Below, piece by piece: positions 1-64,000 of a stretch of 64,000 bases of DNA. The stretch is from positions 27,336,858 to 27,400,857 of the forward strand of contig OX387190.1 in assembly GCA_947561395.2 (NCBI GenBank), given 5' to 3'. The notes beneath the pieces are model-generated. The model saw nothing but the letters and a program-made list of their open reading frames with translations. It searched no databases and had not been told where the DNA came from. A program made the position numbers and the translations under genes. Source of the DNA: Buxus sempervirens. Taxonomy: Eukaryota > Streptophyta > Magnoliopsida > Buxales > Buxaceae. The first letter of the stretch is position 1. Every line of letters begins with the position of its first letter.

Positions 1-110
1 TTCACACCGCTTTCTTAGGCTATAAACCTGAACCAGTTCCATGATGTATGAATTCAGTTTGCATATGAAATTTATCAAAATAAATAAGGTGGGAGTCTGA
101 TCTAATATAC

Positions 111-2072
111 CTCCGCATGCAACCTCTGCACATCTTGATTTAACAGCTCATTTGTTTTTTTCAGACCATCCACGATACTTTTGGGGACAGAAAGGCCTGA
201 TGTTGTAGGAACAGGTGTAGCAGAACGAGGAGGGCTAGGTTTCCTGGAAAAAGGTGACACGGTCCTCGAACTGATTCCAGATTGACCTACTGATGTAACA
301 ACTGATTTGGTTGTTTGATGCGCATCAAATGAACTAGATAAAGTGATACCTTTTAACTGTAACAATGACAGGGCTTGGGAAGGGCGAATCAGAGAGAAAG
401 AATCTGCCTTCTTCCCATGTTTGGCTGGTTTGCTATCAAGCTGCTTGATCGGATCCGGATTGGTAGGCACTGAGGAATTGGGTAATCTTATAACAGCATT
501 CTTCCTTCTGTTATTACCACCAGCTTCTGATACTTTATTTAGTTTGGCATAACAGGAATCACAAACGCGGTATTGTTTACCAGGATTAGGAGCTAGTGCA
601 GCTCTTAGAGCTTTTCTGGAACTACAAGAATGGCAGTGCACAAGTCCACAGTTATAGCAGTTGTGCCTCTTTCGAGTAAACCCAAATGCCTGTCTACAAG
701 CTGCACACTGTGACTGCTCAGCACAAGATACCCACTTGCGAATACATATAGCTGCAGTGAAGTTTGAACCACAAGCAATATATTTAACATGTCTCTCCTT
801 CAAAGATTCTACCAATGTAGGCGATTTTCGGTCTTCATTGTCTCCATGGCCCAATCTCCCATTAGCTCCCTTTCCCCATGTATAAACATCATTCCTAGAC
901 GTTAGCACTGCCACATGATATGCACCACAGGCAATGTCTTCAACAGATTCACCAAGAAGCCTATCTTTTACCAAGCAAGGTAGTTTCCCATCTGAGTGAG
1001 GATTACCAAGCTGACCATAGACAGTACTTCCCATTGTAAAAACATGTCCTGATGTGGTCAAAACAATTGTTATACTATGCCCACAAGAAATTTTGTGAAA
1101 ATTATAGTCAATGAGTGCAGACACACAAGTCGGTATTAGTTGTGGTTCCTTGTCACCATGACCAAGACGATTCCTGTCTCCATCACCCCAAGTGAACAAT
1201 TTTCCTGAGGAAACGCCAGAACTAGACTGTGACGCTATGACCTCCACAACTGCAGCAGTATGCCACACCCCGCATGAAACCGAAATTGTCTTCAACCCCA
1301 TCAGGGATTCTACTTCTCTTGGATATGCAATACTTTCTCTGTTTCCGTGGCCCAAGACACCAAATGTTCCATCACCAAATGTAAAAAGCCGCCCTGTTGA
1401 AGTTATCAAGGCAGTATGCCATGGACCACAAGTAACAGTAGTAACTTGCAGCCCCTCCAGATGACCTGAAACTCGCTTTGGTATCCAGTGACACACGTCA
1501 TTACCGTGACCAAGAAGCCCTGCTTTATGTGTGCCATCACCCCATGTATAGAGTTCACCATCCAAAGTGACAGCACAGGTATGGAACTCTCCACAGGCAA
1601 CAAAATCAACATTAGAGATGGCTAAAGATTCAACTAGACGAGGTTGAACAACATCTTCCCTAATACCATGGCCAAGCTTTCCTCCAGATTCCTCACCCCA
1701 TGTAAAAACCTCTCCCTGCCTTGTAACTAGGGCAGCATGCCTGACCCCACATGCTACATGATGAACATCCAAAACTAAATTGGATTCTAAAGGCCTAGGG
1801 AGAAGCACATCAGCTGTCATGCTCAAAGGATTAGCACTTCTATGGGGCCCAACCTTGGTAAAACTATCACATATAACCTCACCCCAGATGTACACATCAC
1901 CTAAAGCATCACAATCATCTGGTGCAGAACCACATGTGCTCACATCACTTGAAACACTAACTCGAAAAGCATCTAAAGTGGATCCTTTTGATTGCATATC
2001 TCGTTCTACATGTGATCCTTCTGGAAGCACCAAGCACTCAGAATGATAAATTTTGGGTGAAGTATTTGTGTT
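111..2072 (-). CDS. PRAF-family RCC1-repeat/FYVE protein, large central exon (gene incomplete in window)
   Basis: This is a host gene. The exon encodes about seven RCC1 repeats, recognisable by recurring blade motifs such as [24 protein letters not shown] and [20 protein letters not shown] zinc finger follows, with paired cysteines and the PRAF-type core [17 protein letters not shown], and then the start of a coiled coil ([22 protein letters not shown]). In the known PRAF/RLD family the order is PH, RCC1, FYVE, coiled coil, BRX. RCC1 domains act on small GTPases, PH and FYVE bind phosphoinositides, and RLD proteins act with LAZY proteins in auxin-transporter placement. The exon ends at a GAG|GTATAT donor (111/110), so the coiled-coil and BRX exons lie off the left edge. 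The 5' boundary is a plausible acceptor ending TTAG at 2073; the first ATG in the exon is at 1997. An in-frame TAG lies at 2073-2075, and PRAF-like codons (SSPETSVS) lie just beyond it. Family identity is near certain. Whether the gene is functional is open. Confidence 0.9.
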
Positions 2073-3701
2073 CTAACTGACAGAAGTTTCAGGAGAGCTA
2101 ATTTTGCGTGGTTGCACTCACTAAACTCTTGTTTGGACTATTTGATGTCAAGTCTCTACTGCCTGAAACAAAATAACCATGCAACTTATACATTATGACA
2201 AAATCTTCAGCTGATTTTCAACAGACCCACATTAAGATTTTAAGACAACAATATGATGCCCATGACAATAAGTGCCACATATGAGACCACCCATGGTATA
2301 GTGACATATAGTGACATCAAAATTGCAATCAAATGTGCTCCACTCATGATATAGTGATTTCAAATTGTTTTAATACTTCTACTTGAATATCCATCCCAAA
2401 CGTGCCAAAATCTTCATGAAAAGATTGTACTCCTAAAGATTATATTCCTCTTGTTATTTTTAGTTTTATCTGGCTAAAGTTTACTGTTTAAATTACAACA
2501 AAAAAGACTGCACTAGCACTAGCATGCAGAACTAGTTTGTTGGAACCAACTCCCTATAATATTGTCACTCTTTGAGAAATTTTTCATATGATTCATTTAA
2601 CAAATGGAAGCTAAAAGATATCAATATTTGCAAACAAATGGAATCAACAACTGCTAGGGGTTGACTCAAGTTCAGAAATTTTTTTCATCAGGCTCAACCC
2701 AGATAATCTATACCTTTAATTTCCAATATGCGTTGAATACCCTGACTCAAGCTACTGTTCAAAGATGTTTCTCTTGAGTATTCAAGAAAACCTTTCATTT
2801 GAGCCATAGCTTTCGTTGCCATCTACTCCGCATGCATCATTCCTTTGTTTGTTTTCACCAGATTTGGAAGCCAATGACAAGATAATTAATCTCAGCATCT
2901 TGTCTTCATGTTGGCTGTAAACCTTTTAGGCTTGCTACAAGCTAGAAAGTTTAAATGTAAAACTTTTTTATCGGAAATGAATCATCAAGAGATTGACATC
3001 ATGCTCTTAATAAACAAAAATTCAAGTGTTAAACTCCAGAGGATATTTTCATTATATATTCTGCTAATAACGAATTTTAAAATCTAACTAGTTTTCATGT
3101 CAGTCATGAATAATCTATGCAATTGTTTATGCTAGCAGTGAAATATCTCCCAAACATTTTAATGCAGCTTTCTCACCTCCCACCACCATTCATGTATAAC
3201 TTAATGACCGAATACTTTCCAAAAGGTCCTTTCCATGTCAAACCCCCGAGATAAAAAACTGCATGTTACTCTCAACTGAATTGTGATATACAAGGGGGCC
3301 AAAAACAAGAACCCTTCATGACAGAGACGTCTTTCTTCGCATTAGGTTTATTGCTTCATAGTTCTTCTCTAATACAGGTGAACAGCGACCCAAATGCGCT
3401 AGGAAATTATACAGAAAAGTATTATTATGTTACCATATCAGTTCAATGTTTCATGTGATGATTCAAACTCCCCCATTCAAGTCCATGAGACCATTCGATC
3501 ACTTTAGCAATTGAACCAAAAACTGTTCCGCTTAAGTTTCAGATTTCTCCCATTTGCTACTTACGCAAGTTAAGCTCAAGTAATAAAATCACACAGAAAA
3601 AGTTTAAAAATGAAACAGAGCACTGGAATTAAAGAATATTAACTAAAAAAGAATCCATTTTTGCCCAAATTTGAGCCCGAGAACGAATCATGAAACACAC
3701 C
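2073..3701 (-). other. Intron region of the PRAF-family gene; expected PH-domain exons not seen
   Basis: This 1.6-kb stretch separates exon 1 from the RCC1 exon. PRAF genes normally carry exons for a PH domain here, with hallmarks such as KKGAQLLKYGRKGKPKF and EVWIAGLKALIS. Reading the minus strand I found none of these. The only coding-like remnant is SSPETSVS at about 2076-2099, next to the RCC1 exon and followed by an in-frame stop. The rest is AT-rich and intron-like. Confidence 0.5.
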
Positions 3702-3749
3702 TGATTGACATCTCGGTCGGTATTGCCGCAACTAACAAGGTCTGCCATT
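3702..3749 (-). CDS. PRAF-family gene, first coding exon
   Basis: Read on the minus strand, 3749 to 3702 encodes MADLVSCGNTDRDVNQ followed at once by a GT donor (CAG|GTGTGT). This matches the conserved N-terminus of PRAF proteins, whose first coding exon is short and precedes the PH-domain exons. It ends in phase 0 and could splice in frame to the RCC1 exon at 2072, which also starts in phase 0. The exon is too short to be found by ORF length; I recognised it by family similarity and position. Confidence 0.8.
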
Positions 3750-4757
3750 CCGTGTGAGAGACTTTCCGAAACACCACCCACATCGATCGTTCAACAGCTC
3801 CAATCATCATAGATGACAGAATTGACCAAGAGCATCAATTTCAGAGTGGAAGAGAACCTTCGGTTCTCCCAAAAATAATCAAATTAATAAATATGAAAAC
3901 TAAAAACTCTCTTAATCTCCAGAACTGTCCAGCTTCCAGATCTGTAAACCTCCTTTAAAATCAAAACTCATATCCAGGGAGCGAAACCCTCGAAACTCCA
4001 TCAAAATCGAAGCCCTCGAGAGTCGTTCTCTTTACTAAAATCATTTTTCTCATTCCTTGCGTGCAGATGAACAGTAGTAAGAACCAAGGAGAGCTAAAAC
4101 GGAAAAGTACTGTTTGAACCGTAACAACCGTATTGAGCAAGCACAGGAGTTAAAACAAATTGGTTTCACTGAAGACAAGCGGTTTTCTGATAGGAAATCC
4201 GCCGAGAACCGGAGGTCCTGTCGTCGGAAAACCGAGGGCAGTAACCGGAGACAAAGGTGAGAAAACGCTTGACCGGAGAAAAACTCTGACGGAGAGAGAA
4301 TGGAATTTAACTTCGCTGTGGCGTCCGTCCAAGCAAGTAACAGTCAAATAAAAGAGACGTGTCCAATCAAAAGATGAGAAACGTGGAACGGAATCGCCTG
4401 ACGGCCTTTGAAGGAAAGAAAGGACAATTCTTACGGATTAGTTTTCATCACGATGAATTATACAAACCTCTCCCTTGGGACTTGCTAGAATAACAAGAAA
4501 GAACTTTTGTTTTGCTTAATAAGTATACTTATTACCTAAAAAGGTGATAGATTTAAACTATTTCCTTAAAATTTGTAATTTAAGATATTGTTATTTTTAT
4601 TTATTTTTTTATGAATTTTAACATTTTTCTTTATTATCCACTAAACGTTATTGAATTTTCCATCCTATAGTCTTAAACTAATTGTGCTCAATCACAAATA
4701 GTGCGTATATGACATAAGATTAAGATTGTTAGATTGATATCAACTAGCAGGGTACAC
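3750..4757. other. Upstream region of the PRAF-family gene
   Basis: This region holds the 5' leader and promoter of the minus-strand PRAF gene. It is moderately GC-rich to about 4400 and AT-rich after that. I see no clear TATA box and no second gene. Two opposed ORFs of about 60 codons at 4150-4351 show no family resemblance and are taken as chance. Confidence 0.4.
4750..4757. repeat. 8-bp target site duplication (left) of the hAT element
   Basis: GGGTACAC directly precedes the element and is repeated exactly at 5529-5536. Confidence 0.85.
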
Positions 4758-5528
4758 TAGGGCTATAAATGGATCAGATCATGACCTGTTTACCATTCAT
4801 TTTCGATTAAAAAAATCGGATTTTTAACCGATTAAATGATATGTCGGATCGGATCCGGATCCGAAAATTGGATCCGTTTATAATCGGAATCGGATTCGGA
4901 TCAAGGCAATATCCGTCCGATTAAATATGTATAATATGTTTGTAAATTATATAACTTGTTGAGGATAACTAAGTAATTTTATCCTCTTGTATAAAAGCAA
5001 CATTTGCCCTAAACTCTCAACACTCTCTTGCGCCTCTCTTGTCTTCTTCTCAATCTCACCTTGACAGTCAACACCTCTCTCTCGTCTTCACTCTCTCAAC
5101 TCTCTCGCGTCTTCCTCTCACCTTTCTCTCGTCTTCCTCTCGTGTTGAGAGCTGGGAGCACATCTTGAATAATGAAGAAGGGAGAGCTGGGAGCACATCC
5201 TTAAATCCAACTACGATTCATTGTGTAGAGTATTGAGTTCTCCATGGAAGGCTGCTGAATTGAAAGCCCCAGAAGGATTTCTAGGTGGGTTTGCTGTTGG
5301 TTTTTTTGGTTTCTCTATTCTGTACAAGTAATGAGAGTGTACAAATAACGTATGAGATTGTTTATCGGATACGAATACGGATTTAATATTCTTTATCGGA
5401 TTCGGACTTGGAAGGACATTTGAAATATCCGTTGAATACTTAAACGAATACGGATATCCTATATCTTAAATGGATTCGAATTTGGATTCAGAGAGATCCG
5501 CTTCGTATTCGCTTCGTTTGTAGTCCAA
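4758..5528. mobile_element. Non-autonomous hAT-family DNA transposon
   Basis: The 771-bp element is flanked by an exact 8-bp target duplication, GGGTACAC, at 4750-4757 and 5529-5536, the length typical of hAT insertions. Its ends form an imperfect terminal inverted repeat: TAGGGCTATAAATGGA on the left and TTGGACTACAAACGAA on the complement of the right end (11 of 16 match). Subterminal runs of GATCGGATCCGGAT-like motifs on the left, and GGATACGAATACGGAT-like motifs on the right, are typical of plant hAT ends. The interior keeps a TATA box (GTATAAAAG at about 4989) and a CT-rich leader-like tract, but no transposase domain. It is probably an internal-deletion derivative of an autonomous element. 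Confidence 0.85.
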
Positions 5529-5536
5529 GGGTACAC
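5529..5536. repeat. 8-bp target site duplication (right) of the hAT element
   Basis: GGGTACAC directly follows the element and is identical to 4750-4757. Confidence 0.85.
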
Positions 5537-5693
5537 ATGAAATACTGCACGTAAATAAAATGTTTGGACATGTAAGGAATACCAAAATTGTTGAAGGGTA
5601 TTTTTCGAAAGTGAAAAATAGAAAAATGGTTTAGGCAGTGTAAGAGATAAGAAATTATTAAACCTAAATATAAAAGATAAAATGACATTGTGG

Positions 5694-5729
5694 AACACCG
5701 TTCCTACTAAAAGCTCAAGCTGATAGTAG
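5694..5729 (+). repeat. Dispersed repeat, copy 1 (inverted relative to 35644-35679)
   Basis: A 36-bp block containing AAAAGCTCAAGCTGATAGTA occurs here and, as an exact reverse complement, at 35644-35679. Weaker similarity continues for about 30 bp into the AT-rich flank (TTTAATTATATTCCT here). This looks like a fragment of a dispersed plant repeat. I do not assign a family. Confidence 0.7.
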
Positions 5730-6244
5730 AGGTGAACTTTATATATTTAATTATATTCCTAACAATTAGAAGGTTATTGTCAGAAAAAAAAGACATGTTT
5801 TTATCAATTTTCCCAAGCCCATATTCTCTTTATATACAATATAGATTAGGAATTTTTTTGGTTGAGTTAAAATTTAATATATTGACAAAGCATAATCATT
5901 CTGCCTTGTGTTTGGTTAATGAAGGATAAGAATAATCTATCTATACTGTTGCATAGGAAACCTAGGACATTTCAGGATTTACTTCCCAAAGCTAGAGATT
6001 CTCGATTGAAATTTACTGCCCAAAGAGCTTCTCCCTTTTTTTTCTATATTAACTTCTATATCTGAATTAATAACTTGCAAGCTGCTAATAATACTTAAAC
6101 ACAAAGTTTCCTTTAGAAAATGTGGGCACAATTTCAACAAGATAATATAATAATGTTGTTGTACAGTTTGGACTAAATAAATCTTGCTTTCACATTTCAA
6201 CATAAGGCAAGAACCATGTTACGTGAGTACAAAACAAAATGTTG
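5730..6244. other. AT-rich intergenic DNA, no gene seen
   Basis: This is low-GC sequence between the dispersed repeat and the copia element. No ORF here has a recognisable family. Confidence 0.6.
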
Positions 6245-6249
6245 CATCC

Positions 6250-6465
6250 TGTTAAAGCACCAAATACATCATGTGCTTAGGAATTTTCTCAAACAACATC
6301 ATCCCAAATCTTCTAGATATCTCTATTTCTAGATATTTCCGTAGTTTGTTGTAACTGTTTCTGTTTCATAACAGACACACATTCTTGTAACAATCTCTCT
6401 ATATAAAGAGAATCTTCTTTGTAAGAAACATAGCTTAGAATAATGAACATTCATTGGTTTTAGCA
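6250..6465 (+). repeat. 5' LTR of the copia element
   Basis: The 216-bp LTR starts TGTTAAAGCACC and ends GGTTTTAGCA, and contains a TATATAAAG TATA box near 6412. It matches the 3' LTR pieces at 30389-30409 and 31557-31764. Confidence 0.92.
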
Positions 6466-6477
6466 TGGTATCAGAGC
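6466..6477 (+). other. Primer binding site of the copia element (initiator Met tRNA type)
   Basis: TGGTATCAGAGC follows directly after the 5' LTR. This is the standard plant copia primer site, complementary to the 3' end of initiator methionine tRNA. Confidence 0.93.
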
Positions 6478-7553
6478 TTAGTAGGACTCATCGTCCATTA
6501 TGATTGAACCATCTTCTTCCACCACTTCTTCTTCTGCCTCTCCCACCCTACCCTTACCTAACTTTTTAACTTTTTTCACATCTAATCAGTAAAGCTTACA
6601 CCAGAAAATTTTCTCTTATGGAAGGCTCAAATTGTTCCATATTTGAAAGGACAAAGATTGTTCAAGTTTATAGATGGCTCCTCTCCTACTCCTCCATCAA
6701 CCCTTTTGGATCTCTCTCTCAATTCTGCATATGATCTCTGGCTTCAACAGGACCAACTCGTCATGCCAACCATCATCTCCTCCTTGTCTGAGTCGATTAT
6801 TGCTTAAGTAATTGGTTGCAAAACTGCTTGAGAGGTTTGGATATCACTAGAAACAGCTTCTGCATCATCTTCTCAGGCACGACTGGTTCAGATCCAACTA
6901 CAACTTGCTTCTCTTCACAAAGGAATTGATGATATTGCCACTTATTTTCATCATGCCAAGCTTCTCGCAGATACAATGGCCGCTGCTGGACAACCTCTCT
7001 CCTCTTCTGATTTCATTCCTTATTTGCTTGCTGGTCTTGGTCCTAAATATGATCCTTTGGTATCTTCTGTCACTACAAGATTAGATCCAATTTCTCCTAA
7101 TGAACTCTTGGGACATCTACTCTCACATGAAGCACGTTTGCATTGTCATGCTCATAATAGATCGCTTGATTTCTTTGCTAATTTTTCTGCTCGTTCTTTC
7201 TCTGGACGTGGTCACAATAACAGAGGAAGGTTTTCTTTATGCCGTGGAGGACGTGGTCGTTGTATATTTCCTAACAGAAGTCGTGGTTATTCTTCTTCAA
7301 GCGCTCAGCTTACTGCTTCTTCTTTTTCAAATGATACTCATCTTGTTTGTCAAGTGTGCAATAGGACTGGACACACCGCAATTACTTGTGTATACTGTTT
7401 TGATCTAGCATATGCTTCCCCAATTCATGCTTTAGCGCACTATAGCTCTTCAATTCCCTTTGATGCCTCTTGGTATCCGAATACTGCGACAACAAAACAC
7501 ATCACTAATGATATTGCTACCTTGAATTTGAACTCATCTGAGTATCGTGGTTC

Positions 7554-8925
7554 TGTAGACACCCCAAATTGCACTACAAGATGAGAAAATAAAGAAAAAT
7601 ATTTAATTGGATTTGAAACAGGTCAAAAAAAGGGTGGGAAATTGGTCAAACTTGTTTTGTCTGCATTTAGTATGCAGACGAGCCGTGTCCGCATTTGATT
7701 TGCGGACATTAGGTGACCGCATTTAGTATGCGGACAAGGCGTGTCCGCAAATCAAATGAGGACATGCGTAGTTAGGGCGTTTTCGTAAAAATTCTTTCTC
7801 TAAGCCTTGTTACTATTTTTTTCCTCTCTCTTGTTTAGATTGTATGATGATTTATTGATGAAATATGGAGGAATACTATAGATCTATGCTACTCATAGCA
7901 TTAGATCTCATTTTCCTCCTATATTTTGATTTTTCACATTGTTTTCTCCTTTTTTTATGTTTTTTTTGTGTTTTTAATCGTTTAGGCTAAGATCTTAGAT
8001 TTGCCATTGTCAATATGGTAGATCTGGAATCAGAAGTCTTAAAATAACTTCTAGGGTTTCATGAGGAGATTTTTGAGTTATTTTTGATTTTTGGGAGAGG
8101 ACCCTATGGTCTAAACTCTCCATTTTGGATGTTTTTCATCAATGTGGGTGAATCTGGTTCAAATCTCTTAATCAATGAGAAACCTGGACTAGATCTGTAC
8201 CCTAGATGGTTTTGATTCCTCCTTCAACTGTTCAAATTGATTTTTTGGTTTATTTTCAGTTTTGAGAGAAGACGCTATGGTCTAAACTCTCCCCTTTTGA
8301 TGTTTTTCATCAACATGGGTGTATTTGGCCTAGATTTATTAATTAATGAGATATCTGGGCTAGATCTGTACCCTAGATTGTTCAAGTTTAATCTTATAAT
8401 ATTTTGTAAAAATAATTTTTTATTATTATTATGTGATTCATGGATTTCAAAGATTTAACTTAGAGCTAGATTTTGAAGTTTTTACTTTGGATTTGTTTTC
8501 TTTATTTTGATTTTAGTCAATCATGAAGCCCAAGAATTGGTATATTCATAAGAAGGACCTAGAATTAATTGGATCATTCATATGGAAAAAGCCATATATT
8601 TTTTATACTTTTTCTTTTACTTTTGATTTGATTTTTAGCAAGCCTTTTTTAAAACATGAACAATACTTGGCAACCACCTTGTGTGGATGAACAGGAGTGC
8701 CTAACACCTTTCCCTATTCATAACTTAATCTCCTTACCCATCTCTGGTTTATTTTTTAATTAGAGTTATTTTTACCCTAATTTTTTTTATTATTATTTAT
8801 TTATTTTGATTATTTTAGTGTCCATTCACACCTAAAAAGGAATGGTGGCGACTCTGTGTTTTTTTATTGAGCCCGTGTGATGATAAAGGAAAGTCATTGA
8901 ATTGATTTTTTCCCTATGTCTTACA
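7554..8925 (+). mobile_element. Solo LTR, Ty3/gypsy Tat-type, inserted in copia gag
   Basis: The 1372-bp LTR starts TGTAGACACCCC and ends GTCTTACA, with target duplication GGTTC at 7549-7553 and 8926-8930. It shares with the other Tat-type LTRs of the window the tail module containing AATGGTGGCGACTCT (8841-8855) and the ACCACCTTGTG...CCTTACCCATCTCTGG block. A short palindrome array of GTCCGCA...TGCGGAC type lies at about 7664-7768. I saw no TATA box of the type found in the other LTRs. Confidence 0.88.
7664..7768. repeat. Palindrome array, GTCCGCA/TGCGGAC type
   Basis: Successive short inverted repeats such as GTCCGCATTTGATTTGCGGA are separated by about ten bases, near the 5' end of the solo LTR. 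Confidence 0.8.
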
Positions 8926-11900
8926 GGTTCAGATCATCTTCATGTTAGAAATGGTGACTCAATACCCATAACTCACACTGGTATAACTTCCATCTCAAAT
9001 TTTCTATTATCCAAGTTACTTTGTGTTCCTACATTTATTAAAAATCTTCTCTCAGTAAGACAATTTTGTGAAAATAATAATGTCTTCTTTGAATTCTTCT
9101 CCGATTGATTTTGTGTCAAGGATTGCAAATCGAAGAACCTTCTTCTTCAAGGGACTACAAGTAATGGTCTATACAATTTCTCTCCAACTTCTTTCAAGCC
9201 AACACTGCCTCTCTTGCATTGTGGCACTCACGACTTGGACATACAGCATTTCAAGCGGTTCGGTCCATCCTTCATCACCATGGGTTACCATATGATCCAC
9301 ATGCTTCTCCATCTTTTTGCAATGCTTGTGCCCAAGCAAAGCATCATCGTTCTCCTGCTCATCATCGTTCAAGCAAATCCTTGGCATCATTTACTCTTCT
9401 TTTCAGTGATCTTTGGGGTCCATCCCCATATATATCTATTAATGGGTTCAAGTTTTACATTTCATTTGTTGATGATTACTCACGCTACACTTGGATTTTC
9501 CCTTTAAAGTCTAAATCATATGCTTCGCCCACTTTTATTAATTTTAAATCTCTTGTTGAGTTGCAATATAATACTAAAATCAAGCAACTTCAAACTGACT
9601 AGGGGTAAGAATTCAGGTCTTTCACTGATTTTCTCTCAAAATCTGGTATTGTTCATAGACGAACATGTCCCCATGCTCATACTCAGAATGGTATTGTTGA
9701 GTGCAAGCACCGGCACATTGTTGACTCCGTTCTTGCTCTTCTTGATCATGCAGGGGCCCCATTATCATTCTGGTCTTTTGCATTTCAGCATGCTGTCGGT
9801 TTAATCAACCTTCTCCCATCTCCATCTCTCAACTCACAGTCACATTTTTCTCTTCTACATAACAAAGATCTTGATTATCAAGCTTTAAAAGTATTTGGGT
9901 CAGTATGTTGGCCTCTCACTCGCCCCTTTCAAGCCCACAAGTTTAATTTCCATCAGTGAGATGTGATTACTTGGGCTTAATCCCACATCATTCGGGTTTG
10001 GTCTGCTATCATATTCCTACAAAATGTTTTTACATATCAAAAGACCTTAAACACAATGAGGCTCATTTTCCTTTTCTTCACATGTCAAAGCCTACCCCAA
10101 CTTCTAAGCCCACTCACACCTTACTACCCAACTTAAGCCCACAGTCATTCTCTACACCCATCATTAGCCCATCCACTTTTCATTCATCTTCACCCAACTT
10201 AAACCCCATGTCATCCACTTCTTCAAAGTCAATTCTGGGTTCAGTTCCATCTTCAACAACCCAGATGTCTTCTTCTTCACCAACACCACCTCTACCATCT
10301 CCACCTTCTGATCATATTGTTACACGTTCCCACACTAATTCTCTTAGGCATCGTCACTTCACTGATGGAATAGTTCTTTGGCTCCCACCCAAAGCAAATT
10401 TTTTTGCTACATCCTCTGTTCCTGAGTCACCAACTTGTGTCACTATTGCTCAAAAATTTCCAAAATGGAGAGCAGCAATGAATAAGGAATTCAGTGCCTT
10501 ATTGACCAATAAAACTTGGTCTCTTGTGCTTGCTTCCGAAGCACAGAATCTTTAAGACCAAATTTATTGCAAACGGTCAAATTGAACGAAGGAAAGCACG
10601 TTTGGTTGCACGCAGATTTCTCCAACAGCATGGCATTGATTACAATCAAACGTTTAGTCCCGTTGTTAAAGCAACTACTATTAGATTGGTTCTTACCATT
10701 GCTGTCACAAGAGGATGGCCTATCCAACAATTTGATGTGCAAAATGCATTCCTTCACGATCCTCTCACAGAGACTGTCTACATGAATCAGTCGCCTGGAT
10801 TCATTCAGCCACAGTATCCCCATCATGTATGCAAGTTTCATAAAGCAATTTACGGGTTTAAACAGTCACCACGAGCATGGTATTATCGCTTAAGCATGAA
10901 GCTTGTTGATCTTGGATTCCATATATCTACAACAGATTACTCGCTTTTTATTCATCATTCTAAGGGTACTATGCTATATGTTCTAGTCTATGTGGATGAT
11001 CTTCTTGTGACCGAGACTTCGTGTAACAACCTAGAATTTTCGTAAGGATAGTTTCATCCTTTTCTAATTATTTTGAGTGACTAAATTATTAATTAAATAA
11101 GTTACTAGTTTTAAAAATTTAATGGAATATAATTTAGATTTAATTTGGATTTAAATAACATTTTTATAGCTTATTAAATAGAAAAAAGGGGTTTTCTAGT
11201 TATTATGCTTAATTAAGGGGCTTAATTCATGTAATACTATGAGAAATAGGATGAGTAGGCGTAATTTAAAAATAGGGAATAAATATAATACGAAAATTAG
11301 AATAATTCTAATTTTACATGTTAAAAAAAATAAAGTATTAATTTAAAGTGGGATTAGTAAACCCTATTAACTAGATATAAATAGGATCTGTGAAATTAGA
11401 AGGATGGAAAAACCTTAGAAATGAAGGCTTTGACGGCTAGGACATTAAGTTTAGATTTGGGAAGCTACAAGAGAAGGCTATGGAGATTTGACAAGATGGA
11501 TTCACAACGATTGAGGTAGGTGGATCTATAGTCCTTTTCCAACGAAAATTTCAGGCTGTAGAATAAAATATTCAAAACATGACTTTGTTCACATCTTTAC
11601 TTCGTGTTGATACTTACATCATGAGATTTGATTGATTGAAATTTTATTACTGTTTTCTATTTCTCTGTCACTTATAGAGATGGTGATTGAAGACGTATTA
11701 ATTCTGAAATAGGTTGCAGTTTTGATCAGGGAGCAGGGCATGCATACTTGGGGTTCGACTGTTACCGTTCTCAGATTTGATTCTTCTCTAACGTGATATT
11801 AGAAATAAGTTGCAGTTTTAATCAGTGAAGGCTTTGGGTGAAAACTGAAATATCACAAGTGAAAGGGAGAGATCCACTGGGCTTTTTGTAGACACCTCAA

Positions 11901-12466
11901 AATTGCATGATTTGTGATAAATCTTAAAGGAGAGAAATATTTTATTGGAATTTTCAACTCTTTGCATTGGGTTTGAGATACTTAACCCATTTGAATCCAA
12001 AACCATAAAGGAAAAGGCCCGAATTCAGTCTTTTGTGCAAAGTCAAACTTTTTCCGGTTGAATTTTGTTGACTTTTGACCCCAGAAAATGAAATATTTTT
12101 TAAAGCCAGATTTCAAGATAATTTTTCCCGATAATCAGGTTTTTAGCCATGTTATTGTATAAAAGAATTTTTTGAGATTTTAAATCTTGACGAATACCTT
12201 GGTTTTAACATGTTGAATCTTTTTACCGGACCTGAAAAATCGGAATTTTGCCTAGAACTAGAAAGTTGACTTTTTATTCACTTGGAATTTGGGTCTGGAA
12301 CTATTTTTAATGGATTCAAATGTCGGGGGGGGGGGGGTGTTTGCTTATTTACATGTAATATCTTAAGTAAATGGAGATTAAAAAATACGATGACATTTAC
12401 TTAAACGATATTACATGTAAATAAGTATTGCCTGTGTTAAAATTCGGATAAAAGCCATTTTTTTTA

Positions 12467-12607
12467 TATCCGACAGATAATGTCGGATACAAAACATCTT
12501 CTTTGTATCCGATGGAACATGCCTGATACAAGCAGACCTCAGTGTATCCGGCATCATAGGACGAATACATTAAGGCACTTGTGTATCCGGCCTGATATGT
12601 CGGATAT
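12467..12607. repeat. Palindrome array, TATCCGG/CCGGATA type, in solo LTR
   Basis: Four to five short inverted repeats are visible, for example TATCCGACAGATAATGTCGG and TATCCGGCCTGATATGTCGG, some of them decayed. The array is upstream of the LTR TATA box. Confidence 0.8.
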
Positions 12608-12773
12608 GCAAGTTTTGCTCAAAATTAGGGTTTTCCAAGAGTTTTTCACTTTTACCATCATGTCCTTCATTAAATGAAGGGAAATCTCAGAAATAGCCTT
12701 AGGGTTAAGGTTGGTGGGCTATAGACATTATGTTGTGTCTACCATTCTCACCAACCTTAACCTTAGCCTTTGC

Positions 12774-12783
12774 CTATAAATAG
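12774..12783 (+). promoter_or_regulatory. TATA box of solo LTR
   Basis: CTATAAATAG is followed by a short GC-rich leader. The same box occurs at the equivalent place in the other Tat-type LTRs of the window. Confidence 0.75.
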
Positions 12784-14699
12784 GAGGCTCCTCCTTAAGC
12801 AAATGACCAACAATTCTTGCCAAGAATCTCTGCCAAGAAGAGCTCCGAATGAAGAGGGGAACCGCTGCGGAAGTGCTTCCATAACTCAGGTAAGCCTCAA
12901 CCCTATCTTTTATTTTCTGTTTTGCATTTCTAGATCTAGATCTCTTCTTCTACCTTTCTGTAGAATAAGGCCTTTTGTGTGTATGAAAACCCTTCCTGGC
13001 TCAAAGTATTTCAAGACTCCCCCTAGCTGTAAAACGTGAAGGCGGGATCTAGGAAAAACGAGACTGGGGATTGACCCTAGTACTAGAACCTATTTAGAAT
13101 AAAGCCTTTTGAATCTATGTAAACCGTTCCAATTTCAAAGTACCCCAAGATTATCTTGAAGAACCGTGTTTAACGGGGAGAGAGAACTAAGGGAAACGAT
13201 AATGGAACGGAACCCTAGGTTGCTTTTAGAAGCCTATTTTGATGAATATGAATGCATGCTATGTTGTTATATTGTTCTTGAATGATTTTTACACTTACAC
13301 ATACATAGCACATGTTTTGGCGGGATAGGCTCATATTTCGGGTTTATTGCATTTGTTGTGATAAATCTGAAATAAATGGCCTCAATCAATTCTGGAATGT
13401 TTTTAAATGGTTTTTAAAAGATTTGGATTCATCTTGCACGAATTGCACACATTTTGTCACAGTTTTGAATTGGTTTTGTTCAAAAAAGGCTTAACTTGAC
13501 AGCAATTGTACCCTGACTTCGGACACTCATAACTTCATCATCCGGATGAATTTTGGAGTGATTCTAGAACCATGGAAAATGTGAGGCTGTCTAGTTTATG
13601 CCTACCAAATTTCATTAATTTCTATCAAGCAGATTTTTGACACCTCTCTGTCGAAGTTAATTGAACAGTTCAGGTTTAAATACGGAACTTGTCACTTCGA
13701 CCGAGCGCCATGTGTTCGTTTTAAATCCGATTCGAGTGATTTTTGTTTCTGGGTACTCTTTTATGAGTCTATTTTCAAATCCAGTTGGTTTCATAATTTT
13801 TTGATTCCATTTGTATTATTGGTAAGAGATTTACTCAGAACTGCTCAACAGTACTTTTCTGGGTAAATCTGTGATCTTCGAGGCCTGTTCGGGAGACCAC
13901 CCAAAGCACATCCGAATGAATTTTTGTATGAGGCTAGTTTTGTTTTAAAGATAGCCATATAGACTTCAATCACACCGAATTTCATGAATTTATATGGAGC
14001 CGATTTGTCTAGATGATTTTCCAAACTTGCCTACTTACCACTTTTGATCATCCCCAGCAGCAACTTTAAAAGATGCATAACTCTTAGAATTTCAACCGGA
14101 TTTGAGTGAAATTTTGCATGAGACTATTATTTACCATAATCTTTCAAATGGATTTGGTTTGGTTCAATTTAAAATTGGATTTGAATGATTTCAAGACAAG
14201 TGGCATTACTTTTCACCGAATTTTCCGAGTTTAACTCAACTTGGTTTTGTGCAACTTTTGCTTTGGATTTCCATCTTTGTTGATATTCCAGAAATGATAT
14301 TGACATAAAAGAGGATCTGAAATCCATTTGGATCTTCATGTGAAGGTATCGTATATTTGACCTATTTCAAGGTTTTTGATAAATTTTAGCAAGCTTTCTT
14401 ATTATTTTTTTTGCATGAACAAACACTTGGCAACCACCTTGTGTGGGTGAATGGGGCTGCCTAATACCTTCCCCATTCATAATCTAATCCCCTTACCCAT
14501 CTCTGGATTCGATTTTCAAGTAGGGTTATTTTACTCTAGAATTTGCATTTTAGCTATTTTTGATGATTTTTAATTTGTTGGTGTCCATTCACACCCCCTA
14601 AATCTGAATGGTGGCGACTCTCCCAATTTTTACCTCGAGCCCCGTGTGTTGATGGAGGGATGATCATTCTGGTGATTTTTTCCCGTGTCTCACACTTTT

Positions 14700-16876
14700 C
14701 GGATGGGAGAGAGAAATTGAGAGGGGTTGGAAATCTTGTGGTAAAGACAAAAAAATGGCTTGTGAGAAACAATCAGAAAAGAGATAAAATTCAGGAAAGA
14801 AAACTGAGAGGGAGAAATTATTGGGATTATTTAGGAAGAGGGAAGAAATCGTTAGGTTTCCTTTTAGAAGAGGGAAAACCTAGAGAGTTTTGTGACTGTA
14901 TTTCAGAATAGAAAGAAATAACGTAAGTGAAAAAAAAAAAAGAATTCAGAAGAGATAACAAACCAAGAGATCAATGGGTTGTATGATTCAGTCAAAGTAG
15001 GGAGCATTGATTTCTCATTGACTGAGTTTTTGGAAGAGAGAGAGAGAGAGAGAGTGTGCATGTGAGAGGGAGAGGGATATGAAAAGAATGAGAGAGAGGA
15101 GAGAGAGAGAGATGGTGGGGTTGTATGGACTAAAGAGAGAAAGATGGTGCTATGGAGATTTGGGTTTACGGAAGAGTGAGAAAGGGTCTGGTTTCATCGT
15201 AGTGATCTGGGGTTTTACTTGTAAATTAGAAAAAGTAATAGGCTTATTTGATAATTAAAAACTTAAGTTAAAGGAGGAATTTGATTTTACACTTTAACCC
15301 CTAAACTCTAAGCTTATTTCAATCCTTTATTGCCTACATATTATCTAAACTTATCATCATTGTTTACCTTATCTCATGGTTGTTTACACGTGCATGTGCA
15401 ATGCATTTCAATCATAGGATTAAGTGATTATTTCTATAGAAATATGCATATAATAAATAAATAAATAAGTAACAAATGTAAAACGAAATCAATTAAGGAA
15501 ATAATGACAATAAATATAAAATAACTAATATAAATTAAATAATAAGAAGTGAATGAAAATTATGATACAAAGATGATATATATATATATATAAAATAATT
15601 AATGATGATGATCGAGTATATGTTAGATGTTAATAATTTATGATTAGACCCCAATAAGTAAATTATTTACCTTAAATCATGTGTATAGGAAAGTTAATAA
15701 TAACAATAATAAAATACATTGTTTATCTTACACTAGAAATAAATAAATAAATAAAATGGTGATGATAATAAAATATATGATAATTTGGGATGGTTCATAA
15801 TTATTTTTATTGCTAAATAATTATCCTAACAAATTGATCCTATAATAAAAGAGATTGTTAACCTTAACTCTAAAATAAGTAAATAATAAAAATAAAATAA
15901 TTAAAGTAGTAAAAATAAAGTATATTTTTGATGTTGATAATTTAGAATGAGTCCCTAATCATGATCACTTATAATAAAACAATTTATTTACCTTAAACCA
16001 TATGTATAGGGAAGACAAAAAAAAAATAATAATAATAACAATAGTGATAATAGTAATAATAACAAATAAAATATGTATTGTTATTAATATATTAAACGAT
16101 TGAATCACACTTAATGTAGAACCCGCTTGTATTAAATATGTATTACTATTATTAGAAAGTTTGTGTAATATAATTATAAATAATTAAATATGTATAATTT
16201 GTTATTGTGAATCATATTATATTGAATGGTATTATAATACCACTTTAAATTCATATTTCCTTTATATGTGGCACATGGTTTGTCTGTTTTAGCTTTTCAA
16301 AGGTTTTGCAAGATTCTAAAAATACTTGTCTTAGTTTACTTGGGAAATTGATGGTTTCAACTTACATGAGTATTTTGTGGTTGTTTTCTCTCCTTGTATC
16401 TTGGAATGAATTATTGGTTCCCTCCATGTATCTTGAAGTGGTGTTGATGCCATGGTTGGTAATATTGGAATGGATTGGTTATTTTGATTTTGGGTTTAGT
16501 GTCTAGTAGGCATAGCTATGTGTGGATCCATGCATCAACTAGGTATTGAAATGGGCCGGTCTTTGTTAAGTTAATTCCCGTGGTCCATGTATGCGTGCCA
16601 CCATGTATCTTGGTGAGGCCTTCCTGTATCTGGTTGAGCTGCAGCAATCTGTACCACCGTGTGTTTCAGTGAGGTTTTTCTTTGAGTTTATTGTTGCAGT
16701 TTGACTGGGTTACACTTGCCAACCCAATTTTGTATCTGGTTGGGTTCTCCCCTATGTGATAGTCCGTGTATCTCGGCTCACATACAACGGAAGGTGGTTA
16801 TTGGAACGGGTAATTGACCTCTCAAAGAAGTCAATTTCATGAGTCCTGTGATGTCACATTGAATTGGTATTGGTTG
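14700..16876. other. Interior of the 11022-29468 LTR, AT-rich with microsatellites
   Basis: No gene is visible. The stretch contains a GA microsatellite (about 15038-15055), a TA microsatellite near 15578-15591, and long ATA/AAT-rich sequence to about 16260. It continues as LTR sequence up to the insertion at 16877. Confidence 0.6.
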
Positions 16877-17645
16877 TGTGCGCACCCCCTTTTCCCGGGT
16901 TTCGGGCCGCACGACGAGGTGCATGTAGAAGTGATGCTCGCCTCGGGACTGATTTGGAGTTTGGAGTCGCCACTGCCTGAGAGGTGCAGGCAGACACAAA
17001 AGGGGCACCTATTCGGGCCTAATTATTCTGGTCTGCGGCTTATTAGAGTTCTGAGCAAGTTCTCGGTTACGTCTAGGGAAGCCCGAAGACACCCTAGCCC
17101 GCCCCGTCGATTGACAGGTCCCGTGGGTCTCCTTGGTCTGAGTCAACTTAGTTTTCACCCAATTCCTAAGCCAGCATGCACACTTATTTGGTCTGGTGGG
17201 ACCCTCTGAAGGTGTGGGTCCCTTTTATTTTAATTTTATCTTTTTTATTTATCTAAGTGAGGTGGGTCGGACCCGGGTCCCGTTGGAAGACCGTGGACTG
17301 CCATGGTTGGGCCTTGGGCCCAGTTGGGTTATTGGGTAACCCATTTGGTTATTTTATTATTTTATTTATTTACACTTTAGGTTTAGGCTTAGTGGGCTTG
17401 GAATGGGCCCATTAGCCAAAGTCAAGTGGCCTTGGGCCCGTTTATTGAAAACGGGCCCGGTTTGGGCCGGTCAAAAGTGGGCCCCACAAGTGGGCCAAAG
17501 GGATCTTAATGGGCCTATCTAGGCCCAAAGTCCAAAAATGGGCTTAAGATAGCCCAAGTGGTTTAAGGGAATGGTTCAAGCCGGTTTAGACCGGATTAGG
17601 TCCAACCGAACCAAGAAATTACACTTTTTACATCATTTTTACAAG

Positions 17646-17765
17646 TGCCCGTATTGTCTTTACGGTCCGGCGAGCCCGTGAATGAATTACGGTCTCATCT
17701 GCCCGTGAAGCAAACATGGTCCAGGCTGGACCGGCCTGAGTTTACGGGCGCAACTCAGTTTGCCC
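17646..17765. repeat. Second, looser palindrome array in the 3' LTR (GCCCGTA type)
   Basis: Several GCCCGT and ACGG half-sites occur in about 120 bp, some 0.8 kb downstream of the TATA box in element sense. The copy in the 5' LTR is at 27106-27225. Confidence 0.6.
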
Positions 17766-18562
17766 GTTTGCTGCCGATTTCGATTGAGATCATCTTGATC
17801 GGTTTCTTGAGTGTTCTGGTGACCTCTGCAGGATTTCCAGTGCCTTCCATGTTCCCTGTTCTCTTCATTTTGGCTTGGAAAGCCATTTTTTTCTCCTTCT
17901 TTAGGAATGGCATTCAATTCACCTTCTTTTCTTCTTTCATTTTGGTAAAACGAGAATGGAATGAGGGAAGAGGATGGGGTTACATGAGATTATTCAAAGA
18001 GGATAATTTCCTCTTTAGCATGCGACAAATAACGTCATTTGGATCATGTCAACTCTTATGCTTTCTTTCTTTTGATTCACTCTTTACCTTCCCGTGGAGG
18101 AACACTCATTTACAAGAAAGGATTCCCAGCACAAGCAAGCAAACAGGTTAGTAAAAAAAAAGTAAGAAACGAAAATAAAGCAAAATTATGTAAGGAACTA
18201 AACTTGTTTATATTGGAGAAAGAAAAAATAAGAAACATTACCAAATTACCAATTCTCTGTTTTTGATGATGGTGAGATTCTCCGAAGATTTCAGCAGCGC
18301 TTCCGCGTCTCTTTGAATTTCCAAAAATGAATTTGAAAGAGGGTTTGGTAAGAGGTTGGGTTTAAAAGAAGGTATTTGGGGGTTTAGGCATGGTTTGGGG
18401 ATGCAGGGGTATTTTGGGTATTAAATAGGTTTAGGTATTGGGAGATGGAAGTTGGGCAGAGGTTGGCCGTGGAAAACTCCAAGAGGGAGAGGGGGGTAGG
18501 CCAGGGGAGAAGGCTTGTTCAAATGAGGGGGGTGGCCTCTCTATTTATAGGCAAAATTTTCG

Positions 18563-18776
18563 TGCCCGTATTTGAACTACGGGCATGCCTTGCCCGTACT
18601 TTAAGTACGGGCGTGCCTTGCCCGTAATTCAATTACGGGCGAAAAACGAATATTTGCAATTATCGCAGATTCTTCCGTACGGGACGCGTGTCCCGCCACG
18701 CGTCCCCTTCTAGAAGCTTGCCCGTAGTTGAAGTACGGGCATGCCTCGCCCGTACTCCAAATACGGGCGTGCACGT
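18563..18776. repeat. Palindrome array, GCCCGTA/TACGGGC type (3' LTR copy)
   Basis: Five inverted repeats, such as GCCCGTATTTGAACTACGGG and GCCCGTACTTTAAGTACGGG, sit directly upstream (minus-strand sense) of the TATA box at 18541-18550. The nearest unit is about 13 bp away. The same array recurs in the 5' LTR at 28023-28236. Confidence 0.9.
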
Positions 18777-19340
18777 TTTTAAAATGCTGGATTTCAAATG
18801 CTTTATTAAATTTGACTTATTTAAAGATTTTTATCCGATTTTTTGATTATTATATTATAAAAACGAGATTCTCTTATTAAAATAATATTTAAAAATAAAG
18901 ATATGATTATTTTTACTTATTTAATTCATCTATTCTGCTTTTTGCTGCTGTTTTGCCACATGGGCAGCTTTCTTTGAAACTTCAACTGCCCATAACTTTT
19001 CCGTCCGATGTCTGATTTCAGCAAATTTGGTGTCGTTGGAATCGGTTCGGAATGCTCTATCCAATGGGATCAAATTGGGCAGTTGAATTGGGGCCGAGCA
19101 AAAAGTCAACCTTCGCTCCCCCAAAAGTTTGACCGGCTCATAACTCTCTCATCCGGACCCCGATTCCAGCAAACTCAGTTGCGTTAGAACCATGTCGAAA
19201 TGCTCTTTTCAATGAGAGGAAGTTTGATGGCCAATTCTCTTTGGATCAAAAAGTCAAATTTTGGTCCCCCTAGGGTTTGACTTTTTAATTGAAATTTTTA
19301 TTTTCTTCATTTTCTGGGGTGCAAAAATCAGGTGTCTACA

Positions 19341-19355
19341 GCTGCCCCTCTTTGC
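19341..19355 (-). other. Polypurine tract of the TR-GAG-like element
   Basis: On the minus strand GCAAAGAGGGGCAGC runs directly into the LTR start TGTAGACACC. This fixes the element strand and shows that 16877-19340 is the 3' LTR. Confidence 0.8.
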
Positions 19356-21919
19356 CAGAGTCACCTTGGGGATGAATGGCAAAGAAGAAAAAGAACCTTA
19401 TTTTTGCACTTTGCATTTCTGTCGACATGATCAACAAGCTTAAGTCCTCTTGATTTTCGAAGCAGCGGAAATTGGTTTCCACTCAGTTTTTTGGAGCTTG
19501 CTCACCCACACTTCGCGGGCTTCCTGGAGCAACCCCTGATTGGTTTTCACCTAGATCTCGAAGCTTGCTCACCCACACTTCGCGGGTTTCTTGGAGCAAT
19601 TTCTTGATTTTAATTTAGATTAAAAGGGAGGGGATTGGACTTAAGCTCACCAACCTGTTTCGGCATCGATGCAAGATGCTCAAAAATGTTCTTTTCTTCT
19701 TGTTTGTTCCATTAAAGCTTTTAGGTGATTTTCAATTTGTAGCTTTCTTTTATCTTTCAGCAGATTTAGAGTTTTTTTTTTTTTTTAGAGCTTAGAGGCT
19801 AGATGAGGGTTGATGATGGTGGTTCAGGAATGAAGGAGTCGGGAGGAGGCTGCCTTGCTGCTGTCTGTCATCCGGAGAACCTCACACACCTAACCTATTC
19901 TATTTACAAAAGTGGTAAATCAAAATTACAAAAAGGACTTCTTCATTCTGCTTTCTTCTTCAAGTCTTGAGAACTTTACTGCTCTTTTCTCACGGCATAG
20001 CCTTCTTAGCTTGGGGAAGAGTTCCTCCATCAGCTTCCCTTGTGATAAAATAGAGGTTTCCTGGTTTGGAATGACTCTACTGGGGATTGGTGGGAGCCTC
20101 TACCGCATTTTTCTTCTTTCACTTGGTTAGGAGCTTCTGCTGAGTACGGGCATTCTGTGGGGATGAGGGATTCTTGCCTTGGCCTTTTCCAGTCTTGTTT
20201 GTTTTTCTGGCTTCAAGGCGTTTCTTGATGACCTGCAAAGATCTCATAAAGCGGTGAGATATCTGAAATCAAGAAGATAAGCAGCAGAATAGGTTTTTTT
20301 TTTTTTTTTTTTTTGCAAGTGATCTTAAAAAAGGCAAGACCAGTGATCACGGTGATTTGCCTTGTTAGCTCGAAGTGTTTTGGGACAGTGTGCTCGACAC
20401 GTATCCCCATGAAATTCTTGACTTAGGCCAGCAAGGGTTTAAAAGCTGAGAGGTATTTCAAGGAATGTCCCCCATTTCCCAGGTTTTGGTTTCTCTCATT
20501 TTCTCCTTTTTTCTGGATTTGGCAATTGAGAGTTCTACCCTGGGTTAGTGACTATCCCAACTTGAGGGTTCTTGGCCAACTTTTTGCATATCATGCCCTT
20601 TAGATCAGAGAGGTCTTGAAATTAGGACGAAATGTTGGCTTGGTTATAAGTTTGAGAAATGAAAGGAGACAAGGCTCAAAGTTTTTCATTCTCAGGTTTT
20701 ATTTTGTGTCATGCCGAAGCTCATTCTTCCTCTTTAGATTCCTTCATCATAAATTTGCACAAATCTGATCGTCACTTCTTCTGTAATCAGAAAGGACTTT
20801 CTGTTGGGACAAAATGAAGGCCGAGGTTTTGGTTTATGAAAGAAAGGGAATACGGCTCAAAGTTTTTTTGTAAATGGGTTGAGTCACGTACTACCCTTTT
20901 CTGGATTGCTTGGACTTTGACACTGTCCGTTTCACTTTCTTTTCTTTTCTTTTTGAGGCCTTTTGCTTTTTCCTTTATTTTCCTTTTGCCTGGGGCCCGA
21001 TTTTTGCTTTTTGATTTGCTTGGCCTGCCCCAGTGTGTATTCTGATTTTTTTTCTTTTCTTTTCTTTGCTTTTGTATACTTGCCTCATTTCTTCTTTCTT
21101 TCTTCTTTGTCAAGCACCATATTTGGGGTATTTGACTCAATGGGTTAGAAAAGAAGAATTGTTAGGCTCAAGGGATTTGACTAAGGGTATGATTTAGGGA
21201 AATTTGGGATGCAAATCAAAGATGGCCTTTCATCATTCTACAGAAGTCGTAACAACTTGATTGGATTGTTTTCATGCAAATTTATTCAAGAATCAATTCA
21301 TCCTTTTTATTTCCTTTTCAGCTTTGCCCCAGTGTGGGGTGGCTAGACACAACACAGGTATTTGAATAATACAATCAGGCTCAAAGTGTTTGACTAGCGA
21401 TTCTTAAAATTCAGGATGGATGAAGGATGGCCTCTCATCCTTTCTCAAAGACACGATGTTAAAGTCGGCCTCAGTCCTTAGCTGGTTTAAACACTTTCCT
21501 CTTTTTTTTTTTTTTTTATCTTTTTCCTCTCCAGGGTTATTCTGCCCCAGTGCAAGGATGGGTTTGGGAGAAAAATTAAAGCATAGATCAGGAAAGGACT
21601 GCCTTTGGCTCAGTCAAGGTTCTCATGGGACAGTATCCTGCACCCAGCTGAAAACACTTTTGAGCTACTTGGCATTTTTCCATGATCATAGTCTTGCCAA
21701 AGGGTATGGTCTTAGAACAATGTCATCACTGACCAAACACTTGCATTTTTTCCTTTTCCTTTTCTCATTTTTATGTAGACATATTTTTTTCAAAAAGTTT
21801 GCATGGAAGTAAAAAATAGTTACAGAATTACTAATTACCAGGAGAGATTAACAAAAAGGTAAATTTCAAACTTATCCTGGTTATAGTGGAAGTTGCATCT
21901 TGCAGTCCTGCTTAACCTC
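19356..21919 (-). other. Internal region between gag and 3' LTR, non-coding, with diverged tandem segments
   Basis: No pol domain is visible. At about 20640, 20830, 21150 and 21370 the plus strand shows diverged repeats built around GGCTCAAAG and TTTGACT phrases, each followed by a pyrimidine-rich tract and a CCCCAGTG block. A related segment (GACGAAATGAAGGC...TTTATGAAAGAAAGGG) occurs in element F near 50980-51025, so the two elements share this part. Confidence 0.6.
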
Positions 21920-23480
21920 TCACTTTGTCCCGCTAGAAGATGCCTGATGGTTTGGAAGAGGATTAGTCTGGACCCCTACTGGAGGAGTTGTTGCTGGGGG
22001 ATCGACAGAAATTTGCTTATTGTCGATCAAATCTTGTATATCATGCCTCAAATCCCAGCAATTGTTAGTATGATGACCAGGAGCTCCCATGTGATATTCG
22101 CAGCGCACATTAGGATTGTAATTGCGACTATTAGTCGGCTGGTGGGTTGGATCCTTTTTCTGCAAATATCCCTTTTTCAACAAGGTTGGCAGCAACTCTG
22201 ACACTGAGTAAGGGAGGATAGTAAACACTCTATTCATTCTTGCCAGGTGTTCTTCTCTGGTCAACCTAGGCCTTCTTGCAGCCTGTGTCTCTTGTCCAGG
22301 GTTCTGGTTATTAGGTGCTGAAAAGTGGTAAGGTCTGTTTTGCTGGACGTAGTTAACATTCTCGTCCTCTTTCTTCTTTTCCGGACCTCTCCCACTAACA
22401 GGGCCTCTTCTCTGCTCAGGAAATCCTGTAACTCTACCAGACTTAACTCCATCTTCTATTCTGTCTGCCACAACCACCAGGTCTGCGAAACTTGCAGCAA
22501 ACTGCCCCAGCAGTAGTGTATAGTATGGTTGCCCCAATGTGGAGATGAACAGGGTTACCATCTCTTTTTCCAGCATGGGTGGCTGAACCATTGCAGCCAT
22601 CTCTCGCCATCTCTTGGCATACTCACGGATGGACTCAGTACTTTTCTTGGCCATCTTTTGTAGCTCCATTCGAGTGGGCAAGACTTCGGTGTTAAACTTG
22701 AAGTGCTCTAGGAAAGTACTTGCCAAGTCATCCCATGTCCTGATTCGGCTCCTGTCTAAACTGGCGAACCACCTCTGCGCTGATCCTGTCAACGAGCGTT
22801 GGAAAAATTGGATCATGATTCTTTCATCATGTGCATACTGGCACATGTCTCCATAGTACGCTCTTAGATGTGACAGCGGATCTCCACTTCCGTCAAACTT
22901 TACAAAATCCGGACACTTGAATTTTGGCGGAAGCTGTAAATCAGGGAAGAACCCTAGCCTATCTAGTGAGGCATCCTTTGGCACAGAACTTCGGTTCGCA
23001 TTCCGTATATGTTCTTTTATGGCCTGCACATCGGCTTGCATCGATTCTTGTGCCTGATACCAATCTTCTACTTCATGCCCCATTCCCATAGGGGGTGCCG
23101 GAATCCTTAATTGTTCCGGCTGGACAGGTAGTGGTTGAGGAACTGGCTGTTTTGGCGGATGCAAGTTCATCTGTGGAATGGCAGGTGGTGGCTGCTCTGG
23201 CATCACTGGCAGTGGTTGAGGTGCCAATGGTTGTGGTGGTAGTACTGGCGGCTCCTGAGGAGGTACCGGCTGTTGTGGAGGTATCGGCAACTGCTGCTGT
23301 GGTTGCACAAACTGGGGAGGTACTTGCAGCCTTTCCATTCGCTGCATCATGTTCGCCATCATGGCTGTCATGTGAGCCATTTGCTGGTTAAGTCCTGAGA
23401 TTACTGGATGGTCTTCCAACTTTTCCTGCTCCTGAGGAGGTGGTGGGAGTGCTTGTTCAAGTCCTTCAGCAGGATCCATT
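21920..23480 (-). CDS. Gag protein of the TR-GAG-like element
   Basis: A single open frame on the minus strand starts MDPAEGLEQALPPPP at about 23480. A proline- and glutamine-rich stretch follows, then the retrotransposon gag domain (KFDGSGDPLSHLRAYY, FFQRSLTGSAQRWFASLD, REYAKRWREMAAMVQPPM), and near the C-terminus a CEYHMGAPGHHTNNCW zinc-finger-like motif. Gag forms the particle that packages the RNA. The equivalent part of element F is clearly homologous (SLTGSALRWFATVD, RQYAKRWREAASQVRPPM). The frame looks whole and no protease or polymerase follows it. Confidence 0.88.
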
Positions 23481-23739
23481 TGGAGTTTTCTTCTTGAACG
23501 TAGGAGGTACGGGCTGCGATACGCAATCTTGGTACCTTCACAACAAAAAGACAAAAATTAGTATAAAGAATTCATATTTCATCAAAATATAATGCATGTT
23601 GATGCATGCCGATGTAGATTAGTCAAGACTCTTTGATTTTCTCTTAATTGATGATTTTTTTTTCTTTTTGTTTTAAAACTTTTATTCAAAAACCAAGGAG
23701 GATAATTTGATCTCTTTTTAGCCGCCATTCGGAGACAAG

Positions 23740-24430
23740 GGGAGAGTCCCTGAGAATAATCTCCTTTTCACCGCCACTTCGGAGGTAAGGAAAGAAGATT
23801 TCTGAAAATGATTTCCCTCAACCGCCACTTCGGAGGTTGACCGCCACTTCGGAGGTAAGGAAAGAAGATTTTTGAGAATGATTTCCCTCAACCGCCACTT
23901 CGGAGGTTGACCGCCACTTCGGAGGTAAGGAAAGAGGATTTCTGAGAATGATTTCCCTCAACCGCCACTTCGGAGGTTGACCGCCACTTCGGAGGTAAGG
24001 AAAGAGGATTTCTGAGAATGATTTCCCTCAACCGCCACTTCGGAGGTTGACCGCCACTTCGGAGGTAAGGAAAGAGGATTTCTGAAAATGATTTCCTTCA
24101 ACCGCCACTTCGGAGGTTGACCGCCACTTCGGAGGTAAGGAAGAGGACTGTTACTTCGGAGGTTAGCCTCCACTTCGGAGGAAAGATCCCTTTTAACCGC
24201 CACTTCGGAGGTAAAGGGAAAGAAGATCATTGGAAATTATTCCCTTCAACTGCCACTTCGGAGGTTGACCGCCACTTCGGAGGTAAGGAAATAATCCTTG
24301 GAAAAGGTTTCCTTCAACCGCCACTTCAGAGGTTGACCGCCACTTCGGAGGTAAGGAAAAAGCTTTCTGGAAATGATTTCCTTCAACCGCCACTTCGGAG
24401 GTTGACCTCCACTTCGGAGGTAAGGAAATA
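23740..24430. repeat. 70-bp tandem repeat in the leader of the TR-GAG-like element
   Basis: Units carry paired ACCGCCACTTCGGAGGT motifs followed by AAGGAAAGAGGATTTCTGAG. The period is 70 bp in the best part (23821, 23891, 23961) and becomes irregular after about 24130. The array lies between the 5' LTR and gag. The ORFs that cross it are by-products of the repetition. Confidence 0.9.
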
Positions 24431-26315
24431 ATATTTGGGTTTGGAAATCACAGGAGCCGATTTTGATTTTGGAAATGTGGAGCGTTGATTTCCAAAGGAT
24501 CAGTTTGGAGAATTCTGAGGGATTTTTGGGATGGTAGGAACACAAAGTATTGATTTCCATCGGGATCTAGGAAAACTACAAGAGTTGATTTCCCATTCCA
24601 ATTAACTTTCTTTGAGATCTTTTTTTTTCTCTTTTTTTTTTCTTTTTTCTTTTTCTTCAGTTTGTCCAATGGCCATTGGCAAAAATCTTGACTTTTTCCT
24701 TGACTTCTTTTTTTTTTTTTTTCACTTCTTTATTTTGGGCTGTTTCACAGTCAATTGAAACTTAGTTTAAGCACAGGGGATTGAAACCATTCTTTGCCCT
24801 AAGGCAAATTTAATGTACACTTAGAGGTAATTCAAATTTTTGAAATTTTTTTTTTTTTGGTTTTTTTTTTGTTTTTGTTTTTTTTTTTTGTTTTTGAAAT
24901 GAGTTAATCAAGCATGCTTATGCAGATGATCTTGAAGTGTGTGCACTTGATGCATTAAGATGCGTACACAAAATTAGAACCAACATTACCATTCTGCATA
25001 ATTAAAAAGTGTGTGCATAGTCCTAAAAAGGGTTGGTGCTCCTCGAGGCACGACTTCTAGACATGGAAGCACATTTGAGTCCAGATCAGCCTTCTTTTGT
25101 CTGTTCTTTCATCTGTCTTTGCTTTCAGGTGTCAGACCAAAAGAATTAATAATTTGCCAAAAAAGGCGAAAATTACATGATATTCAAAATCTGCAAAATT
25201 TCATCTTAAGGGCTTTTGGGAACCCAGAAGAAGGGTACAAATTTACTTCAAGATAGGTAGGCTGAATTCCTAGATCTAGGGTTTTGCCCCTGCTCTGATC
25301 TGGCCTGTTTTTGTCTGATTTTCTGATCTTGTCGGCTTTCATCTGCTCAAAAGGTTGACCTGGACTCAGAGTGCTCCTAGCGGACTTAATGGGTCAAGGC
25401 CCATGGTTCACAGGACTCAATGCATGGATCTGGGGTGGCTCCCTCGATCAAAATTTGGTGGCTTCCTAAATTAGGGCTGAGGCAGCCCAAGACCTAAGGT
25501 TCACTCAATTTAATGCAAAAGAGCGGGGGACTGCCCCTGATGGACTCTTGGATTTTAAATTGATTTTATTTTCCGATATTCACATCCACATCCATATCCA
25601 TGCTGCATTCACAAAGCTGCGGTTTATCAGAAACAATAGGTGGGGAAAGGATACCCAGCCCGAGACATTCGTCTACAACCGTCTGAGCCAAGTACTAGAC
25701 CCTCGCGTACCACAGCATGAAGCCAGTGGTGCTAAGGAATCCAGAAACCTGGGGAGATGGGTTTACCCTGCTTTCCCCGGCAAGCCACGGGAGCGTAGAG
25801 CTAATACCATCCCAAAAGTAAGTTCATCGTTTGAGAAGGGTGGCTGCTAGAAAGATCTAGGTTTTGGTGGAGAAGAGCAGCATCTCATTAAATTATTCAA
25901 AGCGGATCATTCATGCAGACCCCCTCGTGCATGTCACCCCATGCAGTTAAAAGATCATTCACGGTATAGTGAAGTGCTTGTGTGTGTAGTGGGGCAAGGT
26001 GCGGTGTCTATTTGGGTGATTCTCGGATGATGAGCTGATAAAAGGTTCCTTATTGTCACTTTTATAGTGAGAGTACAGAACAACATGCAATACGATGTCT
26101 GGGTGGATCCCCAGGTAAGTGGAGGGTCACAGGGGACCGCTTAAATTCCACTTTCCTTAGGCAATTATCTCGTCCTTGTGACAGGATCCCCCAATATCAC
26201 GTAATTGCAAGAGTTCCATACCTCACTAAGGTTGGACAAAAAAGTATTTCCTAAATCTGCTCATATCCCCCTATGTTGACTCATTTCCTGACCAAGGTCC
26301 AATTGGGCTGAGGAA
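24431..26315 (-). other. 5' leader of the TR-GAG-like element, non-coding
   Basis: About 1.9 kb with T-rich runs (24617-24720, 24840-24900) and no recognisable coding domain. It ends at the primer binding site next to the 5' LTR. Confidence 0.6.
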
Positions 26316-26333
26316 TCCCCAGCAGAGTCGCCA
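26316..26333 (-). other. Primer binding site of the TR-GAG-like element (probably Arg tRNA type)
   Basis: Three bases inside the 5' LTR edge, the minus strand reads TGGCGACTCTGCTGGGGA. The complement ends in CCA with an acceptor arm CAGAGTC, which fits a plant arginine tRNA. Arg tRNA priming is known for Ogre/Tat elements. The tRNA identity is from memory. Confidence 0.7.
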
Positions 26334-28000
26334 AGCTGTGCGCACCCCCTTTTCCCGGGTTTCGGGCCGCACGACGAGGTGCATGTAGAAGTGATGCTCG
26401 CCTCGGGACTGATTTGGAGTTTGGAGTCGCCACTGCCTGAGAGGTGCAGGCAGACACAAAAGGGGCACCTATTCGGGCCTAATTATTCTGGTCTGCGGCT
26501 TATTAGAGTTCTGAGCAAGTTCTCGGTTACGTCTAGGGAAGCCCGAAGACACCCTAGCCCGCCCCGTCGATTGACAGGTCCCGTGGGTCTCCTTGGTCTG
26601 AGTCAACTTAGTTTTCACCTAATTCCTAAGCCAGCATGCACACTTATTTGGTCTGGTGGGACCCTCTGAAGGTGTGGGTCCCTTTTATTTTAATTTTATC
26701 TTTTTTATTTATCTAAGTGAGGTGGGTCGGACCCGGGTCCCGTTGGAAGACCGTGGACTGCCATGGTTGGGCCTTGGGCCCAGTTGGGTTATTGGGTAAC
26801 CCATTTGGTTATTTTATTATTTTATTTATTTACACTTTAGGTTTAGGCTTAGTGGGCTTGGAATGGGCCCATTAGCCAAAGTCAAGTGGCCTTGGGCCCG
26901 TTTATTGAAAACGGGCCCGGTTTGGGCCGGTCAAAAGTGGGCCCCACAAGTGGGCCAAAGGGATCTTAATGGGCCTATCTAGGCCCAAAGTCCAAAAATG
27001 GGCTTAAGATAGCCCAAGTGGTTTAAGGGAATGGTTCAAGCCGGTTTAGACCGGATTAGGTCCAACCGAACCAAGAAATTACACTTTTTACATCATTTTT
27101 ACAAGTGCCCGTATTGTCTTTACGGTCCGGCGAGCCCGTGAATGAATTACGGTCTCATCTGCCCGTGAAGCAAACATGGTCCAGGCTGGACCGGCCTGAG
27201 TTTACGGGCGCAACTCAGTTTGCCCGTTTGCTGCCGATTTCGATTGAGATCATCTTGATCGGTTTCTTGAGTGTTCTGGTGACCTCTGCAGGATTTCCAG
27301 TGCCTTCCATGTTCCCTGTTCTCTTCATTTTGGCTTGGAAAGCCATTTTTTTCTCCTTCTTTAGGAATGGCATTCAATTCACCTTCTTTTCTTCTTTCAT
27401 TTTGGTAAAACGAGAATGGAATGAGGGAAGAGGATGGGGTTACATGAGATTATTCAAAGAGGATAATTTCCTCTTTAGCATGCGACAAATAACGTCATTT
27501 GGATCATGTCAACTCTTATGCTTTCTTTCTTTTGATTCACTCTTTACCTTCCCGTGGAGGAACACTCATTTACAAGAAAGGATTCCCAGCACAAGCAAGC
27601 AAACAGGTTAGTAAAAAAAAAGTAAGAAACGAAAATAAAGCAAAATTATGTAAGGAACTAAACTTGTTTATATTGGAGAAAGAAAAAATAAGAAACATTA
27701 CCAAATTACCAATTCTCTGTTTTTGATGATGGTGAGATTCTCCGAAGATTTCAGCAGCGCTTCCGCGTCTCTTTGAATTTCCAAAAATGAATTTGAAAGA
27801 GGGTTTGGTAAGAGGTTGGGTTTAAAAGAAGGTATTTGGGGGTTTAGGCATGGTTTGGGGATGCAGGGGTATTTTGGGTATTAAATAGGTTTAGGTATTG
27901 GGAGATGGAAGTTGGGCAGAGGTTGGCCGTGGAAAACTCCAAGAGGGAGAGGGGGGTAGGCCAGGGGAGAAGGCTTGTTCAAATGAGGGGGGTGGCCTCT

Positions 28001-28010
28001 CTATTTATAG
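28001..28010 (-). promoter_or_regulatory. TATA box of the 5' LTR promoter (TR-GAG-like element)
   Basis: CTATAAATAG on the minus strand, about 13 bp downstream of the palindrome array, in the LTR that would drive the element. Confidence 0.75.
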
Positions 28011-28022
28011 GCAAAATTTTCG

Positions 28023-28236
28023 TGCCCGTATTTGAACTACGGGCATGCCTTGCCCGTACTTTAAGTACGGGCGTGCCTTGCCCGTAATTCAATTACGGGC
28101 GAAAAACGAATATTTGCAATTATCGCAGATTCTTCCGTACGGGACGCGTGTCCCGCCACGCGTCCCCTTCTAGAAGCTTGCCCGTAGTTGAAGTACGGGC
28201 ATGCCTCGCCCGTACTCCAAATACGGGCGTGCACGT
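28023..28236. repeat. Palindrome array, GCCCGTA/TACGGGC type (5' LTR copy)
   Basis: Identical to 18563-18776. It lies just upstream of the promoter TATA box at 28001-28010 in the transcribing 5' LTR. Confidence 0.9.
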
Positions 28237-29473
28237 TTTTAAAATGCTGGATTTCAAATGCTTTATTAAATTTGACTTATTTAAAGATTTTTATCCGATT
28301 TTTTGATTATTATATTATAAAAACGAGATTCTCTTATTAAAATAATATTTAAAAATAAAGATATGATTATTTTTACTTATTTAATTCATCTATTCTGCTT
28401 TTTGCTGCTGTTTTGCCACATGGGCAGCTTTCTTTGAAACTTCAACTGCCCATAACTTTTCCGTCCGATGTCTGATTTCAGCAAATTTGGTGTCGTTGGA
28501 ATCGGTTCGGAATGCTCTATCCAATGGGATCAAATTGGGCAGTTGAATTGGGGCCGAGCAAAAAGTCAACCTTCGCTCCCCCAAAAGTTTGACCGGCTCA
28601 TAACTCTCTCATCCGGACCCCGATTCCAGCAAACTCAGTTGCGTTAGAACCATGTCGAAATGCTCTTTTCAATGAGAGGAAGTTTGATGGCCAATTCTCT
28701 TTGGATCAAAAAGTCAAATTTTGGTCCCCCTAGGGTTTGACTTTTTAATTGAAATTTTTATTTTCTTCATTTTCTGGGGTGCAAAAATCAGGTGTCTACA
28801 GGTTGTAAACTGCTTTGGAAACACTATTGGTATCGTATTGAAAACTTGTGAATTTGTTTTTTTTATACAACATTTTCCTGTTTATCATTTATTAAATTAT
28901 TGTTTGCAACTAATGAAAAGCATATGAAAAATTATATGTGGACTATGTAATTGACAGATTGAAATGCATTATGAAACTTGTATTATTGTTGGATATTTAC
29001 TTATTAATGTTGCCCATTTGCAAAATATTGCATTACTATTATTATTATTTTTGTGAGGGTGTTATTCTATAGTTAACGTTCTTTTTGGGATTCAGATTGT
29101 AAGATGAAACCTACTGAGCATTGCTCACCCTACCATTTTATAGGGATTGGGGTTTATGTGGACTAGAAGCAAGATACGAAGAAGTGGACTTGTACCTTGA
29201 TCGGTGCACCTCGATGTTGGTTTGGCCTACTTAGCGTAGGAAAGTAAATAGCTTTTATTGCTGAAATGTTATAATAGATTGTGTAAAATTCAATTAATGT
29301 GTATTATTCTTTAAATTTATTTTATTGAATTTCCTGTCTCATTTAGTAAGATCTAGGTTTATATTCAATTGCTTTATTCACTTTCACTGACGTCCTGATA
29401 TTTCCTTAAGAGTTCAACCATATTAGTATTATTATAATAAAAAAAAAACTACCTTGAATTTTGGGACACTTCG

Positions 29474-30388
29474 TCATCACTTATCACTGGTTTAATTCAA
29501 GCTCTTCGTACTAATTTACCTATTACAGATTTGGGGAATCTCCATTATTTCTTAGGTGTCAAGGCACATAATACTGATGCAGGTCTTCTTCTTACACAAC
29601 CCAAATATATCTTTGATCTTCTAAAGAGAACAAACATGGTATCGGCTAAGCCTGTAAAAATGCCTACGGCTGTTTTTGAGAACTTGAGCATATTCTCTGG
29701 TAATTTGTTCAACAATTTATCTCTCTATAGAAGCACTGTTGGAGCTCTCCAATACCTTTCATTTACTCGCCCACATCTTGCCTTTGTTGTTAGCAAAGTA
29801 TGTCAGTATATGCATGCTCCATGAGTTCCTCATTGGCAGGCGGTCAAGCATATCCTCAGATATCTTAAACATACTTCTCACCTTGGTCTCTTAATATCAC
29901 AATCTCCATCTTTAAATGTTACCGCCTTCTCAGATGCCGATTGGGCTGGCTGCCCAGTTGATAGGCATTCTACAGGTGCCTACTATTTGTTCTCAGGTTG
30001 CAATCTAATCTCTTGGTCATCAAAGAAGCAACCAACTATAGCTAGATCCTCTATTGAAGCAAAACTCAAGGTTGTTGAAGTTATTTGGGTTCAGCACCTG
30101 TGCAAAGATCTTGGTGTTCATCTTACATGTGCTCCTACCATCTACTGTGATAATCTTGGGGTCACTTACCTATCTTCAAATCCCATTTTTCATGCACGCA
30201 CAAAGCACGTAGAAATCGATTTTCATTTTGTCCGTTTTCAGGTACTTAATTGCTCTCTTTCAGTTGCCTTCATTTCTGGGCTAGATCAGCTGGTAGACGC
30301 TCTTACTAAACCATTAACACATGGTTGTTTTCAACATCTTTGTTCAAGTCTACGCTTACGGTTTATACCGCTCGCCTTGAGGAGGGGA
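29474..30388 (+). pseudogene. Copia reverse transcriptase end and RNase H region, with polypurine tract (fossil)
   Basis: Sequence resumes after the second target copy CTTCG with copia RT and RNase H hallmarks: DLGNLHYFLGVKA, LTQPKYIFDLL, SWSSKKQPTIARSSIEA, and HTKHVEIDFHFVR-like sequence. It ends at a polypurine tract (GAGGAGGGGA, 30379-30388) directly before the 3' LTR. This confirms that the flanks of the 11022-29468 insertion belong to one copia element. Confidence 0.88.
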
Positions 30389-30727
30389 TGTTAAAGCACC
30401 AAATACATCCAGGGGCGGCTCAAAGGGGTAGGCCACTAAGGCCACCGCCTAAGGCCCCCCCAACTATGAAGGCCCCATTTTTTAAACTTTTTTTTAAATA
30501 TTTTTTCTTTATTATGTTATTAGGTTTTGTTTTTTTAAACCTTAAAGCCCCCAACTATTAGGTTTTCTTTTTTAACGTTTTTTTGTTTTTTAATATTTTT
30601 TTAAGCGTTAAGGGCCTCACTATTATTAACGTTAAGAGAGATTTAGAGCAGCTTGTGTCCCAAAAAAAAAAAAAAAGAGCAACTCTTGGAATACTCTCTC
30701 TTTCGTTTTTTAAAAAGGGAAAAGGGG

Positions 30728-31021
30728 ATGAATCTTTGGTATGATATATTGTTTGTTGTAAATTCAGTTAATAAGAGTTTACAACTTGAAAATATGCTAC
30801 TAGATCTTGCTATGGATACATTAAAGGGATTTATTTCTTATTTCAAAAATTTTAGAGAAAGTGGTTTTAATTTTGCTTTAGATTTTTCAAAACAAGTTGC
30901 ACTGGAAATGGAAATAGAACCAACATTCTCTAAAAAGCGTACCATTCATAGGAAAAAGCAATTTGATGAAAATGTCGACGAGATTATGAAATCTGTAGAG
31001 GAATCTTTCAAAAAGCAATGA
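30728..31021 (+). pseudogene. hAT transposase, middle fragment
   Basis: The fragment begins at MNLWYDILFVVNSVNKSLQ and includes FKNFRESGFNFAL, ALEMEIEPTFSKKR and FDENVDEIMKSVEESFK. These are typical of the region before the catalytic core in TTF-type hAT transposases. The frame then closes. The next recognisable piece is the C-terminal dimerisation region, so the pieces are separated by frame changes and loss. Confidence 0.75.
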
Positions 31022-31201
31022 TATATTTGGGTTTTTATTTGGTCTTGATAGATTACATTCTTTTATTGATTGTGATTTAGAAAAAAAAATGTCTTGATCT
31101 TGAAAATTTTCTTAAGCATGACATGCATTCTAATATTGATGGTTTGGATTTGTTTTTGGAATTAAAGGTTTTAAAAGTTGTAAAAAACAGAAATTAATAC
31201 T

Positions 31202-31483
31202 CCAATTGAAATACTTAATCTAATAAAAGAACTCGATTGTTTTCCCAATTGTTTAATTGTATATAGAATATTACTTACCATACTTGTTACAGTTGCATCT
31301 GAAGAAAAAAGTTTTTCAAAACTAAAGATTATAAAAAATTATTTACGAACAACTATGTTTCAAGATAGATTAAATAGTTTAGCAATTTTATTTATTGAAA
31401 ATGATTTATTGGCTAAACTTGAATACAAAAATTTAATTAGTAATTTTGCATCTAAAAAGGCAAGAAATAAATTTATGGTTTAA
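31202..31483 (+). pseudogene. hAT transposase, C-terminal dimerisation fragment
   Basis: A 93-codon open stretch reads PIEILNLIKELDCFPNCLIV, then YRILLTILVTVASEEKSFSK, LKIIKNYLRTTMFQDRLNSL and so on to a stop at 31481-31483. This is the conserved hAT C-terminal dimerisation domain (LxxxxPVTVAxxERSFSxLKxIK-like pattern). It has no start codon of its own. Confidence 0.85.
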
Positions 31484-31769
31484 TATTAATTTTTTAATTA
31501 AAAGGCCTCATTTTATGACCTTGCCTAAGGCCCCCAAAAAGTTTGAGCCGCCTCTGAATACATCATGTGCTCAGGAGTCTTCAAATACATCATGTGCTCA
31601 GGAATCTTCCCAAACAGCATCATCCTGAATCTTTTAGATATCTCTGTTTCTAGATATTTCTGTAGTTTGTTGTAACTGTTTCTGTTTCATAACAAACACA
31701 TTCTTGTAACAATCTCTCTATAAGAAACATAGCTTAGAACAATGAACATTCATTGGTTTTAGCACATCC

Positions 31770-32757
31770 TTCTGTTTTGTGTGGTATATCCTAAATACAT
31801 GTGTATGGGTGCACCTCAGAAATTATCACAGCATAGGAGCGACTTGTGCTATAAACTTTTTTTCCGTACTTATCACATTCCTTGTACGTCAGTAAAACTT
31901 AACAACATATTATGTAATCTTTGGGTTTCAATTCCCAACATACAGCAAAATAAGATGGATTATAAAGAAGTTTTACCTGGTCCAAAGGTGATGGATAGTA
32001 CAAAATTCATTTGATAGCTAGGATGGAACAAAATATTTTTCTTGGAAGAACCAAGGAGGGATTTAGGAAGATATCTGATTTTGTAGGTCGGCAATACTTA
32101 CTAGGTTGCACCTTGGTTCGGTTTGTTTCGGGTTAACATCAACCCAAAACCAAACCGAAGTTTGTGATGGTCAACCCCAATTAATAGATCGATAAAACTA
32201 ACAGAATAATTCCAAAAGGTTGTCAACTAGCAAACCAAAAAACTAAGTCGGGTCCAGTCCAGTTCGAATTTTGATTATAAAAAGGCTTTGGACTTTTAGT
32301 AGCCTGGGTCCATATGTATTACCGAAATGGGCATCAAGGATGGAAAAACTTCCACAACATGCAGGACCAATCACCGACCACAATATCTTTGACACGAAGC
32401 TCTCATCTCCTTTAATTTGTTTTCATCCTTCATTTTCAACAGTCATTCATGAATGTGCTTTCTTTGTCTTCTGGAATCATTTTCTTCAGCATTTTCCAGT
32501 CCATTCGAGAAAAGAGAACACGAATTCAACTTTGAATAAGCTACTAAAGCTGTACTGACCGACCCCTCTTCCCAAAGATGCAATTTCATGTGAGACTTGA
32601 TCGAGTCAACTATTAATTAATTCCCTACAATACTCACTTTTGGGATGATTACCAAAAAAAAAAAAAAAACCCCTCACTTTTGGGATGATTGTAGAGATGC
32701 CCATTTAGATTTAGGGGAGAGAATATGGGATTCATGAGGCCAAAATGGAAATTACCC
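31770..32757. other. Intergenic region upstream of the receptor kinase gene
   Basis: I see no gene. The region contains AT-rich DNA and a few short ORFs without family resemblance. It is probably the distal promoter of the kinase gene, shortened or displaced by the copia insertion. Confidence 0.5.
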
Positions 32758-32765
32758 TATAAAAG
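32758..32765 (+). promoter_or_regulatory. TATA box of the S-receptor-like kinase gene
   Basis: TATAAAAG lies 276 bp upstream of the ATG at 33041, in the correct orientation and in a sensible sequence context. Confidence 0.6.
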
Positions 32766-32804
32766 ATCAGATTCAGGCCTTCTGATCGGTTTCTTTCATT
32801 TGTA

Positions 32805-32865
32805 AGTCAACAAATGCTTTATTTGATTTCCAAGTCAACAATGTTAACGACTAATTTTGTTGACT
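32805..32865. promoter_or_regulatory. Cluster of three W-box-type motifs
   Basis: AGTCAA occurs at 32805-32810 and 32833-32838, and TTGACT at 32860-32865. WRKY factors bind TTGAC(C/T) and regulate many defence receptor genes. The cluster lies between the TATA box and the ATG. Regulation by WRKY is inference. Confidence 0.4.
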
Positions 32866-33040
32866 TCCAAATCAATGAAATCAGTAGAGTGGACGGTAGA
32901 GAGCTAGCTATTGTCTGAACAACTGAAGTTTAAAGGAAGAGCTGAGAGTATGAGGTTTTGATGTTATTTGGGTTTTTTTTAATCTGCTTTTATTTGAAGG
33001 AAAACTTAGTCAAAGAAGAAGCTTGATAGGCAACTCATTA

Positions 33041-35404
33041 ATGGCATCAAAGCTTGTGTATCTGCTCTTCTTTGGTTTACTGTCCACAATAGAAGTTCAG
33101 TCCCAGCAATCCAACATCACTACGGGCTCTACTCTTTACACAAACGCAACCCCTAACTCTTGGCCTTCTCCATCTGGTCGATTTGCTTTGGGGTTTTATG
33201 GGAGAGGTAAGGGGTTCAAGGTCGGAATTTGGCTAGTGGGAGCTCCTAAAGACACCATTGTTTGGACAGCACAAAGAGATGAACCAGTGATTTCACTTGG
33301 CGCGACGCTTTTCTTCTCCGCTGACGGTAGGCTCCTCCTTAGAAGTACCCTTGGACATGTATCACTTGCAGGTAACATCCAAAGAGCCTCATTTGCATCC
33401 ATGCTTGATTCAGGAAATTTTGTTCTCTATGACTCTGGATTCAACATTGTATGGGAGAGTTTTGATCACCCAACTGATACCATTTTGGCTGGACAAAGAC
33501 TCTTGCCAGGCATCTTTCTGTCCTCAAGTGTCTCTGGGGCTGATTATACTGGCCAATTTATGCTTAGGATGCAGTATGACGGAAATCTTGGAGCTAGTCC
33601 TATAAGAAGTCTGCAATCTGGTAGATATCTTTATTGGGCAACAAATACTGGCAATAGATTAAGGGGCAATGTATCATTGAATCTAGACCAAGATGGCCGC
33701 TTGTACCTCCAAAATTCCTCAAGGTCCATCAAAAAAAATCTAACAGATGGCAAATTTGCTACTGGAGGTGTGTTCTTGTACCGGTCTACATTTGATGTAG
33801 ATGGCATTTTGAGGCTGTATTTGCATTATATTGGGATAAATGGTAGTTCAAATGCGTCGACTGTATGGTCAGCAATGAACAACGAAGATCGCTGCAAGGT
33901 GACAGGAATCTGTGGCTTAAATAGCTACTGCACAATTGATGGTTCGATGCTCAGTTGTCGTTGTCCTCCTGGCTTTGTTTTTGTTGATTTGAACGAGACA
34001 TCACGGGGCTGCAAATTAAACTCCACTGCAGGAGCTAACTGCTTTAGCAATGGAGTTAAGGAGATTTATAACATGTCATCCCTAGTAAATACCAGGTGGG
34101 AAGAAGAAGAATATGGGATCTGGTTGCAGACTAGTGAAGAAGACTGTGAGAAGCGTTGTTTAAATGACTGTAATTGTATTGTGGCGATGTTTAGAGATCA
34201 AACATGTTGGCTGCTGAAGCTTCCAGTGAGATATGGGAGGAAAAATGTAAATGAGTCAACAAGAACTTTTATTAAGATAGGAATAGAGGGATCCTCTGGT
34301 GCTCTCATCCCCAACACAACTGTCTTTGAGAAGATCACAAAGAAGCATGAGAAGAAGATCCTCATTGTGGGTATTGCACTAATCACACTTTCTTTGATTG
34401 TCTTAGTATCTTCTGCAGGTTGTTTGATCTACACGCATCAATGTTTTGGATACAAGCCCATTGACAGCCATGTTAGCTCATTTGACGTGATCGAAGAAAT
34501 AAACCTACGAGCGTTCACATACAACGAGATCGTAAAAGCCACAGATGGTTTCAAGGAGGAGATCGGCAAAGGTGCTTCCGGAAAGGTTTATAAAGGCTCA
34601 TTAGAAAGCAATGGTGGAAAGGAAATTGCTGTGAAGGAACTGGTGAAGGTGATTGAAGAAGGAGAGAGCGAGTTTCGAAATGCGATGAAGATCATTGGAA
34701 GGACACACCATAAGAACTTGATAAAACTGCTTGGTTTTTGCAGTGAAGGATCAAATAGGCTTCTAGTTTATGAATACATGAAGAATGGCTCACTTGGGGA
34801 CCTTCTCTTCAAATCCCAAACTCGCCCTAGTTGGACCGAGAGAGTGCGAATTTCGCTGGAGATAGCGAGAGGAATTCAGTACCTCCATGAACAGTGTGAG
34901 ACTCGTATCATCCATTGCGACATAAAGCCTTATAACATACTCATGGATGAATCATGGTGTGTAAAGATATCGGATTTTGGATTGTCTAAACTGCTGAAGC
35001 CAGATCAAACCAGAACCTACACCACACCAAGAGGAACAAGAGGGTATGAAGCCCCAGAATGGCATAGAAATGCACCTATAACGATGAAAGCAGATGTCTA
35101 TAGCTATGGAATTGTATTGTTTGAGATCATATGTTGCAGGAAGAAGTTGGAGCTCTCTGTTCCAGATGAAGAAATAATTTTGATTGACTGGGTTTGCAAG
35201 TGTTATGAGGCTGGTGAATTAGCAAGGCTGGTTGGAACTCAAGAAGTGGAATCAGCGGAATTGGAGAGGATGGTGAAGACAGGAATGTGGTGCATTCAGG
35301 AAGAACCGGGTTCTCGCCCTTCAATGAAGATGGTGATGATGATGCTGGAGGGGACTGTGGAAGCACCAACTCCCCCTCCAATATCTTCTACACTTGCTAT
35401 CTAA
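33041..35404 (+). CDS. G-type lectin S-receptor-like serine/threonine-protein kinase (LECRK/RLK1 type)
   Basis: An intronless host gene of 787 residues, normal length for the family. The order is: signal peptide (1 to about 21), B-lectin domain (about 25-150), EGF/PAN-like cysteine-rich region (about 285-410, with CKVTGICGLNSYC and CEKRCLNDCNC), membrane segment (about 440-464), and kinase domain (about 505-770). Kinase landmarks are present: glycine loop GKGASGKVY (509-517), lysine in AVKEL (532), catalytic loop HCDIKPYNIL (625-634), DFG (645-647) and APE (671-673). The catalytic loop has Cys before Asp, so this is a non-RD kinase, the class common among immune receptors. Many NxT/NxS sites occur in the ectodomain. 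It should sit in the plasma membrane and sense an extracellular ligand, probably in stress or defence; the ligand is unknown. The frame is open further upstream, but 33041 is the first ATG and starts the signal peptide. Confidence 0.95.
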   Translation: MASKLVYLLFFGLLSTIEVQSQQSNITTGSTLYTNATPNSWPSPSGRFALGFYGRGKGFKVGIWLVGAPKDTIVWTAQRDEPVISLGATLFFSADGRLLLRSTLGHVSLAGNIQRASFASMLDSGNFVLYDSGFNIVWESFDHPTDTILAGQRLLPGIFLSSSVSGADYTGQFMLRMQYDGNLGASPIRSLQSGRYLYWATNTGNRLRGNVSLNLDQDGRLYLQNSSRSIKKNLTDGKFATGGVFLYRSTFDVDGILRLYLHYIGINGSSNASTVWSAMNNEDRCKVTGICGLNSYCTIDGSMLSCRCPPGFVFVDLNETSRGCKLNSTAGANCFSNGVKEIYNMSSLVNTRWEEEEYGIWLQTSEEDCEKRCLNDCNCIVAMFRDQTCWLLKLPVRYGRKNVNESTRTFIKIGIEGSSGALIPNTTVFEKITKKHEKKILIVGIALITLSLIVLVSSAGCLIYTHQCFGYKPIDSHVSSFDVIEEINLRAFTYNEIVKATDGFKEEIGKGASGKVYKGSLESNGGKEIAVKELVKVIEEGESEFRNAMKIIGRTHHKNLIKLLGFCSEGSNRLLVYEYMKNGSLGDLLFKSQTRPSWTERVRISLEIARGIQYLHEQCETRIIHCDIKPYNILMDESWCVKISDFGLSKLLKPDQTRTYTTPRGTRGYEAPEWHRNAPITMKADVYSYGIVLFEIICCRKKLELSVPDEEIILIDWVCKCYEAGELARLVGTQEVESAELERMVKTGMWCIQEEPGSRPSMKMVMMMLEGTVEAPTPPPISSTLAI

Positions 35405-35643
35405 CTTAGCTAGGTTCTATATTATTAGTGTGTGAAATGATATCTAGGGTTATCCATTGCACCTTTTTTAATCTATTACAGTGAAATTAATTTAAATAAA
35501 TGTCATGGTCTATGAAAATCTTGCTCAAAAATATTTATTTGTTATTGTGGTCCTATTTCTTAGTGTAGTTGTTCCTACGCGTTCATCTTTTGAGCTCATA
35601 TATATACTATTAAGGAATATATTAAACATATAAAAGTTTTCCC
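35405..35643. other. 3' flank of the receptor kinase gene
   Basis: AT-rich sequence with AATAAA-like signals (AAATAAATG near 35494). It is expected to hold the 3' UTR and polyadenylation site. No other feature is seen. Confidence 0.5.
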
Positions 35644-35679
35644 CTACTATCAGCTTGAGCTTTTAGTAGGAACGGTGTT
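35644..35679 (-). repeat. Dispersed repeat, copy 2 (inverted relative to 5694-5729)
   Basis: This is an exact 36-bp reverse complement of 5694-5729, with weaker similarity for another 30 bp towards lower coordinates. It lies a few bases outside the LTR that begins at 35687. Confidence 0.7.
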
Positions 35680-35686
35680 CTACATG

Positions 35687-38108
35687 TGTGAGACATGGAA
35701 ATGTCACCTAAGATGACCTTCAGTGTCTTTACGCGGGGATCATTAAAAGTAAAGAGTCGCCACCATTCAAGTTAAGGTGTGAATGGACACCAAAGGGTTC
35801 ATAAAAGCCAAATAGAGCCAATGTAGCTTTAATACAAAGAAAACTCCAGAGATCAGGTAAGGGGAACTATTTATGAGCGGGGGAAGGTGTTAGGCACCCC
35901 CACTCATCCGTCTAAGACGGTTGCCATATATTTGCTCATGCTAAGGGTTGTTTGCTAACTGAAATCAAGAAAGGAGTGCTTGAAATTAAGCACCATGTGT
36001 GTGATTCCTTCATATGAATAATCCAATAGATTTTGGACTCTCTTTATGGAAATATCACTTCTAGAACTTCATGAGTGAATGAAAATCAAAGTAGAAATGA
36101 AGAAAAATCCAGCTAAGGTAAATCTGGAAAAATCTGGTTATGAGAACTTGAAGACTTCGATCAACCATAAATCACTCAATTTAAATTCAAATCAAATGAA
36201 ACCAAAGCCATTTGAAATCTGGTACAGTATAGAGTATACAGTAAAAAACTTAGCTCAATCCGATTTAAAATAAGAGAAAAACACTCTATGGAAATCCGCT
36301 GCTGTAACTCGGAAAAAGCGGTGAGTAAGCATTTTCAAAACACTATTCGTGGAGTTTGGCTCCATATAAATTCATGAAAATTTGCATGGATGAAGTATGT
36401 GGTGCCATATTTTAAATGAAATAAGCCTCACACAAAACTCCATCCAGGTGTGACTTGTGTGTGCGCCTGAATAGGCCTAGAAGACCACAGATTAGCTCAG
36501 GACTATGCCATTGAGCAGCTCTGAGTCAATCGAGCACACAGGCCACAAATCAAATCAAAATCTGCTGAAACTAGTTGGAGATGAAAATAAGATGAAAATA
36601 GATTCCTCAAAGAAAACACAGAAATTGAAATCACCCAAAATGGATTAAAATTGAGCAAATGGTGCACCATCAAAGCGGCAAGTTCAGCAATCTGGGCTGA
36701 ACTAATTTACAGACTTTGAACCGATGGTGTAAAAAATTGGCTCCATAAAAATGAATAAAAATTTCTAGATACAAAGTAGGCCATTTCATCTATCACATGT
36801 CTTTGGAATCGCTCAAAAATTCATCCGGAGGATGAAGTTATAAGCATTCCAAGACAGGCCACAGATGCTGCCCTGTTTTGAAGATTTTTGAATAAAAGGT
36901 GAAAACCAGTGCATGTGGATTCGACCAAAACAATCTTGAAATCAAGAAAATAACTCATAAAGTTCTAAAAATTCATTCTAGGCTTGGAATCTTAGATTTT
37001 CCATATTGAGCATGGAAAATCCAAGATCTAACTTATTCTTGCAAAACAGTGAAAAGTGTGTGTGAGATGTTGAAAACCACATATCTAGGAGAAGATTGGA
37101 ATCCACTGCTGTTGAAAGCATGGATTCCTGCATCTTATCCAAATACAAATACAAAATAGATCAGATAAGCAACTATGGGCAAAAAAATAACCAACATGCT
37201 CTTCATCATATGTAGGTTCTAGGCTTAGAGGATCCATCCCATTTTCCTTTTCCCCAGGCTCTTTCTTCACGTTTTACGGCTAGAGAGGATTCCCAGGTAC
37301 TTTGGAAGAGGTTTGGGGCTACAAAATTCCACCCAAGGCCTTACACTACAGAAAGGTAGAAGTTGGGAGTTGGAAATGTAAAGAAGAAGTTGGAAATGAA
37401 ATAGAACTTTACCTTTGATGACTTGAGCACTTGAGGCAGCAATCCAGCAGAGTTTTCCCTCTTCTTGCAAAGCTTCCAAGCTTTAAATTATCAGCCATTT
37501 GCAAGAGGAGGACCCCTCTATTTATAGGCACAACCAAGGGCATAAGAGTCCCAAGGGTATGCCAAAAAACTCTTCTAGATTATTCCAATTCTCATTAAAG
37601 GCTTGAATTGGAGTAATTTCGCAAGTTTCGGAGGGTGAAATAAGGAGTTCAAGTCCCTGAGAGAGAGGTAATATGTGTAAATAAGGCTCAGAGATCGAGC
37701 CATTTCGCAAATCGCCAAAACAACCAAAATCGCATACACAGTGCGGTTTCCACAGAACCGTCACTTTATGTGCGGTTTCCATGTAAATTCACCTCAACCG
37801 CACATACAGGGTGGTTCCAATTCAGTTACGCTTGTCATGATTGCTGGTGATGTGGCTCAATGGCCAAAGCTTCTAGAAGCCACGTGGCAGCTCACGCGAG
37901 AAGCATGAACATCAACTGTGCTGTGTATGCGGTTGCAACCGTACATATAGGGCGGTTGAGACCAAATTCTCAAAAACCGTATATTCAGTGCGGTTAGCAT
38001 CATTCTTGAGTATTTTTGAGTGTTTGACACATGTCAAGGCTCAAATAAAACATTTAAAGTTCTTTTTGACTGTTCTCTTATATTGAAGTGCAATTTGGGG
38101 TGTCTACT
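35687..38108 (-). repeat. 3' LTR of element E
   Basis: About 2.4 kb, beginning TGTGAGACATGG on the plus strand. It has the shared tail motif GTGGCGACTC (complement of 35754-35763), the GGGGGAAGGTGTTAGGCACC block near 35880, a TATA box (CTATTTATAG, 37518-37527, minus sense) and a GCGGTT/AACCGC palindrome array at about 37739-37998. Confidence 0.85.
37739..37998. repeat. Palindrome array, GCGGTT/AACCGC type, in LTR of element E
   Basis: GTGCGGTT and AACCGCAC half-sites alternate across about 260 bp, about 210 bp upstream of the TATA box in minus sense. The units are looser than in the other LTRs. Confidence 0.65.
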
Positions 38109-38122
38109 ACTGCCCCCTCTTT
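38109..38122 (-). other. Polypurine tract of element E
   Basis: The minus strand reads AAAGAGGGGGCAGT directly before the LTR. This matches the tract layout of the TR-GAG-like element and element F. Confidence 0.7.
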
Positions 38123-38458
38123 GCTGGAATTGGAATCAATTGACAGCGGAGAGCCAAAAGACCCGCAAATTGTGCTGCCTAAGATCATGTCCATTCAATC
38201 ATAACTTGCAAGAACTCCAAAATATGAATTTTGGAAAAAAGAATTTGTTTAGAAGATTTGATGAAAAGTCCCTAACTTTAAGGGGGCAAACCCTCTTCTC
38301 GCGTCTCACAGAGCACTCGTGGCTATGAAGTGAGATTTGAGCAAAATTTTAAAACAAAAGTTGATAGGGTGGTGTTTCTTGCAATTCACAACTATCTTGG
38401 ACACAAATCTCTTGAAATAGAAAGGAAATAGTTTTGAAAATCAATTTTTTGTGCTAAC

Positions 38459-38532
38459 CATACTTGAAATGCGGTTTTTGACAATTTCAATACCAACCGC
38501 TCTGTTTGTGCGGTTCTCTAGGTTGCATAAAA
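38459..38532 (+). promoter_or_regulatory. Presumed promoter of the antisense PMD gene in element E (GCGGTT palindromes plus TATA-like box)
   Basis: Inverted half-sites TGCGGTT...AACCGC and GTGCGGTT...AAACCG occur here, followed by GCATAAAACC. The half-site core is the same as in E's own LTR. A GC-rich, CT-rich leader-like region follows, similar to the one after the corresponding array in element F (44094 onward). Confidence 0.5.
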
Positions 38533-40170
38533 CCGAGACCGCGACCGCGGCTCCTCACTTTACCTTCACGAAAACCCTCGACTTCCCGAGCTCATCATCA
38601 TCGTCTTCTCTCGTGACCGTGTCTTTCCTCTGATTTTTCGTCCTTCTTCTCCGGCGACATCACCCCCTCTGGCGACTTCTTTTCCGGCGACATTGTTATT
38701 CGCCAACGTTTCCCAACGTCTGCAACACTCAGCAACAACTTCAACATTCCTTGGTGACTGTTGGTTCTTATTCTAGTCTACCCTCTTTACTGTTTGACAG
38801 TGCTCTTCATTGCCACTTAGGATTTCATTCGAAGCGCCATCCAACATTGGAGTGCCCTTCCTCGTGGGTGAACTGATTTCTTGCTTTGAGACCCCCGGTG
38901 AGATAAAGCTTCAATTTTTCTTTGCAAAAACCTTCATTTCGGCTAAAATAGGTATGCCGAAACTCTGATCTTTCTTTTGCTTCTCTAGTATTCTACCGGA
39001 GAACATCACATACACTTGTTATTGTCATATTTGACTTGTAATGTTGACTCTATGAATCAATCCCTTATTCAATGATTCTGCTCATGTTGGAACCATGCTC
39101 TGATGCACATCTGAATGCATTTGTTCTTCTTTAATGAATGCCTTGATTTTTCCTTCCGTTGGCAATGTGATTTATTGTTTCTGTAAACTAGAACCCTGCA
39201 CATATCCCTTGGTGTATGGGCGACCAAAGCCCCAATTTTGCTTGAATCTGCCACCTGGGGATTTACCAGCCAGATTATCCTTGTCTTGAGCATTAGTAAT
39301 CTCCAGGTTATTGAACTGTCTCTATTCTTTCCTCATGCTTTGTTGCACTTCTTTCCTCACCACTCTTGCCATTTTCACATGCTTAGGTTTCCCATTCTTT
39401 GATCACTTGAGCATTGATGTGTGCTTCAGTACTGATTTTTCTTGAATGCTGGTTACTCTTTGAATATGTTCTGATTCATGGTTTTTGTGACTTCCTTGAT
39501 TTTTCTTCGACATGCTGACTTTGAGCTTTATATGATAATGATCTCACTCTGTCTATTTTGATATAACTTTACTTGAGCTGAACACTTGTAGCATTTGCTT
39601 CAGTGACCCCAAACGATTCTATCCACTGTTTTGGGTTTGGATACCATAGTTCTCTGCATCTATAATTTGAATGATTCCAATTTTTCCATGTGTTTCCCTT
39701 CTTACCGGAGTCCTAACACAAACGGGCTTGAACAACCTCATGTTAATTTGAGCATGCCTTGACTACCCTAAAATCATACAAAAGTAGATGATTAGGTATT
39801 GGGATATGAACTTCCAACTAAAGATGCTGATCCATGATACACTCTTTTTTTTTTTATTATAACCATATAAGAAGGACATATAAGAAACTTATTTCCTATA
39901 TATAATACTTATATATAACAGAGATAGCTATATAACAATGAATCTTCTTAAAAATTTTTTTTTCCTTCCTTTTTATTTTTTATTTTTCAAAGAGTCAAAT
40001 CCTGGTTTGGTCTGGCACTTTTGGGGTGCTTCTTCCGATCTCCATTTTTTCTGCAAACAAAACAAATTTGGTTAAACTAAAGAACAACAATTTTAAGGAA
40101 AAACATGAAAGAAATTTATGACTTTAAAAGTAGAAACATAATGAATTTCTCCCTGCAATTTGGTCTTGTA

Positions 40171-41053
40171 GATGGCCCGCACCCGTCGTGTTTCTCGGGG
40201 TCCCGCAGATGAGCCTTCATCTTCGAGGCTTCGGATGGACTCGGCCGATGTGGCATCTTCTTCTAGGGCCGAGCCGGATCCTGATCTTTCCTCTTCTAGC
40301 AATCTGGAGATCTCAAATTCAGATTCTGGAGCATCCGGGGGTTCGTGAGAGCCTACCCCTGAGGTATTCTCTTTTCTCTTCAAAATCCAGGCCTTTCCCT
40401 TACAATCATTTAACCTGACCCCATCCTGTTTGCATTTCTAGCCCGCTGCTGAGGTTCGAGGTCGCAGGGGAGCTCGCCGCAGAAGTAGGGTAGAGGCCCG
40501 GGTGACTCGCGTTGCCATTCCTGCGGGGATAGCGGATCAGATCCGAGATACCCCTCTTCTTCATGATCTGAGGACGCACCCTTCTGCGGGCGTCAGGGCT
40601 GACATTCCCCTTGTCTACCCGTCTTCTCATTTTCACAGGAGTTGGGCTCTTTTCGCCGAGATAGTGGCTGCATGTTCGACTCCTTTGCGTCGAGAGATGA
40701 GCCGTTTTGGGTTCGGCCCATTCATCACCATCACCGGCGTTCGTCAGGATCGTCCTCTGATAGCGGCTATGATGGAGCGGTTTTTTCCAAAGACCTTGAG
40801 CTTCCACTTGCCTGATGTAGAGATTGGGATTCGTCCCTCTGACTTCGCTCTCATTACCGGGATCAGGATGACTGGAGATGTCATCACTGAGTTGGATAGG
40901 CCAGCCGATTCGGAGATTGCCGAGCTTTTGGGATATGAGGAGATGCCAGTGGAGGCATGGGACAAGAGCAGGATCACAAGCATTTCCTGGACCTGGTTGA
41001 GGAAGACCTTGGAGAGGAGATATAGTACCGTGGCAGCGAAGCATCCCAGCTTC
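40171..41053 (+). CDS. Antisense plant mobile domain (PMD/MAIN-like) gene of element E, 5' part
   Basis: The plus-strand coding region is antisense to element E. A short first exon starts MARTRRVSRGPADEP at 40171. After a GT-AG type intron comes an RG-rich start (VRGRRGARRRSR) and then a PMD-like domain (RADIPLVYPSSH, MMERFFPKTLSFHLPDVEIG, IRPSDFALITGIRMTG). Host PMD proteins such as MAIN and MAIL1 act in the nucleus in silencing and growth, and PMD sequences are known as passengers of plant transposons. The domain is clearly homologous to that of element F. Element F inserts within it at 41054, so the rest lies outside the window. It is treated as part of a fossil element. Confidence 0.7.
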
Positions 41054-42934
41054 TGTGAGACATGGAAAAATCACCGGAATGATCATCCCTCCGTCAACAC
41101 ACGGGCTCAACGCAAAATTGGGAGAGTCGCCACCATTCATTATTTTGGGGTGTGAATGGGCACCAAAATCATCAAAAATAAGCAAAAAAGAGACAAAAGA
41201 AACATTCTTGGATAAAAATAACCCTACTTGAAAATCAAATCCAGAGATGGGTAAGGGGATTAGATTATGAACGGGGGAAGGTGTTAGGCACCCCCATTCA
41301 TCCACACGAAGTGGTAGCCAAGTGTATGTTCATGCAAAAATAAGAAAGCTTGCTAAAATCATAGAAAACCTTGAAAAAGGACCAATGTATGATATTTTCA
41401 CATGAAGATCTAAATGGATTCTAGATCCTCTCTTATGTCAACATCATTTCTGGAATATCACAAAAAGATGTAAATCAAAGCACAAGTTATTCAAAAACCA
41501 AGTTGAATCAAATCCGAGAAATTTGGTAAAAAGTAATGCCATTTGTCTTGAAATCATTCAAATCCAATTTTAAATTGAACCAAACCAAATCCATTTGAAA
41601 GATCTTAGTAAATAAGGGACTCATGCAAAATTTCAAGTCAATCCGGTTGAAATCCTAGGAGTTACGCTCCTTTAAGGTTGCTGTTGCGGATAATCAAAAA
41701 GTGATAAGTGGGCAACTTTGGGAAATTGCATAGAAAAATCCACGAAAATTGGTGTGATTGAAGTCTGAATGACCATCTTTCAAAAGAAACTAGCCTCATA
41801 CAAAAATCCCTTCGGATGTGCCTTGGGTGGTCTCCCGAACAGGCCCCGAAGATCACAGATTTACCCAGAAAAATGCCATTGAGCAGTTCTGAGTAAATCG
41901 GCTACCAATAATTCAAATGGAGTCAAAAAATTATGAAACCAACTGGATTTGAAAATAGACTCATAAAGGAGTGCCCAAAAACAAAAATCACTCGAATCGG
42001 ACTTAAAACAAACACATGGCGCTCCGTCGAAGTGACAAGTTCTGTATTTGAACCTGAACTGTCCAATAAACTTCGACAGAGAGGTGTCAAAAATCCGTTC
42101 GATAGAAATTTATGAAATTTGGTGGACGTAAACTAGACAGCCTCACCTTTCCCATGGTTCTAGAATTGCTCCAAAATTCATCCGGACGATGAAGTTATGA
42201 GCGTCCGAAGTAAGGGTACAGGTGCTGTCCAGTCAGGCCTTTTTTGAGTAAAACCAATGCAAAAATGTGACAAAGTGTGTGCCATTCGTGCAAGATGAAC
42301 ACAAAACCTTTAAAAATCATCCAAAGACATTTCATAATTGATTGAGGCCATTTATTTAAGATTTATCACAATGAATGTAATGAATCCCCAAATGTGAGCC
42401 TATCCCGCCAAAATAGTGATATGTATGTGCAAGTGTGAAAAACCATACAAGATCAATAGCATGCATACATATTCATCAAAATGAGGTTCTAAAATAGCCT
42501 AGGGTTCCGTTCCATTATCGTTTCCCTCTGTTCTCTCTCCCCGTTAAACACGGTTCTTCAAGATAATCAAGGGTACTTTGAATATGAAACGGTTTACAAT
42601 CAATCAAAAGGCTTTATGCTACATAGGTTCTAGTACTAGGATCAATCCCCGGTCTCGTTTCTCCTAGATCTCGCCTCCACGTTTTACGGCTAGGGGGAGT
42701 CTCGAGATACTTTGAGCCGGGGAAGGGTTTTCACACACAAAGAAGGCCTTATTCTACAGAAAGGTAGAAGAATAGATCTAGATCTAGGAATGTAAAGACA
42801 GAAAATAAAAGAAAAGTTTGAGGCTTACCTGGGTTCTGGATGCGATCCCGCAGCGGTTTTCTTCTTCTCTTGGAGTTCTTCTTGGCGAGAATTCAAAACA
42901 AGAGTTAATGGCCATTTGCTTGAGGAGGAGCCTC

Positions 42935-42944
42935 CTATTTATAG
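42935..42944 (-). promoter_or_regulatory. TATA box in LTR of element F
   Basis: CTATAAATAG on the minus strand. The position and surroundings match the solo LTR at 12774-12783. Confidence 0.7.
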
Positions 42945-43107
42945 GCAAAGGCTAGGGTTAGGGTTGGTGATAATGGTAGACACAACATAATGTCTATAGC
43001 CCACCAACCTTAACCCTAAGGCTATTTCCGAGATTTCCCCTCATTTAATGAAGGATACGATGGTAAAAGTGAAAAACTCTCGGAAAACCCTAATTTTGAG
43101 CAAAACT

Positions 43108-43258
43108 TGCGTATCCGGTCTGAGTTGCCGGATACACAAGGGCCTTAAGGTATCCGGTATATAATACCGGATACACTAAGCACTGCCTGTATCCGGTATT
43201 TGTCACCGGATACACAGAGGACCACTTGTATCCGGCCTGAGGTTCCGGATACAGGTAA
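43108..43258. repeat. Palindrome array, TATCCGG/CCGGATA type, in LTR of element F
   Basis: Four inverted repeats such as GTATCCGGTCTGAGTTGCCG, TATCCGGTATATAATACCGG and GTATCCGGTATTTGTCACCG lie about 165 bp upstream of the TATA box in minus sense. Confidence 0.88.
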
Positions 43259-43342
43259 AAATTCATTTTCTTCAATTTCTGTGCTGGGTTTCAAGGAGAT
43301 AATGATTTTTGATGATTATTTGTGCAATTTGGGGTGTCTACA

Positions 43343-43357
43343 ACTGCCCTTCTTTGC
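43343..43357 (-). other. Polypurine tract of element F
   Basis: The minus strand reads GCAAAGAAGGGCAGT directly before the LTR start TGTAGACACC. Confidence 0.75.
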
Positions 43358-43746
43358 GGGAGCTGCAAAGCAGTGAGTTGCAAAGATTAGACAAGCCCAA
43401 ATTGCACTCCCTTAAGCATGATTTGCTTGATTCAATTCAATTTTGTAAAAAACAATTTCTGAGTGAAGATTTGCCAAAAAGCCCTAACTTTAAGGGGGGC
43501 ATCTCTCCAAGAGTTCTTAAATTCCACTGAGCTCTCGTGGCTATGAAGTGGATTCTAAGCCCAAAAATAGGATTTTTGAAAACTGATTTTTTATCAAACC
43601 AAGTTGAAAATTGAGTGGATATCTTCCTTTTGACTAGCACATTTCCCAAAGTTGTCCTAAATTCCACCGAGCTCTCGTGGCTGTGAGGTGGATTTTATGG
43701 CAAAAATAGGATTTTGTGAGAAAATAGTGGAATTTGTAGCACAATT

Positions 43747-44014
43747 TTGCTATATTTCTTTTTTCCTCTCCTTTTTCTTTTTCTTTTTCCTTTTTTTTCT
43801 TTTCCTTTCTTTTCTTCTTTTTTTTTTTCATATTTTTCTTTTTCCTTTTTTTCATTTCCTTTTCTTTTTTTTTTTCTCTTTTTTTTCTTTTCTTTTTTTT
43901 TCTTTTCCTTTCTTTTCTTCTTTTTTTTCATATTTTTCTTCTTCTTTTTTCCCTTTTTTATTTCTTTTTCTCTCTTTTTTCCTCTTTTTTCTTTTTTTTT
44001 CTCTTTTTTCTTTT
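43747..44014 (+). repeat. Long polypyrimidine tract
   Basis: About 270 bp made almost only of T and C (TTTTC/TTTTTC units), hence polypurine on the element strand. It lies between the 3' LTR and the antisense promoter. Both strands carry long low-complexity ORFs here that are not genes. Confidence 0.9.
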
Positions 44015-44093
44015 GTATCCGGTATAACATACCGGATAATAGTGAGCTTCTGTGTATCCGGTCTGATTCACCGGATACACATGCTTTTATAAG
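44015..44093 (+). promoter_or_regulatory. Presumed promoter of the antisense PMD gene of element F
   Basis: Two clean palindromes of the TATCCGG type (44016-44038 and 44052-44080) are followed within about 6 bp by TTTATAAG (44086-44093). A GC- and CT-rich leader-like stretch (CGCGCGCGACCGCGAC) follows. The palindrome core equals that of F's LTR. Confidence 0.6.
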
Positions 44094-45531
44094 TCGCGCG
44101 CGACCGCGACTTTCCCAATTCTTTTCTTCCTGCTCCGATTACTCAAACCGGACATCTCCTCCCTTCCTTGTCCCCGACGACTCTTCATCATTCTCCGGCG
44201 ATCTCCAGCAACTCCGGTGCCCCCTATTGCTGCCGGCGACGGCCTGTGACTTCGGCGACTTCCATTGTCGCCCATTCTTGGCCGTGGTCGAGCCCTAGCT
44301 CGATTTCTTCAGATTCTTGGTGGTTTTCTCAACCCAACGCCATCGTCCTTGCTCCGGTGATATTCTTTGAGTTCCGGAGAATTGTTCTTTACCAATCCGA
44401 CTTACCTGCTTGTAATCAGGTACCCCTTTTACTGCATTGTTAATCAAACAGTGGTGGCTTGGTCTCTTCAATCGAACATGTTCCTGTTTAGCCTAAGCAC
44501 CGAATTACCACTTATGAATTGTTTGTTGATTTGCATTGGGTAGATTATTTTCCCCACGTAAGCAGGATCAGTGAACACACTTGGACTGTTCATTTGTAAT
44601 TGAACTTTTGGATGAATCATCTTTGGCCTAATTGCTGCTGGAATTTTGGTGCCATTTGCTGTTGTTTTTTTTCTTCAATTTGCTCCAACTATATCCAAGC
44701 ATGCTTTGATTTTGTCTATCATGCAATTGATCGCCCATTTACCATTGTGACTTGGTCCTATTGGGGCTTGCCGACTTAACTCCATGCTGTTTGCTGTCTT
44801 CTTTTTTTTCAATTTTTAGAACTGATTGACTGCCGGTGATATTCATTGAACTGCTAATTGTATGCTGGAACAATTTTTTTCTTTGCTATAATTGGCTTGG
44901 ATCCCCCAACAGCATGTGTTAGTTATAGTCGATCATGCAACCGGTATCTTTGTCAAGACCCCTGGATTTTCTGTCAGTAGTAACTTCTGCCTAAATTGCC
45001 CATTTCTCCTACCACCGAATTATGCCATGATGTTGCTGTTGACTGTATTGCCTGTTCTGAATTTCTGCCTGCCAATGATGATACCATGCTACAAAAATTT
45101 AACTTGAACTCTGATTTGCCTGCTGGTGGTGATCTACCACTTGAACTTGTTTTCTAGCTTCAGTATTGCCGGGATTAAAGGCTTCTGCTCACTTTCCATT
45201 TTGCTGTGAAATTTCCCTAATTGACTTGCCAATCTGGATTTCTGCAATTCTGCTTGCTTTTGATACTTGGGCCCTCTATCTTCTCATATCCTGGAACCAT
45301 AGCATATCAGGAAATGTTAGGTTTTGTAGGAATCTTTTTAGAAGGAAAAAAAATGTTTCAGGATTAGAAACAGAAATATTCCTTATTTCAGAACTTTGTA
45401 GAAAACCCAAATGAGGTAAAATTCTTTCACGACAATTTTGAAAAATAATCATGTAAGATTGGATGTGAACTGTAAGCAAAGCCAAATCTCATAGATTTAG
45501 ACTGAAATTCATAAAACACTTCCTTGTGTAG

Positions 45532-48200
45532 ATGGCTAGGAGTCGTTCTCGTGTGCGAGAGGAGGCTGACCCTGCTGATCAGCCCTCCACTTCGCGGGCT
45601 CGGACAGAGGCGAGTTCCAGCGCCACCCTGTCGGAGCCGCTAGATGTCTCCAGGGAGAGCTCTGCTGAGGTAGGCTTTCAAAATTTTCTTTTCTTCCTTC
45701 CATTCTCTTTCCCCACAGACCTTCACATTTCCTTTTGGATTTCAGCCTGTTGTTGCTCCTGCTCGGGGTCGAGGCAGAGGCCGAGGCAGAGTTCAGGATC
45801 AAGCCCTCGAGGGCGAGAGAGGCCGTGGCAGAGGCCGGGGCAGAGCCAGAGGTGCGGCTCAGGATGGTACTGCTGTAGCTCTGTCAGGGGTCTCTGAGGA
45901 GCTGAGAGCGTCTGTTCATGATACAGAGCTTCTCAGTGGCTTGGATAGCCACCCTTCTATGTGCATCAGGGCAGATGTGCCTCTTTCGTATCACTCCTCC
46001 CATTTGCGAGGCAGTTGGGGGAGATTCAGTGAGTTGGCCCAGTCACTTTCTCTGGCCCTCAGGCGCGAGTTTGGGAGGTGTCATCTGGACTATTTCCTTA
46101 GCATCCCATCCTTCAGAGCCGACTGTCCACTCATCTTCGCCATGATGGAGAGATATTTTCCGGAGACTCAGTCATTCCATCTTCCGGACGTGGAGCTAGG
46201 GATCCGCCCCTCAGATTTTGTGATGATCACCGGTATTCCCTTGACGGGGCGGACCATCGTCCTGGAGCGGCCTACTGCGGAGGACATCGGCCTCCTTCTG
46301 GGATATCAGGCCCTGCCACCTGCTGCTTGGGATGGGCGGAGTGGTCGTGTTTCCATTAGCTGGCTGCGGGAGAGCCTAGCTCGACATTATGAGGGGAGAC
46401 ATGCAACCGTCTCTGTGGAGGATGCAGCCTTTGCACCTATCTTCCGGCATGTTTTTCTGCTGATGCTTGGGAGCTGCTTCTTTCCGGAGGATACGACCAG
46501 CGTTAGTCCGATCTTTTTGGACGCCTTGAGAGATTTCCATCAGACCCGCCAGCTAGTATGGGGTCGACTCATCTATGGGACCATCCTAGCCGGGTTGTGC
46601 CAAGCGGTTCGAGGCCTGGCATCCCCGAGAGGTGATGGAGTCAGCAGCTGGTTCTTCTGGCAGATTCTGCAGGTATTGAATTCATCTGTCTGGTTTAATC
46701 TCTTATGCTTCATTTGTTTCTGACTGATTTTTCTTTTGCTAGGTGTTCATGTACACCTATATGACCTTCTTCTGCCCATCCCCGGTACCTGAGGTCGCGG
46801 ATTTTCCTGTGGCTTTGCGGTGGTCGGCCCAGGTCCAAGATGCTGATAGGAGTCAGCCTCGTACTGCTCGGGTGCACTTGGACCGCGCCCGACGATCCGA
46901 TGTGAATTCTTTGCCTCTTCCCTTTTGTTTCTTTTCCTGCACCTTGACTGTATCTGACTATTTTTCTTCCTTACAGATCCTTCTGGCACGCTTTGATGAC
47001 GTGGATGTCGGAGTGGCCCGTGAGATGGCTGTACAGGACACCTTTGATAGAGACCGGCGACGTCAGCCCTACCAGTGCTTCCTTGGGAGGCTTGGTAGGG
47101 TGATGTACTTGGGGGAGCGCCTGTACTACCAGCACACTGGCGCACTTCGCATCCCCGTTCCTTCTCCTCCTGTGGGTCCCGACACACTCCTCACAGGCTT
47201 TGATGTGGATCAGTTCGATCACTTCCTGGATGCGGAGGGGCTCACAGTAGCTGGAGATTACGACGAGTGGATCCAGAGAGTCTCTATTGGATGCTTGATG
47301 GATCAACCCACTCGTGCCGGGGTGACTGAGATCGGCGGGATCTGCATTCGAGTCCATGAGGACACGGTAAGCCTTGTAATCTTCATATTTTCATCCTCTT
47401 TTCCTTCCTTATGTATTTCTGACCCTATTTCTGTTCTTGTTGGCAGGTACACGAGCTGAATACCATCCGGGATCGGTTCGAGAGCCACCGGGCCGTGATT
47501 GATGATATGATCGCAGAGCACGATGCGGTCGTGGCCCAGCGTGATGCTAGGATCAAAGAGCTGGAGGCCCTGGTTGCTGAGCTCCAGGCTAGACAGGTAT
47601 CTGGCCTTCTTGTAATTTCATTTCTTTTATTTCCCTGTTTCTGTTATTCTGATATTGCGTTTTTACTTGTGCAGGGCCCGGTCCATGATTAGGATGCTGC
47701 CTACGAGCCTGACTTTTCTGTTCCTGATCCGCCTCTAGCTCGGGCTGCTGATTTCGAGGATGCCCCTTCGGCTGGTCCTGATGAGCCGGATCCCCTGGTT
47801 CCTACTGCAGACATTCCTGGTATATTTAATTTTCCTCTTTGGTTTCTCTTTATATCTTGATTTTCTGACTTTCTCTGTGGACCCAGCTACTTCTACTCTT
47901 GGTCCATCTGCTGTTGAGGCTGGGCCTTCTGGAGCTGCAGGAGCAGAGCCTGTTATGGCTGAGGGCCCAGTTGGGTCGATTGTTGTTGAGCCAGAGGCTT
48001 CCTCCCCAGATTCTGCTCCTGCTTTGCCCCCAGACATCGAGGAGTATTGCCTGGAGTATCAGCTCTAGCAGGTGGAGGGTCGGCATCCTCGCCATGCAGC
48101 CGAGCGTATTCTTGCCTACTCTAGGGGCAGAGCGCTTCGAGGGAGAGGCCGTAGAGGTGGACGCGGCCGAGGACGCGTGGATGATCCTGCATAGGAGTAG
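45532..48200 (+). CDS. Antisense plant mobile domain (PMD/MAIN-like) gene of element F
   Basis: Plus-strand, multi-exon, antisense to F. The first exon starts MARSRSRVREEADPADQPST at 45532 and ends at a GAG|GTAGG donor (45669). The second exon (45746 to about 46672) has an RGRGRGRG segment and the PMD-like domain (MCIRADVPLSYHSSHLRG, FHLPDVELGIRPSDFVMITG, ISWLRESLARHYEGRHATVS). Further coding-like segments separated by GT-AG type introns follow. They include a coiled-coil-like part (DAVVAQRDARIKELEALVAE at about 47521-47580) and a second RG-rich tail near 48120-48180. Host PMD proteins act in the nucleus; a role here in element silencing or regulation is only inference. Exact exon limits beyond the second are uncertain. 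A roughly 1.4-kb leader, perhaps with an intron, separates it from the promoter. Confidence 0.7.
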
Positions 48201-48412
48201 TAGATTAGGATTTTTTCTTTTCATGTATTGATCTCATCATTCCTTGTACAAAAAACTTGCATATATATATATGAAAAAACTTTTTATTCATTCTCTCTTG
48301 TCTTGCACATCTTTTGTTTTCAATTTTATGCAATTATGACTTGTACACAGGTAAAACAAGTAAAAAATTCGGATTTTCCATCATTTGCTCTTTTTTTTTG
48401 CTGTTTTTCTTT

Positions 48413-48574
48413 GTATCCGGTCTGATATACCGGATACATTGATTGTTCTTTGTATCCGGTATAACATACCGGATACACATGGCCTCCTTTGTATCCGGTA
48501 TACTTAACCGGATATGAATAAAACCTTGTTTATCCGGTCTGAGTTACCGGATACATTAAAAGATACTATAAATG
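48413..48574 (+). promoter_or_regulatory. Presumed promoter of the second antisense gene of element F
   Basis: Four TATCCGG-type palindromes occur in tandem (for example GTATCCGGTCTGATATACCG and GTATCCGGTATAACATACCG). The last ends about 11 bp before ACTATAAATG (TATA at 48567-48574). The first in-frame ATG is at 48684, leaving a leader of plausible length. Confidence 0.65.
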
Positions 48575-48683
48575 CAACCAGCCTTGGGATTTGAGCATTT
48601 TTTACGAGTTTTTGAGTTTAGAAACCCCATTTTTTGCCTTTTTCTTCCTCCTCTTGAGTTCTAGCTTGCTCCCATCAACTCCA

Positions 48684-50395
48684 ATGGAATCCGGATCATC
48701 TTCTGCCCCATTATTGTCTGTCCACACTGCCTCCCCTGCAAAACAACCTTTTAGATCAAAACTCCCAAATCTCACTAGGTACAACCCTGTGGATTCCTTT
48801 TACACAAGATGGGTTAACTCTATGACCCTTGATGAAGAGAGGAGATGGGATTCTACTAATCTAGGCCACACTCTGCTCATTCCCAAGGTTCCCTTCAAGT
48901 GGGAGATTATAGAGGCCATGATTGGTCATTGGGTACCCGACCTCAACCTTTTCCGTTTTGGGACCCATGAAATGACCCAAACCATTGAGGAGGTGGAAAC
49001 CATCTTGGGCTTGAGGTTTGCTGAGAAGGTAGTGAATCCACCTCTTAGGCCCAGTTACAAAAGGAAGCTTCTACATTCTTGGGCATAGGGAAGAAGGACT
49101 TAGGAGATTTTGACACCCTTTTGACCCTATCTAAGGCTTTTTTGACTGAGAAGCTTTTGAGAGGGGAAAATAAGGAAGCCCGGTTCAACGCCTTGACCCT
49201 GATAGTGGTCAACCAGCTGCTTTTCCCACGAGATGATGATGAGGTGGACTTGGCCTTGATTTCAGTGATATGCCAGGTTAGGGAGCGGGAGAGGTTGGCC
49301 CCTATGATTTTGGCTGGGATGTATCAGGCCTTGACTGATTGCTACAATAGGAAGTCGAAACGCTTCTTAGCATGTGCCCAGATCCTGCAGGTAAAAATTT
49401 TTTTTTTTTGCTTTCTTTTTTTTTTTGCTTTTTTGCTTTTTTGCTTTTTTGCTTTCTTTTTGCTTTTTTTTTCTTTTACAATGTGTTGATATATCTTTTC
49501 TCCTTTGCAGCTTTGGCTACTTGATCATTTGAGTCAGATTGAGGAAATCAATCGACACTTCTTCCCGAGCTTGAAAGTCCCCATCTTGATGAGCAACCGG
49601 GGGTGTCCCGATATTCCAGGGGGCAAACAGGGCTGGTTCACTTTCTTGGGCTCACTTCAGGATGACCAAGTGAGATGGCCTGGTACTTATCAGCCCAATG
49701 CGGAGACAGTGATTAGCTTTCGTAACCGCAATTTTCTGATCCTAGCTGGCCTGAGACACGCAGTGCTGTATCTTCCTCTGCGGGTCCTTCGTCAGTTCAG
49801 AGCGATCCAGGGGATTATCATCCCAAGTGGGTATGAGGATCATCTTGGGCCCCTTTCTCCAGATACCATGAAGTTGAATGCCTGGTTGATGAGGGAGTGG
49901 TCATATGTTTGCTTCATGCGTGGCCCAGTCTTCTCAGAAGCCCATGTGAAAGATTATCTCTTCTGGATCAAGGAGCAGATACAGAGTCAGGCACCAGTAC
50001 CCGAAGATCCTCCTGCAGTCTTGGCTCCTACTTATGAGGATATTTTAGAGTCTGAGAGGGCTTCCCACAAGCGACTTCAGCAGATATGGGTATGAGAGGC
50101 CCAGGAGCTTAGGATACAGGGCCTTGATATGGAAAGGCAACTTGCATAACAGGTATCTCGCCGTCTGGCCATGGAGAAGCAACTTGAGGAAAATAGGCAG
50201 GCCCGCTGTCTTGAAGTCCGGGCACTGCGGCAGAAGCATCAGGATGCTTTAGCCAGCCTTAGGAGCATGAGGATTAGGCAGACTCTTTCAGATGAGGTCA
50301 TTTCCTTCTTGAGTGATCCCGCTGCTGAGGGGGCTTCTGGGGTTATCGCAGCTTAGGCAGCTCGGATTCGGGAGCTTGAGGAGCGGCTAGGAGAC
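48684..50395 (+). CDS. Second antisense gene of element F, DUF7745-like
   Basis: Plus-strand, antisense to F. It starts MESGSSSAPLLSVHTASPAK at 48684. A region follows with WEIIEAMIGHWVPDLNLFRF and EMTQTIEEVETILGLRF, the TIEE(Y/V)xxILGL pattern I associate with plant DUF7745 proteins. Next comes a helical region (ALTLIVVNQLLFPRDDDEVD). After a GT-AG type intron whose donor follows CTGCAG near 49390 and whose acceptor is near 49510, the region with WLLDHLSQIEEINRHFFPSL and GKQGWFTFLGSLQDDQVRWP appears. The C-terminal part looks like a coiled coil (EKQLEENRQARCLEVRALRQ). DUF7745 proteins have no known activity and are common in plant retrotransposon-rich DNA. The family call is from memory. It is treated as part of the fossil. 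Confidence 0.55.
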
Positions 50396-50399
50396 AGAG

Positions 50400-51528
50400 A
50401 TTAGCTTTATTTCCTGCACATTTTTCTTTCATACCTTTGTACAAAATTGAACTCCAATAGTGAAAAGCCAAAGTATTCAATTCAAAATAAAATTTTTATA
50501 TTATTGGCCTCAGAATGCTCAGATGCTTGTAAAAACAAAGGTTTCATGAAAAGTATTTGATTTCTCATCACTGGCCAAAGTATAATTTTTCCTTTTTATA
50601 TTTTTTTTATTTTTTGAAATTCGGTCCATGCACTTAATCACCTATAATTAAAGGAATTAGGACCAGGTTAAATAATAAAAAGGGTAGTCCATAAAATAAT
50701 GAGGGATCAGAACCGTCCATCTTAGGACCTTTAGAGTCATTCCCAAATGCCAAAACTGACCCCATTCTGCTCATGCCAATTTTGCTTCAATCTCCGATTT
50801 CCATGATCAACTCAACCTCTGATTTTTCCTTTATATATTTTTTTCTTTTTGCCTTTTTGCAAATTTTGCCCCTAGCGCCAGTTACGGTTTTCACTAGGGC
50901 CGGCTTCTGCATTCCGTCATCACCAATCTTACTCTAACATTTGAATGAATAAACTAAGATCACCGAGGGCTTAAAAATAGGACGAAATGAAGGCTAGACT
51001 TGGTTTATGAAAGAAAGGGTATTAAAGGCCCAAAAATCTTCAAGTATGGAAATAGGTCAACCGGACTTACAGTCATGATGAATTTAACCCCATTTCCCAA
51101 ATTGCATTCTTTGCATCTTTTTTCATACTTGGCTTTCATTTGCCATTTTTCTTTGCTTTTTTCTTTTTCTTTTTTCCTTGCTTTGCCCCAATTGGCTTTG
51201 CCCCAATTTTTTTTTGCCCCAATTTAAGATTGTAAATCCGGTTTGGGTTTATCAAAGAAACGAACCGGCTCAACTTGGCTATACTAGGGATTAAAATTTT
51301 GAAGGAAATAAAGAAAAATGGCCTCGGATCATTTCCTAGTAATGTTCAATCAAGGAAAATACCTTTTTACCGCATCAGAGTTAATTGGCTCAGGAAAATC
51401 TGACCCATCCATTTCTGCTAAGATGAGTGCACCCCCTGACAGGACCTTCTTGACGACATAAGGCCCTTCCCAATTGGGCTTGAACTTACCACGAGGGTCT
51501 TCCAAAAATGGTAAAATTTTCTTTAGCA
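50400..51528. other. Element F, non-coding spacer between antisense genes and pol
   Basis: The stretch holds T-rich runs and a segment resembling the 3' internal part of the TR-GAG-like element (GACGAAATGAAGGC near 50980). It also has three CCCCAA repeats near 51184-51220. No gene is seen. Confidence 0.6.
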
Positions 51529-54500
51529 CTAAGTTTCCTTCCTGGTAGTTCTGGGCCTCACTTTCTTATTGTAGGCCCGGGCCATTCTCTTCTGGTACAA
51601 TTGGCCATGACATAGTGCTTTCAATCGCTTTTCTTCTATTAGGTTGAGTTGATCATGTCTTGACTGTACCCATTCGGCTTCTTCCAGTTCTGCTTCCATG
51701 AGCACCCTGAGTGATGGGATTTCTACTTCCACTGGCAAGACTGCTTCCATTCCATAGACTAGGGAATACGGGGTTGCCCCAGTTGAAGTCCGGATTGAGG
51801 TTCTGTAGGCATGTAGAGCAAGTGGCAGCATTTCGTGCCAATCCTTGTAGCTTACTACCATCTTTTGAATGATTTTCTTTATATTCTTGTTTGCTGCTTC
51901 CACTGCCCCATTCATCTTTGGCCTGTATGGAGCTGACTTGTGGTGGGTGATCTGAAACTGCTCACACATTTTCTTCATGTCCTTGTTCTTAATATTTGAA
52001 GCGTTGTCTGATACTATGGCACTTGGCAGTCCATAGCGACAAATGATATTGTGCTTCAAAAACTTAATGACATGGTTGCTCGTGATATTTGCATATGATG
52101 CTGCTTCCACCCATTTAGTGAAGTAATCAATCGCCACCAGGATGAATCTGTGCCCGTTCGATGCCTTAGGGGAGATCATGCCAATAACATCTATGCCCCA
52201 CATAGAGAAGGGCCATGGGGATGTCATGTTGTGCAACTCACCCGAGGGTGCATGCTTATTATCTGCATATATCTGACATTGGTGGCACCTCCTGACATGT
52301 ATACAGCAATCATGTTCCATGGTCGTCAAGTAATATCCCAGCCTCAAGATTTTCTTCGCAAGCATGTGTCCACTCATATGGGGCCCGCAAACTCCTCCAT
52401 GTACAGTTTCAATCAATCTTTCTGATTCAGCCTTGGCAACACATCTGAGCAGAATGTCTTTATGTGACCTCTTGTACACATGTCCACCACTTAGCAGAAA
52501 TTGACCAGCCAATCTTTGTATTGTCCTCTTCTCAGTAGCAGTGGCATTTTCTGGCAGACTCCGATTGTTCAAGAAATTTTTGATATCTTGAAACCACAGT
52601 GCTTCTTCTTCTGGTGCTCCCTCTAGAACGAGACAGTAAGCCGGTTCATCTCTAACCTCAATTTCTAGCGGTCTGATGTCTAATCCTTCTGGTATGCTGA
52701 CCATTGAAGCCAAGGTTGCTAGAGCATCCGCAAATTGATTCTTGGCCCTTGGCATATAATTGAAGGAAATTCGAGTGAAATTTGTGCTTATTTCTTCCAA
52801 ATACTGGTGATAGGGGATCAATTTGTGATCCTTGGTTTTCCATTCACCAGTTGTTTGGAAGATGATAAGACTCGAATCCCCGTATATGTCAAGTTCCTCT
52901 ACTCTATGATCCATGGCTGCTTGCAATCCAATTATGCATGCCTCATATTCTGCTATGTTATTGGTGCACTGGAATCTCAGCTTTATTGCAATCGGGATGT
53001 GTGAACCATCTGGTTTAACCAAGACTGCCCCTATTCCGTTCCCATTCATGTTGGCGGCCCCATCAAAGAACATCTGCCAAGAACTCTCACTTTCCTCCTC
53101 TTCAGTGTATAGGATTGCCTCATCTGGGAAGTTGGTCTTCAAGGGTTGATATTCTGGCAGAGGATGTGCAGCCAGGTGATCAGCTATGGCTTGACCCTTG
53201 ATCGCCTTTTGGGTGATATACGTGAGGTCAAACTCGGATAGTAGTAGTTGCCACTTTGTCGTCCTGCCAGTCAGTGCCGGTTTCTCAAATAAATATTTCA
53301 AAGGGTCCATCCGGGATATCAATAGTGTGGAGTGACTAAGGAAGTAATGCCTTAGCCTCTGAGTGGCCCACACTAGAGCACAGCAGGTCTTCTTCAATGA
53401 TGAATACTTGGCTTCATATTCCGTGAATTTTTTACTTAGATAGTAAATGGCCCTTTCTTTTTTACCAGTCTCATCATGCTGCCCCAGGACACATCCCATC
53501 GATGTTTCCAACACTGACAAGTACAGGATCAGTGGTCTTCCTGGGGTTGGTGGCACTAGCACAGGTGGGTTCAGCAAATATTCCTTGATCGTATCGAAGG
53601 CCTGTTGGCAATCTTCATTCCAGACCGTCGGCTTATCCTTCCTTAGAAGCTTGAAAATTGGTTCACAGATAGCAGTGAGCTGTGCTATGAACCGGCTTAT
53701 GTATTGAATTTTCCCGAGAAAACCACGAACCTCCTTCTCGGTTCTGAGTGCTAGCATTTCAATTATGGCTTTGGCTTTAGCCGAGTCAATTTCAATTCCT
53801 CTTCGGCTCACTATAAACCCCAGCAACTTCCCTGATGTAGCCCCAAAGACGCACTTAGCCGGGTTAAGCCGTAGACTGTACTTCCTGAGCCGATCAAACA
53901 CTTTCTTCAGATTGATCAAGTGGTCCTCCTCTTTGCATGATTTGGCAATCATATCGTCCACATAGACCTCCATCTCCTTGTGGATCATGTCATGGAATAG
54001 TGCAGTCATGGCCCGCTGGTATGTTGCCCCAGCGTTTTTAAGCCCAAACGGCATGACTGTATAGTGGAATGTGCCCCAAGGTGTGATAAATGCTGTTTTT
54101 TCTTGATCTTCCTTAGCCATCTTGATCTGATTATATCCTGAGAAGCCATCCATGAAGGAGAATAGGCTATGTATCGCAGTATTGTCCACCAAGATGTCTA
54201 TGTGTGGAAGCGGAAAGTCATCCTTTGGGCTTGCTTTGTTCAGATCTCTGTAATCCACGCACATTCTGACTTTCCCTTCCTTCTTTGGCACTGGCACTAT
54301 GTTTGCAAGCCACTCAGGATACTAGAGACTGCCAGAAATCCTGCTTGGAATTGTTTGACCACTTCGTCCTTGACCTTCAAGGTCCATTCAGGTTTCAATC
54401 TTTTCAGCTTCTGCTTAATTGGCTTAACCCCTTGCAAAATTGGCAACTTATGCACCACCATGTCTGTGTCCAACCCCGGCATGTCCCGATATGACCAAGC

Positions 54501-54935
54501 GAACACATCTTTGTAGTCTGCCAAGAACTGTGACATTTCATTTTTCTGCACATCAGACAAGCATGACCCGATTTTCACAATTTTTGGGTCCTCTTCGGTC
54601 CCAAGATTTATGGATATGGTCTCCTCAATATTAGGTTGGACCCCCTTTTCATGACGTTCCAATTGGTATTCAATTTCTTTTGGAACGTCTTCTCCTTCGA
54701 CCTCGATCTCTTCTTTGATCCCCATGAGGTTAAAGGCGAGCTCGAAGTTGAAGTCATATTCAACTTGGTCCAATTCGGTCTGATTATATGGTTCATAAGT
54801 GGTTTGGACCTTTTTGAAAAAATTAAGTTTTCTAGAAAAAATAGAAAAATCTTTTTGGGTTTTTTGTGAGCCTTCTAAATATAATTCCCCTGAAGACGAA
54901 GGCCCATTAGAACCTTCAGGGAAATGGCATTCCAC
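51529..54935 (-). CDS. Pol region of element F: RT, RNase H, second RNase H, integrase (fossil)
   Basis: On the minus strand the order is: reverse transcriptase (MCVDYRDLNKASPKDDFPLP, FMDGFSGYNQI, MPFGLKNAGATYQR, YVDDMIAKS); RNase H (LYLSVLETSMGCVLGQHDE); an extra, archaeal-type RNase H (FFDGAANMNGNGIGAVLV, IAEYEACIIGL, DALATLASM); integrase zinc finger (HGGVCGPHMSG...CHQCQIYAD); and integrase core (WGIDVIGMISPKASNGHRF, DNASNIKNKDMKK, HKSAPYRPKMNGAVEAANKN). The second RNase H is known as a mark of the Tat clade. The region is long and well preserved but not fully continuous, so it is described as a fossil with few breaks. Confidence 0.93.
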
Positions 54936-55017
54936 TATTGGAGTTTTTTTTTGGAAGCCGCGTCAGTTTTCCACACAGACGCTGCCTCAAAGGTAAGGGG
55001 AGTTTCCTCCCAATTGT

Positions 55018-58000
55018 TTAATACAAAATTTTTGGGAGCAGGGGAAATAGGGAAAGCCTGCTCCTCAAGCCCGCGTCCGATGCCATCATCACCGGGTGGG
55101 TACTGCCCTTTTCTGCTACGGGGCCCAGTCCAGATATAATCTCATCTGGAATCTTCACTGCGGCCCAATCAATGAAAGGTAGCTCGTTGTCACTACCAGT
55201 TTTTTCGCCTTCAGTCATGGCGAAGAAAGCCCCCACATCTTTAGAGAAGTCTGTCCGCTGCTCTGGTTGTGGCCCAGGCCCCTCGGCTGCTCCCAGTATA
55301 GGAGATGGGTTGTATGGTTGCAAGGCCGAAACAAAAGGCTTTTGAAATGGATTGATGTTGTGGTAATGAGGTTTTGACTGGTCCAAAGGAGGAGACAGTT
55401 GGATGATGCAAGAGGGTTTTGGAAAACTTTCCCTTAAATGAGGGAGTTTTCCTTTGCTTCTTTCCTCTCCTTCTTCATGCTTCATCCTCCTCCATCCTCT
55501 GGGCTTGAAGCCCAACCCTACTTTAGGGATCAGTTTCTTAGCCGTGATTGGCTCCACCATCCCCTGCAAATTGATTCCCAGGCGTTTCCCCGGGTGAAAG
55601 TGGTATTTCTCCATCACTTTCTTTATCATTTTCTCTGCAGTGGTCCCCTTTTCCTTCTTTTTCTCACACCCCCCAGGTATGAAATTTACTGTCTCAAATT
55701 GAAATGAGTGGAATGCTATCTTGTCGACAGTCAAGTCCACATTGATTAAGGGTACATCAGGTGACACTATAGGAGGCACCAAGTTTTCGGCTAGGACTGT
55801 TATCACCCTTTGCCCTCTTACATATTTCACCCTTTGGTGGAGCGTGGATGGTATTGCCCTAGCCGAATGTATCCACGGCCTTCCTAGGAGCAGATTGAAG
55901 GCTGCGGGTATATCCATCACCTCAAATGTGATGTTAAAGATATTCGGCCCAATTGTGACCGGCAGTTCAATCTCCCCTAGGGAGTGGGTCTTGGAGCTAT
56001 CAAAAGCCCTCACTATCCGCCCATTTTGTTTGATCCGTGACTGGTCCAGACCCAGCTTGGTAAAAGTGATTAACAGGCAAACATTTAACGCCGACCCATT
56101 GTCAATTAGAACTCGTGCAATCATGCAGCCCTTACAAAGCACAGTGATGTGCAAAGGGTCAACGTGATAACACCCATCTGGGCTGATCTCATCCTTTGAG
56201 AAACTTATCACATTATGTGACAAGATTTGACCAACCATTTTGCCAAGCTGGTCTGGATCGATTGTCTGGGATACATGTGCACTCTGTAGCACCCTTAACA
56301 ATGCGTCCTTGTGCTTTTCGGAATTCAGCAGAAGGCTCAGTATTGAAATCTGGACCGGGACCTTGTTTAGCTGGTCCACAAGATTGAATTCACTTTTTTT
56401 GATTATTTTAATGAGGTCTGCTGCCTCATTTTCTGCACCCTGGGGGGTGTCTTCTCCCACTTTGTTTTTTCCTTTTTGTTTTCTTTTTTCTTCATTTTCT
56501 TTTTTTTCTTTTTCTGCTTCTGTCTCCTTCTCCTTCTCTTCACCCCCTGTACATTTCCCCGACCTCGTCATGAGGTTCACCTCCTCCTGGTTCTGGTTCC
56601 TAACCACTGGAACCGTAGCCGTGATTCCCTCGCTGTAATTCCATGGTATAGCGGCCTCAGAATAGGCTAGTTTGGGGATATTAACCACTAATGGCTGGAG
56701 TTTGGACCAGGATGTATGGGCCGGTTTAGGGATAGTGTGGGCTGGCTGAACATTTACAACTAAGGGTTGAAGTTTGGAATTTGTGGGGACAGAAGAAGTG
56801 ATGGAAGCAGTGGTGGGGTCAAGGTTGATGACCAGTGGAGCCTTGGACGGCTTAGATGGTGAATAGACGGGTGGACTGCAATTGAAGACCAATGGAGGCC
56901 TTGCAGTATTCATTTGGGCCATGAGTGAAGAGACCCGGTTTAAAGAGGAGCTTATGTCCTCAGCAGCAGGATTATTATTTTTTTGGGAGACCATGTTGAT
57001 CTCGTCTTCCTCCTCTTCTTGGAAGAAATGGACTTGGACTGTGGTCCCCACGGGTGCTATAAGCTGAGATGGGTCAAAGGTCCTTCTCGTGGTGGATATG
57101 GCCGTGATGGAGTTGGATGGGCTTGCCCCATTGTGGTAAGGCAGAGGGTTCTGCCCAATATTATTCCCGGACGGTGCGGGTGCAGCAGTGTTAAAAACCA
57201 AGGCCTTCTGGTCCAACAAGTCCTGGACCGCGTGCTTCAACACCCAACAAGCATCTGTAGAGTGCCCCGGTGCACCCATGTGGAAGTCACAGGTGACTGC
57301 CGGATCAAAATTCCTCCCCTTAGTGGAGTTCGGGCTTGGTTCCTTCAAGGTCACATATTCCCCTTTCAGCAGGGTTGGCAATAATTGGGAAAGAGATACT
57401 GGAAGGGGAGTAAAGACTCGGTTCTTTCTTGCTGCGAACCAGGCCTCCCTCTCTTCCTTAGAAAAAGTCCTCCTTGGGTTAGCTGGCACGGAGGGAGAGA
57501 AATTGACATTGTGTGGGGTTTGATAAGAGTGCTGGGCCTGTTGGGCCTGCTGGGGTGCAGAGATATTTACGTGAAGCGGCTTCTTGGCTGGAGGAGCCTG
57601 GACCAGATTCACTTCCCCTTCTTTTCGGGCTCCTGTCTTCTTGAACCCGGTTCCCTTCTTCTGGGCCATGGAGGCCGAGGAATCAGACTGCCCAGTCAGA
57701 GTAGAGTAGTCTATCAGCCTTCCTGACCTAACCCTTTCTTTGATCCGGTCCGCCACCTGCACCAGGGCTGCAAAGTTGGTGGTGATCTGACCCACCAGAT
57801 GGTTGTAGAAGGGCTGGCCCAGTGTGCCCATAAATGTGGAGATCATCTCTGGTTCTTGCATAGGTGGCCTGACCTGGGAGGCGGCCTCTCTCCACCTCTT
57901 GGCGTATTGCCGTACTGGCTCGTCTTTCCCCTTGCTCATTCTCATCATGTAGTACCGGTCTGGCACGATCTCAGAGTTGAATTTATATTGGTCTAAGAAG

Positions 58001-58708
58001 GCGTCGGCTAGGTCCTTCCACCTCCTGATCCTTCCATGGTCCACTGTAGCGAACCACCGAAGAGCTGACCCAGTCAGACTCCTTTGGAAGAGTTGGATCA
58101 GTATGCCGTCATCCCGGCCAAATTGGCACAAGGCCCCACAGTATAACTTCAAGTGGCTCAATGGGCAGCCCGTGCCATCAAAATTGTCGAAGTCCGGGCA
58201 CCTGAACTTGGCCGGTAAACATACGTCAGGATACATTCACAGATCTTCAAAGGTGGTGCCTCCATGGCTACTTCCCCCTTCACCTCCTTCAGCTCTGCCT
58301 GGATTCTTTCTATCCTGAGCAGCATTTTCTTTCCATTTCTTCCCTAGCCTTTTCTTTCTCCAGCTCTTTCTCCGATTCTGCTATATTTTCCCTGATCAGA
58401 ATGGGTTCAGGGACCGGTTCAGAAACGGGCTCAGGCATGGGTTGAGCCGGAGGCGGCATGTAGGCCTGCGGTGGTGGTGCCTGATGAGATGTCGATGCTT
58501 GATTTTGGGCTTGAGCCTATTGGGCCTGAGCCGCCAGTAGGTTTCCCAGCATCTTGGCCAGACCGGCCACCTGCTCTTGCAGCTGAGCAAAGTCTTGAGC
58601 AGGTACGGTGGTTTGGGCTTGGTTCTCTTCAGTGTTCATGGCTCTAGCTTTAGATCTGGTCACGGGAGCAATGGTTGCAAATAATTGTACCTGGATCAGG
58701 AAAAGCAA
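55018..58708 (-). CDS. Gag-protease region of element F (fossil)
   Basis: The minus strand begins near 58708 with MNTEENQAQTTVPAQDFAQL-like sequence. The gag domain follows (KFRCPDFDNFDGTGCPLSHL, FQRSLTGSALRWFATVDHGR, RQYAKRWREAASQVRPPMQE), then a CDFHMGAPGHSTDACW zinc-finger-like motif. A low-complexity K/E-rich linker leads to an aspartic-protease-like region (VLIDNGSALNVC, FNLLLGRPWIHSARAIPSTL). This forms the particle and matures the polyprotein in living relatives. It is mostly open, with few breaks. Confidence 0.9.
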
Positions 58709-58829
58709 AGAAACATGTTAGCTCCCATTTAATCTGAGTCATACACCTATAAATGTAGATAAATGGTTTAGGTGAACACAAGTCCGGATTTATTTGTTTT
58801 TTTTTGTTTATATATATTTTTTTATTTTT

Positions 58830-59289
58830 TGGTGTGTTGGAATATTTTAGGGCTTCCAAGGGTCTCGCAGATTTTTGATTTGATTGGTACGAAAAGGACC
58901 AACCAAGGGTTTTTATGGAACATTTTAGGGCTTCCAAAGGTCCCATTTTTTTTTGATTGGATTGATAAAAATAACCAACCAAGGTTTTCATGGAATATTC
59001 TAGGGCTTCCAAGCGTCCCACACATGTTTTGATTTGATTGATAAAAATAACCAACCAAAGGTTTCTTGGAATATTCTAGGGCTTCCAAGTGTCCCACAAA
59101 TGTTTTGATTTGATTGATAAAAATAACCAACCAAAGGTTTCTTGGAATATTCTAGGGCTTCCAAGTGTCCCACAAATGTTTTGATTTGATTGATAAAAAT
59201 AACCAACCAAAGGTTTCTTGGAATATTCTAGGGCTTCCAAGTGTCCCACAAATGTTTTGATTTGATTGATAAAAATAACCAACCAAAGG
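58830..59289 (-). repeat. 76-bp tandem array in the leader of element F, part 1
   Basis: About six copies of a 76-bp unit with GGAATATTCTAGGGCTTCCA and TTTTGATTTGATTGATAAAA. The unit boundaries at 59060 and 59136 give the period. Copies near 58830-58930 are more diverged. The array continues after the inserted solo LTR at 62346. Confidence 0.92.
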
Positions 59290-60349
59290 TGTGCGCACCC
59301 GATTTCGGTCGCACGACGAGGCGCACGCAAGGCGATGCGTGCCTCGGGATTTGTTTGGAGTCGCCACTGCCTGATGGGGTGCAGGCAGACACCTGGGTGC
59401 CTAAGTTCTTCTTCTAAGGCTTGGTCTGTGGCTTGAGATTCTAAGTAGGTTCTCGGTTGCGGTCTGGGGAAGTCCGTAGACACCCCAGTCCACCCCGTCA
59501 AGTGACGGGTCCCATAGGTTTTCCTGGTTTGAGTCAACTCTGGTCTCTCATTCACCCGATTCCTATTTCAGCATTCAATTCGGTTAAGTCTGGCGGGACC
59601 GCCAAAGTGGTGTGGGTCCATTTACTTGATTTTATCTTTTTATTATTGAATGAAATGAGTCTGATTGGGTGGGCCCCGTTGGAAGGCCCACGGATCCCTT
59701 GGTGGGCCAAGTGTGGCCCTTATGTCCCCTTGGTGGGCCTCAGTCTAAACCTGAGAGGCCCTTTGGGCTTTGGTTCAAATGAATTGATTTTATTTAACTT
59801 CCAAGTTTGATTAAATTTGATTTCCATGCAAAAGAGGAGTCTGGTTTGCTTGGTGGGCCCGTGAGTGGGCCACACAGTGGGTTGCCAAGTGATTTCAGAT
59901 TATCTTGATTAGTCTTTGCAAAAATGGGCCAAGCATTGGGCTTGGGGCCCTTTACCTGGGCTTGGGCTTGAAAGCCCAAGGCTTCTTGGGTTAGGGTTTT
60001 GACACCCTAACCTTGGTTTAATGGGCTTAGTGGGCCCGACAGGCCCTGCCCGTGGTCTTGGCCAAACCACAACCTACCTTGAGCACGCATGGCCTAAATA
60101 GGGCTTGGGTGGGCCTCAAATGGTCTGGCCCACTCAAATCTCTCATTTATCTTAGTTAAGCATGGATAGGTTGGTCGGGCTTGGTGGACCCCGTTGGAAG
60201 GCCCACCTAGGATCAATTTGGACCGGGTCAGTCCATGGCCCATCTTGGGTTTCCGGGTGACTCGGAAACCCTACTGGTTCGCCCGGATTTGATCAAACAA
60301 TTCAAAATATTGCACAAGGTCAGCAAAATGGCAAAAAAGAATTCTGGCA

Positions 60350-60495
60350 GTGTAGCCGGCCTGAGATGCCGGTTACACACAGGTCACTGTGTATCCGGCA
60401 TCTGTTGCCGGCTATACACTGGTCTCTGTGTATTCGGCATCTATTGCCGGCTACACACAGGCTTACGTTGATCCGGCCTGAGTTGCCGGATCAAT
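60350..60495. repeat. Second palindrome array in the solo LTR, GCCGG-type
   Basis: Four inverted repeats such as GTATCCGGCATCTGTTGCCG and GATCCGGCCTGAGTTGCCGG lie about 0.9 kb downstream of the TATA box in element sense. Confidence 0.85.
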
Positions 60496-61374
60496 GCACA
60501 GAAGCCTGTTTTCAGATTTTTGGCAGTGGGGTTGGGTTTTTATGCTTCTTGGGATGTTCCAGGGGTTGTGTGGGCTCCTGTGTGAGCCCACGTTGGTTCA
60601 GGTGATGAGGAGTCACCTTATCTTGGTCATTCTTCGGGGTTCCTTAATAAGGACAAAGGGGAAAATGGAGGGGGCTTCCCCCTTTGATCATTCCCTTGGG
60701 TAGAAACCAGCAGGGGAACAGAGGTCATGTGCCTCTGTTCCGGTTGTTCACGGCCACAAATGGCAACCCAACATGCATGGTCACAACAATGCTCATGTAC
60801 ACGAAAGTAAAAAAAGAACAAATGCATCACATGCTGCTCAAACCACAGCCATGCAAGACCGAATCACGCCTAGCTAAACAAGGTATCTACAGAAGGGAAT
60901 AGGGGGTTACATGGGATCATACATGAGGAAACATGCTTCCTCTTAAGATACCAAACACATGTCAAAACAGGGGCAAGAAGAGAATAACACATGCTAACAT
61001 ACCATGAAGACAAATTTATGCTAAGGAAGAAAGCAAGCTGGGCAAACTCTTTAGAAAATTCTCATTTTAATATATGTACAATAAAATGTGAGGAGGAATC
61101 TTACCTGGGGGTTCTTGAACCCCGGAGTTGTGTAGAGAACTTCCTTGAAGCCGGAATGGTTGCTGGAACAGCCCCTCCAAGCACCAACAGCAAGCTCTCC
61201 TTCTTCCCTTGAGGTTTGAAGTGGACAAGATGAGGGAGAAGGTCAAGGATGGTTTTTTGGTTTGAGGGAGCAAGAGAAGGTTAAAGTGGGAGATTTCGGA
61301 GCTCACACAGTGGGGGAAGAAAGGGGGAGAACAGCCAAAAAGAAGCCAACCGCGAAAATCAGGCTGCTGTTTGC

Positions 61375-61384
61375 TATTTATAGA
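61375..61384 (-). promoter_or_regulatory. TATA box of the solo LTR at 59290-62345
   Basis: CTATAAATAG on the minus strand with the palindrome array about 10 bp upstream. Confidence 0.72.
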
Positions 61385-61393
61385 AAACTTAAT

Positions 61394-61640
61394 GTATCCG
61401 GCAACTCAGGCCGGATACACTAAGACCTTCCTTTATCCGGCCTTCATGGCCGGATACACTAAGGCTCCTTTGTATCCGGTCTCCAAGTCCGGATACAAAA
61501 CATAATCATTTGAAAATTAAATGCCGCCGCAAATTTGTCGGGCGATCGGCGCGGATCTCGCGCGAAAATCTTCTTGTATCCGGTCTTCAAGTCCGGTCAT
61601 GAAGGGTAGCTTGTGTATCCGGTATATTTGACCGGATACA
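61394..61640. repeat. Palindrome array, TATCCGG/CCGGATA type, next to the solo-LTR TATA box
   Basis: Three clean units at 61394-61498 (for example GTATCCGGCAACTCAGGCCG) begin about 10 bp from the TATA box. Two further units lie at about 61575-61640. Confidence 0.88.
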
Positions 61641-62345
61641 AATCGAAAAATTACGGATTTGCCCTTCGACTTGACCGATTCGACCGATTTGACCGGTTTG
61701 ACACTTTTGGATATCTATGGATCGCCCGTACGAATTTTTGATATTTAAGATTTAGTCCCTGAGATATTTTGCTGCGTTTGTCGCCACGTGTGCAGTTACT
61801 ACGCTACGTGTGCAGTTTTCCGTTTTGCTGCGTGGAAACTTCGACAGCTCATATCTCCTTCACCCGAACTCTGATTTGAGCAAACTCAATTGCGTTGAAC
61901 TCGTATCGGAGCCCTATATTTAATGACATAGGGCTAAACACTTGGCACGGAATTCAAGGAAAAGTTAACTCTCGACTCTTCCTTAAGTTTGACCGCCTGC
62001 AGGACCTTCATCCGGACTCCGATTCCAGTGAACTTAGTTGCGTTGGACTTGTGTCGGGATGCTCTATCCAATGGGATAAAGCAGGGTACTTGGCACGGAA
62101 ATCAAGGAAAAGTCAACTCTTGGCTTTTCCTTAAGTTTGACCCCCCGCAGAACCTTCATCCGGACTCCGATTCCTGCAAACCCAGTTGCGCTGGACTCGT
62201 GTCGGGATTCTCTATCCATTGAGATAAAGCAAGGTGGCCAAATTTCATCTGATTAAAAGGTCAACTTTTCACCCCTCAGGGTTTGACTTTTTAGCCGGGT
62301 TTTGCATTTCTAGCTTTCCTGGAGCGCAAAAATGAGGACCTTACA

Positions 62346-62795
62346 AAAGTTTTCTTGGAATATTCTAGGGCTTCCAAGTGTCCCACAAATGTTTTGATTT
62401 GATTGGTAAAAATAACCAACCAAAGGTTTCTTGGAATATTCTAGGGCTTCCAAGGGTCCCACAAATGTTTTTATTTGATTGGTAAAAATAACCAACCAAA
62501 GGTTTCTTGGAATATTCTAGGGCTTCCAAGTGTCCCACAAATGTTTTGATTTGATTGGTAAAAATAACCAACCAAAGGTTTCTTGGAATATTCTAGGGCT
62601 TCCAAGGGTCCCACAAATGTTTTGATTTGATTGGTAAAAATAACCAACCAAAGGTTTCTTGGAATATTCTAGGGCTTCCAAGTGTCCCACAAATGTTTTG
62701 ATTTGATTGGTAAAAATAACCAACCAAAGGTTTCTTGGAATATTCTAGGGCTTCCAAGCGTCCCACAAATGTTTTGATTTGATTGATTAAAAACC
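62346..62795 (-). repeat. 76-bp tandem array in the leader of element F, part 2
   Basis: About six more copies of the same unit, here mostly with TTGGTAAAAATAACC rather than TTGATAAAAATAACC. The last copy is shortened. The 59290-62345 solo LTR splits a once-continuous array. Confidence 0.92.
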
Positions 62796-63107
62796 AACCA
62801 AATGTTTCTTTTTTTTTTATTTTTTTTCAAATTTGCTGAATTTTCTCAGTTTTCAAGTTCAGAAGTTTGACTAACACGTGTTTGAATTGAGTTGATATAA
62901 AAAATTATGACACCTTAGCTTGCTCTTTGAGTTTCAACCTTGTGTTTAATCTTACAAGAATATATTTTTTATTTATTTATTTATTTTTATATATATTTTT
63001 TGAAACATTTTTATATTTTCTTTGGGGTGCCTAAGGATTATCCACAGTGTTTAGGCATCTTAAGTTTGAAAATTCGAGCTGAAAAAGCCAATTTATGCAT
63101 TTTCTGC

Positions 63108-63252
63108 ATGTATCCGGTATTAAATACCGGATAAGGATATGTCTTATTGTATCTGGTAACAATGACCGGATACCGCATAATCCTTTGTATCCGGTAATAT
63201 GTACCGGATATGAAGATAATTGTTTTTAACCGGCCTAAGTTACCGGTTAATG
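63108..63252. repeat. Palindrome array, TATCCGG/CCGGATA type, in the leader of element F
   Basis: Four units (for example GTATCCGGTATTAAATACCG, GTATCCGGTAATATGTACCG and TAACCGGCCTAAGTTACCGG) lie between the 76-bp array and the off-window 5' LTR. An AT-rich TATATATAAAA-like stretch lies about 100-150 bp away in minus sense. Confidence 0.8.
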
Positions 63253-64000
63253 CCGAAATGACCATTTTTGATTCATTTTTTCACCAGATTAGGTTTTTTT
63301 TCATTCCCACTTGATGTTCACCTTAATTTGACCTCCAAAACTTGCCCCAAATTGGGCTTGGACATCATACTTGCAGAATCCCCAAATTCATGAAAAGAAA
63401 ATGGCTTTACCTTGCCACCTTGTATTACCTTCAATATGGCATTCATAGTGTACCTTGGCCTGTAGAACATGCAAACGGCCTTCCTACATTTACACCCAAT
63501 TCCCCAAATGCAATTGTGTACTTTTAGCTGAAAACGTGTTCCTCCACCTTCAAGCGTATAGTTTTTGGGTTTTGGCTTAATTGGCAACTTAGAATTCAAG
63601 TCTAGTGATGCCCGGAATCGAATCACAGATCCCATTGTCATCACATCATTGACTCAAATTCTAAGGTAAATGTTTTCACTTTCGCTTTCCGAAGTCACGA
63701 CCTCGGTGCGCCAAGCTACACACATTCATGGTTCAACTTCCTATAGGTAAAAAGGTAGGTTGTGCAAAGTGTTTGTTGTGTTCAAGTGCAATTTAAAATT
63801 GTGGTAACATTCACAACGTCCCAGCCCCTTGCCACTCTTTTTCGTAGCCATGCATTCAATTTCAAGCCAAGGCACATATGACAATATAATGAAGCTAAAT
63901 ACAAGCAAGCAAGAGCCAAAGCAACCAAATATGCACAAAAATATTACATGCCCAAAAAGTGGTATAAAAACATGTTACTTGGTGCAAACAACAATTAAAC
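63253..64000 (-). other. Leader of element F, non-coding
   Basis: No gene is recognised. It is expected to continue towards the primer site and 5' LTR to the right. Short ORFs show no family resemblance. Confidence 0.5.

Follow-up and report, generated by a model that had tools for sequence, protein, structure and literature searches.

What do the antisense genes of Tat-type retrotransposons do, and what reads the short palindromes that lie ahead of them? Function is in question both for the antisense genes that Tat elements carry and for the plant mobile domain, PMD (PMC11963269 and PMC5418596, as far as the accessible text of these papers goes), and the locus described here addresses it with a candidate operator that tracks the element in which it lies. 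We analysed 64,000 nt of Buxus sempervirens DNA (assembly GCA_947561395.2, contig OX387190.1, positions 27,336,858-27,400,857, forward strand), hereafter the window; palindromic dyads were surveyed over 104 kb, that is, the window plus a 40-kb flank. Features are collected in Table 1.

The central element, F, extends beyond the window end; its LTRs pair by BLAST at 41054-43349 and 64608-66902 (99.5% identical), and the TGTCTACA end puts the LTR stops at 43342 and 66895. Its pol is a single frame in which Pfam finds RVT_1 (11-171), RT_RNaseH (260-364) and rve (704-801), in the order RT, RNase H, integrase, with an extra RNase H domain, RVT_3, at 419-537. A second, additional RNase H domain is a hallmark of Tat elements, and both this domain and the domain order point to F being a Tat-type Ty3/gypsy element. 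The element at 16877-28801, which we take to be of the "TR-GAG" kind, consists of two LTRs and gag; as for pol, seven of its 10 other internal frames of at least 90 aa were compared with Pfam and gave no match. A solo LTR flanked by AAAGG and AAAGT (59290-62345) sits inserted in the F leader.

Table 1. Features of the window and its flank; operator and promoter assignments are predictions.
Feature	Position	Strand	Remarks
T-type array, TGTCCGCA-N7-TGCGGACA, 28-bp period, in LTR 7554-8925	7658..7764	.	no box
Decayed F-type array, older F-family LTR	12467..12606	.	box 12774
LTR of TR-GAG-type non-autonomous element	16877..19341	-	partner LTR 26337-28801, 99.96% identical
TR-GAG LTR candidate operator array, TGCCCGTA type, 3 + 2 dyads	18563..18769	.	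box 18541
TR-GAG element gag coding region	21923..23557	-	PF03732 match
Second TR-GAG LTR, same TGCCCGTA-type array	28023..28229	.	box 28001
E 3' LTR	35687..38008	-	box 37518
E LTR candidate operator arrays, AAACCGCA/TGCGGTTT type	37727..37997	.	two clusters, partly decayed
E antisense promoter 1 array	38456..38516	+	weak TATA-like GCATAA near 38525
E antisense PMD gene	40442..41053	+	broken by F insertion at 41054
F 3' LTR	41054..43342	-	BLAST pair and TGTCTACA ends
F LTR CTATAAATAG box	42935..42944	-	sequence
F LTR candidate operator array, four TATCCGG-type dyads, 39-bp period	43112..43251	.	
Two-dyad array at F antisense promoter 1	44016..44077	+	then TTTTATAAG at 44085
F antisense gene 1	45674..47456	+	open frames 45674-46720 and 46743-47456
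Four-dyad array at F antisense promoter 2	48414..48553	+	
F antisense gene 2, ORFs related to PMD/DUF7745	48543..50092	+	
TATA-type box CTATAAATG ahead of F antisense gene 2	48566..48574	+	
F gag and pol (RT, two RNase H domains, integrase)	51532..58236	-	Pfam
Solo LTR, F-type arms	59290..62345	-	both ends related to TR-GAG LTR (71%)
Solo LTR F-type array	61395..61638	.	box 61374
F leader array	63111..63249	.	
F 5' LTR	64608-66895 (window coordinates)		in L009; pair of 41054-43342
E antisense promoter 2 array, E-type	about L009:5085-5215		before E gene 2
E gene 2	L009:5335-5937		

A first-pass annotation of this DNA had proposed that palindrome arrays precede TATA boxes in LTRs and at internal antisense promoters. 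The arrays are real, and stand out more strongly than it claimed: a single 23-bp dyad, NNNCCGNN-N7-NNCGGNNN (CCG-N11-CGG), accommodates all four half-site cores of the window, and at a strict threshold (at least four of the five variable pairs matched at CCG-N11-CGG) the 104 kb holds 44 dyads, where 40 Markov-1 resamples have 0.1 on average and 1 at most. The same search with N10 or N12 spacing returned 0 dyads each over the 104 kb. Retroelement DNA contains all 44: 32 in LTRs, six at antisense promoters, five in leaders and one beside pol. Site by site, the five LTR pairs of array and CTATAAATAG box lie where they had been placed, each array upstream of its box, save that one box is at 61374 and not 61375; LTR 7554-8925 does have an array and no CTATAAATAG box, and the second TR-GAG LTR, with an array at 28023 and a box at 28001, had been overlooked. 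The three internal plus-strand arrays are also present; among the TATA-like boxes said to follow them, CTATAAATG stands after 48414, with weaker strings after 44016 and 38456. TATCCGG does occur in the F leader, in an array of its own, but the arrays at 60350-61640 belong to the solo LTR.

Placement is one-sided. Within 500 bp of the nine CTATAAATAG boxes of the 104 kb, 25 strict dyads in total lie upstream and 0 downstream; the E 3' LTR box and the D box have no strict-threshold dyad within 500 bp upstream. On C1, among the matches listed, an exact palindrome of F or D type lies at most 400 bp upstream of 23 of 73 boxes and downstream of none of the 73. This distribution bears on a reading in which the palindromes serve RNA packaging, RNA stability or small-RNA production and are not DNA sites at all. 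Matching arms would also form hairpins, U3 arrays are expected at the 3' end of full-length RNA, and five of the 44 dyads are situated further downstream in LTRs; however, dyads upstream of TATA boxes and of antisense genes are thus not included in the 5' part of either presumed transcript, and half-site identity is preserved within an element beyond mere complementarity. We consider RNA hairpins a very improbable explanation.

The same spacing recurs far beyond the locus. Exact palindromes number 28,452 genome-wide for F (14 for the reversed control), 11,285 for D (61), 3,740 for E (3) and 278 for T (0). Among the matches listed, the gap between the F 7-mers is 9 bp in 100 of 100, gaps of 1-11 being permitted, and the spacer is 7 bp in 50 of 50 for D, 49 of 50 for E and 50 of 50 for T. 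The count of mixed F-D dyads is 0, and that of mixed D-E dyads is 113 (51 + 62), mostly of a few recurrent spacer types. In 21 F-type units, the mean share of the commonest base is 0.86 in the arms and 0.54 in both spacer and linker.

The claim that cores agree within an element and differ between elements held for D, E and F, the three autonomous elements covered. Over nine hand-placed slots, with half-sites picked by the frame alone, mean flank similarity was 0.81 for the 10 within-element pairs and 0.21 for the 26 between-element pairs, and one of 1260 label permutations reached the observed agreement; three of these slots (E promoter 2, D LTR and D promoter 1) are outside the window, and those of E and D, which are decayed and weaker, are visible at a relaxed threshold of at least 5 of 8. 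None of another 45 CTATAAATAG boxes has, in LTR context, a further array of these cores at the distance of an antisense promoter, and they therefore give no test of core agreement.

Within-element agreement may partly be copying, and one has to consider how far copying can go. The spacer AACCGCACATACAGGG[CT]GGTT is common to the E LTR array (37796) and the E antisense array (69093); in F, CTGAGTT recurs in LTR and antisense arrays and ATAACAT is present in both antisense promoters; a 39-bp period is common to F and the solo LTR. Some copying from slot to slot within an element thus takes place as well, and gene conversion, the alternative named in the first-pass annotation, probably accounts for part of the pattern. 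If it accounted for everything, the arrays would be ordinary tandem repeats spread by template switching or gene conversion, without any partner. Against this, spacer length is constant among the matches listed while spacer sequence varies, and conservation is far higher in arms than in spacers. Within-element agreement alone does not discriminate between copying and co-evolution; an arm switch in the TR-GAG lineage discriminates better.

Two LTRs selected for their arms and spacers, L099 and L100, share the layout of the TR-GAG LTR and match it at 71-80% identity to either side of the array, but bear E-type arms where the TR-GAG LTR has D-type ones. Pairing the five dyads of L100 and TR-GAG in order gives mismatches at 40 of 80 arm positions and 12 of 35 spacer positions; the downstream dyad pair has decayed in L099, and the box of L100 is a variant, CTTTTATAG, in same-strand reading. 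The related solo LTR at 59290-62345 has F-type arms. Spacers of the form NTTNAAN, which typify the TR-GAG LTR, are seen in 37 of the 50 D-arm matches listed and nine of the 50 E-arm ones. Within one gag-only LTR lineage, arms have thus been exchanged at corresponding sites, spacers and flanks staying more alike; this is the strongest single observation and speaks against copying as the sole cause, an explanation that we judge improbable.

Which protein could follow such changes? The antisense genes offer candidates. The first frame of F gene 1 matches PF10536 (PMD) at 48 bits, above the curated cut-off of 34.9, and its second frame (46743-47456) matches no Pfam family; E (32.8 bits, E-value 5.6e-08) and D (29.4 bits, E-value 6e-07) score below that cut-off. 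The E frame, of 237 codons, continues 33 codons into the F LTR. Gene 2 exceeds the DUF7745 cut-off of 26 in both F (37.9) and E (45.9), the last F frame (49490-50092) matching no Pfam family. At E<=0.01, the seven antisense frames compared from F and E matched PMD/DUF7745 or nothing and lacked TRP28 (PF04195), and further antisense frames were alike. Between E and F, identity is 84.8% for pol, 46.7% for PMD1 and 60-77% for gene 2: the antisense PMD-related proteins diverge far faster than pol. Gypsy elements encode two PMD clades (PMC5418596). A PDB sequence search with the PMD protein gave no meaningful relative, nor does the accessible text of the PMD literature describe PMD as binding DNA.

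A PMD gene does not imply an array, since nine of 10 other PMD loci have none of the CCG-N11-CGG frame in the 1.4 kb upstream; the tenth, L090, has only a D-type array, apparently of a TR-GAG LTR, and a longer stretch upstream of the PMD locus L047 has no array. The nine loci favour a reading in which paralogous host dimers recognise CCG...CGG inverted repeats and elements adapt to one paralogue or another, LBD/AS2-type proteins being a possible host candidate. So do Sireviruses, in which similar arrays of CGG-CCG palindromes precede TATA boxes and for which the accessible text mentions no PMD gene (PMC2829016). Host factors by themselves, however, give no account of one core in every tested promoter slot of an element and another in a neighbour with 85% pol identity, and leave the coincidence with fast-evolving antisense PMD genes unexplained. 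We regard host transcription factors as an unlikely explanation, though the one with most weight after our own.

We put at about even chances that the arrays are operators bound by a dimeric protein, probably the antisense PMD protein of the element itself, acting like VANC to activate or unsilence its family. They look like dimer operators because of their fixed spacing, conserved arms, free spacers, element-matched arms and position upstream of TATA boxes, and the co-evolving partner that the first-pass annotation had postulated has a plausible, fast-evolving PMD-related candidate. This supports the first-pass interpretation in part; the coupling of sense and antisense transcription that it also proposed is a conjecture. 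The operator unit would be the 23-bp dyad with its invariant CCG-N11-CGG scaffold, specificity coming from the outer three and inner two bases; a symmetric dimer would read both arms and disregard the 7-bp spacer. Several such units lie some 20-480 bp upstream of LTR TATA boxes, and also upstream of the promoters of the same element's antisense genes. The likeliest reader is the protein of gene 1, or of gene 2 with its DUF7745, which would bind copies of its own family, hold their promoters in an active or unsilenced state and boost its own gene, as VANC does in VANDAL. Gag-only relatives, in which a search revealed no PMD gene, have arms matching those of one autonomous family and therefore would use that family's activator, and could pass from family to family through arm exchange. 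If each PMD protein binds its own dyad, this would explain the retention of antisense genes, the choice of helper by gag-only relatives and how host PMD proteins might locate target promoters; the dyad type is a simple sequence signature grouping elements that may share an activator.

The first-pass annotation knew of no such module; a close precedent nevertheless exists in the repeated motifs of Sirevirus LTRs (BMC Genomics 2010), element-specific, CpG-rich palindromes with a CGG/CCG core in 12 of 13, for which a regulatory role was proposed (PMC2829016). There too, copies of the palindrome stand a short way upstream of the LTR TATA box and recur ahead of an internal gene, an arrangement also found here. 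Sireviruses are, however, Ty1/copia elements and the Buxus elements Ty3/gypsy by domain order; the Sirevirus core is CGG...CCG with short gaps varying between elements, against CCG-N11-CGG of a single fixed length; the internal gene is env-like there and antisense PMD here; and the accessible Sirevirus text describes neither a partner protein nor a switch in non-autonomous relatives, such as the arm switch seen here. For VANC of VANDAL transposons, binding and hypomethylation were shown by experiment, and an unrelated element with the motif was likewise affected (PMC5735166, PMC10398659). The likeness lies in an element-encoded protein and in rapid divergence of both partners, whereas VANDALs are DNA transposons, the accessible text does not write the VANC motifs as dyads, and binding to the Buxus dyads is a prediction. 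For the antisense accessory ORFs of Retand/Tat elements a role in DNA binding or regulation has been proposed, with an own promoter reported for maize Grande (PMC11963269, PMC7264820); the domain described there is TRP28 (PMC11963269), in contrast to PMD/DUF7745 here, and operator arrays common to LTR and antisense gene, present here, are not described in the accessible text of either paper. Lastly, the Arabidopsis PMD proteins MAIN and MAIL1 are required for expression of genes sharing the promoter motif DOWN (PMC7156037, PMC9899485, PMC5418596), which, as given for MORC1 (CATGCAGTTT, reverse complement AAACTGCATG), has one mismatch in eight to the E half-site AAACCGCA, a match with about a 1% chance over 24 after-the-fact comparisons by our own arithmetic. 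MAIN and MAIL1 are host genes with a single motif, and direct DNA binding was not shown in the accessible text, whereas dyad arrays in elements are seen here. It is possible, if still rather doubtful, that Tat LTR retrotransposons have a VANC-like self-recognition in which an antisense-encoded PMD dimer reads a CCG-N11-CGG dyad with a family-specific code and activates or unsilences the LTR of its family and its own gene, a service that non-autonomous elements would steal by changing their arms to another family's code, MAIN/MAIL1 and DOWN being its domesticated form.

The arrays of short palindromes that the first-pass annotation had described upstream of TATA-type boxes are real and non-random, and more orderly than was claimed there; all the arrays and boxes it listed are present. 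Placed in a common register, the core of element D and of TR-GAG, a gag-only, non-autonomous element type, reads TGCCCGTA, that of T (the LTR at 7554) TGTCCGCA, that of element F TATCCGGY, and that of element E AAACCGCA; each of these four cores is followed by seven free bases and then by its own reverse complement, i.e., a CCG-N11-CGG dyad with variable flanks. Scanning the window and its flank (104 kb) without any family motif, and retaining a dyad when at least 4 of the 5 variable pairs matched, we obtained 44 such dyads for a chance expectation of 0.1 (mean over 40 Markov-1 resamples of 104 kb); the same scan gave none at spacings of 10 and 12. Their placement, which rests on a hand-drawn element map, puts 32 of the 44 in LTRs.

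Elements and dyads in window coordinates (values above 64,000 lie in the flank), and array-bearing boxes on C1
Feature	Position	Strand	CCG-N11-CGG dyads	Remark
Element F, LTRs	41054-43342 and 64608-66895	minus	8	LTR pair 99.5% identical
Older F-family LTR			2	
F antisense promoters			2 and 4	
F leader			3	
E LTR			1	
E-like leader			2	
E gene 2/pol boundary			1	
Element D	starts ~89711 (L012)			third element
TR-GAG-type gag-only element	16877-28801			LTRs 99.96% identical, gag found
TR-GAG LTRs (two), upstream of box			10	
TR-GAG LTR, downstream dyad GGCCCGTT-N7-AACGGGCC	17435 and 26895		2	one per LTR, ~1.1 kb beyond the TATA box
T LTR	7554-8925		2	
Solo LTR	59290-62345		4 upstream, 3 downstream	both ends related to TR-GAG LTR (71%); sits within F leader
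C1 boxes with arrays	L052, L057, L060, L067, L068, L072, L074, L075, L084, L088			

The earlier description needs amending in two places: a second TR-GAG LTR had been overlooked, and the arrays assigned to the F leader belong to the solo LTR, the real leader array of F lying at 63111-63249. F, whose gag-pol has domain matches to RT, two RNase H domains and integrase, is inserted in E (3' LTR at 35687-38008). As the two presumed LTRs of E share only 83% identity, the LTR at 75402-77707 may come from another E-family copy, and it was excluded from the within-element agreement count. E-type dyads at 88259-88330 adjoin the D LTR and were at first an apparent discordance; no primer-binding site is found left of that LTR, so that D probably inserted in an E-like leader.

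Other repeats were noticed in the same elements. One further E-type array occupies the stretch of E that separates the end of antisense gene 2 from that of pol (71400-71520, or L009:7400-7520), and no array was seen in the corresponding stretch of F. The F leader holds 76-bp tandem repeats (58837-59290 and 62346-62810) interrupted by the solo LTR, and a second F copy has an array resembling them close by (positions 299-746 of L048, read as the reverse complement). Inside TR-GAG, a 70-bp repeat recurs about 9.5 times over 23763-24436, many copies containing the palindrome TCAACCGCC-ACTTC-GGAGGTTGA, outside the CCG-N11-CGG frame; besides gag, seven of the ten internal frames of at least 90 aa were searched, without a match.

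Across the 676.5-Mb genome, which its genes and elements mark as that of a plant, palindromes of all four types far exceeded the control, the reversed pattern: 28,452 vs. 14 for F, 11,285 vs. 61 for D, 3740 vs. 3 for E, and 278 vs. 0 for T. The search patterns permitted variable spacers (ranges from 1-9 to 1-13), and a single spacer length was found among the matches listed for F (100/100), D (50/50) and T (50/50), and in 49/50 for E. No mixed F-D dyad occurs genome-wide. Mixed D-E dyads number 113 (51 + 62), mostly of a few recurrent spacer types, and are thus probably copies of few sites; these spacers include TACTAAA and TAATAAA, and the mixed dyads may represent a D-like family in which one arm was switched.

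Within the arrays, it is the arms that are conserved. We set 21 F-type units in a 39-bp register, drawn from the 3' LTR of F, its leader, its two antisense promoters and the solo LTR (four units each from the F 5' LTR and the older LTR were left out). In these 21, the mean share of the commonest base is 0.86 in arms, a value pulled down by two leader units one base out of register, vs. 0.54 in spacers and 0.54 in linkers. The claim that cores are alike within an element and unlike between elements was borne out on nine hand-placed slots (F 3' LTR, promoters 1 and 2, and leader; E 3' LTR and promoters 1 and 2; D LTR and promoter 1), from which half-sites were taken by frame at a symmetry of at least 5/8; no further LTR of F or E entered the comparison. 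Similarity of the half-site flanks is 0.81 within elements (minimum 0.61) vs. 0.21 between them (maximum 0.35), and one in 1260 label permutations is as extreme; some spacers recur across slots within E and within F, so the slots are non-independent if arrays were copied. Three of the nine, E promoter 2 and both D slots, lie beyond the window and were examined only once the claim was on record.

In a wider sample, we inspected 45 of the 76 CTATAAATAG boxes of sequence C1 that had no F or D palindrome nearby, among the matches listed (L004-L008, L049-L088). Ten of the 45 have arrays of the D, E or F type, often in a decayed state, and the remaining inspected boxes have none of the five tested cores; short matches at 1.2-1.3 kb in L077 were taken as an unrelated repeat. 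One LTR-like promoter (L008, C1:1112261-1115270) has a palindrome lacking CCG, TGCCTTTT...AAAAGGCA, upstream of CTATAAATAG. Since no LTR among the 45 has a second array of the tested cores at antisense-promoter distance, they are uninformative on core agreement. Upstream of other PMD (plant mobile domain) loci (10 of 13 planned stretches, 1.4 kb each), nine showed no CCG-N11-CGG array of their own and the tenth, L090, only a D-type array from a TR-GAG-like LTR; array-gene pairing is thus no general property of PMD genes. Two loci, L047 and L048, represent a separate PMD-carrying family with two PMD frames ~3.4 kb apart and no upstream arrays of its own: the L047 stretch has none, and L048 contains an F LTR and leader array beside another PMD element.

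Arms appear to have been switched in the TR-GAG lineage. Two LTRs elsewhere, L099 and L100, share 71-80% identity with the TR-GAG LTR on either side of the array and have E-type arms, in layouts 2 + 2 and 3 + 2; they were picked for promising arms and spacers, and contain 4 of the 9 E-arm places with NTTNAAN spacers among the matches listed. L099 keeps the CTATTTATAG box of the TR-GAG LTR and a decayed downstream dyad pair, and the L100 box is a variant. With five dyads matched in order, L100 differs from the TR-GAG LTR at 40/80 arm positions and 12/35 spacer positions, so that the most conserved part within an array is the most changed between LTRs. The solo LTR, with F-type arms, is a third case, homologous to the TR-GAG LTR only at its ends; its 39-bp period suggests that the array came from F.

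What could read the arms? Matches to PMD (PF10536) or DUF7745 were obtained for the antisense genes of F (two), E and D, gene 1 of E and D falling below the curated PMD cut-off. Between E and F, identity is 84.8% for pol (566 aa), 46.7% for PMD1 (197 aa) and 60-77% for gene 2; PMD1 is 69.4% identical between D and E (134 aa) and 52.8% between D and F (123 aa). Co-evolution would be expected to make the antisense proteins change fast and the dyad arms change with them, which fits these data from three elements without proving it. A PDB search by sequence gave one match, not meaningful (E 0.26). A preprint on PMD protein-DNA motif modules may exist.

The arrays are very probably operators whose dyads a symmetric dimer would occupy; that the element's own PMD-family protein would supply this dimer strikes us as evenly balanced. 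Gag-only elements would then profit by carrying another element's site; from this gain and a likeness to VANC, activation or anti-silencing, rather than repression, is the favoured putative effect. A CpG within CCG or CGG is present in every core, and any binding may thus be methylation-dependent. As a whole, the proposed mechanism is well motivated.

Several known systems resemble parts of it. VANC binds family-specific motifs within tandem repeats (PMC5735166), and a regulatory role has been proposed for Retand antisense ORFs (PMC11963269). Two PMD clades are located in Gypsy elements, and anti-silencing by MULE-captured PMDs has been a matter of speculation (PMC5418596); MAIN/MAIL1 are linked to the DOWN motif, which reads CATGCAGTTT upstream of MORC1, in its promoter (PMC7156037, PMC9899485). 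The novelty suggested earlier holds in part: we found no description of Tat or TR-GAG arrays, of a fixed CCG-N11-CGG frame or of arm exchange in the open-licence literature, and the arrays are partly anticipated in another retrotransposon group, the Sireviruses: in 13 of them, palindromic motifs, built on a CGG-CCG core in 12 cases, are repeated ahead of the TATA box in the LTR, and elements with an env-like gene have them before that gene as well (PMC2829016).
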